This document shows positions 1-64,000 of a stretch of DNA of 64,000 bases, one piece after another (the first letter of the stretch is position 1; each line of letters opens with the position of its first letter). The notes beneath the pieces are model-generated. The model was not told where the DNA came from. It ran no database searches and was given only the letters and a program-made list of their open reading frames with translations. Origin of the DNA: Pseudomonas fluorescens (GTDB lineage: Bacteria; Pseudomonadota; Gammaproteobacteria; Pseudomonadales; Pseudomonadaceae); contig NZ_CABVHU010000001.1 of assembly GCF_902497855.1 (NCBI RefSeq), positions 690,595 through 754,594 of the forward strand. Direction: 5' to 3'. The position numbers and the translations under genes were made by a program.

Positions 1-81
1 ATCGTAGTGAAACAACTCGACGGTAGTATCGAGGTGGTTCGCGAATTTGGTTACAACGACTACATGTCCAGCCTTTCGTAA
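1..81 (+). CDS. C-terminal fragment of an upstream gene
   Basis: The window opens inside an open frame that reads 26 residues and stops with TAA at 79-81. The tail ends in YNDYMSSLS. The next gene starts 26 bp downstream behind its own Shine-Dalgarno sequence, so the two probably form one operon. In pseudomonads a PLP-dependent decarboxylase of polyamine or lysine metabolism often precedes the carboxynorspermidine synthase-like gene, so that is a guess from context. The fragment itself is too short to identify. Confidence 0.5.
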   Translation: MVVKQLDGSIEVVREFGYNDYMSSLS

Positions 82-107
82 GCTGGCGCAGAGGAGAGTT
101 AGATAAA

Positions 108-1346
108 TTGAAGAAGAACGTACTTATCATTGGTGCAGGAGGTGTCGCCAAGGTGGTGGCCCACAAGTGCGCGCAGCACAACGATGAACTCGGTCGTATT
201 GCTATCGCGTCGCGCAACATCTCCAAATGCCAGGCCATCATCGACAGCGTCAAGGCCAAGGGCAGCCTCAAAGTGCCCGCTGAAATCACGGCCTTTGCGC
301 TGGACGCCATGGATGTCGAGGCAACCAAGGCGCTGATCCGCGAGACCGGCTCGCAGATCGTCATCAACGTCGGCTCCAGCTTCCTCAACATGTCGGTGCT
401 GCGTGCCTGCATCGATACCGGCGTGGCCTACCTGGACACCGCCATCCACGAAGAACCGGGCAAAATCTGCGAGACGCCGCCCTGGTACGGCAACTACGAG
501 TGGAACCACCTCGAGGAATGCAAAGCGAAGAACATCACCGCCATTCTCGGCGTGGGCTTCGACCCGGGTGTGGTCAATGCCTATGCGGCCCTGGCCCAAC
601 AACAGTATTTCGACCGCATTGATTCGATCGACATTCTCGACGTCAATGCCGGTTCCCATGGCAAGTATTTCGCCACCAATTTCGACCCGGAAATCAACTT
701 CCGTGAGTTCACCGGACAGGTGTGGAGCTGGCAGGACAGCCAGTGGACCAGCAACACCATGTTCGAAGTCAAGCGCACCGACGACCTGCCGGTGGTTGGA
801 GAGCAGAACCTGTACCTGACCGGTCACGACGAGGTGCACTCGCTGTCGAAGAACCTCGACGTGCCCAACGTGCGTTTCTGGATGAGCTTCGGCGAGCACT
901 ACATCAATGTGTTCACCGTTCTGCGCAACCTCGGCCTGTTGTCCGAGCAACCGGTCACGACCGCCGAAGGCCTGGAAGTGGTGCCGCTGAAAGTGGTCAA
1001 GGCCGTGCTGCCTGACCCGAGCTCGCTGGCGCCGGGCTATACCGGCAAGACCTGCATCGGCGATCTGGTCAAGGGCACCAAGGATGGCCAGCCGCGCGAG
1101 GTGTTCATCTACAACGTGGCCGATCATGAAGAGGCCTACGCCGAAACCGACAGCCAGGGCATTTCCTATACCGCTGGCGTGCCACCCGTGGCAGCAGCCC
1201 TGCTGGTCGCCCGCGGCGAGTGGGACGTGCAGCGCATGGCCAACGTCGAAGAGCTGCCGGCCGAGCCGTTCCTCAAGGCGCTGGACGTGATGGGCCTGCC
1301 GACCCGCATCAAGGACGAGCATGGCGATCGTCCCCTGGAGCTGTAA
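108..1346 (+). CDS. Saccharopine dehydrogenase-family protein, probable carboxynorspermidine synthase
   Basis: The 412-residue protein has an N-terminal Rossmann fold with the nucleotide motif LIIGAGGVAKVV at about residues 6-17 and a saccharopine dehydrogenase C-terminal region. Family members reductively condense aspartate semialdehyde with a diamine using NADPH, in the alternative (nor)spermidine route. Features typical of the family are the GVGFDPGVVNAY stretch and the conserved acidic and aromatic segment around WYGNYEW. The start is a TTG at 108 preceded by a strong GAGGAGAG at 91-98; no ATG gives a full-length Rossmann motif. It probably shares an operon with the preceding gene. The family assignment is firm, but the exact diamine substrate is inferred from homologues. 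Confidence 0.85.
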   Translation: MKKNVLIIGAGGVAKVVAHKCAQHNDELGRIAIASRNISKCQAIIDSVKAKGSLKVPAEITAFALDAMDVEATKALIRETGSQIVINVGSSFLNMSVLRACIDTGVAYLDTAIHEEPGKICETPPWYGNYEWNHLEECKAKNITAILGVGFDPGVVNAYAALAQQQYFDRIDSIDILDVNAGSHGKYFATNFDPEINFREFTGQVWSWQDSQWTSNTMFEVKRTDDLPVVGEQNLYLTGHDEVHSLSKNLDVPNVRFWMSFGEHYINVFTVLRNLGLLSEQPVTTAEGLEVVPLKVVKAVLPDPSSLAPGYTGKTCIGDLVKGTKDGQPREVFIYNVADHEEAYAETDSQGISYTAGVPPVAAALLVARGEWDVQRMANVEELPAEPFLKALDVMGLPTRIKDEHGDRPLEL

Positions 1347-1707
1347 CGCCTGACACTCCCCCCGATACAAGGTGCGCCAGGGCAGGTGCACCTTGCTGTT
1401 TCGTTCAACTCCCCCCTGCAAGAACTTCTGTTTTGCTGAGCCTCTGCCACCCTCCCGGATCTACTCGTGGCACGGGTTGACCTTGCGCGATATAGATATC
1501 GCCGGGTCGCTGGAAGTTTGTATTTACAGGGCATGCCGCCGACGACTGGCGGGATTTCCAAGCATCGGCAGCTGTTCAATACCGCCTGTCGCGACTCAAA
1601 AATCTTTTTAAAATTTTCAATCGGGCAAGTGCTTCAGATGACTGTGGGCGGCGCATTCGGTCGATACCGGGTGAGTAGCGACGCCTTTAGACCTGAGGAG
1701 ATTTGTC
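1347..1707. other. Intergenic region before the manganese catalase
   Basis: This 361-bp gap holds a possible terminator at 1368-1395 and a short interrupted inverted repeat at 1487-1502 (GCGATAT-AG-ATATCGC). An AT-rich patch around 1600-1622 precedes the catalase Shine-Dalgarno sequence. No convincing additional gene was seen. The catalase promoter must lie here but could not be pinpointed. Confidence 0.5.
1368..1395 (+). terminator. Possible terminator after the dehydrogenase
   Basis: An 8-bp perfect stem CAAGGTGC / GCACCTTG has a 12-base loop and is followed by CTGTTTCGTTC, which is a weak U-tract. It sits 21 bp after the stop codon. The long loop and poor T run make it uncertain. Confidence 0.4.
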
Positions 1708-2592
1708 ATGTTTCTACATAACAAACGACTGCAATACACCGTGCGCGTCGCCCAACCCAACCCTGGATTGGCCAACCTGCTGCTCGAGCAATTCGGCGGG
1801 GCACAAGGCGAGCTGGCAGCGGCGTCCAGATATTTCACCCAGGCGCTGGCCGAAGACGATCCGGGAAGAAAGGATCTGCTGATGGACATTGCCACCGAAG
1901 AACTCAGCCACCTCGAGATCGTCGGGTCGATCATCGTGATGCTCAACAAGGGCGCCAAAGGCCAGATGGCCGAAGGCGTGGAAGAGGAGGGCGAGCTGTA
2001 TCGCGCAATCAACGGAGCCGGTAACGACTCGCACATCACCAGCCTGTTGTACGGCGCCGGTGCGCCCCTCACCAACTCCGCCGGCGTGCCGTGGTCGGCC
2101 GCCTATGTCGACACCATCGGCGAGCCCACGGCAGACATGCGCTCGAACATCGCTGCCGAGGCGCGGGCGAAAATCGTCTACGAGCGCTTGATGAATGTCA
2201 CCGATGATCCCGGCGTGAAGGAAGCCCTGGGGTTTCTCATGACGCGCGAGATCGCCCACCAGCTGTCCTTTGAAAAAGCCCTGCACTCGATCCAGCCGAA
2301 CTTCCCGCAGGGCAAACTGCCCGGCATGCCGGAGTTCACCAACGTCTACTTCAACATGTCCCAGGGTGAGGAGAGCACGCGCGGCCCGTGGAACCAGGGT
2401 GAGGATTGGGAGTACGTGGAAGAACCGATGCCAGCGGTGGATGGCGGCGATGGCACCGCCAGTGTTGAGTTGAGTGCCGAGGACGATGCGCTGCTGATGG
2501 ACATGAAAGCGCGCACGATGTCTGACCCCGACAGCGATCCGCTGACGGGCGCTGACCTGGGCGCCGGTGTCCAGTTAAAGCAGGAAGCATGA
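1708..2592 (+). CDS. Manganese (non-heme) catalase
   Basis: This 294-residue protein is a ferritin-like dimanganese catalase that disproportionates hydrogen peroxide in the cytoplasm. The four-helix ligand residues of the family are visible: Glu35 in GAQGELAAAS, and Glu65 and His68 in ATEELSHLE. A second set follows near AEARAKIVYE and TREIAHQLSFE. Length and the acidic C-terminal tail match the family. The start ATG at 1708 has a good TGAGGAG 8 bp upstream. It is followed by a terminator at 2600-2626, so it is probably monocistronic. Such catalases in pseudomonads are often stationary-phase controlled, but no sigma-S promoter was proven here. Confidence 0.92.
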   Translation: MFLHNKRLQYTVRVAQPNPGLANLLLEQFGGAQGELAAASRYFTQALAEDDPGRKDLLMDIATEELSHLEIVGSIIVMLNKGAKGQMAEGVEEEGELYRAINGAGNDSHITSLLYGAGAPLTNSAGVPWSAAYVDTIGEPTADMRSNIAAEARAKIVYERLMNVTDDPGVKEALGFLMTREIAHQLSFEKALHSIQPNFPQGKLPGMPEFTNVYFNMSQGEESTRGPWNQGEDWEYVEEPMPAVDGGDGTASVELSAEDDALLMDMKARTMSDPDSDPLTGADLGAGVQLKQEA

Positions 2593-2599
2593 CGATGTT

Positions 2600-2626
2600 C
2601 ACCGCACGCTGTTGAGGCGTGCGGTG
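2600..2626 (+). terminator. Rho-independent-like terminator after Mn catalase
   Basis: A perfect 10-bp GC-rich stem CACCGCACGC / GCGTGCGGTG with a 7-base loop is followed by ACTTTCTG. It begins 7 bp after the catalase stop codon. Confidence 0.7.
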
Positions 2627-2662
2627 ACTTTCTGTGACTAAGATGACTACGGGGTGAATGAC

Positions 2663-2824
2663 ATGGCTTCGAATTTCAATAGAGGATCCGGGAACAACTC
2701 CCTGGACCTATCCGGTTTGTTCAGCGCCACGGCGAAGGCGTTCGAACGGGACGCACAGCGCATATCAAGGCAGTTGCTGCCGATGACTTCAGGGGCAGGC
2801 CGCAAGCGGGCGAACAGTCGATAG
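2663..2824 (+). CDS. Small 53-residue ORF upstream of ZIP transporter
   Basis: An ATG at 2663 opens a 53-codon frame ending in TAG at 2822-2824. It is preceded by GGGGTG at a suitable distance. Its stop lies 8 bp before the ZIP transporter ATG, whose Shine-Dalgarno AGGAGG overlaps the stop codon, an arrangement suited to translational coupling. The product is hydrophilic and basic at its C-terminus (GRKRANSR), with no membrane segment or cysteine/histidine motif. I do not recognise a family. Position and spacing support a real gene or a leader peptide, but coding conservation has not been tested. Confidence 0.5.
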   Translation: MASNFNRGSGNNSLDLSGLFSATAKAFERDAQRISRQLLPMTSGAGRKRANSR

Positions 2825-2832
2825 GAGGTTGT

Positions 2833-3762
2833 ATGGCAGATCCAGTGTCGTCTGGTCCAAGTGCATCACGCTCATGGCTTGAACTGGCTCGCAGCAGCGG
2901 TTGGCAGGGCGCGTGCTTCTGGTTGACCCTGACCATCGTCACTTTCCTGTTGCTGTTCAGCGGCTACAGCGCGCTGATCGGGGCAGACCCGAACGTACTG
3001 CATTACGCGATGCTGGGAGGTACTGCCGGTTTCGCAGCGACAGCCCTGGGCGCCGTGATGGCCCTGGTGCTGCGTGAAGTGGCGGTACGCACCCAGGACA
3101 TGATGCTCGGCTTTGCCGCCGGGATGATGCTGGCCGCCAGTTCCTTTTCGCTGATCCTGCCCGGCATCGACGCGGCGCAGTCCATCACGGGCAACCAGAT
3201 GGCGGCTGCCGCCGTCGTGGTGTTCGGGATGGGCTTGGGTGCCGCGCTGATGGTCGGGCTGGATCGCTTCGTGCCCCATGAACACCAGAAAAGCGGAAGG
3301 CGAGGGCCCGAAGTGCAACGGATCAACCGGGTCTGGCTGTTCGTCCTCGCCATCACCCTGCACAACCTGCCCGAAGGCATGGCCATCGGCGTCAGCTTCG
3401 CCGACGGTGACATGACTGTGGGGCTGCCACTGACCACCGCAATCGCACTGCAGGACATCCCTGAAGGCCTTGCCATCGCCCTGGCGTTGCGGGTAACCGG
3501 CATCTCGGCACTGCGTGCGGCTATGGTGGCGATCGGTTCCGGCCTGATGGAACCCCTGGGCGCGGTGATCGGCCTCGGGGTGTCTTCCGGGTTTGCCTTG
3601 GGGTATCCGATCGCCCTGGGGCTCGCGGCGGGTGCGATGATCTTCGTGGTCTCCCATGAAGTGATTCCCGAAACGCACCGCAACGGGCATGAAACGCCTG
3701 CCACGTTGGGGCTGATGTTGGGGTTTGGGGTGATGATGTTTCTGGATACGGCGTTGGGTTAG
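2833..3762 (+). CDS. ZIP-family divalent metal transporter (GufA/ZupT type)
   Basis: This 309-residue inner-membrane protein has about eight hydrophobic segments. The two signature helices of the ZIP permease are present: HNLPEGMAIGVSFADGD near residue 175 and QDIPEGLAIALAL near residue 209, which form the binuclear metal site. The family imports zinc and sometimes iron or manganese. A cytoplasmic loop with charged residues (HEHQKSGRRG) separates helices 3 and 4. The start ATG at 2833 follows AGGAGG at 2823-2828. It is probably cotranscribed with the 53-residue ORF. A large nested REP block follows the gene. Confidence 0.88.
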   Translation: MADPVSSGPSASRSWLELARSSGWQGACFWLTLTIVTFLLLFSGYSALIGADPNVLHYAMLGGTAGFAATALGAVMALVLREVAVRTQDMMLGFAAGMMLAASSFSLILPGIDAAQSITGNQMAAAAVVVFGMGLGAALMVGLDRFVPHEHQKSGRRGPEVQRINRVWLFVLAITLHNLPEGMAIGVSFADGDMTVGLPLTTAIALQDIPEGLAIALALRVTGISALRAAMVAIGSGLMEPLGAVIGLGVSSGFALGYPIALGLAAGAMIFVVSHEVIPETHRNGHETPATLGLMLGFGVMMFLDTALG

Positions 3763-3848
3763 CGGCTCGGACAGCTATACGCGGATGTAGCCCGGCCAGT
3801 CGTAATGCAGACTCAGTCAGCTAAGAGATAGAACGAGTGATGAATACC

Positions 3849-4143
3849 TGTGGCGAGGGAGTTTGCTCCCGCTGGACCGCGAAGCGGTCCCAAAAAAGGT
3901 TCTTTACGCAATCGCGGGAATCACAGATAACGCAATACCTGTAGGAGCCGGCTTGCTGGCGATGGACTCAGGTGCGCCGCGTTTAACCAGATCGCACGCG
4001 TTATCGTTAACGATTATCGCCAGCAAGCCGGCTCCTACAAGGGACCGTGCCCAAGCTGGAAAATGAAGTGGCCTCCAAAAGAGTGAACGCCCGCCAAAAA
4101 AGGACTGCTGCGCAGCCCAGCGGGAGCAAGCTCCCTCGCCACA
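3849..4143. repeat. Nested REP/REPIN block
   Basis: Two inverted REP pairs are nested. The outer arms start TGTGGCGAGGGAG at 3849 and end CTCCCTCGCCACA at 4143. The inner arms start GTAGGAGCCGGCTTG near 3942 and end CAAGCCGGCTCCTAC near 4037. The inner spacer contains GCGTTTAACCAG and ACGCGTTATCGTTAACGA. The block fills most of the 383-bp gap between two converging genes; no ORF in it looks real. Confidence 0.85.
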
Positions 4144-4145
4144 GG

Positions 4146-5081
4146 CTACTGATCGCCTTGGGGCTGGCAATCGGCGCGATGATTTTCGTGGGCTCCCCCA
4201 TGGCTCATCCCCAACAATGGCAACCCCAAAAGCGTCAGTCCCACGCCCACCAATGCACTGCTGGCCAACGGATCGCCGAACTGCAGCCATGCCCAGGTCA
4301 TGGTCACCGGCGGGGTCAGGAACAGTGCGCCACTGATGCGCTGGATGCTGAACCGCTGCAGGCACAGCCAGTAAAAACCGTAGCCACCCAGCGTCGCAAA
4401 GACCACCAGCCACACCACGCCCACTGCAAAGCCTGTACTCACCGGCGGCGTTATTTCACCTTCAAGGCCCGCCAGCACGGCAAACACCGGGATCACCGCA
4501 CAGACCTGAATGAACAGCGCAGTCAGGGCGGACATCGACGCCCCGGGCAGTGCTTTCTGATACAGCGTAGCCGCCGCCAGGGACAGGACTGCCAGCAGTG
4601 GCAAGCTATACACCCACAGATCAGTGGCGTCCCATTCGACACTGGCAGCGCTGGCCACCAGCATGCCGCTCAGGCACAGCGCCAAGCCCAGCCACTGCCA
4701 ACCGCGGGTGCGCTGCCCGGGCACGCTACCGGCCAACACCACAATCGTCAGTGGCAACAGATTGGCGATCAGTGACGCCGTGCCTGGCGCTACACCCAGC
4801 TGAATGGCGGCGGCGATCGGTCCGATATAGCCACCGATGGCGAACAGCCCCAGCAGCCCTTGATGCACCAGGTCGCGGCCGCGCAAGGCACGCAAACCGG
4901 TCCAGGCGAAGGGCAGCAACACAACGGCCGCCAGGATGAAGCGCCATAGCGTGGCCAGGTAGACGCTGCCCTGATCGGCCACATACCGGTAGCCAATGAA
5001 ACCGGAGCTCCAGCTGACGACCATGGCCAACAGCAACAAGCCGCTGGCCATCAGCGATAAGCGGGTGTGGATGACGTTCAT
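4146..5081 (-). CDS. DMT/EamA-family transporter
   Basis: This 311-residue integral membrane protein has ten predicted hydrophobic segments arranged as two EamA repeats, the fold of drug/metabolite exporters. The first repeat has the family-typical WSSGFIGYRYV and WRFILAAVVLLP. The substrate cannot be read from sequence. The chosen start (MNVIHTR) at 5081 has AGGTG about 8 bp upstream; a longer frame to 5141 has no ribosome site. It is divergent from a LysR gene at 5163, which may regulate it. The stop codon abuts the REP block. Confidence 0.85.
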   Translation of the reverse strand: MNVIHTRLSLMASGLLLLAMVVSWSSGFIGYRYVADQGSVYLATLWRFILAAVVLLPFAWTGLRALRGRDLVHQGLLGLFAIGGYIGPIAAAIQLGVAPGTASLIANLLPLTIVVLAGSVPGQRTRGWQWLGLALCLSGMLVASAASVEWDATDLWVYSLPLLAVLSLAAATLYQKALPGASMSALTALFIQVCAVIPVFAVLAGLEGEITPPVSTGFAVGVVWLVVFATLGGYGFYWLCLQRFSIQRISGALFLTPPVTMTWAWLQFGDPLASSALVGVGLTLLGLPLLGMSHGGAHENHRADCQPQGDQ

Positions 5082-5162
5082 CGAATGGCACCTGACAGTG
5101 GGCTGGTTTCGATGGTATGAATGAAGCGGTGATGCAATCAAACGATACGATCAGCACCATTG

Positions 5163-6050
5163 ATGCAGGATTTCTCAAGCATGGCCGAGACTATCGATAT
5201 TGAACTGCTGCGCACCTTCCATGCCATCGTGCGCTTTGGGCAATTCCTGGCGGCCTCGAGTTTTTTGAATAAAAGCCCGTCGGCGGTCAGTCTGCATGTG
5301 CGACGCCTGGAAGCCCTGGCCGGGGGACGCTTGCTGGAGCGTGACAACCAGACTGTCAACCTGACTCCGCTGGGCCGTCGTTTCGCCCTGCAAAGCGCCG
5401 AGCTCCTGCTGCTGCACGACCGGATGCTCGCCAGCTTCAGCCCGCCGGTGGCCAGTGGCCGGGTCAGGCTGGGCATTTCCGAGGAGTACGCAGGTGCTGT
5501 ACTGGGTTGTACGCTGCCGCACCTGAGCGCGGATTTTCCTTACATTGAACTGGAGGTCGAAACCGGTTCCAGCGGGCGCTTGAACACCCGCCTGCAGCGC
5601 GGGCAACTGGATCTGGCGCTGCTGGTGGAGCCGGTTGAGGTGACTGCGCCCGATGCGCGCTGCATCAAGACCCTGGGCATCACCCAACCCGTCTGGGTCG
5701 CCGCCCACGACTACCGGCTGGACCTCGCCAGGCCGATACCCCTTGCTTTGCACGGCAAGGGCTGCCCGTATCGAAGTGTGGCAGTCGACGCGCTTACCCG
5801 ACTGGGCCGGCGCTGGCGGGTGGTCATCATGAGCGCCGGGGTTACCGCACTGGAAACCGCCATCGAGGCCGGACTGGCCGTCGGCATCGTCGACCGCGCT
5901 CAAGTGCGGCCGGGCATGCGCGTTTTGACAACGGCAGACGGGTTGCCAGAACTGCCGGTGCATGAACTGCGACTGATGCTTGCCCCGGGGACATTGAGTG
6001 AAGCGGGGGAGGTGCTGGTGGGGTTGATCGGGCACGGCTTCCAGCTCTGA
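5163..6050 (+). CDS. LysR-family transcriptional regulator
   Basis: This 295-residue protein has an N-terminal winged helix-turn-helix (IDIELLRTFHAIVRFG through SPSAVSLHVRRLEAL, residues 12-60). A type 2 periplasmic-binding-like effector domain follows from about residue 95. The gene is divergently arranged with the DMT exporter 81 bp away, the usual layout for a LysR regulator and its target. Three in-frame starts compete: TTG 5160, ATG 5163 and ATG 5181. The last leaves the HTH intact and could be the true one. Confidence 0.87.
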   Translation: MQDFSSMAETIDIELLRTFHAIVRFGQFLAASSFLNKSPSAVSLHVRRLEALAGGRLLERDNQTVNLTPLGRRFALQSAELLLLHDRMLASFSPPVASGRVRLGISEEYAGAVLGCTLPHLSADFPYIELEVETGSSGRLNTRLQRGQLDLALLVEPVEVTAPDARCIKTLGITQPVWVAAHDYRLDLARPIPLALHGKGCPYRSVAVDALTRLGRRWRVVIMSAGVTALETAIEAGLAVGIVDRAQVRPGMRVLTTADGLPELPVHELRLMLAPGTLSEAGEVLVGLIGHGFQL

Positions 6051-6152
6051 CGCGCTTTTATGCGCACGCAAAAATCCAGATTCGCCATGGCATCCCTGTG
6101 GGAGCGGCGGTGCGGCGATCCGACTTGCCCGCGATGGAGGTGTGGCAGGTCA

Positions 6153-6662
6153 TCAAATGGGTATATGCGGCGTCGACAGGACCTGACGCAACCCCATGAA
6201 CGAGCGGATCTGCCGAACCCCGGGCAGGTACAGCAACTGCTCGGCATGCAGCCGGTTGAAGCTATGGCTGTCCTTGGTGCGCAGTAACATGAAGTAGTCG
6301 AACTCTCCCGTCACGACGTGGCATTCCATGCAGCCGGAGACCTTTTGCGCGGCCGCCTCGAAAGCGGCGAAGGATTCCGGTGTGGAGCGGTCCAGCACCA
6401 CGCCGATCAAGACCACCATTCCCGCATCCAGCGCTTCATTGTCCAACAACGCGACGATGCCCTTGATCAGGCCGACCTGCTTGAGTCGTTCGACGCGCCT
6501 GAGACAAGCCGGTGCACTCAGTTTTACCTTCTCTGCGAGCGCCACGTTGGAGATGGAGGCGTCTCGCTGCAGGGTCTTGAGAATGGCGCGGTCGGTTCGA
6601 TCAAGCGGCTGCGGCTGCTGAGCCGTTTCGCCAGACTTCTTGTGATTATTTGTTGCGTTCAT
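6153..6662 (-). CDS. acdR: Lrp/AsnC-family regulator of ACC deaminase
   Basis: This 169-residue protein has an N-terminal AsnC-type HTH (LDRTDRAILKTLQRDASISN, then LAEKVKLSAPACLRRVERL) and a C-terminal RAM effector-binding domain from about residue 75. It is divergent from acdS across a 197-bp AT-rich gap. In P. putida UW4 the equivalently placed Lrp-like AcdR activates acdS in response to ACC. Both the family and the position match, so I use the name. A proline- and glutamine-containing N-terminal extension precedes the HTH. Confidence 0.9.
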   Translation of the reverse strand: MNATNNHKKSGETAQQPQPLDRTDRAILKTLQRDASISNVALAEKVKLSAPACLRRVERLKQVGLIKGIVALLDNEALDAGMVVLIGVVLDRSTPESFAAFEAAAQKVSGCMECHVVTGEFDYFMLLRTKDSHSFNRLHAEQLLYLPGVRQIRSFMGLRQVLSTPHIPI

Positions 6663-6859
6663 ATTGATTACTACGCAATGGAAGTATGTTTAACGGTGTT
6701 GTTGATAAATAATGTTTCTTTAACTGTTGAAAACTTGCAACACATATTTTTTGAATTCTTCTTAATATTGAATCCATCGAAGCGCCGCTGAAAGAGCCTG
6801 GGATGCAGCTTTTGCCTTTTGGTCTGGCGCTTGGATATCCAATAACAAGGAGCACAGTC
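6663..6859. promoter_or_regulatory. acdR-acdS divergent promoter region
   Basis: This 197-bp gap is markedly more AT-rich than its surroundings. It should hold both promoters and the AcdR operator. A single TTGAT half-site of the FNR/ANR type occurs near 6701 (TTGATAAATAATG), but the second half is poor. AAGGAG at 6847-6852 is the acdS ribosome site. No boundary of an operator can be proven by eye. Confidence 0.55.
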
Positions 6860-7876
6860 ATGAACCTGAATCGTTTTAAACGTTATCCGTTGACCTTCGG
6901 TCCATCGCCCATCACCCCTCTGAAACGCCTCAGCGAACACCTGGGCGGCAAGGTCGAGCTGTATGCCAAGCGTGAAGACTGCAACAGTGGCCTGGCCTTC
7001 GGCGGGAACAAAACACGCAAGCTCGAATACCTGATTCCCGAAGCGATCGAGCAAGGCTGCGATACCCTGGTTTCCATCGGTGGCATCCAGTCGAACCAGA
7101 CTCGCCAGGTCGCCGCCGTTGCCGCTCACCTGGGCATGAAGTGTGTGCTGGTGCAGGAAAACTGGGTGAACTACTCCGACGCCGTGTATGACCGGGTAGG
7201 CAATATCGAGATGTCGCGCATCATGGGGGCGGATGTTCGACTGGACGCCGCGGGGTTCGACATCGGCATTCGACCTAGCTGGGAGAAGGCCATGAGCGAC
7301 GTCGTGGAGCGGGGCGGCAAGCCGTTCCCGATCCCTGCGGGGTGTTCCGAGCACCCTTACGGCGGCCTCGGGTTCGTCGGTTTTGCCGAGGAAGTACGGG
7401 AGCAGGAACAACAACTTGGGTTCAAGTTCGACTACATCGTGGTTTGCTCCGTGACCGGCAGTACCCAGGCCGGCATGGTGGTCGGGTTCGCCGCAGACGG
7501 CCGCTCGAAGAACGTCATCGGTATCGATGCCTCGGCCAAACCGGAGCAGACCCGGGCACAGATTCTGCGCATTGCCCGACACACCGCGGAACTGGTGGAC
7601 CTGGGTCGCGAGATCACCGAAGAAGATGTGGTGCTCGATACCCGCTTTGCCTACCCGGAATATGGTTTGCCCAACGACGGCACGCTGGAAGCGATCCGCT
7701 TGTGCGGTCGCCTGGAAGGGGTGCTGACGGACCCGGTGTATGAGGGCAAATCCATGCACGGCATGATTGAAATGGTGCGTCGCGGCGAATTTCCCGACGG
7801 TTCAAAAGTGCTTTATGCGCACCTGGGGGGCGTGCCTGCGCTGAATGCCTACAGCTTCCTGTTCCGTAACGGCTGA
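6860..7876 (+). CDS. acdS: 1-aminocyclopropane-1-carboxylate deaminase
   Basis: This is a 338-residue PLP enzyme that cleaves ACC, the ethylene precursor of plants, to 2-oxobutyrate and ammonia. Residues that separate true ACC deaminases from D-cysteine desulfhydrases are all present at standard numbering: Lys51 (PLP), Ser78, Tyr268, Tyr294, Glu295 and Leu322. Length matches the family exactly when the ATG at 6860 is used, which has AAGGAG 7 bp upstream. acdR lies divergently upstream. Downstream lie two unknown genes and a 2-oxoacid dehydrogenase E1 that could consume the 2-oxobutyrate. The trait is typical of rhizosphere pseudomonads. Confidence 0.97.
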
Positions 7877-7959
7877 GCATCAGTCGCAAGGTGAATTAAC
7901 TGTGGGGCCGGGCTGACTGACATCAGGATCGGACCGTTCAATCCGCCGGGAGTACCGCC

Positions 7960-8424
7960 ATGCATGCGATATCGCAGTCCGCAGTCTGGGTCAAGGAACC
8001 TTCGGCGGATGCCGGGGTTGTCATCGTTACCAGTGCCGCGCTGCCCAAATACATCATCGACAAGCTGCACGTGGCAATCGATGACTGGGACCAGGTGGCT
8101 TATCTGGTGGTCGAGCACTCCACCGAGTTAATGCTCGACTGGTTGCGTGTCGGGTCCAATTCTTTGGAAACGCCTCCAGGCCCCCCGTGTGATGCCACCC
8201 AATTGCTGCGTTGTGTGTCCAAAAGCTGCTTTTTACTGGATATCGAAGTGAGCCCGATCCCTGGCCTTACCTGGCTGGGATCGGTCTGCGGCCACAAGCT
8301 GCGCGTCGTCGAACTGGGAACAGTAGCGTCATCCAACGCGGCAATGGATCAACAGGTGGAAGCGATTTTATCGGTGATCCGGACCCTGGCAAAAAGCGTG
8401 CTTCATGAGCGCTGCGTCATCTAG
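7960..8424 (+). CDS. Hypothetical protein, 154 residues
   Basis: I do not recognise the family. The start ATG at 7960 has GGGAG about 7 bp upstream. The protein is soluble, with alternating hydrophobic strands (AGVVIVTSAAL, DQVAYLVVEHS, HKLRVVELGTV), four cysteines and an amphipathic C-terminal helix. It lies 83 bp after acdS and 50 bp before another unknown small gene, and its strand pattern broadly resembles that neighbour (CTRIVVIASGL). Position suggests a role in the acdS/E1 locus, but no function can be assigned. Confidence 0.6.
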   Translation: MHAISQSAVWVKEPSADAGVVIVTSAALPKYIIDKLHVAIDDWDQVAYLVVEHSTELMLDWLRVGSNSLETPPGPPCDATQLLRCVSKSCFLLDIEVSPIPGLTWLGSVCGHKLRVVELGTVASSNAAMDQQVEAILSVIRTLAKSVLHERCVI

Positions 8425-8474
8425 CGAAGTCCATGTCTGCTCAATCAACTACTCAAACAAGAAAGGCAAAGCCT

Positions 8475-8756
8475 ATGAGCCAAACTGCCGCCGGTCGTAA
8501 TAAAGTCATGAAGTGGATGCGTGAGCCTTCGAGTTGTACACGAATTGTTGTCATCGCGTCTGGACTGGATAGCGATCATATTGACTTGATCCATCAGGGC
8601 TTCAGCTGCTTTGACAATATTGCACTTATCCAGGTTGATACGTCGAATACAGGGTCCTGCGTCCTGGACGCGGTAGAACAGGTCAAAAGCCTCGCCCGAG
8701 CGAGCCATTCGCGCCACCTTGAAGTGTTACCCGACACCTGCAGGAGTTGCCCATGA
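8475..8756 (+). CDS. Hypothetical protein, 93 residues, coupled to E1
   Basis: This is an unrecognised small protein with one clear beta strand (CTRIVVIASGL) and a C-terminal SCRSCP-like tail carrying two cysteines (CRSC). Its TGA overlaps the ATG of the following E1 gene as ATGA at 8753-8756, strong evidence of translational coupling and of a real gene. The start is uncertain: ATG 8475 has AAAGG upstream, while an ATG at 8433 would add 14 residues. No family or function is proposed. Confidence 0.6.
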   Translation: MSQTAAGRNKVMKWMREPSSCTRIVVIASGLDSDHIDLIHQGFSCFDNIALIQVDTSNTGSCVLDAVEQVKSLARASHSRHLEVLPDTCRSCP

Positions 8757-11452
8757 ACCCGTCCGATACCCACGCCCAATTGTCGGGCCAGACTGCCGAA
8801 GACGCACAGGAAATTGCCGAGTGGCGTGAGGCTTTGCTATCGGTCATTACCCACGGCGGTACGGCCCAGGCAAAACAGATCCTCGACATGCTGGTGGCCG
8901 TGGCCAGCGCTGCAGACATTGGCTGGCGGCCCAGCCATGGCACTCCATACATCAATACCATCAGCGTTGACCGGCAACCGGTGTTCCCGGGGGACCTGGC
9001 CATCGAAGAGCGCCTGGCATCGATCATGCGCTGGAATGCCCTGGCGATGGTGGCCAGGGCCAATCACGCCTATGGCGAACTGGGCGGACACATCGCCAGC
9101 TATGCAAGCGCCGCAGACCTGTTTGAAGTCGGCTTCAACCACTTCTTCAAGGCCCGGACCGAAACGTCTGGCGGCGATCTGGTGTTCTACCAGCCGCACT
9201 CGGCACCAGGCGTCTATGCCCGGGCCTTTCTCGAGGGACGCCTGCAGGAACAGGATCTTCACCACTATCGACAAGAGATCGGCGCGCGCATCAATGGCGC
9301 CCGGGGGTTGTCGAGTTATCCGCACCCCTGGTTGATGCCGGACTTCTGGCAGTTCCCGACCGGCTCCATGGGCATCGGTCCGATCAGCTCGATCTACCAG
9401 GCGCGCTTCATGCGATACCTGGAGCACCGCGGCCTGCAAGACACCCGTGGGCGCACCGTCTGGGGGGTGTTTGGCGACGGTGAAATGGATGAGCCGGAAA
9501 GCATGTCGGCACTGACCCTGGCGGCGCGTGAAGGGCTGGATAATCTGGTCTGGGTGATCAACTGCAACCTTCAGCGCCTGGACGGTCCGGTCCGGGGCAA
9601 CGGGCGCATCATCGATGAGCTGGAGGCGCTGTTCGGCGGTGCGGGCTGGAATGTGATCAAACTGGTCTGGGGCTCCGACTGGGACGGACTGTTTGCCCGG
9701 GATAAAGACGGCGCGCTGGTCCGGGCATTGTCCAGCACTGTCGATGGTCAGTTTCAAACATTCGCGGCCAAGGACGGGCGCTTCAATCGCGATTATTTCT
9801 TCGGCCAGAACGAGGCGTTGGCGCATTTGGCCCAAGGCCTGAGCGACGAGCAGATCGACCGCCTCAAGCGCGGCGGGCACGACATGGTCAAGATCTATGC
9901 CGCGTATCAAAGCGCAATGCTTGAGGGCAACAAGCCCACGGTGATCCTGGCGCAAACCAAGAAAGGCTTCGGCATGGGGGACGCCGGGCAAGGCAGGATG
10001 ACCGTCCACCAGCAGAAAAAACTCGATCACGAGGCATTGCTCGCGTTCCGCAACCGTTTCAACCTGCCGTTGACCGATGAGCAGGCGATCTCGTTGAGTT
10101 TTTTCAAACCCGAGCAAGACAGTTCCGAAATGCGCTACCTGCATGAACGCCGCCGTGCACTGGGCGGGTACATGCCTTCGCGGCCTGCCACCTCAGCGTC
10201 ATTGGCTGTGCCCGATGTACACGGCTACGCCGGGTTTGCCATCGCCGCCGAAGGCAAGGAAATGTCCACCACCATGGCCTTCGTGCGAATGCTCAGCGGT
10301 TTGCTGCGGGACAAGCAACTGGGGCCGCGAATCGTGCCAATTGTGGCGGATGAGGCGCGCACATTCGGCATGGCCAGCCTGTTCAAGCAGATCGGTATCT
10401 ATTCCAGCGTCGGGCAGCGCTATGAACCGGAGGACATCGGTTCGATCCTCAGTTATCGCGAAGCACTGGATGGCCAGATTCTCGAAGAGGGCATCAGCGA
10501 GGCCGGTGCCATCAGTTCCTGGGTGTCCGCCGCGACCAGCTATTCGGTGCATGGCCTGCCGATGCTGCCGTTCTACATCTACTACTCGATGTTCGGCTTC
10601 CAGCGCATCGGCGATCTGATCTGGGCGGCGGCGGACCAACGAGCCCGCGGCTTTCTGCTTGGCGCCACTGCGGGACGCACGACGCTGGGTGGCGAAGGGC
10701 TGCAGCACCAGGACGGCAACAGTCATTTGATGGCTTCGATGGTGCCCAACTGCCGCGCCTACGATCCCGCGTTCGCCGGCGAGTTTGCGGTGATTCTGGA
10801 TCACGGCATGCGCCAGATGCTGGAGCGTCAGGTCGACGAGTTTTATTACGTCACCTTGATGAACGAAAACTACCCGCAGCCCAACCTCCCGGAAGGTGTC
10901 GAACAGGCGATCATCAAGGGCATGTACCTGTTTGCCCGGCATGAGGTCGAGGATGCACGCGGCACCGTCCGGCTGTTGGGTTCCGGCACCATCTTGCGCG
11001 AAGTGATTGCCGCCGCCGAGGTGCTGGCCAGCGATTGGGAAATCGACAGCCAGGTCTGGAGCGTTACCAGCTTCACCGAGTTGGCCCGTGATGCCCGTGA
11101 AGTGGAACGCTGGAATCGTCTGCATCCTGGACAGCCCGCGCACTGCAGCCATGTACAGGCGTCGCTTGAAGGGGCGGCGCCGATCATTGCCTGCACCGAC
11201 TACGTTCGCGCCTTGCCGCAGTTGATCTCGAGTTATCTCGAGGCCCCTTGCACCGTACTCGGCACCGACGGTTTTGGCCGCAGCGATACCCGCAACCAAC
11301 TGCGCAGGTTCTTCGAAGTGGACCGCCATCAGATCGTCTTGAGTGCGCTGACTTCACTGGTACACGAGGGACGCCTCGACGTCAGCGTCTGTGCCGAGGC
11401 CATTGCGCGGTATGCCATTGACGTTGATGCAGTGGCACCTTGGGACGCTTGA
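8753..11452 (+). CDS. AceE-type 2-oxoacid dehydrogenase E1 (possibly 2-oxobutyrate)
   Basis: This 899-residue protein is a full-length homodimeric E1 like AceE. It decarboxylates a 2-oxoacid on thiamine diphosphate and acylates the E2 lipoyl domain. The ThDP motif is seen as GDGEMDE at 241-247 with Asn270 in WVINCNLQRLDGP. No E2 or E3 gene is adjacent, so it would have to borrow the housekeeping AceF/Lpd. Pseudomonas MdeB is an AceE paralogue placed beside methionine gamma-lyase that acts on 2-oxobutyrate. Here the nearby 2-oxobutyrate producer is AcdS, so the same substrate is a reasonable inference. A TTG at 8747 is also in frame, but the ATGA overlap favours 8753. Confidence 0.88.
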   Translation: MNPSDTHAQLSGQTAEDAQEIAEWREALLSVITHGGTAQAKQILDMLVAVASAADIGWRPSHGTPYINTISVDRQPVFPGDLAIEERLASIMRWNALAMVARANHAYGELGGHIASYASAADLFEVGFNHFFKARTETSGGDLVFYQPHSAPGVYARAFLEGRLQEQDLHHYRQEIGARINGARGLSSYPHPWLMPDFWQFPTGSMGIGPISSIYQARFMRYLEHRGLQDTRGRTVWGVFGDGEMDEPESMSALTLAAREGLDNLVWVINCNLQRLDGPVRGNGRIIDELEALFGGAGWNVIKLVWGSDWDGLFARDKDGALVRALSSTVDGQFQTFAAKDGRFNRDYFFGQNEALAHLAQGLSDEQIDRLKRGGHDMVKIYAAYQSAMLEGNKPTVILAQTKKGFGMGDAGQGRMTVHQQKKLDHEALLAFRNRFNLPLTDEQAISLSFFKPEQDSSEMRYLHERRRALGGYMPSRPATSASLAVPDVHGYAGFAIAAEGKEMSTTMAFVRMLSGLLRDKQLGPRIVPIVADEARTFGMASLFKQIGIYSSVGQRYEPEDIGSILSYREALDGQILEEGISEAGAISSWVSAATSYSVHGLPMLPFYIYYSMFGFQRIGDLIWAAADQRARGFLLGATAGRTTLGGEGLQHQDGNSHLMASMVPNCRAYDPAFAGEFAVILDHGMRQMLERQVDEFYYVTLMNENYPQPNLPEGVEQAIIKGMYLFARHEVEDARGTVRLLGSGTILREVIAAAEVLASDWEIDSQVWSVTSFTELARDAREVERWNRLHPGQPAHCSHVQASLEGAAPIIACTDYVRALPQLISSYLEAPCTVLGTDGFGRSDTRNQLRRFFEVDRHQIVLSALTSLVHEGRLDVSVCAEAIARYAIDVDAVAPWDA

Positions 11453-11623
11453 AAGCCGGACTTCTGGCCGGTCGCCCCGCGTCGCCCGGCATAACCGCGC
11501 GGATATCACTCCCCGGCGATGCAACGAATACCACACCAGGGCCTCATATGAAGACGAGCGGAGCCATTGGTACCGATGCAATGGCCGATTGCGGTTTCAC
11601 CCCGACAATAGGTAATTGTTTAT

Positions 11624-13690
11624 ATGACGGCTGCTGAAAAGACCCAAGTGACCTGGTTGGTCGAGCAATCCATGCTACATGCCGCAAGGCAGCGGGCCCG
11701 GCTTTACTCCGGGCAAGGTCGATTGTGGCAACAGCCCTATGCCCATACGCGGCCCCGGGATGCTTCCGCCCTGGCGTCAGTGTGGTTCACCGCGTACCCG
11801 GCTTCCATCATCACCCGGGAAGAGGGTACCGTGCTTGAAGCGCTCGGCGACGAAACCTTGTGGCACGCGCTGTCGAAAATCGGCATCCAGGGTATTCACA
11901 ATGGCCCGCTGAAACGCTCTGGTGGCCTGAGAAACGGCGAATTCACCCCGACGATCGACGGCAATTTCGACCGGATCAGCTTCGACATCGACCCACAACT
12001 GGGCACCGACGCCCAACTTCACGCGCTGACCCGCATGGCCGCCGCACACAACGCAGTGATCATCGATGACGTCATCCCCTCGCATACCGGCAAAGGTGCG
12101 GATTTTCGCCTGGCCGAGATGGCGTATGAGGACTATCCGGGGCTCTACCACATGGTGGAAATCCGCGAAGAGGACTGGCCGCTGCTGCCGGAAATCGCCG
12201 AGGGGCGCGATGCGCAGAACCTCACTCCGCCGCAGGTGGACGTGCTGCGGGACAAGCATTACATCGTCGGCCAGTTGCAGCGGGTGATCTTCTTCGAACC
12301 GGGAGTCAAGGAAACCGACTGGAGCGCGACATCGGTGGTGATGGGCGTCGATGGCAAGCCGCGGCGCTGGGTCTACCTGCATTACTTCAAGGAGGGGCAA
12401 CCGTCGTTGAACTGGCTGGACCCGACCTTCGCCGCGCAGCAGATGATCATCGGCGACGCGTTGCACGCGATCGATGTCATGGGCGCGAAGATCCTGCGCC
12501 TGGACGCCAACGGCTTCCTCGGCGTCGAACGCAAGCTGGATGGCACCGCCTGGTCCGAAAGCCACCCGCTTTCGATCACCGGCAACCAGTTGCTGGGCGG
12601 CGCGATTCGCAAGGCTGGCGGCTTCAGTTTCCAGGAATTGAACCTGACGGTCGACGACATCGCCTCCATGTCCCACGGTGGGGCCGACCTCTCGTATGAC
12701 TTCATCACCCGACCGGCCTACCAGCATGCGTTGCTGATGGGCGACACCGAATTTTTGCGCCTGATGCTGCGTCAGATGCACAACCTCGGCATCGATCCGG
12801 GCTCGTTGATCCATGCCTTGCAGAACCATGACGAACTGACCCTGGAACTGGTGCATTTCTGGACCCTGCACGCCCACGACACCTTCCTCTATCAGGGCCA
12901 GACCTTTCCCGGCAACATCTTGCGCGAGCACATCCGCGAGCAGATGTACGAACGCCTGGCCGGAGAGCATGCCCCCTATAACCTGAAATTCGTCACCAAC
13001 GGCGTGTCCTGCACCACCGCCAGCATCATCACCGCGGCGCTCGGCATTCGCGACCTCGATGCGATCACCCCGGCGGATATCCAGCAGATCCGCCAGGTCC
13101 ATCTGCTGCTGGTGATGTACAACGCCATGCAGCCCGGCGTGTTCGCCCTGTCGGGCTGGGATTTGGTGGGTGCGTTGCCGTTGCCGGCGGAGCAGGTCGC
13201 CGATTTGATGCTCGACGGCGATACCCGCTGGATTCATCGCGGAGCCTACGACCTGGTCGATCTGAATCCCGATGCACCGCTGTCGGCGGGCCAGATGCCG
13301 CGGGCGAAAACCTTGTACGGCAGCCTGAGCAGTCAATTGGACGACCCGGATTCGTTCGCCTCGCAGCTGCAGAAGATTCTCGCGGCGCGCCGCGCCTATG
13401 ACATCGCCGCCAGCCGCCAGATCCTGGTGCCGGACGTCGAGCATCCGGGGTTGCTGGTCATGGTCCATGAATTGCCGGCCGGCAAAGGTACGCAAATCAC
13501 CGCGCTGAACTTCGGCTCGACACCGATCACCGAAACCCTGCACCTGCCCAATATTGCCCCCGGGCCGGTGGTCGACATCATCAATGAACGGGTGGAAGGC
13601 GATCTCACCCCGGAGGGCGATTTCACCATCACCCTGGATGCCTATGAAGGACTGGCGCTGCGGGTGGTCAGTAGTTCGCCGATGATCTAG
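11624..13690 (+). CDS. treS: Trehalose synthase-like GH13 enzyme (P. stutzeri type)
   Basis: This 688-residue GH13 protein has catalytic residues at Asp294 ([11 protein letters not shown]), Glu338 (FSFQELNL) and Asp403 ([10 protein letters not shown]), plus [11 protein letters not shown] as the first conserved region. It lacks the standard NDFYWEGAP-like features of common TreS. Its length agrees with the 689-residue trehalose synthase described from P. stutzeri, which interconverts maltose and trehalose by intramolecular transglucosylation. A signal peptide is absent, so it is cytoplasmic. The start has only a weak ribosome site. It lies 171 bp after the E1 gene and may be separately transcribed. 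Confidence 0.75.
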
Positions 13691-13726
13691 GGCTGCATGC
13701 CCTGAATAAAAAGATCGAAGTTCAAA

Positions 13727-13816
13727 TGTAGGAGCTGGCTTGCCAGCGAAGAGGCCGGTACATCCAGCATCGATGTCGCCTGTCACGCCGCCTTCGCTGG
13801 CAAGCCAGCTCCTACA
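13727..13816. repeat. REP inverted pair
   Basis: Arms TGTAGGAGCTGGCTTGCC and its complement flank about 50 bp. The pair fills the space between the convergent trehalose synthase and porin genes. Confidence 0.85.
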
Positions 13817-13854
13817 GGGGATCGGGGCCGTACACAAATACTGTGCCCGCGGGG

Positions 13855-15162
13855 TCAGAGCAGCGGCAGGCTGTAGCTGACAAACAACCGGTTCTGATCC
13901 TGATCCCGGGACGCTTCACTGTTGGTCTCGCCGTTACGCCAGCCGACGCCGACGCCCTTGAGCGCGCCGGACTGAATCGTGTAGTCCAGGCTGATATCCC
14001 GTTCCCATTCCTTCTGGTCGTCCCCCGAGGCCGTCTTGATATGGTCGCCGCTCAAGTACATGACCGAGGCTTTGAGGCCGGGCATGCCGAGGGCGGCGAA
14101 GTCGTAGGCGTACTGGCCGAAGGCGGTGCGTTCGCCCGCGCGGGTGAAGGTCTGGATCAGGCGATCGGTATACAGGTACAGACTGGCGCCACCGGCGCCC
14201 TTGTCGGGCAGGTTGCCCTGGCTGAGCTGGGTGAAGTTGCTGCCGCTGGAAACGCTTTGGTAGCCTGCGGTAAGGCCGTGGCCACCCAGGGTGTACACCA
14301 GCGCGGCACTCCAGGTGCGGTTGTCGATCTCGCCGTCATTGTCTTCTGTGTAACCACTGATTCGATAACCTGAGGTCCCCGAACCGTTGGCCCCGGAAGA
14401 ATCGGTCTTGAAGTAGCGCAGGTCGGTTTTCAGGGATTGACCGTCGCCGATGGCCAGGGTGTGGATCAGGCCGACAAACTGCTGGGTGTAGTAGTTGTCG
14501 AGGTTGGCATAGTAATACTGGGCGGTCAGGTCCCTGGTGACTTTCCAGTCGCCACCGGCGAAGTCGAATGCGTTGCTCTCACGGGTGCCACCGGTGGCGG
14601 CCAACCCGGTCCGGTCGCTTGAACCCCGTCCCGTGGCATGTTCGATTCGACCTCCGACGAGGGTCAGGTCCTTGAACTCGCCCGAAGTGATCTGGCCACC
14701 TTCGAAGGTCTGCGGCAGCAGGCGGCCGTCGTTGGAGACCAGGATCGGCAGCTTCGGCATCAGCGTGCCCAGGCGCAGTTCGCTGTTCGACACCTTGACC
14801 TTGCCGGTCAGTCCCAGTCGGCTCCACTGGTCGACCGCGCTGTTGTCGCTGTCGGAAGGAATCATCGAGCTGCCGACGTGCCGCCCCATGCCGCTGTCCA
14901 GGGTAACGCCCATCAACCCCAGGGCGTCGACGCCAACACCGATGGTGCCGTCGGTATAACCCGACTTGTAGTCGAGCATGAAACCCTGGGCCCACTCTTC
15001 GGTTTTCGAAGGCGCGGCCGTGCCGTCGCGGTTGTCGTTATTGAAGTAGAAGTTGCGCATCCCCAAAGTAGCTTTGCTGTCACTCAGGAAGTCCGCGTGG
15101 GCCTGGCTGCCGAGTGCAATAGCGCCCAGTGCAACCGTTAGCGCCGTTTTCTTGTTGCTCAT
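13855..15162 (-). CDS. OprD-family outer-membrane porin
   Basis: This 435-residue precursor has a signal peptide ending at ALGSQAHA and a mature start of DFLSDSKATLGMRNFYFNND, typical of OprD/Occ porins. The rest is rich in alternating aromatic beta strands. Family hallmarks include EEWAQGFML, NAFDFAGGDW and the C-terminal aromatic-poor ending SYSLPLL. These 18-strand channels take up small carboxylates or basic amino acids. It lies at the 3' end of a catabolic gene block on the same strand, 166 bp after the PPC-domain gene, and probably provides outer-membrane entry for that pathway's substrate. The start at 15162 was chosen for the signal peptide. Confidence 0.88.
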   Translation of the reverse strand: MSNKKTALTVALGAIALGSQAHADFLSDSKATLGMRNFYFNNDNRDGTAAPSKTEEWAQGFMLDYKSGYTDGTIGVGVDALGLMGVTLDSGMGRHVGSSMIPSDSDNSAVDQWSRLGLTGKVKVSNSELRLGTLMPKLPILVSNDGRLLPQTFEGGQITSGEFKDLTLVGGRIEHATGRGSSDRTGLAATGGTRESNAFDFAGGDWKVTRDLTAQYYYANLDNYYTQQFVGLIHTLAIGDGQSLKTDLRYFKTDSSGANGSGTSGYRISGYTEDNDGEIDNRTWSAALVYTLGGHGLTAGYQSVSSGSNFTQLSQGNLPDKGAGGASLYLYTDRLIQTFTRAGERTAFGQYAYDFAALGMPGLKASVMYLSGDHIKTASGDDQKEWERDISLDYTIQSGALKGVGVGWRNGETNSEASRDQDQNRLFVSYSLPLL

Positions 15163-15328
15163 GTATATCGCCCCTTTTTTTGTAGTTTGAAGTTGGGAGC
15201 GGACGAGTCCGCGCATGCTATCGGTCAGATGCAAGGTTCAATGGATGTCAGGGTTGCTCCCGCCATGGCGGGTGTCGGCAAAGTGCGCTGCCTGCGGGAG
15301 CGATGTTGTTGAGTCGCAGGGTCTTGGG

Positions 15329-15910
15329 TTAAATACTCAGCACATTGGCGCCGATGCACGGGTCGATCCCGCGCTCCAGGCGACGCGGGTGGACGATCAG
15401 GGTGATCTCCATCGAGCCGGTGGTAACCTCGAAGTCGAGTATGTGGCCGCCATAGGCCTGGAAGCTGGCGTCGCCGGCAACACCGTGCATGTGGATCGAC
15501 GGCTGGTCGTTCTTCCAGGCCACGGAGCCGGTAATGCTGGCCATTTCAACGTTGCTGAAAGTCTTGGCGTCGAAGTCCTTTTTGTCCTTGTTCCAGAACC
15601 CGAACTTGACGTTGCCAAAGCCGATGCCGCTGATGGAGGCGCTCGGGATCTTTTCGGCGATGGCCAGCTTGCTCAGTTCCTTGAAGGCGTTGTCGCCCAT
15701 ACGCAGGACCATGAGATAACCGGTAGGAGTCTTGGTGTAGCGAGGTGTCGCTTCGGTTGCACATTGCATCGGCGCGGTGGTCGCTGTCGTCGCGGTGGTC
15801 GGGGTTTCGGCAATGGCCAGTTGAGTGTTCGCCGTGTTGAACATCACGGCGGCAGTCACGGCCAACATCAATTTGCAAAAGCGCTGTTTCGGCTGAAGTT
15901 GAACTTGCAT
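15329..15910 (-). CDS. Exported PPC/DUF296-domain protein
   Basis: This 193-residue protein has a putative Sec signal (KQRFCKLMLAVTAAVMF, cleavage near QLAIA). A threonine-rich linker and a PPC/DUF296 domain (about residues 60-190) follow, recognised from LMVLRMGDNAFKELSKLA, SISGIGFGNVKFGFW and IHMHGVAGDASFQAYGGH. PPC domains form trimers; bacterial members are generally cytosolic with unknown activity, so a periplasmic form is unusual. The two conserved histidines of the IHMHGV segment could bind metal. The start at 15910 has GAGGAAG upstream. It lies between the aldehyde dehydrogenase and porin genes, in line with a catabolic operon role. Confidence 0.75.
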   Translation of the reverse strand: MQVQLQPKQRFCKLMLAVTAAVMFNTANTQLAIAETPTTATTATTAPMQCATEATPRYTKTPTGYLMVLRMGDNAFKELSKLAIAEKIPSASISGIGFGNVKFGFWNKDKKDFDAKTFSNVEMASITGSVAWKNDQPSIHMHGVAGDASFQAYGGHILDFEVTTGSMEITLIVHPRRLERGIDPCIGANVLSI

Positions 15911-16040
15911 GGGGCTTCCTCTGTTTTTGTTGTTGTGGATACTGCGGTTTTTCTGGACGAGAGCGTCCGTCACCTGTTTTTCAACAGGTGTCAGAGTGGT
16001 GGTTAACAAGGGGTGTCAGTTGATGTCGTGGCTGGGTGAG

Positions 16041-17618
16041 TTACAGCGCGTCGCGGCTGCTGACCCCATTAATCAAGCGCGCAATACCCAGCGGATTGCT
16101 GTTCCTCAACGCGTCCGGCAACAAGCTGTCGGGACAATTCTGGTAACACACCGGACGCAGGAAGCGATCGATCGCCAGCGTCCCCACCGACGTACCGCGT
16201 GCATCCGAAGTCGCCGGGTACGGTCCACCGTGGACCATGGCATCGCAGACCTCGACCCCGGTGGGGTAACCGTTGAACAGCACGCGTCCGACTTTCTGTT
16301 CCAGCAGGGCCAGAACGCCGCCCAAGGTGTCGATTTCGGCATCTTCGACGATCAGGGTGGCGGTCAATTGACCGCGCAAACCGTTCAACGCCTCGAGCAA
16401 CCCGGCCTGGTCGGCGACTTCGACCACGATGGTGGTCGGGCCAAAGACTTCTTCCTGCAGTAACTCATCGCCCTCGATCAACAGTCTGGCGTCGGCCTTG
16501 AACACTTGTGGCCGCGCTTGGTTGCCCTGTTGCTCGGCGCCCGCCAGGTGGGTGATGCCGGGGTGGGCGCGAAGGTTGTCCAGGCCGTGGCAATAGCTTT
16601 TCAACGCGCCGGCGTTGAGCATCGTTTGCGCCGGTTGCTCGCCCATCAGCCCGGTAAAACGTTCGAGGAATGCGCAGAACTCCGGCGAGCGAATGCCCAG
16701 CACCAGACCAGGGTTGGTGCAGAACTGCCCCGCGCCCAACACCACGGAAGCGGCCAGGTCGCTGGCGATTTTCTCACCCCGGACTTTCAGCGCCTGGGGC
16801 ATCAGCACCACCGGGTTGATGCTGCTCATCTCGGCGAACACCGGGATCGGTTGCGGGCGCGCCGCCGCCATGTCACACAACGCACGCCCGCCGCGCAACG
16901 AGCCGGTGAAGCCCACCGCCTGGATCGACGGGTGTTTGACCAGGGCCTCGCCGACGCTGCCGTAGAGCATGTTGAACACGCCATCAGGCATGCCGGTCTT
17001 GCGCGCCGCGCGAGTGATCGCATCGGCGACGTAATCGGCGGTGGCCATATGACCGCTATGGGCCTTGAACACTACCGGGCATCCGGCGGCGAGGGCCGAG
17101 GCGGTGTCCCCGCCGGCAGTGGAGAAGGCCAGCGGGAAATTGCTGGCGCCGAACACGGCGACAGGACCGAGCCCGGTGCGGTACTGACGCAGGTCCGGCC
17201 GGGGCAGTGGTTGGCGGTCCGGTAAAGCACGGTCGATGCGCGCGCCATAAAAATCGCCGCGGCGCAGCATCGTGGCGAACAGGCGCATCTGCCCGCTGGT
17301 GCGGGCCCGCTCGCCCTGGATGCGGCCGACGGGCAGGGCGGTTTCCCGGCACACCAGGGCAATGAACGAATCGTCCAGCGCCTCGAGCTCGGTGGCGATG
17401 GCGTCGAGGAACCCGGCGCGGCGTTCGGCCGAAAGATTGCGAAAGACCGGGAAGGCCGAGGCCGCTGCTTCGGCGGCCGCATTCACTTCGTTGGCTGTCG
17501 CCTGATGGAATTGATACGGCAGGGCTTCACCCGTGCTGGCATCGTAGCTCTGCAAGGTGTTCGAGCCTTGTGCCGAACGAGTGCCTGCGATGTAGTTGTG
17601 GCCTGAAACTTCAAACAT
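16041..17618 (-). CDS. NADP-dependent aldehyde dehydrogenase (ketoglutarate semialdehyde type)
   Basis: This 525-residue ALDH has Asn160 (FGASNFPLAF), general base Glu263 (VFAEMSSINPV) and catalytic Cys300 (GAGQFCTNPGLV). The length and motifs match the 2,5-dioxopentanoate (alpha-ketoglutarate semialdehyde) dehydrogenase subfamily. That family finishes several sugar-acid and hydroxyproline pathways by giving 2-oxoglutarate. The start at 17618 has AGGAGG; a longer frame to 17696 has none. It follows the amidohydrolase pair by 31 bp and probably oxidises the aldehyde made by this gene block. The true substrate is not shown. Confidence 0.88.
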   Translation of the reverse strand: MFEVSGHNYIAGTRSAQGSNTLQSYDASTGEALPYQFHQATANEVNAAAEAAASAFPVFRNLSAERRAGFLDAIATELEALDDSFIALVCRETALPVGRIQGERARTSGQMRLFATMLRRGDFYGARIDRALPDRQPLPRPDLRQYRTGLGPVAVFGASNFPLAFSTAGGDTASALAAGCPVVFKAHSGHMATADYVADAITRAARKTGMPDGVFNMLYGSVGEALVKHPSIQAVGFTGSLRGGRALCDMAAARPQPIPVFAEMSSINPVVLMPQALKVRGEKIASDLAASVVLGAGQFCTNPGLVLGIRSPEFCAFLERFTGLMGEQPAQTMLNAGALKSYCHGLDNLRAHPGITHLAGAEQQGNQARPQVFKADARLLIEGDELLQEEVFGPTTIVVEVADQAGLLEALNGLRGQLTATLIVEDAEIDTLGGVLALLEQKVGRVLFNGYPTGVEVCDAMVHGGPYPATSDARGTSVGTLAIDRFLRPVCYQNCPDSLLPDALRNSNPLGIARLINGVSSRDAL

Positions 17619-17649
17619 GGGACCTCCTGAAGGGCTGTAAAAATCGGAA

Positions 17650-18609
17650 TCAAGTGAGTCGATAAATTCGTCGGGCGTTGTCATGAAACAGGGCAAGCCG
17701 ATCGGCGAGGGAACGGACGCGGACGATGGTCTTGAAGCCGTCGAGCACTTCGCCGAGGCTGTTTACCACTCCGTCGACCGGGTAATTGCTGGCAAAGGCA
17801 CAGCGACTGACGTCGAAAATCGAGATGGCATCGTTGACCACCACGCGGTTCGACTCCACGGGCCATGCCTTGCCGGGAATGCAGATGCCGGAAATCTTCA
17901 GCGCGACGTTCGGCTCCCGGGCGAGCAACGCGAGGTTGTCGCGCCAGCCGGCCAGACCTTGCTCCGAACGATCCGCCGGCAACGCCGTGTGATTGACCAC
18001 GATGGTCACCTCGGGAAAGTCCCTGGCCAGTTCGGCGGCTTCCGGCAGATGCCACCAGGGCGCCTGCAATTCGAAGTGCAGGCCGTTTTCCGCCAGTCGG
18101 GCGTAACCCTCGCGCCACCGGGGATCGCGCATGGAGCCTGGCGCCGCGAAATCTTCACGCCATGCCTCACGGCTGGTCACCACGGGTTTGTGGCGTACGC
18201 CGCGCACCAATGGGTGATCGCCGTAAAGGCGAAGCAGATCCGCCGAGTCGTCACGATCGAGCCAGACCTGCGCCACCATTGCGGCCAGGGTGGGTTCGTC
18301 CTTGGCCAATGACTCGACAAAACGAACCTCATCAAAGGGCGTCGCAGGGTCCCATTCACCCTCGATGACCACCGTCTGCACGATGCGATGGTTTCCCGCC
18401 AGCCGCCGATAGTCTTCAGGCAGAAAGTTACGGCAGATCGACGAGTAATCGCCATAACGAAAGGGCCGCAACGGGCGATCGTTCAGCCACGGGTAGTAAT
18501 GCTTCTCGATGTCGAAATAGTGTTGGTGCGCGTCGACGATCGGCAAGTCCGCGTCTTCGCCGCTGGCCAGGAAACGCGCGCGCCAGTCGAAGGGGGAGAC
18601 GTCATTCAT
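17650..18609 (-). CDS. Amidohydrolase-family (lactonase-like) protein B
   Basis: This 319-residue metal-dependent hydrolase of the amidohydrolase-2 group has the N-terminal IVDAHQHYFD metal motif, a WLNDRPLRP segment, VVNHTALP and C-terminal FASNYPVDG. The closest characterised relatives are L-fuconolactonase, 4-sulfomuconolactone hydrolase and 2-pyrone-4,6-dicarboxylate hydrolase, which open lactones. Its ATG at 18609 overlaps the stop of the preceding paralogue by 8 bp, so the pair is translated together. Both proteins are 319 residues and share their architecture, indicating an old tandem duplication. Confidence 0.85.
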   Translation of the reverse strand: MNDVSPFDWRARFLASGEDADLPIVDAHQHYFDIEKHYYPWLNDRPLRPFRYGDYSSICRNFLPEDYRRLAGNHRIVQTVVIEGEWDPATPFDEVRFVESLAKDEPTLAAMVAQVWLDRDDSADLLRLYGDHPLVRGVRHKPVVTSREAWREDFAAPGSMRDPRWREGYARLAENGLHFELQAPWWHLPEAAELARDFPEVTIVVNHTALPADRSEQGLAGWRDNLALLAREPNVALKISGICIPGKAWPVESNRVVVNDAISIFDVSRCAFASNYPVDGVVNSLGEVLDGFKTIVRVRSLADRLALFHDNARRIYRLT

Positions 18610-19561
18610 GGGATTGCTCCAGACGATAAAAGCGCCGGGCATTACCGGCAAACACCGCTTCCTGTACCGCCCGACCCAGGGGCGCGAGCATCGCCGACAT
18701 GCCATCGGCAATCGTGTCGTAGGAGGCGCGCAAACCGGCAACCGGGAAGTTGCTGGCAAACATGCAGCGCTCGGGCCCGAAGATCTCCAGCGCCGTCAGG
18801 ACCACCACCCGGTTGTCGTCGTAGTTCCAGGGCGAATCTTTCAGGCCGAACTCCGACAGCTTGATCTGCACGTTGGGCTGCAAGGCCAGTGCTTCCAGGC
18901 CTTTGCGCCAGCGCGCCATGCCTTGCGGGCTGCGATCCCAGGCGAACCCGGTGTGGTTCAGGGCGATCTGGATCCGCGGGAACATCGCCGCCACTTCAGC
19001 CGCCTCGACCAGGTGCCAGGGCGGTACGCGCAGGTCCCACGACAGGCCGTGTTCAGCCAGCCGCGAAAAGCCCTCCAGCCATTTCGGGTCCTGCATGGTT
19101 CCCTTGGCGCCGGCAATCGACACGTCCGGCGACGCCGAAGTGACCGGCTTCGAACGTATGCCTTTGACCAATGGCCGGGCCGCCTGGGCCGCGAGAATCT
19201 CGGCGCTGTCTTCGCGGTCGAACCAGGCATGGGCGACGATGGCGTTCGGAAAGCCATAACGTGCGTGCACCTGTTCCAGCCAGCGGGTCTCGGCGACCTG
19301 CTCGTCGCGGGCGCGCTCGGCCTCGACGTGCACCGTGCCCACCAGGCGTTGTTTCTCGGTGAGGGCGAGGAAGTGTTCCGGCAGGAAATCACGGCACAGG
19401 CTGTGATAGTCACCGAGAAAGAATTGCTCGTGATACTCGTCCTGCAGCCAGGGGTAGCGACCGTTGCCCAGGTCCCACAGGTGATGGTGGGCGTCGACAA
19501 TCGGCAATGCATCCTCGGCTGCCAGGTTCGGCAGGCCGTTGCGTTCATGCAGGGTGATCAT
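18602..19561 (-). CDS. Amidohydrolase-family (lactonase-like) protein A
   Basis: This 319-residue protein is similar to its downstream neighbour. It has IVDAHHHLWD, YPWLQDEY, ALNHTGFAWDR, IKLSEFG and MFASNFPVAG, the metal-binding and barrel-closing motifs of amidohydrolase-2 lactonases. The start ATG at 19561 lies 15 bp after the thioesterase stop. Two paralogous lactone-type hydrolases in one operon suggest either two stereoisomeric or sequential substrates, or a heteromer. The chemistry is inferred from the family only. Confidence 0.85.
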   Translation of the reverse strand: MITLHERNGLPNLAAEDALPIVDAHHHLWDLGNGRYPWLQDEYHEQFFLGDYHSLCRDFLPEHFLALTEKQRLVGTVHVEAERARDEQVAETRWLEQVHARYGFPNAIVAHAWFDREDSAEILAAQAARPLVKGIRSKPVTSASPDVSIAGAKGTMQDPKWLEGFSRLAEHGLSWDLRVPPWHLVEAAEVAAMFPRIQIALNHTGFAWDRSPQGMARWRKGLEALALQPNVQIKLSEFGLKDSPWNYDDNRVVVLTALEIFGPERCMFASNFPVAGLRASYDTIADGMSAMLAPLGRAVQEAVFAGNARRFYRLEQSHE

Positions 19562-19576
19562 GGGCTCGTCCCTTGC

Positions 19577-20038
19577 TCAGCGCGACGCGGCGAATTGGGA
19601 AGGGCTGAGCACGCCGTCTTCGACTTCGCCGGCGGCCGCCGCTTCGGCCTTGGCCTGCACGCGGCTGCGCAGTTTGGCCACGTTCACCACCACCCGGGTG
19701 TGGGCGGCGGTCGCCACCAGCTCGACGTCATCGCGCACTTCGACATTGAAGGTCACGCTGCGACCCTCGACCCGGGTGACCGTGGCGACGATGCTCACCG
19801 ACATGCCCAACAGCGTGGCGCCGACATGCCGGATATCGACTGCCGCACCGACGGTGTTCTCCCCCTCGTCGAGAAAGGTGAGCAGGTAGTCCAGGCAGGT
19901 TTGTTCGATGTCGTTCACCAGGCGTGGCGTGGCATAGATGCGCAAGTCCTCACCCAGGAACGAGATAGTGCGTTGCTTGTCGACGATCAGGTGGCGTTCG
20001 GTGGCGGCAATACCGGCTTCCAGCGTGGAAAAATTCAT
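19577..20038 (-). CDS. Hot-dog-fold thioesterase, FlK-like
   Basis: This 153-residue protein resembles the fluoroacetyl-CoA thioesterase-like hot-dog family: the central helix region LDYLLTFLDEGENTVGAAVDIRH is followed by strands ending AAHTRVVVNVAKL. Family members hydrolyse small acyl-CoA esters. The start ATG at 20038 (MNFSTLEAG) was preferred over an unsupported 12-residue extension. It lies 69 bp after the TRAP permease and 15 bp before the lactonase pair. A thioesterase together with a CoA-transferase in the same block implies a CoA-bound intermediate. Confidence 0.78.
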   Translation of the reverse strand: MNFSTLEAGIAATERHLIVDKQRTISFLGEDLRIYATPRLVNDIEQTCLDYLLTFLDEGENTVGAAVDIRHVGATLLGMSVSIVATVTRVEGRSVTFNVEVRDDVELVATAAHTRVVVNVAKLRSRVQAKAEAAAAGEVEDGVLSPSQFAASR

Positions 20039-20107
20039 GGGCAACCTCGTGGTTGAAAGTGCCGACAGTCGCAACGGCGACCGTCGGCCGGGATGGCAAA
20101 GGATGAT

Positions 20108-22006
20108 TTATTTAGTGGGCAGGAAACCGATGGAGATCCATGGCACGGCGATCAGCACGCCCAGGGCGACGACCAGTGCCCCGAGGTACGGCCAGACCCG
20201 GCGCATGGCGCCGCTGGGGTCGACTTTGGCGATGGCGCAGGCGGCGTAGAAGCCCACGCCAAAGGGCGGGGCGAACAGGCCCAGGCCCATGGCGAAGATC
20301 GCGACCATGGCGTAATGCACGTCGTGGATGCCCATGGCCTTGGCAATCGGGAACAGCAGCGGCCCGAACAGCACGATGGCCGGGATGCCTTCCAGAAAAC
20401 TGCCCAGCAGGATGAACGCCACGGCGGAAATGATCAGGAAACCCAGCGCACCCCCCGGCACCGTCGACATCACTTGCGCCAGTTGATGGGAGAAGCCCGA
20501 CTGGGTCAGGGCCCAGGCCATGGCGGTCGCGCTGCCGATGATGATCAGGATCGCGCCGGACAATGACGCGGTGCTGACCAGGATCGGATACAGGCGGCGC
20601 CAGTCGAAGCAGCGGTAGCACAGCAGGCCTACGATAAAGGTGTAGGCGACGCCGATGGCAGCGACTTCGGTAGCGGTGGCGACGCCTTCGACCACCGCGG
20701 TGCGGATCACGAACGGCAGCGCCAGGGCTGGCACCGCGACCAGCAGCGAGTGCACGATCTCCTTGCCCGAAGCGCGTTTGCCGGTAGAGGCCTCGCCTTT
20801 GCGGTTCTTCCACCAGATCACCGCCGCCATGGCGATCGCGCCCACCACCGCCGGCATGAAGCCACCGGTGAACAGAGCAGAGATCGACACGCCGGTCACC
20901 GAGCCGATGGTGATCAACACCAGGCTTGGCGGAATGGTTTCCGACATCGCCCCGGAAGCGTTAAGCATCGCCACCAGTTCGTTTTCATCCTCGCCACGCT
21001 TCTTCATCTCCGGAAACAGCGCCGGGGCGATGGCGGCCATGTCGGCAGCCTTCGAGCCGGAAATACCGGAAATCAGGTAGATGGCACCGATGAGCACGTA
21101 GGACAGGCCGCCACGCACATGGCCGATCAACGAACACAGGAAACTGATCATCGCCCGGGCCATGCCCATGGCCTCGATCAATGCGCCCAAGAATACAAAC
21201 AGCGGGATTGCCAGCAGGATCAGACTGGCCATGCCTTCGTCCATCCGGCCCACCACCAGGCTCAGGGGCGTGCCGGTCATGGTCGACAGGTACGCCACGG
21301 TGGCCAGGCCGAACGCGACCATGATCGGCACGCCGATGATGATCATCGCCATCACGCCGATCATGAAGAAGATCACCAGGTTCCAGTTGCCCATCAGCAG
21401 CAGCGGGCCTTCCGCCACCCACAGCAATCCGCCGAGGGAGGCGAGCATCGCCACCGACACCGAGAAGTCGATCAACCGCGCACTGGTCAGCAGGCGGGCG
21501 ACACAGGTCATCAGCATCAGGCTCAGGCCGACGGCGATGGCGGATACGCGAAAGGCGTTGGGGATTTCCAGGGCGGCGGTGGTGATGATCCATTCGTCGC
21601 TGACGTACTCCCAGGCCGGGGTGAACAGCAACCCGATGAAGGTGATCACGATCACGGCGCCGAGGGTGTCGACGAAGGCGCGTTTTTCCACGGGCAGCCG
21701 TGCGATGAACGAGGTGAGGCGCATGTGCTCGCCCCGGCGCATCGCCACTACCGAGCCGAGCATCGCCAGCCAGAGGAACAGCAGCGAGGCCAGTTCGTCG
21801 CCCCAGACGATCGGCTGGTTGAGCACGTAGCGCGAGAACACGTTGCAGAACAGCAACACGACTTCGACCACCACCAGCAACGCTGCGCTGCCTTCGGTCA
21901 ACCAGCGCAGGCCGGTGTCGAGCGCGCGACCGAGACGAAAGGTGGCGGCGCGTGGGCTGAGTCCTTCAGCGGGAGAAACATCCGTCATTGGCAGTTCGTT
22001 TTTCAT
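20108..22006 (-). CDS. Fused TRAP transporter permease (DctQ-DctM)
   Basis: This 632-residue inner-membrane protein is a natural fusion. Residues about 30-190 form the four-helix small subunit DctQ (with IVWGDELASLLFLWLAMLG). Residues about 200-630 form the large subunit DctM (PIMVAFGLA, SGSKAADMAAIAP, FLEGIPAIVLFGPLLFPIA). It works with the binding protein encoded 15 bp upstream to import a carboxylate with sodium ions. It is probably the entry step for the catabolic block. Confidence 0.93.
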   Translation of the reverse strand: MKNELPMTDVSPAEGLSPRAATFRLGRALDTGLRWLTEGSAALLVVVEVVLLFCNVFSRYVLNQPIVWGDELASLLFLWLAMLGSVVAMRRGEHMRLTSFIARLPVEKRAFVDTLGAVIVITFIGLLFTPAWEYVSDEWIITTAALEIPNAFRVSAIAVGLSLMLMTCVARLLTSARLIDFSVSVAMLASLGGLLWVAEGPLLLMGNWNLVIFFMIGVMAMIIIGVPIMVAFGLATVAYLSTMTGTPLSLVVGRMDEGMASLILLAIPLFVFLGALIEAMGMARAMISFLCSLIGHVRGGLSYVLIGAIYLISGISGSKAADMAAIAPALFPEMKKRGEDENELVAMLNASGAMSETIPPSLVLITIGSVTGVSISALFTGGFMPAVVGAIAMAAVIWWKNRKGEASTGKRASGKEIVHSLLVAVPALALPFVIRTAVVEGVATATEVAAIGVAYTFIVGLLCYRCFDWRRLYPILVSTASLSGAILIIIGSATAMAWALTQSGFSHQLAQVMSTVPGGALGFLIISAVAFILLGSFLEGIPAIVLFGPLLFPIAKAMGIHDVHYAMVAIFAMGLGLFAPPFGVGFYAACAIAKVDPSGAMRRVWPYLGALVVALGVLIAVPWISIGFLPTK

Positions 22007-22021
22007 GACCTTGTCTCCGGC

Positions 22022-23065
22022 TTAGGACAGTTGACCCGCGTACTGCTCGAGCAAGCTCCAGGCTTCGTCGCCGTACTTTTCCTTCCATTGGGTGTAGAAG
22101 CCTTTCGATTGCAGGTCGGCCCTGAACAATGAACGGTCGACCTTATTGAAGGTGATGCCATGGGCGGTCAGGGACGGTTCCAGGCTGGCGTTGAGGTCGA
22201 TCACCTGCTGACGCTGGACCAGTGCCGCGGCGTTGATCTGTCGGGAGACGATTTCCTGCACATCCGCCGGCAGTTTCGGAAAAGTCTTGCCCGAGGCGAC
22301 GATCCAGAATCCGCCCCAGATGTGGTCGGTCATCGAGCAGTATTTCTGCACTTCGTAGAAGCGCGCGGACTCGACCACCACCAGCGGGTTTTCCTGGCCG
22401 TCGACCACTCTGGTCTGCAAGGCCGAGTAGGTTTCGTTGATGCTGATGCCGGTCGGGGAGGCGCCCAGGGCGCTGAACATGGAGGTCCACAGCGGGCTGA
22501 CCAGCACCCGCAGCTTGAAGCCGGCCAGGTCCTGCGGGGTGAAGATCGGGCGCGTCGAGCTGGTGATCTGGCGGAAGCCGTTGTTCCACACTTTTTCCAT
22601 CGGGATCAGGCCGACCTTGGCGGTCTTGGCGCGCACGTACTCGCCCAGCTTGCCGTCCAGGGCGGCCCAGACGCTGTCGTAGTCCTTGAAGGCAAACGGC
22701 ATGCTTTCAATCGACATGGCGGGCACCAGGGTGGAGAGAATCGCGCCGGGCAATGGGATGAAGTCGATCGCCCCGGCGCGCACCTGGGACAGCATGTCGG
22801 TGTCGCCGCCCATGGCGCCGTTGGCGTATACCTGCAGGTCCACCGCGCCGTTGGTTTCGGCCTTGATCGCTAGCGACGCGGCCTTCATCTGGATGTTCAA
22901 CGGATGGGTGTCGGGCAGGCTGCTGGTGTAGCGCAGCACGATGGGTTTGCTCGCGGCGAAGACGCTGGAGGGCAGCAGGTTGGCGGCGAATGCACCGCCG
23001 ACGGTGATGCCGGCAGACATTAGGAATGATCGGCGGCTGACGGCCTCGGTCAAGATACGGCTCAT
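22022..23065 (-). CDS. TRAP transporter substrate-binding protein (DctP)
   Basis: This 347-residue DctP-family periplasmic receptor has a twin-arginine-like signal (SRRSFLMSAGITVGGAFAANLLP). Its body has LRYTSSLPDTHPLN, QVYANGAMGGDTDMLSQVRAGAIDF and GFKLRVLVSPLWTSMF, where the conserved arginine salt-bridges the ligand carboxylate. The ATG at 23065 has AAAGGTG at good spacing; a GTG three codons earlier would bury that site. The Tat-type signal is not unusual for this family. The ligand is unknown. Confidence 0.92.
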   Translation of the reverse strand: MSRILTEAVSRRSFLMSAGITVGGAFAANLLPSSVFAASKPIVLRYTSSLPDTHPLNIQMKAASLAIKAETNGAVDLQVYANGAMGGDTDMLSQVRAGAIDFIPLPGAILSTLVPAMSIESMPFAFKDYDSVWAALDGKLGEYVRAKTAKVGLIPMEKVWNNGFRQITSSTRPIFTPQDLAGFKLRVLVSPLWTSMFSALGASPTGISINETYSALQTRVVDGQENPLVVVESARFYEVQKYCSMTDHIWGGFWIVASGKTFPKLPADVQEIVSRQINAAALVQRQQVIDLNASLEPSLTAHGITFNKVDRSLFRADLQSKGFYTQWKEKYGDEAWSLLEQYAGQLS

Positions 23066-23129
23066 GATGTTCACCTTTTTATTGTTGTTGTTCTAAAAAA
23101 CGCGGATTCAATTGATCGAACGCTGCTTG

Positions 23130-23213
23130 TGTAGGAGCTGGCTTGCCGGCGAAGGCGGCCTCGAGTCTTGCACCGCCTCAGGAGACGCCTTCGCCGGCAA
23201 GCCGGCTCCTACA
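23130..23213. repeat. REP inverted pair
   Basis: Arms TGTAGGAGCTGGCTTGCC and GGCAAGCCGGCTCCTACA sit in the 205-bp gap between the CoA-transferase stop and the TRAP receptor start. This REPIN splits the catabolic block into two probable transcription segments or modulates polarity. Confidence 0.85.
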
Positions 23214-23270
23214 GGGTTTGGTGTTTCCCACCCTCCAACGATGCAGGTCGCTCCTGCACCGGTAGGTGGT

Positions 23271-24479
23271 TCAGGACGCCAGTGCCACCACCGCCCGGGT
23301 TCGAATCAACTCATCGATCTCATCTTGCGCATAACCACTTTCCTTCAGCACTTCGCGGGTGTGTTCGCCGAGCAGCGGTGCGTGGCGGCTGGTTGGCGGC
23401 GCGGCGCTGTCCATGTCGGAGAAGTGAATCGGCAGGCCCATGCCGCGTACCCGGCCTTCGGTGGGGTGTTCGGTCTCGACGACCATGCCCCGGGCGATGG
23501 TTTGCGGGTGGGCCAGCGCCGCGGCGATGTCCAGGACCGGCCCGGCAGGCAGACCGAGGTCGTCGAACAACACCATCCATTCATCCGTGGTGCGCGCCAC
23601 GAGCACTTCGTTGAGAATGTCCACCAGGGCCAGGCGGTGTTCCATGCGCAAGGCGTTGCTGGCGAAGCGTGGATCGGCTTTCAGTTGGGGAACGGCCAGG
23701 GCCTCGACCAGTCGCTCGTAGTTGGCCTGGTTGGCGGCGCCGATGTTGATCCAGCCGTCGGCGGTGCGGAACACCTGGTACGGCGCGCTGGTGGAGTTGG
23801 CCGAGCCCATCTTCGGCAGAATGGTGCCATCGGCGAAGTACGCGGCCGCCGGCCAGTACATCTGTTGCAGGCCGGCTTCGAACAACGAAGTGTCGACCAT
23901 CTGCCCCAGGCCGGTTTTCTGCTTGGCGGCGTAGGCGGCGCAGATGCCGAGGGCGGCAAGGATGCCGGAGTTGATGTCGGCCACCGGCGAACCGGCCTTG
24001 ACCGGCTCGCGCCCGGCTTCACCGGTCATGCTCATCATGCCGCTCATGCCCTGGGCGATCAGGTCGAAACCGCCTTTCTCGCCGAACGGCCCGCTGCGCC
24101 CGTAACCGGAAATCGCGCAGTAGATCAGCCCGGGGTTGATCACCTTGAGCGCTTCATAGCCCAGGCCGAATTTTTCCATGGTGCCGGCACGGTAGTTTTC
24201 CGTGACCACGTCGGCCTCCAGCAACAGGCGGCGCAACACGTCGCGGCCACCCTCGGTCTTCAGGTTCAGGCCGATGCCGCGCTTGTTGCGGTTGACCACC
24301 ATGAACGAGGCGGACTCGCCGCTGGCCATGATCGGCGAGAAGCGGCGCGAGTCATCGCCGTCCGGGACTTTCTCGACTTTCACCACGTCGGCGCCCATGT
24401 CGGCCAGCATCATTCCGCACACCGGGCCGGACATGATGTGAGCCAGTTCTACAACGCGCATGCCTGTCAGCGGTCCCAT
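23271..24479 (-). CDS. Class III CoA-transferase (CaiB/BaiF family)
   Basis: This 402-residue protein is of the formyl-CoA transferase / L-carnitine CoA-transferase family. Motifs include MRVVELAHIMSGPVCGMMLADMGADVVKVE at the N-terminus, NRNKRGIGLNLK, and VADINSGILAALG carrying the catalytic Asp. It moves CoA from an acyl-CoA donor to a free acid, activating the substrate or intermediate. Its ATG at 24479 lies one base after the crotonase stop codon, so the two are coupled. Donor and acceptor are not predictable from sequence. Confidence 0.92.
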   Translation of the reverse strand: MGPLTGMRVVELAHIMSGPVCGMMLADMGADVVKVEKVPDGDDSRRFSPIMASGESASFMVVNRNKRGIGLNLKTEGGRDVLRRLLLEADVVTENYRAGTMEKFGLGYEALKVINPGLIYCAISGYGRSGPFGEKGGFDLIAQGMSGMMSMTGEAGREPVKAGSPVADINSGILAALGICAAYAAKQKTGLGQMVDTSLFEAGLQQMYWPAAAYFADGTILPKMGSANSTSAPYQVFRTADGWINIGAANQANYERLVEALAVPQLKADPRFASNALRMEHRLALVDILNEVLVARTTDEWMVLFDDLGLPAGPVLDIAAALAHPQTIARGMVVETEHPTEGRVRGMGLPIHFSDMDSAAPPTSRHAPLLGEHTREVLKESGYAQDEIDELIRTRAVVALAS

Positions 24480-24480
24480 G

Positions 24481-25260
24481 TCATTTCCCCTTGAACTGTG
24501 GTTTGGCTTTCGCGATGAAAGCGTTCAGGCCGATCTGAAAATCTTCGGTGTCGTAGCAGGCGTAACTGCTGTCGACTTGCTCGGCGGTGGGTGCAACGCC
24601 GGCTTCGAGCTGGCGTGCGGCCTGGCGATGCCAGCGGGCGACGAGGGGCGCGCCGTTGGCAATGCGTCTGGCGGTGGCGAGGGTTTCGCCTTCGACCTCG
24701 GCATCGGGCACCACGCGGGTCACGAGGTTTTTCGCGTAGGCGTCGTTGGCGTCGAGAATTCGGCCTTCCAACAGAATTTCCAGGGTCGTCGAGCGCCCAG
24801 CCAACGCCACCAATCCGGCCATTTCGTCATAAGACATGACCAGGCCCAACTTGCCGACCGGCGCACCGAAGCGACTGGAAGTGCCGCAGATGCGCAGGTC
24901 ACACAGCGCGGCGATTTCCAGGCCGCCGCCGACGCATACGCCGTGGATCATCGCGATGACCGGGTGCGGGCACTCGACAACGGCGCGCATGGCGGCCGAG
25001 GTCACCTCGGCATACAGCCGGGCTTGCGCCTGATCAGCGCGCACGCTCGGGAACTCGCCGACATCGGCACCGGCGGCGAAGGCCTGTTCGCCGGCACCGC
25101 GCAACACCACGCAGCGTACAGTGGCGTCAGCGGCCAGCTCGGTCATGACGTCACCCAGGTCCTGCCACATGGACAAGGTCAGGGCGTTCATTTTTCCCGG
25201 GTGGCTGAGGGTGACGATGGCAATGGCGTCTTGCCGTTCGATAAGGACAGTGGGGTTCAT
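24481..25260 (-). CDS. Crotonase-fold enzyme (enoyl-CoA hydratase/isomerase family)
   Basis: This 259-residue protein has the oxyanion-hole segments AGEQAFAAGADVGEF and VCVGGGLEIAALCDLR. The first catalytic Glu of crotonases is present (GGGLEI). The second, normally in a PE-x-x-LG motif, is replaced: the segment reads FGAPVGKLGL. That makes classical hydratase chemistry doubtful and points to an isomerase, decarboxylase, thioester hydrolase or retro-aldol type activity. It is tightly linked to the CoA-transferase and follows the alcohol dehydrogenase by 75 bp. Confidence 0.85.
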   Translation of the reverse strand: MNPTVLIERQDAIAIVTLSHPGKMNALTLSMWQDLGDVMTELAADATVRCVVLRGAGEQAFAAGADVGEFPSVRADQAQARLYAEVTSAAMRAVVECPHPVIAMIHGVCVGGGLEIAALCDLRICGTSSRFGAPVGKLGLVMSYDEMAGLVALAGRSTTLEILLEGRILDANDAYAKNLVTRVVPDAEVEGETLATARRIANGAPLVARWHRQAARQLEAGVAPTAEQVDSSYACYDTEDFQIGLNAFIAKAKPQFKGK

Positions 25261-25335
25261 GATGGTGCCGCTGGCGTCGAAGCGTATTCGACGATGCGGC
25301 TGCCTCCTGTTTTATTGTTGTGGGATAGCGGCTGT

Positions 25336-26475
25336 TTACAGCGACTGCCGGAGCATCGACAGGTAGTCCGCGGACGAGGCTTCGCGGGGGTTGGTCTTGT
25401 GGCTGTGATCGTGCAGCGCGCCTTCGACGATCCCGGCAAACAGGCTCTCGTCGACGCCGATGTCACGCAGGCGGGTCGGCAGGCCCAGGCGGCGGGTCAT
25501 GTCCTCGATCGCGGTACCGATGTTCGCGCCGGCCTCCAGGCCCATGGCGTGGCGCAGGCGTTCGAGTTTGCGTTCATCGCGAACGGTGGGGGCGTTGGCG
25601 TTGAAGTCCACGACTGCGGGCAGAAAGATCGCGTTCAAGGTGCCGTGGTGCAGCTTCGGGTTGATCCCGCCCAAGGCGTGGGACAGGCTGTGCACGCAGC
25701 CCAGGCCCTTCTGGAACGCGAGGGCGCCCTGCATCGACGCACTCATCATGTTCATCCGCGCTTCGCGGTCACCCGGCTCGGCGGTGGCGCGCTCGATATG
25801 TTCCCAGGCGCGCCACAGGCCATCGAGGGCGATGCCGTCCGCGGCGGGGTTGAAGGCCGGCGCCATGAAGGTCTCGATGCAATGGGCGATGGCGTCCATA
25901 CCGGTGGCGGCGGTGAGCATGGGCGGCAGGCCCAGGGTCAGCTCGGGGTCGCAGATGGCCACGCGTGGCACGACATAAGGTGAGATTACGCCCACTTTGC
26001 GACCATCGTCGAGGATCAGGATGGCGCCGCGCCCGACTTCGCTGCCGGTGCCGGCGGTGGTCGGAATCGCGATCAGAGGGGCGGTGGCCGAGGTGATGCG
26101 ATCCAGCCCGCCTTCGATCACCGCGAAGCTGTGCAGCGGGCCGTCGTGGGTCGCACATACGGCAACGCCCTTGGCCAGGTCGATGGAAGAACCGCCGCCG
26201 ACGGCGATGATGCCGTTGCACTCGCCGAGGTGGTATTGCGCCACGGCTTGGCGCACCGCGTGCTCGTTAGGGTTGGACGGGGTGGCGTCGAAAATCGTCG
26301 GGGTGAGGCTGGCGCCGAGGGCGGCGATGACTTTGTCGACGATACCGGCATTGCGTACACCGACGTCGGTGACGATCAGCGGACGCGTGATGCCGGCGCG
26401 TTCGGCTTCCGAGGCCAGTTGCTGCAGGCTGTCATAGCCGAACTGGATCTTGGTGACGTAATTGATGAGGGACAT
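25336..26475 (-). CDS. Iron-containing alcohol dehydrogenase
   Basis: This 379-residue group III dehydrogenase has an N-terminal NAD-binding domain with VGGGSSIDLAKGVAV (GGGS motif). The C-terminal helical domain holds the metal ligands: Asp/His in GMDAIAHCIETF, His in VHSLSHALGG and His in KLHHGTLNAIFL. The family interconverts alcohols or 2-hydroxy acids with aldehydes or ketones, or reduces maleylacetate. It is the first gene of the minus-strand catabolic block and is divergent from a LysR regulator 176 bp away. It likely makes the aldehyde that the downstream dehydrogenase oxidises. Confidence 0.92.
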   Translation of the reverse strand: MSLINYVTKIQFGYDSLQQLASEAERAGITRPLIVTDVGVRNAGIVDKVIAALGASLTPTIFDATPSNPNEHAVRQAVAQYHLGECNGIIAVGGGSSIDLAKGVAVCATHDGPLHSFAVIEGGLDRITSATAPLIAIPTTAGTGSEVGRGAILILDDGRKVGVISPYVVPRVAICDPELTLGLPPMLTAATGMDAIAHCIETFMAPAFNPAADGIALDGLWRAWEHIERATAEPGDREARMNMMSASMQGALAFQKGLGCVHSLSHALGGINPKLHHGTLNAIFLPAVVDFNANAPTVRDERKLERLRHAMGLEAGANIGTAIEDMTRRLGLPTRLRDIGVDESLFAGIVEGALHDHSHKTNPREASSADYLSMLRQSL

Positions 26476-26632
26476 GATTCACCACAAGTTATACAGGATT
26501 GTTGTTGTCGCAATCGGCCGGGAGGCAGGAGCGCTCTCGCGCTCTGGTCAAACCCATTGCATTGCCTGGTTGTGGAGTGGACTATAGGGCCGTCGTGGCG
26601 AGCCCCGATACTGACAACTTTCGATACCTCTA

Positions 26633-26645
26633 TAACTTCTAGTTA
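26633..26645. promoter_or_regulatory. Perfect palindrome, candidate LysR operator
   Basis: TAACT-TCT-AGTTA is a perfect interrupted inverted repeat with the T-N11-A form favoured by LysR proteins. It lies in the divergent gap between the dehydrogenase and the LysR gene, only 6 bp before the latter's ATG, a place suited to autorepression. The assignment is speculative. Confidence 0.4.
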
Positions 26646-26651
26646 ACCCTG

Positions 26652-27578
26652 ATGACGCCCTCACTGAACTCGATCATGTCCCGGCTGCACGTCAAGCAGC
26701 TGCGTTTATTGATAGCCCTGGATGAGCACGGCTCCTTGCTGGGCGCGGCCAAGCAGGTCGCACTGACCCAGCCCGGTGCCAGCAAGGCGCTGCAGGAAAT
26801 CGAAACCACCTTTGGCACCTCGCTGTTCACCCGAACTAACCGCGGGCTAGAGCCAAACGATGCCGGGCGCTCGGTGATCCGTTACGCGCGCCTGATCCAG
26901 ACCGACCTCGCGCACCTGCGCGAAGAGATCATCGGCATCATGAGCGGTGAGGGTGGACGGGTGGCGGTCGGCACCATCATGGGCGCCGTGCCTTTATTGA
27001 CCACGGCGATCAGCCGGGTGATTGCCGAACACCCGAAGCTGTCCATCGAGATCGTCGAAGACACCAGCGCCGCGCTGCTCAGCCAGCTGGATTCCGGGCG
27101 CCTGGACCTGGCGATCTGCCGCACCACCGTCAGCACCACGCCCTACTTGTATGAGAGCGCGACCTTCGTCGAGGAAACCCTGGCGGTGATCGCCAGCACC
27201 CAGCATCCGTTCGCCTATGCGCGGCGGCTGTCCCTTAAGGACCTGGTGGATTACCGCTGGGTGGTCTATCGCGCCAACATGCCCATGCGCCTGCTGCTGG
27301 AGCGGGAATTCCACGAGGCCGACCTGCGCTTCCCGGTGCACCTGCTGGAGACGACCTCAGCCTTCGCGACCTTGTCGCTGCTCCAGGAAAACCCGACCCT
27401 GGTCGCACTGGTGTCGACTGACGTGGCGAAATTCTGCTCCGGCTACGGCTTTACCACCACGTTGCCGCTGCCCATCACTTCGCGCAGCGAGCCCTATGAG
27501 CTGGTGTCGCGCACAGGCGTTCCGGACTCGCCGGCAGCGAGGCTGCTGCGCGAGGCGTTGCTCAATCCCCCGCGTTGA
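26652..27578 (+). CDS. LysR-family regulator of the TRAP/CoA catabolic block
   Basis: This 308-residue protein has an N-terminal HTH (KQLRLLIALDEHGSLLGAAKQ, then TQPGASKALQEIETTFG) and an effector-binding domain from about residue 95. The RTNRGLEPNDAGR segment resembles the GbpR/PcaQ group. It is divergent from the alcohol dehydrogenase gene, so it most likely controls the eleven-gene minus-strand block. The start is uncertain: ATG 26652 has no visible Shine-Dalgarno and ATG 26676 (MSRLHVKQ) is an alternative that keeps the HTH whole. Confidence 0.88.
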   Translation: MTPSLNSIMSRLHVKQLRLLIALDEHGSLLGAAKQVALTQPGASKALQEIETTFGTSLFTRTNRGLEPNDAGRSVIRYARLIQTDLAHLREEIIGIMSGEGGRVAVGTIMGAVPLLTTAISRVIAEHPKLSIEIVEDTSAALLSQLDSGRLDLAICRTTVSTTPYLYESATFVEETLAVIASTQHPFAYARRLSLKDLVDYRWVVYRANMPMRLLLEREFHEADLRFPVHLLETTSAFATLSLLQENPTLVALVSTDVAKFCSGYGFTTTLPLPITSRSEPYELVSRTGVPDSPAARLLREALLNPPR

Positions 27579-27825
27579 ACCATCCGCGCGCCTGCGTGCA
27601 CTTTTATAAAGCCCCGATGCGTGCCGCTGCACTATGCGAAGGCAAAACCGGCGATATCCCACTGAGCGCCTGTTCATCGCCAAGCGTCTGAAACGCGGGC
27701 CGCAAGCGCTGCCTGCAAGATGTGGCACAAACGCTGCATATCACTGATCAGGCCCGCCGCGAATACAGTCGAGTGGGCAGCCCCCTCGGTCAACGACGAT
27801 CGATTCGTGGGCAACATCGGTGAAT
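27579..27825. other. Intergenic region upstream of the nirB leader RNA
   Basis: About 250 bp with no credible gene. It should contain the nirB promoter, which for nitrogen-controlled nitrite reductase is usually sigma-54 dependent, but no clear GG-N10-GC element was found by eye. Confidence 0.4.
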
Positions 27826-27906
27826 CAGGCATAGACGTCTGGTTTCAACACCGCAAAAGAACAGGCAAAGACGCCTGGAACCGCAAGGTTTCAGGCGTTT
27901 TTTTTT
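27826..27906 (+). ncRNA. NasT/ANTAR-type antitermination leader of nirBD
   Basis: Two small hairpins have hexanucleotide loops. P1 is CAGGC-ATAGAC-GTCTG at 27826-27841; P2 is CAGGC-AAAGAC-GCCTG at 27862-27877. Both loops have A at position 1 and G at position 4, the recognition code of ANTAR-domain regulators, and they are 20 nt apart. The 3' arm of P2 is also the 5' arm of a strong terminator at 27871-27906, so P2 and the terminator are mutually exclusive. This is the classic arrangement by which NasT, when released from NasS by nitrate or nitrite, lets transcription read into assimilatory genes. nasS and nasT are not in the window. Confidence 0.85.
27871..27906 (+). terminator. Conditional terminator in the nirB leader
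   Basis: The 12-bp stem ACGCCTGGAACC / GGTTTCAGGCGT (one G-U pair) is closed by a GCAA tetraloop and followed by nine T residues. It lies 41 bp before the nirB ATG, inside the leader, so it attenuates rather than ends a gene. Confidence 0.9.
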
Positions 27907-27946
27907 GCATTTTTGAACCGTGACGGGCTTGAGCCGGGTACTACTT

Positions 27947-30508
27947 ATGAATTCCAATGTTGCCGCGTTGAACAAATTGCAAACGCTGATCGTGATCGGC
28001 AACGGCATGGTCGGACATCATTGTGTCGAACAGCTGATCGAGCGCGGTGCCCTCGATCACTATCGGCTGCACGTGTTCAGCGAGGAGCCGATGCGCGCCT
28101 ACGACCGTGTGCACCTTTCCGAGTACTTCACCGGCCGTGATGCCGAGTCGCTGGCGTTGTCCGACGCAGCGCTGTACCAGACCCCGGGCGTCACCCTGCA
28201 CCTGGGCGTGCCGGTGCTGGAAATCGACCGCGCCCGTCGCCAGGTGATCACCGCCCAAGGTTGCGTCGCCTACGACAAGCTGGTGCTGGCGACGGGCTCC
28301 TATCCTTTCGTGCCGCCGATCGAAGGCGCCGAGGGCGACTCGCGCCTGGTCTACCGCACCCTTGAAGACCTCGACGCGATCCGTGCCGCGGCCGCCAACG
28401 CCCGTCGCGGGGTGGTGGTCGGCGGTGGCCTGCTCGGCCTTGAAGCCGCCAACGCCCTGAAAAGCCTCGGCCTGGAAGCCCATGTGGTGGAGTTCGCCCC
28501 GCGGTTGATGCCGGTGCAGCTGGACGAGATGGGTGGCCTGGCGCTCAAGTCGCAGATCGAACGGCTGGGCGTCGGTGTGCACCTGTCCCGCGCCACCCAA
28601 TCGATCAGTGCGGGGCAGGACTACCGCTACCGCATGAACTTCGCCAACGACGAATTCCTCGAAACCGACCTGGTGGTGTTCTCCGCCGGTATCCGTGCGC
28701 AAGATGCGCTGGCCCGTCAATGCGCGCTGGACATCGGTCCGCGCGGTGGCGTGGTGATTGACGACCATTGCCTGAGCATCGACCCGAACATCTACGCCAT
28801 CGGCGAATGCGCCTCCTGGAACGGCAGCCTGTTCGGCCTGGTCGCACCGGGCTACCAGATGGCACGCAGCGTCGCGGCGCGGTTGTGCCAACAGGTCGCG
28901 GATCCGTTCACCGGCGCCGACATGTCGACCAAGCTCAAACTGCTGGGGGTCGATGTCGGCTCCATCGGCGACGCCCACGGCAACACGCCCGGCGCGCGAA
29001 GCTATCAGTTCATCGACGAAACCAGCGCCAGCTATCGCCGCCTGGTGGTGGATGCCACAGGCAAACACGTGCTCGGTGCGGTGCTGGTCGGCGACAACAG
29101 CTACTACGACACCCTGCTGCAATACATGCAGAACGCCATTGTGCTGCCTGCGGAACCGGCCAGCCTGATTCTGCCATCGTCCGAAGGCGCGCCGACCCTG
29201 GGCCCGGGCGCTTTGCCCGAGTCGGCCACGGTGTGCTCGTGCCACAACGTGACCAAGGGTTCCATTTGCTCGGCCATAGACCGTGGCTGCACCGACCTCG
29301 GCCTGCTCAAGGCGCAGACCAAGGCCTGCACCGGTTGCGGCGGTTGCGCCGGGTTGCTCAAACAGGTGTTCGAGCATGAACTGATTGCCCGTGGCGTCAG
29401 CGTCGACAAAAGCCTGTGCGAACACTTCGCCTACACTCGCCAGGAGCTGTACGCACTGGTGCGGGTAGAAGGGGTGATCACCTTCGAAGAACTGCTGGCC
29501 AAACACGGCCGTGGCCACACCGGGTGCGATGTGTGCAAGCCGGCGGTGGGTTCGATTCTCGCTTCGTGCTGGAACCAGCCGATCATGGACGCCTCGCTGG
29601 TGCCGTTGCAGGACACCAACGACACCTTCATGGCCAACATGCAGAAGAACGGCACCTACTCGGTGGTGCCACGCATTCCCGGTGGCGAAATCAGCGCCGA
29701 CAAACTGATCGCGATCGGCGTCGTGGCGAAGAAATACGACCTCTACACCAAAATCACCGGCGGCCAACGCATCGACCTGTTTGGCGCGCAGTTGCATGAA
29801 TTGCCGGACATCTGGGCCGAGCTGATTGAAGCCGGTTTCGAGACCGGGCACGCCTACGGCAAATCGACCCGCACGGTGAAGTCCTGCGTCGGCAGTACCT
29901 GGTGCCGTTATGGCGTGCAGGACAGCGTGCAGATGGCCCTGACCATCGAGGACCGCTACAAGGGCCTGCGCTCGCCGCACAAGCTCAAGTTCGCCGTTTC
30001 CGGCTGCACCCGTGAATGCGCCGAGGCGCAAAGCAAAGACGTCGGCGTGATCGCCACCGAGAAAGGCTGGAACCTCTACATCGCCGGTAACGGCGGCATG
30101 CGTCCGCGCCACGCCGAGCTGTTCGCCACCGACCTCGACGATGCGACCCTCATCCGCTACATCGACCGCTTCCTGATGTTCTACATCCGCACCGCCGACA
30201 AACTGCAGCGCACCTCGGTCTGGCGTGAAAGCCTGGAAGGCGGCCTGGACTACCTCAAGGACGTGATCATCAACGACAGCCTCGGCCTGGGCGCCGAACT
30301 CGAGTCGCAGATGCAGCTGGTGGTCAATCGCTACGAATGCGAATGGGCCAACGCCCTCAAGGACCCGGAAAAACTCAAGCGCTTTCGCACCTTCGTCAAC
30401 GATAAACGCCCGGACCCGGACATCCACTTTGTCCAGGAACGCGGCCAGCGGCGCCCGATCATGGCCGCCGAACTCAACCTTATCCCTGTTATCGAGGAGA
30501 TTGCCTGA
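27947..30508 (+). CDS. nirB: Assimilatory NAD(P)H nitrite reductase, large subunit
   Basis: This 853-residue cytoplasmic siroheme enzyme reduces nitrite to ammonia. Domain order: FAD/NAD(P) oxidoreductase (residues 1-400; FAD motif VIGNGMVGHH, NAD motif VVVGGGLLGLEA), BFD-like [2Fe-2S] domains with CSCHN and CTGCGGC cysteines near 430-480, then ferredoxin-like and siroheme/[4Fe-4S] domains with SGCTRECAEAQSKDVGV near 690. The ATG at 27947 is preferred over a GTG at 27920 because it lies clear of the leader terminator. nirD follows with a TGATG overlap. No nitrate reductase gene follows, unlike many nas operons. Confidence 0.96.
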   Translation: MNSNVAALNKLQTLIVIGNGMVGHHCVEQLIERGALDHYRLHVFSEEPMRAYDRVHLSEYFTGRDAESLALSDAALYQTPGVTLHLGVPVLEIDRARRQVITAQGCVAYDKLVLATGSYPFVPPIEGAEGDSRLVYRTLEDLDAIRAAAANARRGVVVGGGLLGLEAANALKSLGLEAHVVEFAPRLMPVQLDEMGGLALKSQIERLGVGVHLSRATQSISAGQDYRYRMNFANDEFLETDLVVFSAGIRAQDALARQCALDIGPRGGVVIDDHCLSIDPNIYAIGECASWNGSLFGLVAPGYQMARSVAARLCQQVADPFTGADMSTKLKLLGVDVGSIGDAHGNTPGARSYQFIDETSASYRRLVVDATGKHVLGAVLVGDNSYYDTLLQYMQNAIVLPAEPASLILPSSEGAPTLGPGALPESATVCSCHNVTKGSICSAIDRGCTDLGLLKAQTKACTGCGGCAGLLKQVFEHELIARGVSVDKSLCEHFAYTRQELYALVRVEGVITFEELLAKHGRGHTGCDVCKPAVGSILASCWNQPIMDASLVPLQDTNDTFMANMQKNGTYSVVPRIPGGEISADKLIAIGVVAKKYDLYTKITGGQRIDLFGAQLHELPDIWAELIEAGFETGHAYGKSTRTVKSCVGSTWCRYGVQDSVQMALTIEDRYKGLRSPHKLKFAVSGCTRECAEAQSKDVGVIATEKGWNLYIAGNGGMRPRHAELFATDLDDATLIRYIDRFLMFYIRTADKLQRTSVWRESLEGGLDYLKDVIINDSLGLGAELESQMQLVVNRYECEWANALKDPEKLKRFRTFVNDKRPDPDIHFVQERGQRRPIMAAELNLIPVIEEIA

Positions 30509-30885
30509 TGAGCCAGTCCAATACCCAACGCATCGATTCCCTGGAAAACCCCGAGGCCTGGCAAACGGTATGCGAGCAACGGGATCTGGTCAGCAACTCC
30601 GGCGTGGTCGTCTGGCTCGACGGCGCGCAAGTGGCGCTGTTCTACCTGCCAAGCGTTCACGGCAAGACCCTGTACGCCATCGACAACCATGACCCGCAAT
30701 CCGGGGCGAACGTCATCGGTCGCGGCCTGGTCGGCAGCATCAAGGGCGACCTGGTGGTGGCGTCGCCGATCTACAAGCAGCACTTCCGTCTGGAGGACGG
30801 CAGCTGCCTGGAGTACCCGCAGCAACGGCTGCGGGTGTGGCCGGTGCGCTTGAATGGCAGCGTGGTGGAGGTGGGGGTGGCTTGA
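30508..30885 (+). CDS. nirD: Assimilatory nitrite reductase, small subunit
   Basis: This 125-residue Rieske-fold subunit partners with NirB. The assimilatory small subunit typically lacks the two Cys-His cluster ligands, and here the fold segments AIDNHDPQSGANVIGRGLVG and VASPIYKQHF carry no CxH pair, as expected. Its ATG overlaps the nirB TGA by one base. It must not be confused with the heme d1 gene also called nirD at 49280-49738. Confidence 0.94.
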   Translation: MSQSNTQRIDSLENPEAWQTVCEQRDLVSNSGVVVWLDGAQVALFYLPSVHGKTLYAIDNHDPQSGANVIGRGLVGSIKGDLVVASPIYKQHFRLEDGSCLEYPQQRLRVWPVRLNGSVVEVGVA

Positions 30886-30930
30886 TGCCACGCTCCTTCG
30901 GGTCAGGGCGCAACAGTATCGGAGACTCTT

Positions 30931-31371
30931 ATGAAAACAGCCGCACAGTTACTCAAGCTGAAGATCGTACAAAACCGCCAGGTGCACAGCGTCGCGCCAG
31001 ACGTGATGGTCCTTGAAGCGCTGAAGATCATGGCCGAAAAGAATGTCGGCGCGCTGCCGGTCATTGAAGACGGGCAGGTGGTGGGCGTGATCAGCGAGCG
31101 CGACTACGCACGCAAGGTGGTGCTGCAGGGACGCTCGTCGGTCGGCACCCCGGTCAGGGCCATCATGAGTGCGCCGGTGGTCACGGCGGACAGCCAGCAC
31201 AGCATCGAGCGGTGCATGGCGGTCATGACCGACAGCCACCTGCGCCATCTGCCGGTGGTGGAGGGCGGTGAACTGATCGGGCTGTTGTCGATCGGTGACC
31301 TGGTCAAGGAAGCCATCGTTGAGCAGGCCGATTTGATCCGGCAACTGGAGCACTATATTCGCGGGCACTGA
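30931..31371 (+). CDS. CBS-domain protein
   Basis: This 146-residue protein is made of two CBS motifs only (VMVLEALKIMAEKNVGALPVIEDG and SIERCMAVMTDSHLRHLPVVEGG), which together form a Bateman module that binds adenine nucleotides or related ligands. It is 45 bp after nirD and might share its transcript. The downstream neighbour has its own ANR/DNR box. Stand-alone proteins of this kind usually sense energy charge for a partner, which is not identifiable here. Confidence 0.85.
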   Translation: MKTAAQLLKLKIVQNRQVHSVAPDVMVLEALKIMAEKNVGALPVIEDGQVVGVISERDYARKVVLQGRSSVGTPVRAIMSAPVVTADSQHSIERCMAVMTDSHLRHLPVVEGGELIGLLSIGDLVKEAIVEQADLIRQLEHYIRGH

Positions 31372-31400
31372 TCGGCCCGGCGCCAGGGTGTGGGGCTTTC

Positions 31401-31414
31401 TTGATCGGTGTCAA
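31401..31414 (+). promoter_or_regulatory. ANR/DNR box before CopD-like gene
   Basis: TTGATCGGTGTCAA matches TTGAT-N4-ATCAA at 9 of 10 conserved positions. Its centre lies 64.5 bp before the ATG at 31472, which puts a class II start site near 31449. Confidence 0.75.
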
Positions 31415-31471
31415 CCGGGTGGGGCGTCCGGCTGTGTAGTCTGCAGAGACACCCAGCCAGTGGCGCTCATC

Positions 31472-31915
31472 ATGATCTATCCGCTGATTCTGACCCTGCA
31501 TCTGTTTGCCGCCCTGATCTTCATCGGCACCGTGTTCTTCGAAGTGCTGTTTCTGGAAAGCATCCGCAAACAGCTGCCGGCCAGAGTGATGCTGCTGGTC
31601 GAGCAGGGGATCGGCCGCAGGGCCCGCAGCTTGATGCCGTGGGTGCTGCTGGTGTTGTTCGGCGCGGGGCTGGGCATGGTCTGGCTACGCTACCTGCCAG
31701 CCCTCGCGGCACCCCTGGCGTCATCGTTCGGCACCTTGCTGGCGTTGAAAATCGCGGTCGCCGCCAGCGTGCTCCTGCATTTCCTGACAGCCATGTTCCT
31801 GTTCAAGAGCGGCCGGATGAATGCGCGCTACTTGCGCTTCATCCACGCCAGCCTGTTCTGCCACATGGTCGTTATCGTGCTGTTGGCTAAAGGTATGTTC
31901 TACCTGACATGGTGA
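31472..31915 (+). CDS. CopD-like small membrane protein (DNR-linked copy)
   Basis: This 147-residue protein has four predicted transmembrane helices. Conserved features shared with a second copy at 61744-62181 are HLxAAxxFIGTxFFEV, a central GAG, PLASSFGTLLxLKI and a C-terminal LAKxMFY, with His residues in helices 1, 3 and 4 that could bind heme b or copper. The fold resembles CopD domains. An ANR/DNR box precedes it, so it belongs to the anaerobic/NO regulon. Function is unknown; a role in electron transfer or copper handling for denitrification enzymes is a guess. Confidence 0.75.
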   Translation: MIYPLILTLHLFAALIFIGTVFFEVLFLESIRKQLPARVMLLVEQGIGRRARSLMPWVLLVLFGAGLGMVWLRYLPALAAPLASSFGTLLALKIAVAASVLLHFLTAMFLFKSGRMNARYLRFIHASLFCHMVVIVLLAKGMFYLTW

Positions 31916-31954
31916 TCGCCATAGTCACAAATTCGGTGGGCTCCACCGATCCCC

Positions 31955-32045
31955 TGTAGGAGCCCGGCTTGCCGGCGAAGGCGGTCTGTCAGCCAACAAC
32001 TCTGCTGCATGTGACGCCGCCTTCGCCGGCAAGCCGGCTCCTACA
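31955..32045. repeat. REP inverted pair
   Basis: Arms TGTAGGAGCCCGGCTTGCCG and CGGCAAGCCGGCTCCTACA flank about 50 bp. A further lone half (TGTAGGAGCCGCC) begins near 32093. Confidence 0.8.
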
Positions 32046-32117
32046 GGGGATCGGTCTGTGGCCACGAAATCGGTGGACGCCACTGATTCCCTGTAGGAGC
32101 CGCCACTTCGCTCAAGC

Positions 32118-32131
32118 TTGATGCAAGTCAA
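32118..32131 (+). promoter_or_regulatory. ANR/DNR box before the hemN pair
   Basis: TTGATGCAAGTCAA has 9 of 10 conserved positions. Its centre predicts a start site near 32166, 24 nt before the ATG at 32190. Confidence 0.75.
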
Positions 32132-32189
32132 GGAGCATTGACCCTCAAGCCCGGACACTGTGATTCGCAGCCCGTCACGGAGACCCGTC

Positions 32190-33533
32190 ATGCTCGATTT
32201 CTTTCACGACCCAGGCGAGATCGCCCGGTGCGATCAGGGCGTACTCGACCCCAACTGCCATGCCGACACGCAAAAGTTCCATGCCGGCATCGGCTCGCTG
32301 GACCTGCTGCGGGCCTTGCGCGTCAGTCGTCAGAAGCGCCGTCCACTGGCCCTGAACGTGCAGCTGCCGTCCAGGCTCAAGCCTGCGTTCTGTTCCCCGC
32401 GGGAGATCGCTTGCGAGCACGGCGGCATCGAACAGTATCTTCAGCGCCTGGAAAAGGAAATCGACCTCGTCGGCTGCCACCTGGGGGCAGAGCAGCGGGT
32501 CGAGCAGTTTCATCTGGGCGGCGCCACCCCCACCATCGTTCATCTGCAGCGGCTGATGGGGCATCTGCGTGGCCGGTTCAACTTTCTCGAACATGAGTGC
32601 GGCGACTACAGCGTCGAGGTGGACCTTCACCATACCGATTGGTCGACCATGGGCGCGTTGCGCGACCAGGGCTTCAATCACGTCAGCATCGGCGTTCCGG
32701 ATATCGACAGCGACAGCGACATGTCGGTGGCCTGCTACCAGAACCCGGCGCCGATTCACTCACTGATCGATGCCGCGCGCACCTTCGGCTTTCGCTCCAT
32801 CAACGTCGACCTGGGGTTCGGTCATGCCTGGCAGAGCCCGGACAGCTTCGCCCAGAAACTGGCGACCATTATCGAGCTGGAACCGGACAGGCTGATGGTG
32901 TTCGACTATGCCCGGCCACCTCGACGCTACCGGCCGATGCCCGGCGCGAGGGGCAGGGCGCTGTGCAGCCAGGAGGATAAAGGCGCGATGCGCCAGATCT
33001 GCTTCGACCAATTGATTGGCGCGGGTTATCACTACATCGGCCTCGGGCAGTTCGTACGGCCCGATGATGACCTGGCGATCGCCCAGGAACGAGGCCGGTT
33101 ACGGCGCACCTGCGACGGTTTCAGCCGTCACGGCTATTGCGATCATCTCGGGTTCGGCTCGGGCGCCATCAGTCAGATCGACGATCTGTATACGCAAAAC
33201 GCCGACGCGGTCGAGCCTTACCAGCAGCATCTGGACAGCGGGCAGTTGCCGACGGCCCGGGGCTGGCGCGTTGAGGCGGGGGATCAGATCAGGCATCGGG
33301 TCATGGAGCGGCTGGCCTGTGACCTGGAGCTGGATATCCGTGCCATCGAGCGCCGTTACGGCCTGGTCTTTTCCAGGTATTTTTCCTCAATTTGGCCATT
33401 GCTCGAACAATTGAGTCATGATGGGTTGATCGAGCTGTCGGATCGTTTCATCAGCATTCTCCCCGCCGGTCGGCCGGACGTGGATGCCATCTGCAACCTG
33501 TTTGAAAAGGGGTCAAGCGCAGCATGGCATTGA
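32190..33533 (+). CDS. HemN-like pseudoenzyme lacking radical-SAM cysteines
   Basis: This 447-residue protein aligns end to end with HemN, sharing FHLGGATPTIV, DYSVEVDLHHT, GFNHVSIGVPD and GYHYIGLGQFV. The iron-sulfur motif CxxxCxxCxC of HemN (Cys65, 69, 72, 74 in the next gene) is replaced by Arg62, Ala66, Ser69 and Arg71 in the equivalent segment, so it cannot hold the SAM-bound [4Fe-4S] cluster in the usual way. GGGTP has become GGATP. The start ATG has GGAG upstream and an ANR/DNR box precedes it. hemN follows 22 bp later. A regulatory, chaperone or heme-binding role is possible; it is intact, not a decayed frame. Confidence 0.8.
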   Translation: MLDFFHDPGEIARCDQGVLDPNCHADTQKFHAGIGSLDLLRALRVSRQKRRPLALNVQLPSRLKPAFCSPREIACEHGGIEQYLQRLEKEIDLVGCHLGAEQRVEQFHLGGATPTIVHLQRLMGHLRGRFNFLEHECGDYSVEVDLHHTDWSTMGALRDQGFNHVSIGVPDIDSDSDMSVACYQNPAPIHSLIDAARTFGFRSINVDLGFGHAWQSPDSFAQKLATIIELEPDRLMVFDYARPPRRYRPMPGARGRALCSQEDKGAMRQICFDQLIGAGYHYIGLGQFVRPDDDLAIAQERGRLRRTCDGFSRHGYCDHLGFGSGAISQIDDLYTQNADAVEPYQQHLDSGQLPTARGWRVEAGDQIRHRVMERLACDLELDIRAIERRYGLVFSRYFSSIWPLLEQLSHDGLIELSDRFISILPAGRPDVDAICNLFEKGSSAAWH

Positions 33534-33555
33534 CCCACCTGCGAGTAGATTGATC

Positions 33556-34944
33556 ATGAAGCCTGCATTCGATTTCAATCGAGCCCTGGTCGAAAAGTAT
33601 GACCGCCCCGGGCCGCGCTATACCTCGTACCCCACCGCGCCACAGTTTCACCAGGCGTTTGCCGTGGACGACTATCAAATGGCCGCGCGGGCCAGCAATC
33701 AGGTGGCTGTGCCCAAACCATTGTCGGTGTACATCCACATCCCGTTCTGCAAAAGCCTGTGTTATTACTGCGCCTGCAACAAAATCATCACCCAGAAAAC
33801 CCATCGCGCCGTCGAGTACCTGAAGTACCTCAAGCGTGAAATCGCGATGCAGGCCGCCTTGTTCGACGGCAGCCGCAAACTCACGCAACTGCACCTGGGC
33901 GGCGGCACACCGACCTACCTGACCAGCGAACAGCTGGCGGACCTGATGGACTGCCTGCACCAGGCGTTCAACCTGGACGACAGCGACGACCATGAGTTTT
34001 CCATCGAGGTCGATCCGCGCACCATCAGCACCGAACAGATCCAGTCGCTGCGCCAACTGGGCTTCAATCGCCTGAGCTTCGGCGTGCAGGACTTCGACCC
34101 GGACGTGCAGGCTGCGGTCAATCGTACCCAAAGCGAAGAACAGATCTATGCGCTGGTCGCCGCCGCTCGCGAGGCGCGATTCAAGTCGGTCAGCGTCGAT
34201 CTGATCTATGGGCTGCCGTTGCAGACCGTGGCCAGCTTCGATGTGACCCTGGGCAAGATCATTGCCCTGCGCCCGGACCGCATCGCCGCCTACAGCTACG
34301 CCCATCTGCCGCAGATGGTGCGTGCGCAACGCTTGATCCGCCAGGAAGACATGCCGCCGCCGGAGCGCAAGCTGGAGTTGCTCGAGCTGACCATTCGCCG
34401 GCTGATTGCAGCCGGTTATGTCTATATCGGCATGGACCACTTCGCCTTGCCGGACGACGAACTGGCCCTGGCCCGCGTCAACGGCACCCTGCAACGCAAC
34501 TTCCAGGGCTATTCGACCCACGCCGACTGCGATTTGATCGGTCTCGGGGTATCGTCGATCGGCAAGGTCGGCGACAGCTACAGCCAGAGCGTCAAGGAGC
34601 TTTCGCAGTACTACGCCCGAATCGATCAGGGCCTGTTGCCGGTGCATCGGGGATACCGCTTGAATGACGACGACTTGCTGCGTCGCGAGGTGATCAGCGA
34701 CCTGATGTGCCACGGCCGGATCGATTTCGCCAAGTTCGAGACGCGTCATGGCATCTGTTTTACCGAGTATTTTGCCGAAGCGCTGGCGCAACTCGACGAG
34801 CATGTGCGCGATGGGTTGCTGGAGATCCATCACGATGCCCTGGTGTTATTGCCCCAAGGGCACTTGATGATGCGCAGTGCCGCAATGGCGTTTGACGCCT
34901 ATCTGGGTGGCGAGCAGAAGGGCCAGTTTTCTCGCACGGTCTGA
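33556..34944 (+). CDS. hemN: Oxygen-independent coproporphyrinogen III dehydrogenase
   Basis: This 462-residue radical SAM enzyme converts coproporphyrinogen III to protoporphyrinogen IX without oxygen, supplying heme for anaerobic respiration. The cluster motif is Cys65-x3-Cys69-x2-Cys72-x-Cys74 in HIPFCKSLCYYCACN. GGGTPTYL, SIEVDPRT, LSFGVQDF and the HemN C-terminal domain follow. The ATG at 33556 gives the normal HemN length. It shares the ANR/DNR-controlled transcript with the upstream pseudoenzyme and is followed by nosR with its own box. Confidence 0.96.
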   Translation: MKPAFDFNRALVEKYDRPGPRYTSYPTAPQFHQAFAVDDYQMAARASNQVAVPKPLSVYIHIPFCKSLCYYCACNKIITQKTHRAVEYLKYLKREIAMQAALFDGSRKLTQLHLGGGTPTYLTSEQLADLMDCLHQAFNLDDSDDHEFSIEVDPRTISTEQIQSLRQLGFNRLSFGVQDFDPDVQAAVNRTQSEEQIYALVAAAREARFKSVSVDLIYGLPLQTVASFDVTLGKIIALRPDRIAAYSYAHLPQMVRAQRLIRQEDMPPPERKLELLELTIRRLIAAGYVYIGMDHFALPDDELALARVNGTLQRNFQGYSTHADCDLIGLGVSSIGKVGDSYSQSVKELSQYYARIDQGLLPVHRGYRLNDDDLLRREVISDLMCHGRIDFAKFETRHGICFTEYFAEALAQLDEHVRDGLLEIHHDALVLLPQGHLMMRSAAMAFDAYLGGEQKGQFSRTV

Positions 34945-34982
34945 GGTGTCTGGAGCAGGCCCCGGCACGGACTTTACTCAAG

Positions 34983-34996
34983 TTGATCTCAATCAA
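34983..34996 (+). promoter_or_regulatory. ANR/DNR box before nosR
   Basis: TTGATCTCAATCAA is a perfect 10/10 match to TTGAT-N4-ATCAA. A class II start site would fall near 35031, which favours the nosR start at 35056 over the ATG at 35023. Confidence 0.88.
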
Positions 34997-35055
34997 GGGC
35001 AGGGGGGGCCACGCTCCCTAACATGACCGGAAGCCCTCTTGATTTCGGCCAGACC

Positions 35056-37305
35056 ATGACCCTCCATCAGCCATCGATCCATCGCCACCTGCGCAGCCTG
35101 CGCGAGTGGCGCGTCGGGCTGATGCTCGCCCTGATGCTCGTACTGCCAGGCGCCCCCTTCGGCGCGGTGCAGGCCAAAGAATACGGCGACATTGAGCAGC
35201 AGCGCATCGAAAAGACCTTCCCCCAGACCGACTCGGTGTCCGCCCCTGAAGGCAAATTCAAGGTGCGCACGCTGTCAACGGCCGGCAAAATCACCGGTTA
35301 CGTGTTCCAAAGCCTGGACGTGGTCGATATTCCGGCCTACTCGGGCAAACCGATCAACACCCAGGTGATCCTCGACCCGGCGGGGGTGATCAAGGACGCC
35401 TATGTCCTCGAGCACCATGAACCGATCCTGCTGATCGGGATTCCCGAAGCAAAACTCCACGCCTTCAGCGCCAAGTACAAGGACATCAACGTCAGCCAGC
35501 GGGTGGTCGTCGGCCACTCCAGCGACCCGAACGCCGTCACCGTGGATGCCATCGCCGGCGCGACCGTCACGGCGATGGTGGTCAACGAGGTGATCATGCG
35601 CGCGGCCCACGAGGTGGCCGTATCGCTCAAACTGGTCGATGACAAGAGCGGCCAGGCGCAGAAACCCGCCACGGTACGCCAGGACTTCTACGAGCCCGCC
35701 ACCTGGGAACAACTGACCGGCAACGGCGCGATCCGCCGCCTGAACCTGACCCGGGGCCAGGTTGATGCCGCCTTCAAGGGCACCGAAGCCGAAGGCATCG
35801 ACAACGCCAGTGCCGAACAGGTCGATGACACTTTCATCGAACTCTACGTCGCCGACCTGAACGCGCCGACCATCGGCCGCAACCTGCTGGGCGACAATCA
35901 GTACCGTTTTCTCATGCAGGAACTCAAGCCGGGCGAGCAGGCCATCGCCGTGCTGGGCCGTGGGCTGTTCTCCTACAAGGGTTCGGGTTATGTGCGCGGC
36001 GGGATCTTCGACCGGGTGCAACTGCGCCAGTTCGGCAACGTCATCAGCTTTCGCGACATGGACCATCAACGGCTCGACGACGTCTTCGCCAAGGGCATCC
36101 CCGAGTTCGATGAAATGTCGATTTTCATTGTGCGTGAACCGGCCAGGTTTGACCCGGGAGCCGCCTGGACCTTGGAACTGCTGGTGCGCCGTCAGACCGG
36201 TCCGGTCAGCGGCACCTTCAGCAGCTTCGAACTGCCTTACCAGATGCCCGAGCCTTACCTGGAACGGCCATTGCCCAGCGCCGAAGAGTTGGCGGCCATC
36301 GAGGAAGCCGGCCGGCCGATGTGGGTGACCATCTGGTATCAGAAACAGTTCCAGATCATGGTCCTCGGCGCGGCGTTGCTGTTGCTCACGACGATTCTGT
36401 TCCTGCAGGACACCTTCACCCGCCGGCCGCACTTTCTTCATTGGCTGCGCCGCGGCTACCTGGTGTTCACCGTGGTGTTCATCGGCTGGTACGCCCTGGG
36501 GCAACTGTCGGTGGTCAACGTGCTGACCTTCGTCCATGCCCTGTTCGAAAACTTCCGCTGGGAACTGTTTCTCACCGATCCGCTGATCTTCATGCTCTGG
36601 GTGTTCACCGCCGCGAGCATCCTGTTGTGGGGCCGTGGCGTGTTCTGCGGCTGGCTGTGCCCGTTCGGCGCCTTGCAGGAGTTGATCAACGAAGCCGCCC
36701 GCAAGCTGAAGATTCCCCAATATGAACTGCCGTTCGCGGTCCATGAGCGGCTGTGGGCGATCAAGTACATCATCCTGCTGGCGCTGTTCGGCGTCTCCCT
36801 GGAGTCGATGACCACGGCCGAACTGTTCGCTGAAGTGGAACCCTTCAAGACCGCCATTACCTTAAGGTTCGACCGCCAGTGGTGGTTCGTGCTCTACGCG
36901 GTGGCGCTGCTGGTCATCAATATTTTCACGCGCAAGGTCTATTGCCGCTACATCTGCCCGTTGGGCGCTGCGCTGGCGATCCCCACCAAACTGCGGCTGT
37001 TCGACTGGCTCAAGCGCCGCAAGGACTGCGGCGACCCTTGCCAACTCTGCGCCAAGGAATGCGAGATCCAGGCAATCCATCCCGATGGCCGGATCAATGC
37101 CAACGAGTGCCACTACTGCCTCGATTGCCAGATGACCTGGAACAACGATCACAAATGCCCGCCGCTGATCAACAAGCGCAAGAAACAACGCGGCAAGGCC
37201 GCACCGGTGAACGCGCAACTCATACCTGTCGTGGAAGTGACGGCTGAACCCGGCGAGCTCACGTCCCCAGTGACTGTTTTTATTCCTTCAAGGAGCACCT
37301 CATGA
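35056..37305 (+). CDS. nosR: Nitrous oxide reductase electron donor/regulator
   Basis: This 749-residue membrane flavo-iron-sulfur protein is needed for nosZ expression and N2O reduction. Order: signal segment ([19 protein letters not shown]), periplasmic FMN-binding domain with AGATVTA attachment motif near residue 160, a long periplasmic middle, then membrane helices from about residue 435. Next come CxxxCP motifs [10 protein letters not shown] and [10 protein letters not shown], and cytoplasmic ferredoxin-like clusters [12 protein letters not shown] and CHYCLDC. An ATG at 35023 would add 11 residues but lies before the start site predicted by the DNR box. nosZ follows within 3 bp overlap range. 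Confidence 0.94.
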
Positions 37306-39221
37306 ACGACACAGAATCCACAAAACCAGCCGAGGTTACGGAACCGACCGGCCTGAGCCGGCGTGGTTTCCTCGGCACCAGCGCGGTGACCGGTGCGGTG
37401 CTGGCCGGTGCCACGGCCATCGGCGGCGCGGTATTCACCCGGGAATCCTTTGCCGCGGCGGCCAAGGAGTCGAAATCGAAGATCCACGTAGGGCCAGGGG
37501 ATCTGGACGAATACTACGGTTTCTGGAGCGGCGGTCACCAGGGTGAAGTGCGGATCATGGGCATTCCATCGATGCGCGAGTTGTTGCGCATCCCGGTGTT
37601 CAACGTCGATTCCGCCACGGGCTGGGGCCTGACCAACGAAAGCAAGCGGATCATGGGCGACAGCGCCCACTTCCAGAATGGCGACTGCCACCACCCGCAT
37701 TTGTCGATGACCGACGGCAAGTACGATGGCAAGTACCTGTTCATCAATGACAAGGCCAACAGCCGGGTCGCGCGCATCCGCCTGGATGTCATGAAGTGCG
37801 ACAAGATGCTCACCGTACCGAACGTGCAGGCCGTGCACGGTCTGCGTCTGCAGAAAATGCCCCACACCAGGTACGTGTTCGCCAATGCCGAGTTCGTGAT
37901 TCCGCATCCCAATGACGGCAGCACCTTCGACCTGCAGGACAAGAACAGCTACACGATGTTCAACGCCATCGATGCCGAGAAGATGGAGATGGCGTTCCAG
38001 GTGATCGTCGACGGCAACCTGGATAACACTGATGCCGACTACACCGGCAAGTACGCGGCCTCGACCTGCTACAACTCGGAGAAGGCCTACGACCTGGGCG
38101 GCATGATGCGCAACGAGCGCGACTGGGTGGTGGTGTTCAACATCCAGCGCATCGAGGCGGCGATCAAGGCCGGCAAGTTCATCACCCTGGGCGATTCGAA
38201 AGTGCCGGTGGTCGACGGTCGTAAAGCCGAGGGCAAGGACAGCGAATTCACCCGCTATATCCCGGTGCCGAAGAACCCGCATGGCATCAACATGACGCCC
38301 GACGGCAAGTATTTCATCGCTGCCGGCAAGCTTTCGCCGACCTGCACCATCATCGCCACCGCCAAGCTCGACGATCTGTTCAATGACAAGTTCAAGGACC
38401 CTCGCGAGGTGGTGGTCGGCGAGCCTGAACTGGGCCTGGGCCCGCTGCACACCACCTACGACGGTCGCGGTAATGCCTACACCACCCTGTTCATCGACAG
38501 CCAGGTGGTGAAGTGGAATGTGGAAGAAGCCGTTCGCGCCTACACCGGCGAGAAGGTCAACTACATCAAGCAGAAGCTCGATGTGCAGTACCAGCCGGGG
38601 CACAACCATGCGTCGCTGACCGAAACCAGCGAGGCCGACGGCAAATGGCTGATGGTCCTGAGCAAATTCTCCAAGGACCGCTTCCTGCCGACCGGCCCGC
38701 TGCACCCGGAAAACGATCAGTTGATCGATATCTCCGGCGACGAGATGAAACTGGTGCACGACGGTCCGGCGTTCGCCGAACCCCACGATTGCATCATGGC
38801 CCGACGCGACCAGATCAAGACCAAGAAGATCTGGGACCGCAACGACCCGTTTTTCGCCGAAACCGTGGCCATCGCCACCAAGGACGGGATCAAGCTGGAG
38901 ACCGACAACAAGGTCATCCGCGACGGCAAGAAAGTCCGGGTCTACATGACCTCGATGGCCCCGGCCTACGGCTTGCCGGAGTTCACCGTCAAGCAGGGTG
39001 ACGAGGTCACCGTGACCATCACCAACATCGACCAGATCGAAGACGTGACCCACGGTTTCGTCATGACCAACCATGGCGTGAGCATGGAGATCAGCCCGCA
39101 GCAGACGTCGTCCATCACCTTCACCGCCGACAAGCCCGGCCTGCACTGGTTCTACTGCAGCTGGTTCTGCCATGCGCTGCACATGGAAATGGTCGGCCGC
39201 ATGCTGGTCGAGAAGGCCTGA
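37302..39221 (+). CDS. nosZ: Nitrous oxide reductase
   Basis: This 639-residue periplasmic copper enzyme reduces N2O to N2. A Tat signal ([11 protein letters not shown], residues 19-29) marks clade I NosZ. The seven-bladed propeller holds CuZ ligands, including His130 and His131 in DCHHPHLS. The C-terminal cupredoxin domain has the CuA motif [12 protein letters not shown] near residue 620. Start ATG overlaps the nosR stop by 4 bp, with AAGGAG upstream. It is followed by nosDFYL, the copper-sulfide cluster assembly genes. Confidence 0.98.
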
Positions 39222-39248
39222 CGGTTGCCCATCGACAGGAGCGGGCCA

Positions 39249-40541
39249 ATGACCGGTTTCAAGCAAAGATTCATGAAGGTCATTGCGCTGGCGCTCCTGT
39301 CGCTGGGCACCAGCGCCCTGGCGGCGGTGCAGCCCGTCACCCGCTTGCCGTTGACGCAGGACGCCGGGCAACGCTGGCACCTGCCGGCGGGGGAGTACCG
39401 CGGCTCGTTCAGCGTCGATCAATCGATGCAGATTGTCTGTGAGCCGGGCGCGGTGTTCCAGGGCGAGGGGCAGGGCAACGGCTTGATCATCAGCGCCCCG
39501 GATGTCGGGATCGAGGGCTGCACCTTTCTCGCCTGGGGGCACGACCTCACGGCCATGAACGCCGGGCTGTTCATCCAGCCCAAGGCCCGAGGCGCCGTGA
39601 TCAAGGGCAATCGCCTGCAAGGCCGGGGTTTCGGTATCTGGGTCGATGGCACGGCGGATGTGAGCCTGGTCGACAACCGCATCCAGGGTGATCCGACGAT
39701 GCGCTCCCAGGACCGCGGCAACGGCATCCATCTGTATGCGGTGCACGGGGCCAGGGTCATTGGTAACCAGGTGCGCGACACCCGCGACGGCATCTACATC
39801 GATACCTCCAACGGCAACCTCCTGCAGGGCAACACCCTGGAAGACCTGCGCTACGGCGTGCATTACATGTTCGCCAACGATAACCGGCTGATCGGCAACA
39901 CCACCCGCCGCACCCGCACCGGCTACGCACTGATGCAAAGCCGCAAGCTGACGGTGATCGGCAATCGCTCCGAGCAGGATCAGAACTACGGCATCCTGAT
40001 GAACTACATCACCTATTCAACCTTGCGCGACAACATTGTCACCGACGTGCGCGACGGGTCGACCGGCGACAGCATGATCAGCGGCGCCGAGGGCAAGGCG
40101 TTGTTCATCTACAACTCGCTGTTCAACAGCATCGAACACAATCGCTTCGAGCACAGCGCCGTGGGCATTCACCTCACCGCCGGTTCCGAAGACAACCGCA
40201 TCGCCGACAACGCTTTTGTCGGCAACCAGCGCCAGGTCAAGTACGTGGCCACCCGCTTGCAGGAGTGGTCGGCGCAGGGCCGGGGCAACTTCTGGAGCGA
40301 TTACCTGGGCTGGGACCGCAACAATGACGGCCTGGGCGATATCGCCTACGAACCCAACGACAACGTCGACCGCCTGCTGTGGCTGTACCCGCAAGTGCGG
40401 CTGCTGATGAACAGCCCGGGTATCGAATTGCTGCGTTGGGTACAACGGGCCTTTCCGGTGATGAAGTCGCCGGGTGTGCAGGACAGCCATCCGCTGATGA
40501 AGTCACCCATTCAATCCCTGACCCAGGAGCCTGCCGCATGA
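39249..40541 (+). CDS. nosD: Copper-cluster assembly protein, periplasmic
   Basis: This 430-residue protein has a signal peptide ([15 protein letters not shown]) and right-handed beta-helix repeats (many N-x-hydrophobic-x-x-N turns such as [15 protein letters not shown] and [16 protein letters not shown]). It works with the NosFY ABC complex to deliver sulfur or copper for CuZ. The ATG at 39249 has AGGAGCGG upstream and is better than a TTG at 39225. Its stop overlaps nosF as ATGA. Confidence 0.94.
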
Positions 40542-41461
40542 ACGTCATCGACATCGAAGGTGTCAGCCAGCGCTACGGGCACAGCACCGTGCTGCATCAG
40601 CTGAACCTGAGCCTGGCCGAAGGGGAAGTGCTGGGCTTGTTCGGCCACAACGGCGCGGGCAAGACCACCTGCATGAAGCTGGTGCTGGGATTGCTCCAGG
40701 CCAGCGCAGGGCAGGTGAGGGTGTTCGGTCGATTGCCCAGTGATCCCCACGTTCGACGCCTGCTGGGCTATTTGCCGGAGAACGTGACCTTTTATCCGCA
40801 GCTCAGTGGGCTGGAGACCTTGCGGCATTTCGCCCGACTCAAAGGTGCAGCGTTCACCCAGGTGGACGGGCTGCTCGAGGAAGTCGGTTTGGCGGGCGTG
40901 GCGCATCGGCGGGTCAAGACGTATTCCAAGGGTATGCGTCAACGCCTGGGGCTGGCGCAAGCCTTGCTCGGGGCGCCGCGCTTGTTGCTGCTCGACGAGC
41001 CGACCGTAGGCCTCGATCCGATCGCCACCCGGGATCTGTATCGATTGCTCGATCGCCTGCGCAGCCAGGGCACCAGCGTCATTCTGTGTTCCCACGTGTT
41101 GCCCGGGGTCGAGGCGCATATCAACCGCGCGGCGATTCTGACCCAGGGCCGTCTGCTGGCCCTGGGCAGTCTGCACAGCCTGCGGGAGGAAGCCGGGCTG
41201 CCGACGCTGATTCGCGCCCACGGGCTCAAGCATGCCGGGCCCTTGCAGCAGCGTTGGAACAATGCCGGGCATGTCACCCAGCGCTGGGGCACGGAAGGTC
41301 TGGAAGTGGCCGCGCTCAATGGCAGCAAGCTCGGCCTGTTGCGCCAACTGCTCAATGACGATGAACCGGCTGACGTGGAAATCGCCCCGCCGTCGCTGGA
41401 AGATATCTACCGCTTCTACATGGGCCGCGCGGCTGCAACCGCAACCGGGGAGGCCGTATGA
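40538..41461 (+). CDS. nosF: ABC transporter ATPase for NosZ maturation
   Basis: This 307-residue ATP-binding subunit has Walker [10 protein letters not shown] at about residues 38-46, signature [15 protein letters not shown], Walker [13 protein letters not shown], and a C-terminal extension typical of NosF. It pairs with NosY. Both ends overlap neighbours by ATGA (40538 with nosD, 41458 with nosY). Confidence 0.95.
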
Positions 41462-42288
41462 ACCCGATCTGGAACATGGCTCGCAAGGAGTTCAACGACG
41501 GTTTGCGCAACCGCTGGCTGTTGGCGATCAGCCTGTTGTTCGCGGTGCTGGCGACCGGTATTGCCTGGTTGGGCGCTGCGGCGTCCGGGCAAGTGGGCTT
41601 TACCTCGGTGCCCGCCACCATCGCCAGCCTGGCCAGCCTGGCGACCTTCCTGATGCCGCTGATTGCCCTGCTGCTGGCCTATGACGCCATCGTCGGCGAG
41701 GACGAGAGCGGTACCTTGCTACTGCTACTGACGTATCCGCTGGGGCGTGGGCATATCCTGCTCGGCAAGTTCGTCGGCCACGGGCTGATCCTGGCGCTGG
41801 CGACGCTGATCGGCTTCGGCTGCGCGATGCTGGCGATTGCGCTGCTGGTCGAAGAGGTCGAACTGAGCCTGCTGCTCTGGGCCTTTGGCCGCTTCATGCT
41901 GTCGTCGACCTTGCTGGGCTGGGGCTTTCTCGGCCTGGCCTATGGGCTGAGCAGCGTGTCTGCGGAAAAATCCACCGCCGCCGGGCTGGCGCTGGGGGTG
42001 TGGTTTTTCTTCGTGCTGGTGTTCGACCTGGCCCTGCTGGCGCTGCTGGTGCTCAGCGAAGGGCAGTTCAACCCGAAGATCCTGCCCTGGTTGCTGTTGC
42101 TCAATCCCGCCGACATCTATCGCCTGATCAACCTCTCCGGTTTTGAACCCGGGGCCAATACCGCCGGGGTGCTGACCCTGGGCAGCGATTTGCCGATGCC
42201 GGGCGCGATGCTGTGGCTGTGTCTGTCGCTGTGGGTAGCGGCGCCCCTGGCCGGGGCCTGGCTGCTGTTCCGCCGGCGGGCGACTTGA
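41458..42288 (+). CDS. nosY: ABC transporter permease for NosZ maturation
   Basis: This 276-residue inner-membrane protein has six hydrophobic segments ([19 protein letters not shown] first, then [20 protein letters not shown], conserved in ABC-2 permeases of the NosY type). Together with NosF it couples ATP hydrolysis to NosD during CuZ assembly. Start overlaps nosF as ATGA. Confidence 0.94.
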
Positions 42289-42319
42289 TTTTCACTTTGA
42301 AATTCTGGAGTAGTTGAAG

Positions 42320-42847
42320 ATGAATGCGTTTTATCTGACGACGGTACGTGCCATGGCGGGCCTGATGGTCTGCCTGCTGCTGGCGGCCTGTGACATGCCC
42401 GCACAAGCGTCCTTGAATGATGCCGCTGTAGCCTTTCATCCCAGTGATGAATGCCATGTCTGCGGGATGATCATCAATGGCTTCCCCGGGCCCAAGGGTG
42501 AAGTGGTCGAACCCGGCGGGATCAGGAAATTCTGCTCCACGGCGGAAATGATCGGCTGGTGGTTGCAACCGGAAAACCAGCATCGCAATGCCCGTTTGTA
42601 TGTCCACGATATGGGTCGCAGCCCGTGGAACGCGCCGGATGACGCCCACCTGATCGATGCCAGGGACGCCTTTTACGTGGCTGGCACCTCGCTCAAGGGC
42701 GCGATGGGCGTGGTGTTGGCGTCCTTCTCCAGCCGCCAGGCTGCTGACAAGTTGGTGGCGGAACAGGGCGGGCGTGTGCTGCGCTTCAGCGAGATCGATC
42801 AGGCGCTGCTGCAGCAACAGTCCCCATCGACGCACTCGAGCCATTGA
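42320..42847 (+). CDS. nosL: Copper chaperone lipoprotein
   Basis: This 175-residue lipoprotein has the lipobox LLLAAC (cysteine at about residue 23). The conserved ECHVCGMIINGFPGP motif holds cysteine and methionine copper ligands, and EPGGIRKFCSTAEMIG follows. NosL delivers Cu(I) for NosZ at the outer membrane or periplasm. ATG at 42320 is preceded by GGAGTAGTTGAAG. It is the last gene of nosRZDFYL. Confidence 0.94.
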   Translation: MNAFYLTTVRAMAGLMVCLLLAACDMPAQASLNDAAVAFHPSDECHVCGMIINGFPGPKGEVVEPGGIRKFCSTAEMIGWWLQPENQHRNARLYVHDMGRSPWNAPDDAHLIDARDAFYVAGTSLKGAMGVVLASFSSRQAADKLVAEQGGRVLRFSEIDQALLQQQSPSTHSSH

Positions 42848-42880
42848 CCCGCTGCATCGCCTGGTTTCCCTCAAGGAAAT

Positions 42881-42894
42881 CTGATCGCCGTCAA
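42881..42894 (+). promoter_or_regulatory. Weak ANR/DNR box before SDR gene
   Basis: CTGATCGCCGTCAA matches 8 of 10 conserved positions and lies between nosL and the SDR gene, with a predicted start near 42929. It could let the SDR gene join the anaerobic regulon independently. Confidence 0.5.
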
Positions 42895-42975
42895 GTCGAA
42901 ATTGCTGCGCTTGTTCAAAGATAGAGGCTGGCTACGTCCCCAGTGCTTGGCATCCGCGATGCCCAGGAGAACATG

Positions 42976-43719
42976 ATGCAAACCGAGTTTCAGGATCGTC
43001 TGGCGGTGATCACCGGCGCCAGTTCCGGGATTGGCCTGGCGTTGTGCGGCGCGCTGTTGGCCCGTGGCGCCAAGGTACTGACGATGTCGCGTACCGCCGG
43101 TGAATTGCCGGCCTTGAAAGAGATATACGGTGAGCGATTGCAATGGTGCGCCGGGGACGTCACCTGCCAGGACGACCTGCAGCAGCTGGCCCGACGCGCC
43201 GCGATCCTGGGCCCGGTAGCCTATCTGGTGCCTTGCGCGGGTATTGCGGAAATGGCCGACAGCCTGGACATGCCGGCCTTCCAGCGCCAGTGGGCGGTCA
43301 ACGGTGCCGGGGCGTTGAACACCCTGGCGGCGTTGCGCGGTGAACTGGCGAGCCCGGCTTCGGTGGTGTTTGTCGGCAGTTTCCTCACCGGCTCGAGCTT
43401 TCCCGGCCTGGCGGCCTACATTGCCGGCAAGGCCGCGCTGGCGGCGCATGCGCGCACCTTGGCGGTGGAGTTCGCTCGGTATGAGGTGCGCATCAACCTG
43501 GTCTCCCCGGGACCGACCGCAACCTCGATGTGGGACCACCTGGGCTTGAGTGAAAGGGAGCTCGACGACGTCGCCGACACCCTCGGCAAACGTCTGCTGC
43601 CCGGGCATTTTCTCGATGCGTCGGCGGTGGCCAATGTGATTATCTTCCAGCTGTCCCAAGGCGCCCGGGGTGTTTATGGTCAGGACTGGAAGGTCGACAA
43701 TGGCTACACCTTGAGCTGA
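42976..43719 (+). CDS. Short-chain dehydrogenase/reductase
   Basis: This 247-residue classical SDR has the TGASSGIG cofactor motif near residue 15 and the YIAGK form of the YxxxK active site, with Ser in FVGSFLTGSS. Substrate unknown. It follows nosL and precedes a tandem repeat array. Denitrification regions of other pseudomonads also carry an SDR gene, and a weak ANR/DNR box lies upstream. Two adjacent ATGs (42973, 42976) follow AGGAG; spacing favours the second. Confidence 0.85.
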   Translation: MQTEFQDRLAVITGASSGIGLALCGALLARGAKVLTMSRTAGELPALKEIYGERLQWCAGDVTCQDDLQQLARRAAILGPVAYLVPCAGIAEMADSLDMPAFQRQWAVNGAGALNTLAALRGELASPASVVFVGSFLTGSSFPGLAAYIAGKAALAAHARTLAVEFARYEVRINLVSPGPTATSMWDHLGLSERELDDVADTLGKRLLPGHFLDASAVANVIIFQLSQGARGVYGQDWKVDNGYTLS

Positions 43720-43727
43720 ACGTCGCA

Positions 43728-44252
43728 GGCGGCGTGTCAGCCAACATCCATGCCGTATATCAGACCGTCTTCGCCGGCAAGCCGGCTCCTACAGTTAATC
43801 GGGGTGTACACGAATAGTGTGCTCGACCTGCAACCCTGTAGGAGCTGGCTTGCCAGCGAAGGCGGCGTGTCAGCCAACATCAATGCCGGATGTCAGACCG
43901 CCTTCGCCGGCAAGCCGGCTCCTACAGTTAATCGGGGTGTACACGAATAGTGTGCTCGACCTGCAACCCTGTAGGAGCTGGCTTGCCAGCGAAGGCGGCG
44001 TGTCAGCCAACATCAATGTCGACTATCAGACCGCCTTCGCCGGCAAGCCGGCTCCTACAGTTAATCGGGGTGTACACGAATAGTGTGCTCGACCTGCAAC
44101 CCTGTAGGAGCTGGCTTGCCAGCGAAGGCGGCGTGTCAGCCAACATCAATGTCGACTATCAGACCGCCTTCGCCGGCAAGCCGGCTCCTACAGGTAATCG
44201 GGGTGTACGCGAATAGTGTGCCCGACACAGAACCCTGTAGGCGCTGGCTTAA
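43728..44252. repeat. Tandem array of 133-bp REPIN units
   Basis: A 133-bp unit repeats almost perfectly from 43728, 43861, 43994 and 44127, about 3.9 copies. Each unit contains GGCGGCGTGTCAGCC, a REP arm CCGGCAAGCCGGCTCCTACA, the spacer TTAATCGGGGTGTACACGAA, and the complementary arm TGTAGGAGCTGGCTTGCCAG. The first and last copies diverge most. The array fills the gap between convergent SDR and nirN genes and runs up to the nirN stop codon. Small ORFs spaced 133 bp apart inside it are artefacts. Confidence 0.93.
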
Positions 44253-45742
44253 TGCGACGTCCCTTCCGCAAACTCGATCTTGTTGCCCACGTTGTACTTA
44301 CCCGACGGCTTGTTCATCGGGATGCGTTTGATCTCCGCGAGGGTGTTGCTGTCATACACGATCAGCGCGCCGTCGGTGGCCCAGATGCTCAGCAACAGAT
44401 AGCGGCCGTCGCGGGTGAACTCGACATGGGCGGCGGTCTTGCCGGGCATCGGGCGCAGGGTGCGGGCGATTTCCAGGGTCTGTTTGTCGATGAGGTGGAT
44501 CGCATCGTTATCGGGACCGAAGAACACATCGCTCCAGGCATACCGTGAATTGACGTGGCTGCGCATGAAGAAACCCGGCCCCAGGGTCGGGATTTCCTTG
44601 ATCAGTTTCCAGGTCTTGAAGTCGATGACCGAAATCAGCCCCTTACTGATGTTCGGCGTGGCGAACACCCATTCACCGTTGCGTTTCCAGTAGGTTCCCG
44701 ACCCCAGGTGCGGCATTCCCGGCAGCGGTATGTCGGTGACCACCTTGCCGCTGTCGAGGTCGATCACCTGGCCGCCCCCGGCCTTGCGTGAAGTGGCCAG
44801 CAGCTGCTTGTAGTCCGGTGAAAAGGAAAAGTCGTCCAGCACATCCCCGGCCTGGATCCGTCGCGGCACGAAGTCCGGGGTGCCGGCCCAGGACAGCTCC
44901 CAGACTTCCTTCACGTCCTTGAGCGCCACGATGAAGCTGTCGCGGGGCGGGGCGGAGTAGACCGCACTGACCCGCGACGCGGTACTGTCCAGGCCGGTCG
45001 CCGGGATGGTTTTGACCAGTGACAGGTCGCGGGCATCGAGCACCACCAGGTTGCCGGGCAGATAGTTGCCGACCAGCACCCAACGGCCATCCTTGCTCAC
45101 CGCGAGGTTGCGGGTATTGAGCCCGGCGCGGACTTCGGCGATCAGCTTCAGGTTGTGCAGGTCATACAGGCTGACCCAGCCATCGCGCGAGGCCACGTAG
45201 ACGAAGCGTCCGTCCGGCGAGAACTTCGGCCCGCCATGCACCGCGAAGTGCGAAGCAAAGCGCGCCAGCACCTCGAACCGATCGCCGTCGAGGATGCTGA
45301 TGTGATGATCGCCGGCCTCTACCACCACAAACAGGTTCAGGGGATCGGCACCATGCTGGGCCGTGCCCGGAAGCTTGCCGACATCGGCCAACAGCGAGTG
45401 ACTGGCGCGGATGTCATCGTTACTCCAGGTCGGCACGGTGGCGGGGGGTTGCTGCAGGTAGTCCACCAAGCCGTCGATCTGCGCCGGGCTGAACACCTGG
45501 GCATACCCGGTCATCTGGCTCGCGGGGCGACCGTCGCGGATCACGCTGCGGATTTCGGCGGGCTTGATCCGGCTCAGGCTCTGCGGCAACAACGCCGGGC
45601 CCGCAGCGCCGAACCGGTTGGCCCCATGGCAACCCTGGCAATGCACCCGGTAGTCGATCGCGGCTTGTTCAAGTGGCGCCAGCGTGGTCCCGGCCTGGGC
45701 CGCACCGAGCCATAACAACGGGGCAAGCACCAGGCGCCTCAT
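44249..45742 (-). CDS. nirN: Dihydro-heme d1 dehydrogenase
   Basis: This 497-residue periplasmic protein has a signal peptide (LVLAPLLWLGAAQA), a c-type cytochrome domain with heme motif Cys35-Cys38-His39 (CQGCH), and an eight-bladed d1-type propeller like NirS. NirN catalyses the last step of heme d1 synthesis and hands the cofactor to NirS. The ATG at 45742 overlaps the nirE stop as ATGA, which rules out the longer frame to 45871. It is the terminal gene of the nir operon. Confidence 0.95.
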   Translation of the reverse strand: MRRLVLAPLLWLGAAQAGTTLAPLEQAAIDYRVHCQGCHGANRFGAAGPALLPQSLSRIKPAEIRSVIRDGRPASQMTGYAQVFSPAQIDGLVDYLQQPPATVPTWSNDDIRASHSLLADVGKLPGTAQHGADPLNLFVVVEAGDHHISILDGDRFEVLARFASHFAVHGGPKFSPDGRFVYVASRDGWVSLYDLHNLKLIAEVRAGLNTRNLAVSKDGRWVLVGNYLPGNLVVLDARDLSLVKTIPATGLDSTASRVSAVYSAPPRDSFIVALKDVKEVWELSWAGTPDFVPRRIQAGDVLDDFSFSPDYKQLLATSRKAGGGQVIDLDSGKVVTDIPLPGMPHLGSGTYWKRNGEWVFATPNISKGLISVIDFKTWKLIKEIPTLGPGFFMRSHVNSRYAWSDVFFGPDNDAIHLIDKQTLEIARTLRPMPGKTAAHVEFTRDGRYLLLSIWATDGALIVYDSNTLAEIKRIPMNKPSGKYNVGNKIEFAEGTSH

Positions 45743-46578
45743 ATCGCCACCTTGCCGCGACGCAACAGTGCCTGAGCGGGGTAGAAGCGCGCGGGGAAAT
45801 CCAGCTGTTGCGTGGCGAACAGATCCACCACTTTGCCGATCACCGTCAGCGTCGGGATGCCCGGCGGACACTCCAGCACCAGGCTCGGCAGCTGGTGAAG
45901 CACGCCTCGGGCGACATGCTGGTCGGGGCGGGTGCCGTTGCTGATCAGCGCCGCCGGTGTATCGGCCGGCAGTCCGGCCTCGATCAGGCGCTGGGCGATG
46001 ATCCTCAGGTTCGACAGGCCCATGTAGAACACCAGGGTCTGGCTACCGTCGGCGAGGCTGCTCCAGGGCAGCGACAACTCGCCGTCACGTTGCAAATGGC
46101 CGGTGATGAACCGACAGGAGTTGACCAGGTCGCGGTGGGTCAGCGGGATGCCCGCGTAAGCGCTGCAGCCGGAGGCGGCGGTGATGCCCGGGACCACCTG
46201 GCAGTCGATGCCGCGTTGCAGCAGGTACTCCAGCTCCTCGGCGCCACGGCCGAAAATGAACGGGTCGCCACCCTTGAGCCGGACCACGCGCTGCCCTTGA
46301 TCGGCGAGGTCGGCCAGCAGCTCGTTGATCTGTTCCTGGGGCAGGCTGTGGCAGCCGCTGGCCTTGCCGACGTAATGCCGGGCGCAGGCGAGGGGGATCA
46401 GGATCAGCAATTCTGGGCTGATCAGCCGGTCGTACACCACGGCGTCGGCCTGCATCAACAGGCTCCAGGCGCGCAGGGTCAGCAGGCGTGGATCACCGGG
46501 GCCGGCGCCGACCAAGGCAACTTCGCCCGGCCTGAACGAAGACTCGAGTGTGGGCGGTAGGGCAATTGATGGAGGCAT
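45739..46578 (-). CDS. nirE: Uroporphyrinogen III C-methyltransferase for heme d1
   Basis: This 279-residue SAM enzyme adds methyl groups at C2 and C7 of uroporphyrinogen III to give precorrin-2. Motifs are VALVGAGPGDPRLLTLRA, VVYDRLISPELL and VRLKGGDPFIFGRGAEE. It is a single-domain enzyme (no CysG oxidase part). ATG 46578 has AAGGACG upstream. The location between nirJ and nirN shows that it serves d1 rather than siroheme. Confidence 0.94.
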   Translation of the reverse strand: MPPSIALPPTLESSFRPGEVALVGAGPGDPRLLTLRAWSLLMQADAVVYDRLISPELLILIPLACARHYVGKASGCHSLPQEQINELLADLADQGQRVVRLKGGDPFIFGRGAEELEYLLQRGIDCQVVPGITAASGCSAYAGIPLTHRDLVNSCRFITGHLQRDGELSLPWSSLADGSQTLVFYMGLSNLRIIAQRLIEAGLPADTPAALISNGTRPDQHVARGVLHQLPSLVLECPPGIPTLTVIGKVVDLFATQQLDFPARFYPAQALLRRGKVAI

Positions 46579-46648
46579 GGGACGTCCTTGGTGCTGCATC
46601 AGGTTGGCCGGCCCCGCCCTGTGTCAGGTGGTTGGCCGGACGGGCTAG

Positions 46649-47827
46649 TCAGTGGGTGATGCAAGAGATGAGCGTTGGCGGCGGTACACCGATTTCTTCA
46701 TCGCTGAGGTGGCAACCGGGGTCCTGGCCCCAGAGGTCGCCCTCGGCCCAGGCGCGGGTGCGGGTATTGCCGTTGCAGATGGGCAGCCAGCGGCAATAGG
46801 CGCAGCGCCCGCCCACCACCCGGGGATGTTCACGCAGTCGCAGCAGCAGGGCATCCGGCCGTTCCAGCCACAAGGTGCGAAACGGCGTGCGTCGCACATT
46901 GCCCACCGAGTGCTGCCACCAATAGGTGTCCGGGTGCACTTCGCCGGTGTTGTCGATATTGGCGATGCCGCTGCCGGAGGCATTGCCGCCCCAGGCGCGG
47001 AGCATGTTTTCCAGGCGTGGGTAGTGCTCGGGCAGACGCAGGGCTGCCCATTGCAGCAGGAGAATGGCATCGGCATCGTTGTTGCCGCTGACAAAGTCGC
47101 TGTCGCGGCCCTGTTGGATGTCGGCCCAGGCGCGTTCGAAGATCAGCGTCATGGCCTCGCGGCTCATCTGCTGTTGCGCGTCGAGTTGGCGACTGCGTTT
47201 GCCGCGACCGCTGTAGTTGAGGTGCGACAGATAAAACTTCTGCACGTCGTACTCGCGCATCAGCGCCAGCAGAGCGGGTAGTTGCTGATGATTCTCCTGG
47301 GTCAGGGTGGTGCGCAGCCCCACGCGAATCCCCTGTTCGCGGCAGAGGCGGATCGCCTGCATGGAGCTGGCGAAGCTGCCCTTGAGTTGGCGGAAGGCGT
47401 CATGGGTAGCTTCCAGGCCATCGATACTGATCCCGACGTAGTCGAAATTTGCCGCACTGATCTGCGCGATGTTCTGCTGATCGATCAGTGTGCCGTTGGT
47501 GGACAGGGCGACAAAGAAACCCTTGGTCCGGGCGTAGGCACTGAGCACAAACAGATCCTCGCGCAACAGCGGTTCGCCACCGGACAGAATCAACACCTTG
47601 ACGCCGGCATCGTGCAGATCGTCAATCACGGTCAGCGCCGCGGCCGTATCCAGTTCGTCGCGAAAGACACTGTCTGCCGAAGTGGCGTAGCAATGTTTGC
47701 ACGTCAGGTTGCAACGCCTGAGCAGGTTCCAGATCACCACCGGCGGGCGGTTGCTGCCCGGTGGGCTGGTTCGGGGGGCAGGGGCCTGGCCGGCCAGCGC
47801 GCGCAGGTATTGGCTGATCCTCAACAT
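46649..47827 (-). CDS. nirJ: Heme d1 biosynthesis radical SAM protein
   Basis: This 392-residue radical SAM/SPASM enzyme has the cluster motif Cys39-x3-Cys43-x2-Cys46 (RRCNLTCKHCYATS) and LSGGEPLLRED. Auxiliary-cluster cysteines lie near the C-terminus (GRCAYCRWLPICNG, then DPGCHLS). It removes two propionate side chains from didecarboxysiroheme to form the keto groups of heme d1. Confidence 0.96.
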   Translation of the reverse strand: MLRISQYLRALAGQAPAPRTSPPGSNRPPVVIWNLLRRCNLTCKHCYATSADSVFRDELDTAAALTVIDDLHDAGVKVLILSGGEPLLREDLFVLSAYARTKGFFVALSTNGTLIDQQNIAQISAANFDYVGISIDGLEATHDAFRQLKGSFASSMQAIRLCREQGIRVGLRTTLTQENHQQLPALLALMREYDVQKFYLSHLNYSGRGKRSRQLDAQQQMSREAMTLIFERAWADIQQGRDSDFVSGNNDADAILLLQWAALRLPEHYPRLENMLRAWGGNASGSGIANIDNTGEVHPDTYWWQHSVGNVRRTPFRTLWLERPDALLLRLREHPRVVGGRCAYCRWLPICNGNTRTRAWAEGDLWGQDPGCHLSDEEIGVPPPTLISCITH

Positions 47828-47853
47828 GCTTCTCTCCTTGAGTCAGGGCGTGT

Positions 47854-48357
47854 TCAGCGTGAAGTGGGTGGCAGGCGCACACCGGTTTTCTTCAGGATGC
47901 GGCTGCTCACCAGCATGTCGTCGGCGGCACAGGCGTCGCCCAACAAATAGCGCAGGTGTTCGCGGTAGCTGTTGATCTCTTCACTGCTGCGCCCGTGGAC
48001 CATGGCGAACAGGTTGTAGCGCCACGCGGTGCGGCGTGGCCGGCGATAGCAGTGGCTGACGAAGGGTTGCGCGCCGACCAGCGCACCGAGGCGCGGCATG
48101 TCGGTGTCGCGTATATCCCAGACCGTCATGCCGTTGTGGCGATAGCCCAGTCGGTAGTGATTGGGCACGGCGGCGATCCGCCGAATCGCGCCCTCGGTCT
48201 GCAAGCGCTTGAGCAGCTCCAGGGTGGCTTCTATGTTCAGTCCCAACTGTTCGGCGAGCCACGCCCATGGGTCTTCCAGCAACGGCAGACCGGCCTGGGT
48301 CAACACGATCAGACGCTGGATGAGGGTGTCTTCAGGCCGGGAAATACAGACCGACAT
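47854..48357 (-). CDS. nirH: Siroheme decarboxylase subunit
   Basis: This 167-residue Lrp/AsnC-fold protein of the NirDLGH group decarboxylates siroheme to 12,18-didecarboxysiroheme. It shows an HTH-like N-terminus (WAWLAEQLGLNIEATLELLKRL) and an effector-like C-terminal half with SHCYRRPRRTAWRYNLFAMVHG. The ATG at 48357 lies 26 bp inside nirG behind AGGAG, so the genes overlap. Confidence 0.92.
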   Translation of the reverse strand: MSVCISRPEDTLIQRLIVLTQAGLPLLEDPWAWLAEQLGLNIEATLELLKRLQTEGAIRRIAAVPNHYRLGYRHNGMTVWDIRDTDMPRLGALVGAQPFVSHCYRRPRRTAWRYNLFAMVHGRSSEEINSYREHLRYLLGDACAADDMLVSSRILKKTGVRLPPTSR

Positions 48358-48775
48358 GGTAGGTCTCCTCTTTGGGCAGGTTGAGCAGCGGCAGGCCGGT
48401 CAGGGTTTCGATGCGCTGCAGCGTCTCGGCGATGGCGTGTTCGGTCGAGCATCCGAGCACGAACCACATGTTCCAGCGGTGTTCGCGCCGATAGTTGTGC
48501 GCCACTTCAGGCAGGGCATGCAGTTGCTCGGCGACCGCTTCGAAACGCTCTTCCGGTACCGCCAGTGCAGCGAGGGTGAAGGCGCCGCCCAGGCGTTCGA
48601 TGTCGAACATCGGGCCGAACCGGGTGAGCACGCCGTCCTCGAGCAATTCATGCAGGCGATCGAGCAGTTCGTGGCTGCTGCTATCGAGTTCGGCGGCCAG
48701 GGCCTGCCAGGGATGGCGGACCAGCGGCAGGCCCAGTTGCAAACGGTTGATCAGCCGCCGATCGAGATCATCCAT
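48332..48775 (-). CDS. nirG: Siroheme decarboxylase subunit
   Basis: This 147-residue NirDLGH-family subunit has PLVRHPWQALAAEL and HNYRREHRWNMWFVLG, the latter holding the conserved tyrosine/histidine patch used in substrate binding. The ATG at 48775 overlaps the nirL 3' end by 8 bp. Confidence 0.91.
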   Translation of the reverse strand: MDDLDRRLINRLQLGLPLVRHPWQALAAELDSSSHELLDRLHELLEDGVLTRFGPMFDIERLGGAFTLAALAVPEERFEAVAEQLHALPEVAHNYRREHRWNMWFVLGCSTEHAIAETLQRIETLTGLPLLNLPKEETYHVGLYFPA

Positions 48776-49283
48776 GCAGGGATGCTCCTGTTGGCGAGGG
48801 GGCATAGCGTCCACCGCATTGTTTGAAGGCGTGGCTGCTGAACAGCAATTGGTGGGGCAGGTCGCTCAGCAGTTGTGCTTGCAGCAACGCTTGAACCTGC
48901 GCCTCGACCTGGTCCCGTTGCCGCCCGTGGATCATGCAGAACAGGTTGTAGCGCCACTGCGGCAACTGCCGTGGCCGTTGATAGCAGAGGTTGATCCCGG
49001 GGGCCCGGCCCAGGCGCTGGCCGACTTCATCGATCAACGCGTCCGGAACATCCAGCACCAGCATGGCGTTGGCGGTAAACCCCAGGGCGCGATGGTTGAG
49101 CACCAGGCCGACCCGACGGAACAGCCCTTGCGCCTGCCACCGGTGCATTTGCACGAGCACCTGGTGCTCGTTGCCCTTGATCCGTTCGGCGAGGGCCTGG
49201 TAGGGCCGCGATACGCGCGGCAATCCGGCTTCCAGGTGCCGGCGCAAGGCCAGTGCCTGTTTGGCGCTCAATCCGGGCATCAT
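48768..49283 (-). CDS. nirL: Siroheme decarboxylase subunit
   Basis: This 171-residue NirDLGH-family subunit has LPRVSRPYQALAERI, NLCYQRPRQLPQWRYNLFCM and a C-terminal HAFKQCGGRYAP. It resembles NirH more than NirG. The start MM at 49283 overlaps the nirD stop. Confidence 0.91.
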   Translation of the reverse strand: MMPGLSAKQALALRRHLEAGLPRVSRPYQALAERIKGNEHQVLVQMHRWQAQGLFRRVGLVLNHRALGFTANAMLVLDVPDALIDEVGQRLGRAPGINLCYQRPRQLPQWRYNLFCMIHGRQRDQVEAQVQALLQAQLLSDLPHQLLFSSHAFKQCGGRYAPSPTGASLHG

Positions 49284-49738
49284 GGGGTTTCTCCCAGGGC
49301 GAAGCCGAGGTCGATGCGAAACGCGGTCACCATCGGCAGGTCCAGCGGCATCAGGCCGGTGTCGCGCTCGAGTTCCTTGAGCACCCGGTCGAGGTGTGGG
49401 CGATCAGGGCCGGTCAGCACAAACCACAGGTTGTAGAAATGGTCCCGGGCGTAGTTGTGATTGACCTCCGGGTATTGGCTCACGCGCTCGGCGACCTGTT
49501 GCAGGCGTTCGGCGGGCACGGCGAGGGCGGCGAGGGTGCTGGCCCCGGCGCGGCTGTGTTCGAACACCGGGCCGATCCGTGACAGGCTGCCGGCCTGATC
49601 CATTTCTTGCAGGCAGGCCAGTATTTGCGACTCGCGGCACCCGAGGATCCGCGCCATTTCCTTGTAGGGTTCCGGGCACAGCGGCATGCCGTGCTGGAAG
49701 CGGTCGATCAGTTGGTGGCTGAGCAGGTCCAGGTTCAT
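49280..49738 (-). CDS. nirD: Siroheme decarboxylase subunit (heme d1 NirD)
   Basis: This 152-residue NirDLGH-family subunit has MPLCPEPYKEMARILG and NHNYARDHFYNLWFVLTG. It is most like NirG. The ATG at 49738 fits the family length; the longer frame to 49945 overlaps nirF. It is unrelated to the assimilatory NirD at 30508. Confidence 0.91.
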   Translation of the reverse strand: MNLDLLSHQLIDRFQHGMPLCPEPYKEMARILGCRESQILACLQEMDQAGSLSRIGPVFEHSRAGASTLAALAVPAERLQQVAERVSQYPEVNHNYARDHFYNLWFVLTGPDRPHLDRVLKELERDTGLMPLDLPMVTAFRIDLGFALGETP

Positions 49739-49739
49739 T

Positions 49740-50918
49740 TCAATACCCCATTTTTTGCGCGCGGCTGCTAAAGAAAATGCCGCTCGGCGCGGTGGCCGGC
49801 AGGCTGCCCAGCAGCTTGAGCCGGTACGGATCCCAGACCTGAACCTGACCGCCGTCGCGTAGGGACAGCCACAGTTGGTCGCCACGGGCGGTGAATTCCA
49901 TGTGCAACACGGCCGGTCCCGGTCGAAGGTCGGCGATGACTGCATGGGTTTCGCTGTCGATGACCTGGACCCGATCGTTGTCCGGGTAGGCGAAGTTGAC
50001 CCATAGCTGGCGACCGTCCGGCCGCGACGTGACGAACACCGGTTGGCCGGCGACTGGGATGACTGCAGTCTGCTTCCACGTGCGCGAGTCCATCACCAGC
50101 ACCTGGTGATGGCCAACGGCGGGCACGAAGGCCTGGTTGTCGGCGACGGCCCAGCCTTCCAGGTGCGGCATCTTGTAGACGGGCAGTTTCACTTGTCCGC
50201 GTCCGTAATCGCCGAGCACCCGCTGCACCCCGCGCTCCGGATGCCAGAGGTCGAGTTGCGCCATGCCATCCTCGCCGAACAGCCCGGCCATGTAGTAGCG
50301 GCCATCCGGGGTGATCAAGGCGTCGTAGGGCTGCTGGCCGATATCGGTGAAGCGGCTGATCCGGGGCGTGTTGCCCTGGCTGAAGTCGGCGGTCCAGATT
50401 TCACCGGTATCGAACAGGCTGAAGACAAAGCGTTGTCCCGGGGCGTCGACCAGGCCGACCACCCGCGAGCGTTTGCTGCCATCGGCCAGGGGCGTGGCCG
50501 GAATGTCGGCCACCAGCTGCAGGGTTTTGGCATCGAATACCTTGACCCCGCCGGGCACGTAGTTGGACACCGCGATCAACTTGCCGTCCTGACTGATGGC
50601 GCCGCCGATGCTGTTGCCGCCCTGGATGACTCGATGCTCGATGCGCCGGGTCAGCAGGTCGATTTTGCTCAAGCCGCCGTCGCGGCCGAACACATAGGCG
50701 TAGCGCTGGTCGCGGGAGAACACCGCCGAGGCATGGGACAGGTCACCGAAACCCTCGAGTCGGGCCAGGGCGGTGCGGGTGTCGCTTTCGATGATTTGCA
50801 CGCTGCCCGTGGCGCGCTCCACCACCACGCCCAGATCGCCGGTACCGCGCAAGGGTGGCTGGACGCAAGCGGACAACAGCAGCCCGGTCGCCGCTGACAG
50901 CAGGAGTGATCGGATCAT
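49740..50918 (-). CDS. nirF: Heme d1 biosynthesis lipoprotein
   Basis: This 392-residue periplasmic protein has the lipobox LLLSAC (cysteine near residue 17) and an eight-bladed d1-type propeller similar to NirS and NirN but with no cytochrome c domain. It binds dihydro-heme d1 or a precursor and interacts with NirN and NirS. The ATG at 50918 overlaps nirC as ATGA. It is separated by one base from nirD. Confidence 0.94.
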   Translation of the reverse strand: MIRSLLLSAATGLLLSACVQPPLRGTGDLGVVVERATGSVQIIESDTRTALARLEGFGDLSHASAVFSRDQRYAYVFGRDGGLSKIDLLTRRIEHRVIQGGNSIGGAISQDGKLIAVSNYVPGGVKVFDAKTLQLVADIPATPLADGSKRSRVVGLVDAPGQRFVFSLFDTGEIWTADFSQGNTPRISRFTDIGQQPYDALITPDGRYYMAGLFGEDGMAQLDLWHPERGVQRVLGDYGRGQVKLPVYKMPHLEGWAVADNQAFVPAVGHHQVLVMDSRTWKQTAVIPVAGQPVFVTSRPDGRQLWVNFAYPDNDRVQVIDSETHAVIADLRPGPAVLHMEFTARGDQLWLSLRDGGQVQVWDPYRLKLLGSLPATAPSGIFFSSRAQKMGY

Positions 50919-51241
50919 GGTGCGGGGTATCCCTGGAGAAGAAGATCGACCAGCCAACGGATGTCGTCCGGGCTGAGCAATGGCGCCCAACCGGGCATGG
51001 CGGTGCCGGGCCGGCCGTGGCTGACGGTGGCGATCAGGCTGTCCCTGGGCTTGCCGGCCAGTGCCGCGCGGGTCAGTTCGGGGCCCAGCCCGCCAGTCAT
51101 GTGCAGCCCATGGCAGGCGCCACAGTCCTGGCTCAGCAGGTGTTCGAGTTGCGCCTGACGCGTGGCGTCCGGTGTCGCCACCGCGGTGGTGCAAATGAGG
51201 AGGAGGGCCGCCACAATCACAGCGTGTCGATAGACCTTCAT
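50915..51241 (-). CDS. nirC: c-type cytochrome, NirS maturation/electron donor
   Basis: This 108-residue monoheme cytochrome has a signal peptide (AVIVAALLLICTTAVA) and heme motif Cys40-Cys43-His44 (CGACH), with a C-terminal Met ligand in GTAMPGWAP. NirC can donate electrons to NirS and may serve d1 insertion. Confidence 0.93.
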   Translation of the reverse strand: MKVYRHAVIVAALLLICTTAVATPDATRQAQLEHLLSQDCGACHGLHMTGGLGPELTRAALAGKPRDSLIATVSHGRPGTAMPGWAPLLSPDDIRWLVDLLLQGYPAP

Positions 51242-51257
51242 GACGCCCTCCAGGCGG

Positions 51258-51575
51258 TTATTTGAGTGTCAGTACCCAGGTCGCGAGAATTTTCGCTTCT
51301 TCATCCGTCACGGGGTTGGCGGGCATTGGCATCGGCCCCCAGTTGCCTGAAGTGCCGTTCTTGATGTGGCCTGCCAGGGTGTCCGCGGCTCCGGCCACGC
51401 CCGCATTCTTGGCCGCGACATCCTTGAGCGCGGGGCCGACCAGCTTGGTGTCGATGGTATGGCAGGCGGCGCAGGGTTTGCTCTTGAACAGCGTCGGCCC
51501 GTCCTCGGCAGCCATGACCGGCTGCACGCTCAGCGCAGCGGTCAGGGCGAACAGTGAAAACAGTGTATTTTTCAT
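51258..51575 (-). CDS. nirM: Cytochrome c-551
   Basis: This 105-residue precursor has a signal peptide ending VMAAED, heme motif Cys35-Cys38-His39 (CAACH) and distal Met in [11 protein letters not shown]. It is the main electron donor to NirS and NorCB. The ATG at 51575 is preferred over a 5-residue extension. Confidence 0.95.
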
Positions 51576-51599
51576 GATGGTTCCTTGCATTGATGGAGC

Positions 51600-53366
<1,767 letters not shown>

Positions 53367-53391
53367 CTATGCCCAAGGGGCGAATGCTCGC

Positions 53392-53405
53392 TTGACGGCG
53401 ATCAA
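53392..53405. promoter_or_regulatory. Shared ANR/DNR box between nirS and nirQ
   Basis: TTGACGGCGATCAA matches 9 of 10 positions. Start sites 41.5 bp either side would fall near 53357 (nirS) and 53440 (nirQ), leaving 69- and 47-nt leaders, so one dimer could serve both genes. Confidence 0.85.
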
Positions 53406-53486
53406 GTTTGCCGGCCACGCCCCTTGCCAGGTTGTCGCAGGGGCCCGTAGCGTGTGGCTTGAATCCGCTTTTGGAGCAGTCAGCCC

Positions 53487-54290
53487 ATGGACCGAATCCC
53501 GTCTTGCGCTCACCCGATCGAACCCTTCTATCAACCGCTGAATAATGAGGAGGCGCTGTTCGAGCAAGCCTGGCATCACGGCATGCCGGTGCTGATCAAA
53601 GGGCCGACGGGGTGCGGCAAGACCCGCTTCGTCCAGCACATGGCCCATCGGCTGAAACTGCCGCTGTACACCGTGGCCTGCCACGACGATCTGAGCGCCG
53701 CCGACCTGATCGGCCGCCATTTGATCGGCGCCCAAGGCACCTGGTGGCAGGACGGACCCTTGACCCGCGCAGTGCGTGAAGGCGGCATTTGTTACCTGGA
53801 CGAAGTGGTCGAGGCGCGCCAGGACACCGTGGTCGTCCTGCATCCCCTGGCCGACGATCGGCGCGAACTGTTCCTGGAACGCACCGGCGAAGTGCTCAAG
53901 GCCCCGCCTTCCTTCATGCTGGTGGTGTCGTACAACCCCGGTTACCAGAACCTGCTCAAAGGCATGAAACCCAGCACCCGGCAACGCTTCGTGGCGATGC
54001 GCTTCGGCTACCCGCCGGTGGCCGATGAAGAGCGCATCGTCGCCAGGGAGGCCAACGTGGATAACGCGCTGGCGGCGCAAGTGGTCAGGCTGGGACAGGC
54101 CCTGCGTCGACTCGACCAGCACGATCTGGAGGAAGTCGCCTCGACCCGCCTGCTGATTTTCACCGCGCGCATGATCGGCGCCGGCATGAGCCCGCGGGAA
54201 GCGTGCATGGCCTGCCTGGCCGAGCCGCTGAGCGATGATCCGCTGACCGTTGCGGCGCTTATGGATGTGGTCGATGTCCACTTCGGCTGA
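53487..54290 (+). CDS. nirQ: AAA+ ATPase for NirS/NorCB activation
   Basis: This 267-residue MoxR-type ATPase has Walker A GPTGCGKT (residues 39-46) and Walker B ICYLDEVVEA. It is required for active nitrite and NO reductases and is thought to work with the VWA protein NorD encoded further along. Start ATG at 53487 follows an ANR/DNR box. norE/nirO starts inside its 3' end. Confidence 0.95.
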   Translation: MDRIPSCAHPIEPFYQPLNNEEALFEQAWHHGMPVLIKGPTGCGKTRFVQHMAHRLKLPLYTVACHDDLSAADLIGRHLIGAQGTWWQDGPLTRAVREGGICYLDEVVEARQDTVVVLHPLADDRRELFLERTGEVLKAPPSFMLVVSYNPGYQNLLKGMKPSTRQRFVAMRFGYPPVADEERIVAREANVDNALAAQVVRLGQALRRLDQHDLEEVASTRLLIFTARMIGAGMSPREACMACLAEPLSDDPLTVAALMDVVDVHFG

Positions 54291-54861
54291 GTTCACAGGG
54301 GTTAAGCGGGGCCACTTGCCGGGCGATCTGGCGATGTGGTTTTTCATCCTGGCCGAGTTGTCGGTGTTCGCCATCCTGATCCTGGCGTTCGCCGTGACCC
54401 AGGCCCTCAAGCCGCAGATGTTCAGTGACAGCCGGCTATTGCTCGACACCTCTACCGGCCTGGCGATGACCCTGAGCCTGCTGACCGGCGGGCTGTTCGC
54501 CGCGCTGGCCCAGGAACAGGTCAGGCGCTCACGGCCACGCCGTGGCGCCGTCTACCTGCTGGCAGCGCTGCTCGCCGCCAGTGTCTATGTGCTGTTGAAG
54601 CTCACCGAGTACCACCACTTGCTCGGATCGGGGCTGGGCATGGAGCACAACACCTTTTTCACCCTCTACTGGATCCTCACCGGGTTCCACTTTCTCCATG
54701 TCGTGCTCGGCATGGTCATCCTCGGCTGGCTGGCCGAACGTTGCCGCCGTGGTTTGTACAACGCCGACAACCGCAGCGGCTTTGAATCCGGGGTGTTGTA
54801 CTGGCACATGGTCGATCTGATCTGGGTCGTGCTGTTTCCGCTGGTCTATGTGCTGAGTTGA
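54274..54861 (+). CDS. nirO: Cytochrome oxidase subunit III-like NO-reductase accessory protein
   Basis: This 195-residue protein (also called NorE) has five transmembrane segments of the COX3 superfamily (GHLPGDLAMWFFILAELSVF, EHNTFFTLYWILTGFHFLHV, LYWHMVDLIWVVLFPLVYV). Its role in NO reductase assembly or function is accessory. The ATG at 54274 lies 17 bp inside nirQ. Confidence 0.88.
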   Translation: MSTSAEFTGVKRGHLPGDLAMWFFILAELSVFAILILAFAVTQALKPQMFSDSRLLLDTSTGLAMTLSLLTGGLFAALAQEQVRRSRPRRGAVYLLAALLAASVYVLLKLTEYHHLLGSGLGMEHNTFFTLYWILTGFHFLHVVLGMVILGWLAERCRRGLYNADNRSGFESGVLYWHMVDLIWVVLFPLVYVLS

Positions 54862-54871
54862 CGAGGTGATC

Positions 54872-55129
54872 ATGTCTGTATCCAGGGTTTTGCTCGTCTG
54901 CTGGGCGGCGTTGGCCGCGTTAAGCCTGTGCACCGTGCTGCTGGGGCGTGCCGAGGGCACCCGGCTGTTGACGATCGCCATCCTGCTGGTGGCCGTCGGC
55001 AAGGCCTGGCTGATCGCCGACGGCTTCATGGAAATGCGTCACGCCCCGCGGCTGTGGCGCCGGTTGATGCTGAGCTGGGCGGTGGTCCTGGCGGCACTGA
55101 TCGGGCTGACGCTGGTGTCGTTGCGCTGA
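54872..55129 (+). CDS. nirP: NorF-like small membrane protein
   Basis: This 85-residue protein has three hydrophobic segments of the bacterial COX4-like family (ILLVAVGKAWLIADGFMEM is the conserved middle). Its position after nirO matches nirP of P. aeruginosa. ATG 54872 has GAGGTG upstream. Confidence 0.85.
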   Translation: MSVSRVLLVCWAALAALSLCTVLLGRAEGTRLLTIAILLVAVGKAWLIADGFMEMRHAPRLWRRLMLSWAVVLAALIGLTLVSLR

Positions 55130-55143
55130 AGAAATACATCTCC

Positions 55144-55237
55144 AATGTGGGAGCGAGCCTGCTCGCGAAGGGGCCGTCACATTAAACATCCATGTTGACT
55201 GACACACCGCTTTCGCGAGCAGGCTCGCTCCCACATT
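55144..55237. repeat. REP inverted pair (second sequence class)
   Basis: Arms AATGTGGGAGCGAGCCTGCTCGCGAA and complement lie between nirP and the norC promoter. The arm sequence differs from the TGTAGGAGC class elsewhere, indicating a second REP family. Confidence 0.85.
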
Positions 55238-55288
55238 GGATCTCCATCAGGCATACGATCTATACCCGACCAAAACCATCTGCCTTTC

Positions 55289-55302
55289 TTGATCGCCATC
55301 AA
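55289..55302 (+). promoter_or_regulatory. ANR/DNR box before norC
   Basis: TTGATCGCCATCAA is a perfect 10/10 match. Its predicted start site, near 55337, leaves a 23-nt leader. Confidence 0.9.
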
Positions 55303-55359
55303 GCAGCTTTCAACCCCCCGCTTCCTATCATGGACACGCCAAGCAAAGAGGAAGCGACC

Positions 55360-55800
55360 ATGTCAGAGACCTTCACCAAAGGCATGGCCAGGAACATCTA
55401 TTTTGGGGGAAGCGTGTTCTTCTTCCTGATATTCCTGGCCTTGACCTATCACACGGAACAGACCTTTCCAGAGCGCAGCAATGAGGCGCTATTAACCGAA
55501 TCAGTGGAACGCGGCAAGTTGGTCTGGGAGCAAAACAATTGCATCGGCTGCCACACGCTGCTGGGCGAGGGCGCTTACTTCGCGCCTGAGCTGGGCAACG
55601 TGTTCCAGCGGCGCGGCGGCGAGGAGAGCTTCAAGCCCTTCCTGCAGGCCTGGATGAAAATGCAGCCACTGGGCGTACCTGGCCGGCGCGCGATGCCGCA
55701 GTTCAAGTTGAGTGACCAGGAGGTGGATGACATCGCCGAGTTCCTCAAGTGGACCTCGAAAATCAACACCAATGGCTGGCCGCCAAACAAGGAGGGCTAA
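55360..55800 (+). CDS. norC: Nitric oxide reductase, cytochrome c subunit
   Basis: This 146-residue protein has an N-terminal membrane anchor (IYFGGSVFFFLIFLALTY) and heme motif Cys61-Cys64-His65 (NNCIGCHTLLGEGAYFAPEL), with distal Met in RRAMPQFKL. It passes electrons to NorB. The ATG at 55360 has GAGGAAG upstream and sits in line with the DNR box. Confidence 0.97.
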   Translation: MSETFTKGMARNIYFGGSVFFFLIFLALTYHTEQTFPERSNEALLTESVERGKLVWEQNNCIGCHTLLGEGAYFAPELGNVFQRRGGEESFKPFLQAWMKMQPLGVPGRRAMPQFKLSDQEVDDIAEFLKWTSKINTNGWPPNKEG

Positions 55801-57234
<1,434 letters not shown>

Positions 57235-57258
57235 GTCGGGTAACACTTTAGAGGAGGG

Positions 57259-57287
57259 CGGCCCGGCTGGTACAGCGGGCCGTTTTA
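57259..57287 (+). terminator. Hairpin between norB and norD
   Basis: A 7-bp GC stem CGGCCCG / CGGGCCG with a 10-base loop is followed by TTTTA. It lies 25 bp after norB and 25 bp before norD. It probably attenuates norD relative to norCB or stabilises the norCB end, as stoichiometry requires less NorD. Confidence 0.55.
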
Positions 57288-57311
57288 CCTTGGTTTTCAG
57301 AGGAAAAAACC

Positions 57312-59153
57312 ATGGCCTTTACCGTTGAACTGGAAGAGTGGGTCGGCAGTGTCTGGCATCGCTTCATCACCCGGCGCGCCAGCCCGGATTTCCCCGAAGC
57401 ACGGGTCGAACTGGCCAGCCAGCAACGTCCGCTGGCACTGTTGTTCCGCGCCATGGGCGGTGCCAATGGCATCGGCGTCGAAGCCGCCAGCGACCGCGAC
57501 CTGCTGCTGCGGCGCAATGTGCTGCAGCAGATCGCCGGCACCTGCAAGCAGGTACCGCTGGCGTGGTGCGACGCGGCCAACCTGCGGCTGCCGTCGAGTC
57601 TCGCGGTGTTTCCCGAAGCGGCACTGAACCAGGAGCTCTATCGCTGGCTTGCGTTGCTGGCGGCACAAGCCGGCCAGATGCGCCATTGGGGGCGGGACAA
57701 TCAACGCTGGACGCAACAGTTGCTGCGGCGCTATCCCGCATTGCGTGCGCGGTACACACGCCTGGTCGATGCCCACCTGCAACTTCGACCGGATCCGGCG
57801 ACCTTGAATGCCGGCGAAGCAGCCCTGGAGCGAGCGTTATGCCAGGCGTTGCGCGAGCCCGGCAGTGTCGAACACTTTCCCCGCAGCGAACGGGCGGCCT
57901 GGCCGCTGCCGCTGTGGTTATACCCGCCGCAAAACCTCGCCAGCCCCCAGGCTGCCGACCTCGGCGACGAGTCCGAAGAATCGCTGACGACCCCTCCCGG
58001 TGAGCACAAAGGCGCAAGTAAACGCGCCAAACGCGTCGATGAAGGCACCCGCGACGGCGGGTTATTGATCGTGCGCCTGGAGAACCTGTTCAGCTGGACC
58101 GAACACGTGGACCTGGATCGCTGGTCGGACGACAGCGACAACCCGGACGCCGCCAGGGTCGCCGAAGACCTGGATGAGTTGAGCCTGTCGCGCACCCGCT
58201 TGCGCAAGGGCGGCGGCCTCAAGCTGCACCTGGATCTGCCCCCGGCGGATGTCGACGACATTCCCCTGGGCGAGGGCATCAAGTTGCCTGAATGGGACTA
58301 TCGCAAACAGCAGATGCAGGAGGCCTTCGTCAATCTGCAAATGATGGTGCCCCGCGACTGTGAGGCGCAGCCATTGCCGTCGCGGCTCAAGGCTTCGGCG
58401 CATCGTTTGCGGCGCCAGTTCGAGCATCTGCGCAATGACCGCCAGTGGTTACGCCAGCAACCCCAGGGCTCGGAACTGGACATGCAGGCCTGGCTGGATT
58501 TCCACGTCGAGCGCGAGCATGGCCAGTGTGCCGAACGCGGTCTGTTCATGGAGCAACGCCAGACCCGCCGCGACCTGGCGTGCCTATTGCTGGCCGACGT
58601 GTCGATGTCGACCGACGCGCACCTGAACGATGAGCATCGGGTGATCGATGTGATCCGCGACACGCTGCTGCTGTTCGGTGAAACCCTGTCGGTGCTGGGT
58701 GATGATTTCGCCCTGTACGGATTTTCCTCGTTGCGCCGCCACCAGGTGCGGATGCAGGAACTCAAGTCCTTCACCCAGCGTTACGACGACAACACCCGCG
58801 GTCGCATCCAGGGGCTCAAGCCGGGTTACTACACGCGCATGGGCGCGGCCATACGCCAGGCCACGCAACTGCTGGGCAAGAGCAAGCGCCGCAGCAAACT
58901 GTTGCTGCTGCTCACCGATGGCAAACCGAACGATCTGGATTTATACGAGGGGCGCTACGGTGTCGAGGACACCCGCGAGGCGGTGCTGGAAGCGCGGCGC
59001 CAGGGGTTGACGCCGTTCTGTATCACGATTGATCGCGAAGCCGGGGATTACCTGCCGTACATGTTCGGTGCCAATGGCTACACCTTGATCCGCCAGCCAG
59101 AACAGCTACCCCTGCGCTTGCCGCAGTTGTACCGCCAGCTGACCCAGCCTTGA
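57312..59153 (+). CDS. norD: NO reductase activation protein, VWA domain
   Basis: This 613-residue protein has a C-terminal von Willebrand factor A domain from about residue 415 with MIDAS motif DVSMSTD, TDGKPNDLD and DTREAVLEAR. The N-terminal half is alpha-helical. With NirQ it forms a MoxR-VWA chaperone pair that inserts metal into NorB. Start ATG has GAGGAAAAAACC upstream. Confidence 0.95.
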   Translation: MAFTVELEEWVGSVWHRFITRRASPDFPEARVELASQQRPLALLFRAMGGANGIGVEAASDRDLLLRRNVLQQIAGTCKQVPLAWCDAANLRLPSSLAVFPEAALNQELYRWLALLAAQAGQMRHWGRDNQRWTQQLLRRYPALRARYTRLVDAHLQLRPDPATLNAGEAALERALCQALREPGSVEHFPRSERAAWPLPLWLYPPQNLASPQAADLGDESEESLTTPPGEHKGASKRAKRVDEGTRDGGLLIVRLENLFSWTEHVDLDRWSDDSDNPDAARVAEDLDELSLSRTRLRKGGGLKLHLDLPPADVDDIPLGEGIKLPEWDYRKQQMQEAFVNLQMMVPRDCEAQPLPSRLKASAHRLRRQFEHLRNDRQWLRQQPQGSELDMQAWLDFHVEREHGQCAERGLFMEQRQTRRDLACLLLADVSMSTDAHLNDEHRVIDVIRDTLLLFGETLSVLGDDFALYGFSSLRRHQVRMQELKSFTQRYDDNTRGRIQGLKPGYYTRMGAAIRQATQLLGKSKRRSKLLLLLTDGKPNDLDLYEGRYGVEDTREAVLEARRQGLTPFCITIDREAGDYLPYMFGANGYTLIRQPEQLPLRLPQLYRQLTQP

Positions 59154-59176
59154 GCCCCGGCTTGAGCAACGCAGCA

Positions 59177-59368
59177 TCAGCCGATGCTGCGCGGCAGCCA
59201 GAAAAACATGATCACGCAGAAAATCGTCAGGCCCACGCAAAACCACATGAACCGGCGCTGCCGGCGTTGCCCGGCGCGTTCGGCCAAGGCCGGCAGGGGC
59301 ATACCGCATTGGCGGCATTCGTCTTCTCCAGCGGGGTTGGCGTGTTGGCAATACAGGCAGACGGGCAT
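59177..59368 (-). CDS. dnrP: DnrP: small zinc-ribbon membrane protein
   Basis: This 63-residue protein has a zinc ribbon (Cys4, Cys7, Cys18, Cys21 in CLYC and CRQC) followed by one transmembrane segment (FMWFCVGLTIFCVIMFFW). It sits just behind dnr in pseudomonads. The start is ATG 59368; an in-frame GTG at 59377 overlaps the dnr TGA and is an alternative. The function of DnrP is poorly defined. Confidence 0.82.
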   Translation of the reverse strand: MPVCLYCQHANPAGEDECRQCGMPLPALAERAGQRRQRRFMWFCVGLTIFCVIMFFWLPRSIG

Positions 59369-59373
59369 GTCAC

Positions 59374-60057
59374 TCACTCGAACTGTTCCAGGCGCAGGCG
59401 GTCGAGAATGGCGATCTGGCGGCCGTCCTGGGTGATGATGTTTTCATCGATCAGGCGGCGGATGATCCGCGAAAAGGTTTCCGGCTGGATCGACAAATGC
59501 CCGGCAATCAGCTGCTTGGCCATCGGCAGTTCGAACTGGTTGTTAAGGGTTTGCTGGCGCACCAGCTGCGTCAGCAGGTAACGCACCACCCGGTGGGTGG
59601 CGTTTTTCAGCGACAGGGTTTCGATTTCGTTGACCCGTTGATGCAGGCGCACACACAGCTTGCCCAGCAGCGCAAACGTCAGTCGGCTGTTGCTTTGCAG
59701 CAGGCGCATGTAGGTGTTGTTGGATAACCGGTACAACTGGGTGGGGCAGATCGCTTCGGCCGAGGCGACATAATTGGGAGTGTCCATCAGCATCATCGCC
59801 TCGGCAAAGGTTTGCCGATCGCCGATGACCTCGAACACCTTTTCCTGCCCATCGGGTGTCAGGCGGTAGATCTTCACCGCGCCGGCGATCACGAAGTAGA
59901 ACGAGTCTGCCGGCTCACCCTGGCGGAACAGAGGTTCGCCCTTGTCGATGCTCAGCAAGTGGCTGGTACTCATCAATTCATCCAGCTGTTCTTCGTTCAA
60001 CGGCTCGAATAGATGATGACTGCGCAAAATCTGATGATGGACGCGGTGAAGCACCAT
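59374..60057 (-). CDS. dnr: NO-responsive Crp/Fnr-family regulator DNR
   Basis: This 227-residue protein has an N-terminal cyclic-nucleotide-like sensor domain (SFYFVIAGAVKIYRL) and a C-terminal HTH (LSIQPETFSRIIRRLIDENII). It lacks the N-terminal cysteines of ANR, so NO is sensed through heme, and it activates nir, nor and nos from TTGAT-N4-ATCAA boxes. ATG 60057. A 29-residue gene lies 40 bp upstream on the same strand. Confidence 0.94.
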   Translation of the reverse strand: MVLHRVHHQILRSHHLFEPLNEEQLDELMSTSHLLSIDKGEPLFRQGEPADSFYFVIAGAVKIYRLTPDGQEKVFEVIGDRQTFAEAMMLMDTPNYVASAEAICPTQLYRLSNNTYMRLLQSNSRLTFALLGKLCVRLHQRVNEIETLSLKNATHRVVRYLLTQLVRQQTLNNQFELPMAKQLIAGHLSIQPETFSRIIRRLIDENIITQDGRQIAILDRLRLEQFE

Positions 60058-60097
60058 GGGAATTCATCCTGAGAAATGAAGGGGGAGGGCAATCAAG

Positions 60098-60187
60098 TCA
60101 GACGAGGCCAAGGGAAACGCCGCTGGCCAGGGCCAGGACCGAGGTCAACACCACAAACCAGGCCAAGGGCTGGATGACTTTTTTCAT
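60098..60187 (-). CDS. 29-residue single-helix membrane peptide upstream of dnr
   Basis: MKKVIQPLAWFVVLTSVLAL begins a 29-residue frame with two N-terminal lysines and one hydrophobic helix, ending GVSLGLV. AGGAG sits 6 bp before its ATG at 60187. Sequence composition and ribosome site both fit a real small membrane protein. It lies 40 bp before dnr and probably shares its transcript. No family recognised; a signal-peptide-like leader is an alternative. Confidence 0.6.
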   Translation of the reverse strand: MKKVIQPLAWFVVLTSVLALASGVSLGLV

Positions 60188-60283
60188 GACGACTCCTGGG
60201 GAGGATTCTTTGATTTGCAAAAGCTTGAGCAAGACGCGGGCCATGCGCGCAAGCCTTTGTTTATTGAGGCGACCAAGGCAAAG
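60188..60283. other. Gap between small peptide gene and NorR boxes
   Basis: About 95 bp. It should hold the dnr-operon promoter on the minus strand. A single ATCAA half-site (minus-strand GCAAATCAA) is visible, but no complete ANR/DNR box and no sigma-54 element in that direction. Nothing else seen. Confidence 0.4.
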
Positions 60284-60340
60284 GGTCAAAAAGACCCTAA
60301 GCTTTAGGGTAATTAAAACCCTTTAATGGTTATTTATACC
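60284..60340 (+). promoter_or_regulatory. Three tandem NorR-binding sites
   Basis: Three GGT-N7-ACC motifs occur at 60284-60296 (GGTCAAAAAGACC), 60308-60320 (GGTAATTAAAACC) and 60328-60340 (GGTTATTTATACC). This is the enhancer form bound by NorR hexamers. They lie about 81-137 bp before the predicted sigma-54 start site of nnrS, ideal for an activator acting by looping. Confidence 0.88.
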
Positions 60341-60395
60341 CTGGTTCGAATCACTGCTGTGGTCAATGGGCCCGGCCTGGCAAGGATCGGTGCGG

Positions 60396-60411
60396 GGGCA
60401 CGCCCCTTGCA
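60396..60411 (+). promoter_or_regulatory. Sigma-54 promoter of nnrS
   Basis: GGGCACGCCCCTTGCA fits TGGCAC-N5-TTGCA with one mismatch; GG and GC are exactly 12 bp apart. The start would lie near 60421, about 104 nt before the nnrS ATG. Confidence 0.85.
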
Positions 60412-60429
60412 CACTTGATCTGCGACAAC

Positions 60430-60460
60430 TGCAATTGATCGGCAATACCCGATAATTGCA
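60430..60460 (+). other. Stem-loop in the nnrS leader
   Basis: TGCAATT pairs with AATTGCA and ATCGG with CCGAT around a CAATAC-type loop, with a one-base bulge. It starts about 9 nt after the predicted start site, so it would cap the 5' end of the mRNA. Possible stability element. Confidence 0.45.
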
Positions 60461-60524
60461 GCCTGATTGACCTCGGCGCGCGAAGGTCGGCGCCAGGTAG
60501 GCAACAAGGCAGAGGAGAGGTTTT

Positions 60525-61715
60525 ATGCAGGTGCTTGACCGCCGCAAAGCGATGGCTATTGCGCCCTTGTTACGACTGGCCTTTCGGCCATTTTTTCTCG
60601 CCGGCTGCCTGTTGGCCGTGCTGGCCATTCCGCTGTGGCTGGCCGCTTTCAGCGGTTCGATCGCCGACTGGCAACCGGCCGGGGGGTGGCTGGGCTGGCA
60701 TCGACATGAACTGCTGTTCGGTTTCGGCCTGGCGATTATTGCCGGCTTTCTGCTGACGGCCGTGCAGACCTGGACCGGTCGCCCCGGCATCAGCGGCACA
60801 CCGCTGGCGGCGCTGGCGCTGCTGTGGTTGTCGGGGCGAGTGGCGTGGCTGGTCAATGCACCGTTGCCGTTGCTGGCGTTGCTGGAATTGGCATTCCCGC
60901 TGGCGGTGGCCGTGCTCATGGGGTTCACCCTGTGGAAGGTGCGGCAGAAACGTAACTACCCGATAGCGGTGGTGTTGCTGTTATTGGCGGCGGCCGACGC
61001 CTTGTCCCTGTACGGCCTGCTCGAAGGTCATGAAGGCTGGCAGCGCCAAGGCGTGCTGACCGGTCTTTGGCTGGTGGCGGCGATGATGGGCTTGATTGGC
61101 GGGCGCGTGATTCCGTTCTTCATTCAGCGCGGCCTCGGCAAGGTTGAAGGCGTTACCCCCTGGCCGTGGCTGGATTGGCTGCTGCTGATCGGTTCGCCCC
61201 TGGTGGCGTTGTCGTATGCCGCGGGCTCGGCGCTCGAGCCCAATCTGTGGGTAGGCCTGTTATTCGCCGCGTTGGCCGCCGGGCATCTGGTGCGCCTGGT
61301 GCGCTGGCATGATCGCGCACTCTGGCGCGTGCCGCTGCTGTGGTCGTTGTACCTGGCTTATGGCTGGTTGGCGGTGGCTTGTCTGGGGATGGCGCTGTGG
61401 CATTTTGGCGTACCGATCAATGCGAGCCTGGCGGTGCATTGCCTGACCATCGGCGCCATGGGCGGCCTGGTGCTGGCGATGATCGCACGAGTCAGTCTCG
61501 GGCATACCGGCCGGCCTCTTGAACCGCCGTCGGGCATGACCCTGGCGTTTATCCTGCTCAACCTGGCGTGTCTGAGCCGGGTGGTATTGGTCCTGTTCCT
61601 GCCATTGCCCGCGTTGTGGCTGGCCGGCCTGTGCTGGGCGCTGGCGTTCGGGCTGTACGCCTGGGGTTATGGGCCGATGCTGTTGCGGGGCCGGGTCGAT
61701 GGGCATCCGGGATGA
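60525..61715 (+). CDS. nnrS: NnrS-family heme-copper membrane protein
   Basis: This 396-residue protein has about twelve transmembrane helices of the NnrS family, recognised by RLAFRPFFLAGCLLAVLAIP, WHRHELLFGFGLAIIAGFLLTAVQ and HCLTIGAMGGLVLAMIARVSLGHTGR. NnrS proteins carry heme and relieve NO stress by limiting iron-nitrosyl damage. AGAGGAGAGG precedes the ATG. NorR boxes and a sigma-54 promoter lie upstream. A CopD-like gene follows 28 bp later. Confidence 0.93.
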   Translation: MQVLDRRKAMAIAPLLRLAFRPFFLAGCLLAVLAIPLWLAAFSGSIADWQPAGGWLGWHRHELLFGFGLAIIAGFLLTAVQTWTGRPGISGTPLAALALLWLSGRVAWLVNAPLPLLALLELAFPLAVAVLMGFTLWKVRQKRNYPIAVVLLLLAAADALSLYGLLEGHEGWQRQGVLTGLWLVAAMMGLIGGRVIPFFIQRGLGKVEGVTPWPWLDWLLLIGSPLVALSYAAGSALEPNLWVGLLFAALAAGHLVRLVRWHDRALWRVPLLWSLYLAYGWLAVACLGMALWHFGVPINASLAVHCLTIGAMGGLVLAMIARVSLGHTGRPLEPPSGMTLAFILLNLACLSRVVLVLFLPLPALWLAGLCWALAFGLYAWGYGPMLLRGRVDGHPG

Positions 61716-61743
61716 GCCTGCACGTGAATGGAGGCGGCTGCTG

Positions 61744-62181
61744 ATGTATCCCTTTTTACTGGTCACGCATTTGCTGGCAGCCATCGCCTTCATCGGCACG
61801 CTGTTTTTCGAGGTGGTGATCTGGCATCGAGCCCGCGAGCAGTTGGCCGATACCGCGCAATCGACGGCGGACCAGGCGATTGCAGTGCGCTCGCGCAAGG
61901 TGCTGCATGGCGTGGTGGTCCTGTTGTATGGCGCCGGCATTGCGCTGGCCTGGCAACATCGCGGTGTATTGAGCCAGCCGCTGGCCAGCAGTTTTGGCAC
62001 CTTGCTGAGCCTGAAGATCGTGTTGGCCTTGAGCATCATCGGCCATTACCTGTTGCTGGCGTACTGGCTGAAAAGCGCGCGGCTGACCGTTAGCCGCGCG
62101 AGCTGGATTCGCCGCAGCATCCTTGGGCACATGGTGCTGATCGTGATCCTGGCCAAGACCATGTTCTATTGGCAGGGTTGA
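61744..62181 (+). CDS. CopD-like small membrane protein (NorR-linked copy)
   Basis: This 145-residue four-helix protein is a clear paralogue of the one at 31472-31915, sharing the helix 1 histidine (THLLAAIAFIGTLFFEV), PLASSFGTLLSLKI and LAKTMFY. GGAGGCGG precedes the ATG. It should be cotranscribed with nnrS under NorR. Function unknown. Confidence 0.8.
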   Translation: MYPFLLVTHLLAAIAFIGTLFFEVVIWHRAREQLADTAQSTADQAIAVRSRKVLHGVVVLLYGAGIALAWQHRGVLSQPLASSFGTLLSLKIVLALSIIGHYLLLAYWLKSARLTVSRASWIRRSILGHMVLIVILAKTMFYWQG

Positions 62182-62213
62182 TCGCGCTGGAAGATGTGTG
62201 GGTCAGTTCATAC

Positions 62214-62355
62214 TGTAGGAGCGAGCTTGCTCGCGATGGTCGTTAACGATAACGCGTGTTTACTGGTTAAACGCGGCGCTCTTGAGTCCATCGCGAGCAA
62301 GCTCGCTCCTACAGGGGACGGTATTCCAATGTGGGAGCGAGCTTGCTCGCGAATG
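62214..62355. repeat. REPIN plus solitary REP
   Basis: Arms TGTAGGAGCGAGCTTGCTCG and complement (62214-62313) flank a spacer with GTCGTTAACGATAACGCGTG, matching in reverse the spacer of the REPIN near 3942-4037. A third REP half (AATGTGGGAGCGAGC) follows at 62328-62355. Confidence 0.85.
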
Positions 62356-62374
62356 CGGCGTTACGGGTTGACGA

Positions 62375-63049
62375 TCAGTGAAGGGGTTTGAGGGCGTTGA
62401 TGAACAGCACGTTGTTTTCCAGATGGATGTGTTGCATCAGGTCGTCCTTGAACTCCAGCAACCCGCGATAGAGCGCGCGCCAGGTGTTGCAGGCATCGGC
62501 CGGTGGAATGATGTGGTTGGTCAGCAGCAGCAGCTGGTCCAGCGCCTGGCCATGTTGATCATGTTCGAAGCGCAGCACCTGGATCGGAGGCGCGGCCTGA
62601 AGGCCGATGCCCTGTTGCAGCATCGGGAACAGCACTTGTTCCTCCTTGAGCATGTGCCCTTCGAGTTCCTGTTGCATGTCGGTCAGCAGATCGGCCAGGC
62701 CATTGGGGCAGCTGCTGCGGGCGCCATGCACCTGCTCGACACGGCGAGCCAGGCGGATCAGTTCCGGCAGTTGCTCGCGGTGGCGGGCGTGATAGCGCGC
62801 CAGGAGGTGGGCGATCAACGTCTCCGACGGTTCGTTGCGCCAGTCGTGCTGGGTGTCGCCGGCGTCTTGCAGGTCGTGCAGGGCATCGGCGATCAGCAGC
62901 GGATCGAGATCCTTGCCAAGGGCCGCTTCGCGCAGGCTTTTATGCCCGCCGCAACAGAAGTCCAGTTTGAAGCTGTGAAAGATCCGGGTGGCGCCGGGAA
63001 TGTCGCAGGCCAGTTGGCCGAGGCTTTGTTCGAGCAGGGTCTGGCTCAT
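62375..63049 (-). CDS. ytfE: Iron-sulfur cluster repair di-iron protein (RIC/YtfE, DnrN)
   Basis: This 224-residue protein has an N-terminal ScdA-like domain with FKLDFCCGGHKSLREA (Cys32, Cys33) and a hemerythrin-like di-iron bundle whose His/Glu ligands lie in HLLARYHARHREQL, HMLKEEQVLFPML, LRFEHDQHGQALD and HIHLENNVLF. It repairs NO-damaged iron-sulfur clusters. A sigma-54 promoter and two NorR boxes lie in the gap to norR. Confidence 0.93.
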   Translation of the reverse strand: MSQTLLEQSLGQLACDIPGATRIFHSFKLDFCCGGHKSLREAALGKDLDPLLIADALHDLQDAGDTQHDWRNEPSETLIAHLLARYHARHREQLPELIRLARRVEQVHGARSSCPNGLADLLTDMQQELEGHMLKEEQVLFPMLQQGIGLQAAPPIQVLRFEHDQHGQALDQLLLLTNHIIPPADACNTWRALYRGLLEFKDDLMQHIHLENNVLFINALKPLH

Positions 63050-63091
63050 CAGGGGTTCCTTGTATGGATTTCAACGGTTCCCCAGGCTCGT

Positions 63092-63107
63092 TGCACCCGG
63101 CATGCCA
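63092..63107 (-). promoter_or_regulatory. Sigma-54 promoter of ytfE/ric
   Basis: On the minus strand TGGCATGCCGGGTGCA fits TGGCAC-N5-TTGCA with GG and GC exactly 12 bp apart. The start would lie near 63082, 33 nt before the ATG. Confidence 0.82.
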
Positions 63108-63147
63108 TAGTCAACTGATTGAAAAGCATCGATGTTTTTTTAATTGT

Positions 63148-63185
63148 GGTGATAGTCACCCTGACGCTTTAGGGTGAATCCAACC
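63148..63185 (-). promoter_or_regulatory. Two NorR-binding sites between ytfE and norR
   Basis: GGT-N7-ACC motifs at 63148-63160 (GGTGATAGTCACC, a perfect palindrome) and 63173-63185 (GGTGAATCCAACC), 25 bp apart. They lie about 66-103 bp before the predicted ytfE start site and may also let NorR repress its own gene. Confidence 0.85.
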
Positions 63186-63204
63186 AAAGAGGGTACTTAC
63201 TACC

Positions 63205-64000
63205 ATGTTGCGTGAAAGCCTGGCGGCCGACCTGATTGTCGAGTTGCCCAATGCCGTACGGTTGCAACGACTGGTCCAGACCCTGCGCGAATACTTCAAC
63301 AGTGGCGCTGTGGGATTGTTGCGCCTGGATGACGACAGCCTCAGGCCGGTGGCGACCGTGGGGCTGGTGCATGAAGCCCTGGGGCGGCGCTTCGTCATCG
63401 CCCAGCATCCGCGACTGGCGGCGATCATGGCGTTCCGCGAGCCGGTCTGGTTCGAGCCCGACAGTCGCCTGCCGGATCCTTACGACGGCTTGCTCGACGG
63501 CCACGTCGGCGAACCGTTGCCGGTGCATGACTGCATGGGCGTGAGCCTGTACGTGGAAGGGCGGATCTGGGGCGCGATCACCCTCGATGCGCTGCACGCC
63601 GGAACCTTCGACAGCCAGGCCCGGGAGGAACTCAAGCGCTGCACGCTGCAGATCGAGGCCGCCGTGCGGGTGACCCGGCTCGAGCAGGAAAACCGCAGCT
63701 TGCGACTGTCCCGCAGCGATACCCTGGACCTGCGCATGCCCGTCGAGGAGGGCGAGATCCTCGGCCAGAGCGAGGTCTTGCATCAGCTGCTCAATGAGCT
63801 GGATGTGCTGGCCGACTCCGAACTGCCGGTGTTGCTGTTGGGCGAGACCGGCGTCGGCAAAGAGCTGTTCGCCCGGCGCTTGCACCGGCTTTCACGGCGC
63901 AACCACAAGCCGCTGATCCAGGTCAACTGCGCCGCCTTGCCGGAGTCGTTGGCGGAGAGTGAATTGTTCGGCCATGTCAAAGGCGCCTTTTCCGGCGCCA
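63205..64000 (+). CDS. norR: NO-responsive sigma-54 activator NorR (partial, runs off window)
   Basis: 265 residues are visible. An N-terminal GAF domain holds counterparts of the E. coli NorR non-heme iron site: Arg70, Asp94 (DPYDG), His108, Cys110 (VHDCMG) and Asp128 (TLDAL). The AAA+ domain begins with Walker A GETGVGKE near residue 212, and the last residues reach the sigma-54 contact loop as GAFSGA instead of the commoner GAFTGA. It is divergent from ytfE. The C-terminal HTH lies outside the window. The two NorR-box clusters here are its expected targets. Confidence 0.95.
   Translation, partial: MLRESLAADLIVELPNAVRLQRLVQTLREYFNSGAVGLLRLDDDSLRPVATVGLVHEALGRRFVIAQHPRLAAIMAFREPVWFEPDSRLPDPYDGLLDGHVGEPLPVHDCMGVSLYVEGRIWGAITLDALHAGTFDSQAREELKRCTLQIEAAVRVTRLEQENRSLRLSRSDTLDLRMPVEEGEILGQSEVLHQLLNELDVLADSELPVLLLGETGVGKELFARRLHRLSRRNHKPLIQVNCAALPESLAESELFGHVKGAFSGA

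Follow-up and report, generated by a model that had tools for sequence, protein, structure and literature searches.

A HemN-like protein encoded among denitrification genes of Pseudomonas fluorescens has lost the iron-sulfur cluster motif of its family and, judged from its sequence, is almost certainly a non-catalytic protein, in the sense of lacking HemN activity, that is maintained by selection. We call it psi-HemN (pseudo-HemN). At the sequence level the cluster motif is lost, the motifs associated with activity are altered, the gene is under purifying selection and preceded by an ANR/DNR-type box, and it is associated with norB and with the gene of a small membrane protein, MemX. The case for a pseudoenzyme is strong; a role with heme is what we infer. 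In the reading that we prefer, with a probability of somewhat under 0.4, psi-HemN would be a pseudoenzyme devoid of radical-SAM chemistry, acting as a non-catalytic adaptor or carrier of tetrapyrrole for membrane hemoproteins exposed to nitric oxide (NO). That it handles a tetrapyrrole in any way is possible, at a little less than even odds.

The psi-HemN locus

The window is the entire stretch of 64,000 nt that was analyzed, positions 690,595-754,594 of the forward strand of contig NZ_CABVHU010000001.1 (P. fluorescens GCF_902497855.1), and its features are listed in Table 1. The initial annotation had described an intact frame with its own ribosome site and ANR/DNR box, leading a hemN operon, and each of these elements is found in the window. 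The frame is open from its ATG start, and psi-HemN probably shares one transcript with the hemN that follows it. The box matches 9 of 10 consensus bases, and a box with at most one mismatch is present in 94 of 102 distinct loci (searched from -400 to +30), mostly at -70 to -74, compared with 0.15% of mononucleotide-shuffled psi-HemN upstream regions. In a second genus of the family, here called g15, the boxes upstream of five copies of psi-HemN have one or two mismatches. The gap between MemX and psi-HemN measures 278 bp in the window, longer than the 90-125 bp or so that most orthologous loci have; in the window it contains REP-like inverted repeats (31945-32102) with perfect arms of 21 and 20 nt.

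Table 1. Features of the psi-HemN region and of the denitrification genes in the window
Feature	Position	Strand	Remarks
ANR/DNR-type box TTGATCGGTGTCAA before MemX	31401..31414	+	-71 of MemX
MemX	31472..31915	+	147 aa; predicted membrane protein of four helices, histidines conserved; upstream of psi-HemN
ANR/DNR-type box TTGATGCAAGTCAA before psi-HemN	32118..32131	+	-72 from ATG; kept in orthologous loci
GGAG, likely ribosome-binding site of psi-HemN	32179..32182	+	7 nt before ATG
psi-HemN (P0001)	32190..33533	+	447 aa; HemN fold predicted whole, without [4Fe-4S] motif
Vestigial cluster loop, residues 61-78	32370..32423	+	Low conservation, low pLDDT; missing from many orthologues
hemN, intact CKSLCYYCAC	33556..34944	+	Starts 22 bp after psi-HemN stop
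ANR/DNR-type box before nosR, perfect	34983..34996	+	Consensus match
nosR and nosZ	35023..39221	+	Downstream of hemN
nirS-type cytochrome cd1	51600..53288	-	Cytochrom_D1 and cytochrome c domains; name inferred
norC, norB, norD	55192..59153	+	Cytochrome c, COX1 and VWA domains in order; names inferred
Crp/Fnr-type regulator, DNR-like	59374..60057	-	Name inferred
NnrS	60525..61715	+	Followed by MemX-B
MemX-B, second MemX homologue	61744..62172	+	Directly after NnrS

Two further genes with a cytochrome d1 domain lie at 44249-45868 and 49740-51191. We take these to be probably nirN and nirF, so that the heme d1 set is represented in part within the window. Elsewhere the genome carries another nosZ (G000, contig 28, 4432-6348), 91% identical. 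Its HemN-family genes number four: psi-HemN, the neighboring hemN, and one each on contigs 15 and 7. The contig 15 gene, hemN1, is 50% identical to the neighbor of psi-HemN, and the contig 7 gene is a distant relative (26%) that is probably HemW. A Crp/Fnr-like gene, 29% identical to the regulator of the window, adjoins hemN1; this agrees with an anr-hemN neighborhood described in part of the text of PMC6588701.

A missing cluster motif and altered activity motifs

Alignment with HemN across the length of the protein, claimed in the initial annotation, is confirmed by the TIGR00538 (hemN) model, which matches residues 30-439 with 287.3 bits (E 2.1e-85). This falls short of 324.95, the curated cut-off; the adjacent hemN reaches 597.2 bits. 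The HemN_C domain (PF06969) is matched by both proteins, by psi-HemN with 26.7 bits against a cut-off of 24, and the Pfam Radical_SAM domain by the adjacent hemN and not by psi-HemN. Against the HemW model (TIGR00539) psi-HemN scores 59.9 bits, where the cut-off is 205.4, and none of 40 psi-HemN members matches the PsgB model (TIGR04419) at E 0.001. None of the libraries searched assigns psi-HemN to a specific family.

In one alignment IPFCKSLCYYCACNK stands opposite LPSRLKPAFCSPRE of psi-HemN, and the four ligand cysteines are replaced by Arg, Ala, Ser and Arg, as had been proposed; in a wider alignment with other gap placement, Cys68 of psi-HemN falls in the third ligand column. The motif CxxxCxxC is absent from all 102 distinct orthologous proteins, and among these we found no orthologue that has the cysteines.

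The background on HemN motifs, HemW and CgdH2 used here comes from excerpts of one report (PMC10320005). These assign coproporphyrinogen dehydrogenase activity to the motifs GPRYTSYPTA and HRNFQGYTT. Neither is intact in any of the 102 proteins: YPTA does not occur within the first 60 residues of any, nor NFQGY anywhere. The psi-HemN of the window reads CDQGVLDPNCHADT and LRRTCDGFSR at the two positions. Family resemblance is left in the second region, where the psi-HemN consensus is RNCQGFTR, and a trace of the first persists in some g15 rows, e.g., GYPTA in L179. Tyr56 is missing from 40/40 representative rows, 27 of which have Gln at the position of E. coli H58, and the glycine motif is degenerate in part of the family.

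The loop that would have carried the cluster has a mean top-residue frequency of 0.10, compared with 0.67-0.83 across most other regions of psi-HemN, and the stretch P60-Y83 is only 6-12 residues long in 18/40 representative rows. In six of the 40 rows the dead loop has three or more cysteines, spaced otherwise than in HemN. Cysteine-rich loops such as CSPLASxCxC occur in a subclade (L063-L072, L074, L075, L077, L079, L081, L082, L088, L090), and from their sequence these might possibly form a new metal site. Separately, the hemN1 of g15 in L151, L164, L167, L174, L175 and L176 keeps three ligand cysteines and has Arg for the fourth Cys of CxxxCxxCxC.

The predicted structure of psi-HemN

A model was calculated with AlphaFold2 on 40 sequences (pLDDT 82.9, pTM 0.82), in which residues 1-25 and 64-77 have pLDDT under 50. 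Its clear best structural match is 1olt (E 4.7e-36; Z 40.6, next best 11.7), with 396 aligned residues and rmsd 2.3. The likeness to HemN (CgdH, the oxygen-independent coproporphyrinogen III oxidase/dehydrogenase of 1OLT) extends to the predicted whole fold with its radical-SAM barrel, the HemN_C domain, the ANR-type box and 57 of 131 conserved columns (see below), and Asp207 and Tyr240 are kept. In contrast, psi-HemN lacks the [4Fe-4S] motif and Tyr56, both activity motif regions are altered, Gln172 is replaced by Pro, Asp288 by Gly, and Phe310 mostly by Cys.

Selection and origin

Rates of substitution were compared at 80 loci having both genes, using the 823 of 3160 pairs with dS of 0.05-0.9 and dropping the others. 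The median dN/dS is 0.137 for psi-HemN (maximum 0.38) and 0.070 for the adjacent hemN (maximum 0.18). Fifty canonical HemN rows define 131 columns of at least 97% invariance; of these, psi-HemN keeps 57 at 90% or more and has lost 33 (kept in <10%). Moreover, hemN1 and psi-HemN have different fixed residues (>=85% in hemN1) at 29 sites. Ten of the psi-HemN residues at these sites are found in 40/40 rows, among them P170 (HemN Q172), G209 (I211), K223 (T225), D239 (N241) and G286 (D288); R41, G209, K223, D239 and G286 are also present in 6/6 divergent psi-HemN rows. Switched fixed sites together with purifying selection look like repurposing and not relaxation, and the suggestion of selection for a non-catalytic role made in the initial annotation is upheld by these data and by the uniform absence of the motif.

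A quick maximum-likelihood tree (SH-aLRT support only, unrooted) gathers 46/46 psi rows behind a branch supported at 99, and places the adjacent hemN in a separate clade with support of 100. An origin by tandem duplication of the adjacent hemN is rejected, since the tree sets the two apart and hemN1 is closer to psi-HemN. The best explanation of the sequences is a single origin of psi-HemN near the hemN1 of Pseudomonadaceae. One protein, L117, lies just across the psi-HemN branch next to hemN1. It reads LPFGGGIGYCCCDQV. GGGTPTFL is intact in it, the N-terminal motif persists in part (SRYACYPAA), and G286 is already in place. We read its sequence as that of a partly converted relative of psi-HemN, and it may instead represent an independent loss of the cluster motif.

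Orthologues of psi-HemN

Orthologues were drawn from 398 genomes of the genus, from public genome contigs (28 loci, all titled Pseudomonas) and from fetched stretches. Loci were told apart by their protein, which gives 102, with the intermediate L117 among them. Psi-HemN is present in at least 86 of the 398 genomes, a lower bound counted among the better matches listed together with the divergent G257 (L183/L188), which also lacks the cysteine motif. Broken copies are included in the 86, and the intermediate G287 is excluded, as are the remnants in G017 and G301 that were found on searching 20 further genomes again. In g15, 17 genomes have a match in the psi-HemN score class, and the seven copies that were read (L179-L182, L184, L189, L190) are all without the cysteine motif. 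A search of 218 genomes of the family gave no second match in other genera at E 1e-120, a threshold that more divergent copies would escape. On a plasmid of P. mandelii JR-1, nirB and nirD are followed by several genes and then by MemX, psi-HemN, hemN, a NosR-type gene, nosZ and nos maturation genes; the record labels MemX a membrane protein. No description of psi-HemN was found in searches of the open-licence PMC literature, judged by titles and abstract openings.

Association with NO respiration

The gene norB is present in 78 of the 86 psi-HemN genomes, being absent from eight, and in 0/60 psi-negative controls hand-picked along the list. All of these controls also lack MemX, so that the contrast cannot separate psi-HemN from MemX. 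The nosZ gene occurs in 57/86 psi-HemN genomes and in 5/312 others. In 46 psi-HemN genomes tested for nirS it was found in 29, and norB in 39 of the same 46. From these counts psi-HemN tracks NO respiration broadly and not one step of it; a role specific to heme d1 is disfavored by nirS in comparison with norB, as is one specific to N2O reductase by the incidence of nosZ. NorR, a hemerythrin of the ScdA/DnrN type and NnrS are neighbors at several psi-HemN loci. Within the genus psi-HemN is very probably part of the NO/denitrification program.

Denitrification is evidently possible without it, since norB is present in 5/5 nosZ-positive, psi-negative genomes (one being the intermediate G287); beyond the MemX-A set described below the figure is 3/3. 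In g15, psi-HemN lies outside denitrification clusters, with Sir2, helicase, photolyase and chemotaxis genes and the assimilatory nirB around it and without an adjacent MemX. A Sir2-family gene is near psi-HemN in L185, L186 and L189, with a UvrD-type helicase gene in two of the three. The denitrifiers that do without psi-HemN and its setting in g15 are the chief findings that oppose a simple reading.

MemX as a candidate partner

When neighbors were clustered at 16 psi-HemN loci, a small protein, MemX, emerged at 11, besides HemN-family proteins and overlapping frames; the initial annotation had made no mention of it. MemX lies no more than 300 bp upstream on the same strand at 88/102 distinct loci (101 of 116 with duplicates counted) and farther away at six, five of them about 2.5-2.8 kb upstream; it was not found near psi-HemN at eight, some of which have short upstream flanks. 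It has a box of its own in 56/67 loci, where the mononucleotide-shuffled control gave 0.3%. MemX occurs in 115/398 genomes of the genus, comprising 86/86 with psi-HemN and 29/312 others, and the closer type, MemX-A, in 81 of the 86. Of 11 MemX-A genomes without intact psi-HemN (G287 counted), four have norB.

No Pfam or NCBIfam family matched MemX, even at permissive E-values, and neither a PDB sequence profile, Foldseek nor VIA-align gave a decisive match; it may belong to a family outside those listed by VIA-align. Its model consists of four long helices (pLDDT 89). In structural comparison a hydrogenase cytochrome b and designed bundles share the top score of Z 11.5, which for a helix bundle is not high enough to establish kinship. 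H10, E44, R50, R52, K93 and K140 are invariant (45/45), and H103 (43/45), H125 and H131 (both 44/45) nearly so.

MemX homologues adjoin NnrS in the window and in L156-L159 and L218. On a Comamonas plasmid the genes run NnrS, Rrf2, MemX, but in Diaphorobacter it is an ABC transporter that precedes MemX. A search of the order found MemX in 10/214 genomes, and several other MemX loci of the order have no NnrS within 1.5 kb. Records of Neisseria gonorrhoeae contain a homologue with 41% identity. In g15, MemX is present in 17/17 psi-HemN genomes and also in 17/21 without a psi-level match, that is with at most one match at E 1e-120. Distance correlations among psi-HemN, hemN and MemX at 60 loci are all 0.90-0.94 and single out no partner. 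We consider that MemX is probably a functional partner of psi-HemN, an estimate lowered slightly because the norB controls also lack MemX and because g15 separates the two genes.

Discussion

In the preferred reading psi-HemN would be made at low oxygen with NO present. The tetrapyrrole-sized cavity of HemN would be retained without turnover, and the soluble protein would serve as adaptor or carrier for heme or a porphyrin precursor. It could dock on MemX, itself possibly a heme protein (four helices, from the neighborhood of NnrS), and the supply of heme to NO-exposed membrane hemoproteins (NorCB, NnrS, MemX) would go on.

Such a protein would work like HemW, yet would not be a HemW. In the excerpts cited above (PMC10320005) HemW is a heme chaperone of the HemN family that carries heme for a respiratory membrane subunit, and its cluster is not needed for binding heme. 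Psi-HemN is likewise HemN-like, but it falls far below the HemW cut-off, is nearest to HemN1, and lacks the HNxxYW heme motif given for HemW in the same source; the dipeptide HN occurs nowhere in the protein of the window. The same excerpts describe C. jejuni CgdH2 (Cj0363c), a HemN-like chaperone that binds heme, receives it from ferrochelatase and needs H45 for heme. CgdH2 keeps CxxxCxxC and groups with MenK, whereas psi-HemN is without the motif; by our own reading of the alignment H45 corresponds to E. coli H58, a position that is mostly Gln in psi-HemN. PsgB, a HemN-related non-iron pseudo-SAM protein by the name of its model, is of the same kind in being HemN-like without Fe-S ligands, but its model does not recognize psi-HemN. 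NnrS shares the context of denitrification and NO and has MemX homologues directly beside it; it is a separate membrane protein family (PF05940), and MemX has no Pfam match.

A stricter form of the preferred reading has psi-HemN as the carrier and MemX as the membrane receptor of a heme-delivery module dedicated to NO-exposed membranes in denitrifying pseudomonads. We think this rather unlikely.

Psi-HemN might instead be a partner of the adjacent HemN: in a heterodimer it could stabilize HemN or regulate its activity, coproporphyrinogen held by psi-HemN being one conceivable means. At 82/102 distinct loci psi-HemN is followed within 400 bp by a hemN on the same strand, which in the window comes close behind, and in L063 the last base of the psi-HemN frame before its stop is the first of the hemN frame. 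The partial distance correlation of psi-HemN with hemN given MemX (0.63), compared with that of psi-HemN with MemX given hemN (0.50), points weakly the same way. Against this, no adjacent hemN was seen at 20/102 loci (L090 and L116 being cut by contig ends, and one being L117); G071, G292 and G271 have only three HemN-family matches among the matches listed, consistent with the lack of a second hemN; G013, G316 and G378 have a nos-type hemN, classed by score, without psi-HemN; and psi-HemN is not the sister of the adjacent hemN. The role of HemN partner put forward in the initial annotation is weakened by the 20 loci and by the proximity to hemN1, and we regard it as doubtful, even allowing that hemN1 may be the partner.

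That psi-HemN is a sensor or regulator, binding heme, porphyrin or NO and adjusting transcription or the activity of MemX or NnrS, seems to us improbable. It would fit the ANR/DNR-type box, the NO-related neighbors and the new conserved residues H148, H164, C308 and H319; however, C308 is absent from 6/6 divergent rows, where the histidines are kept in four to five of six, and searches with Pfam and NCBIfam profiles found no DNA-binding or signaling domain in psi-HemN. There is a slim chance that the barrel has been rebuilt into a new enzyme carrying out a non-radical reaction on a tetrapyrrole. The ten positions that are 40/40 a residue other than that of hemN1 would suit this, as would the retention of Asp207 and Tyr240, but no catalytic set is recognizable and the glycine motif has decayed in part of the family.

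For the initial annotation, orthologues with the cysteines or frameshifted copies in close relatives would have spoken for recent decay. Broken copies do exist, seven of the 102 being short or stop-bearing (three in genomes without norB, four in norB genomes) in addition to the two remnants, but psi-HemN is intact in the closest relatives, L006, L007 and L035. A decaying duplicate hitch-hiking in denitrification clusters is strongly disfavored, to the point of being hardly credible, by the low dN/dS, the presence of the gene in two genera, the switched fixed sites and the conserved box; and with the gene in at least 86 genomes of the genus and the motif absent from all 102 distinct loci, recent decay is not the explanation.

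To our knowledge, the delivery of heme to the membrane NO reductase and related proteins under NO is an open question. In P. mandelii JR-1 psi-HemN is labeled coproporphyrinogen III oxidase, a misannotation by which counts of hemN in such genomes can be wrong. Psi-HemN and the living, partly converted L117 would together represent a radical-SAM enzyme turning into a pseudoenzyme, and the retention of psi-HemN in many nitrate-breathing pseudomonads, usually beside MemX, points to a new function, not enzymatic, in the handling of heme or nitric oxide.
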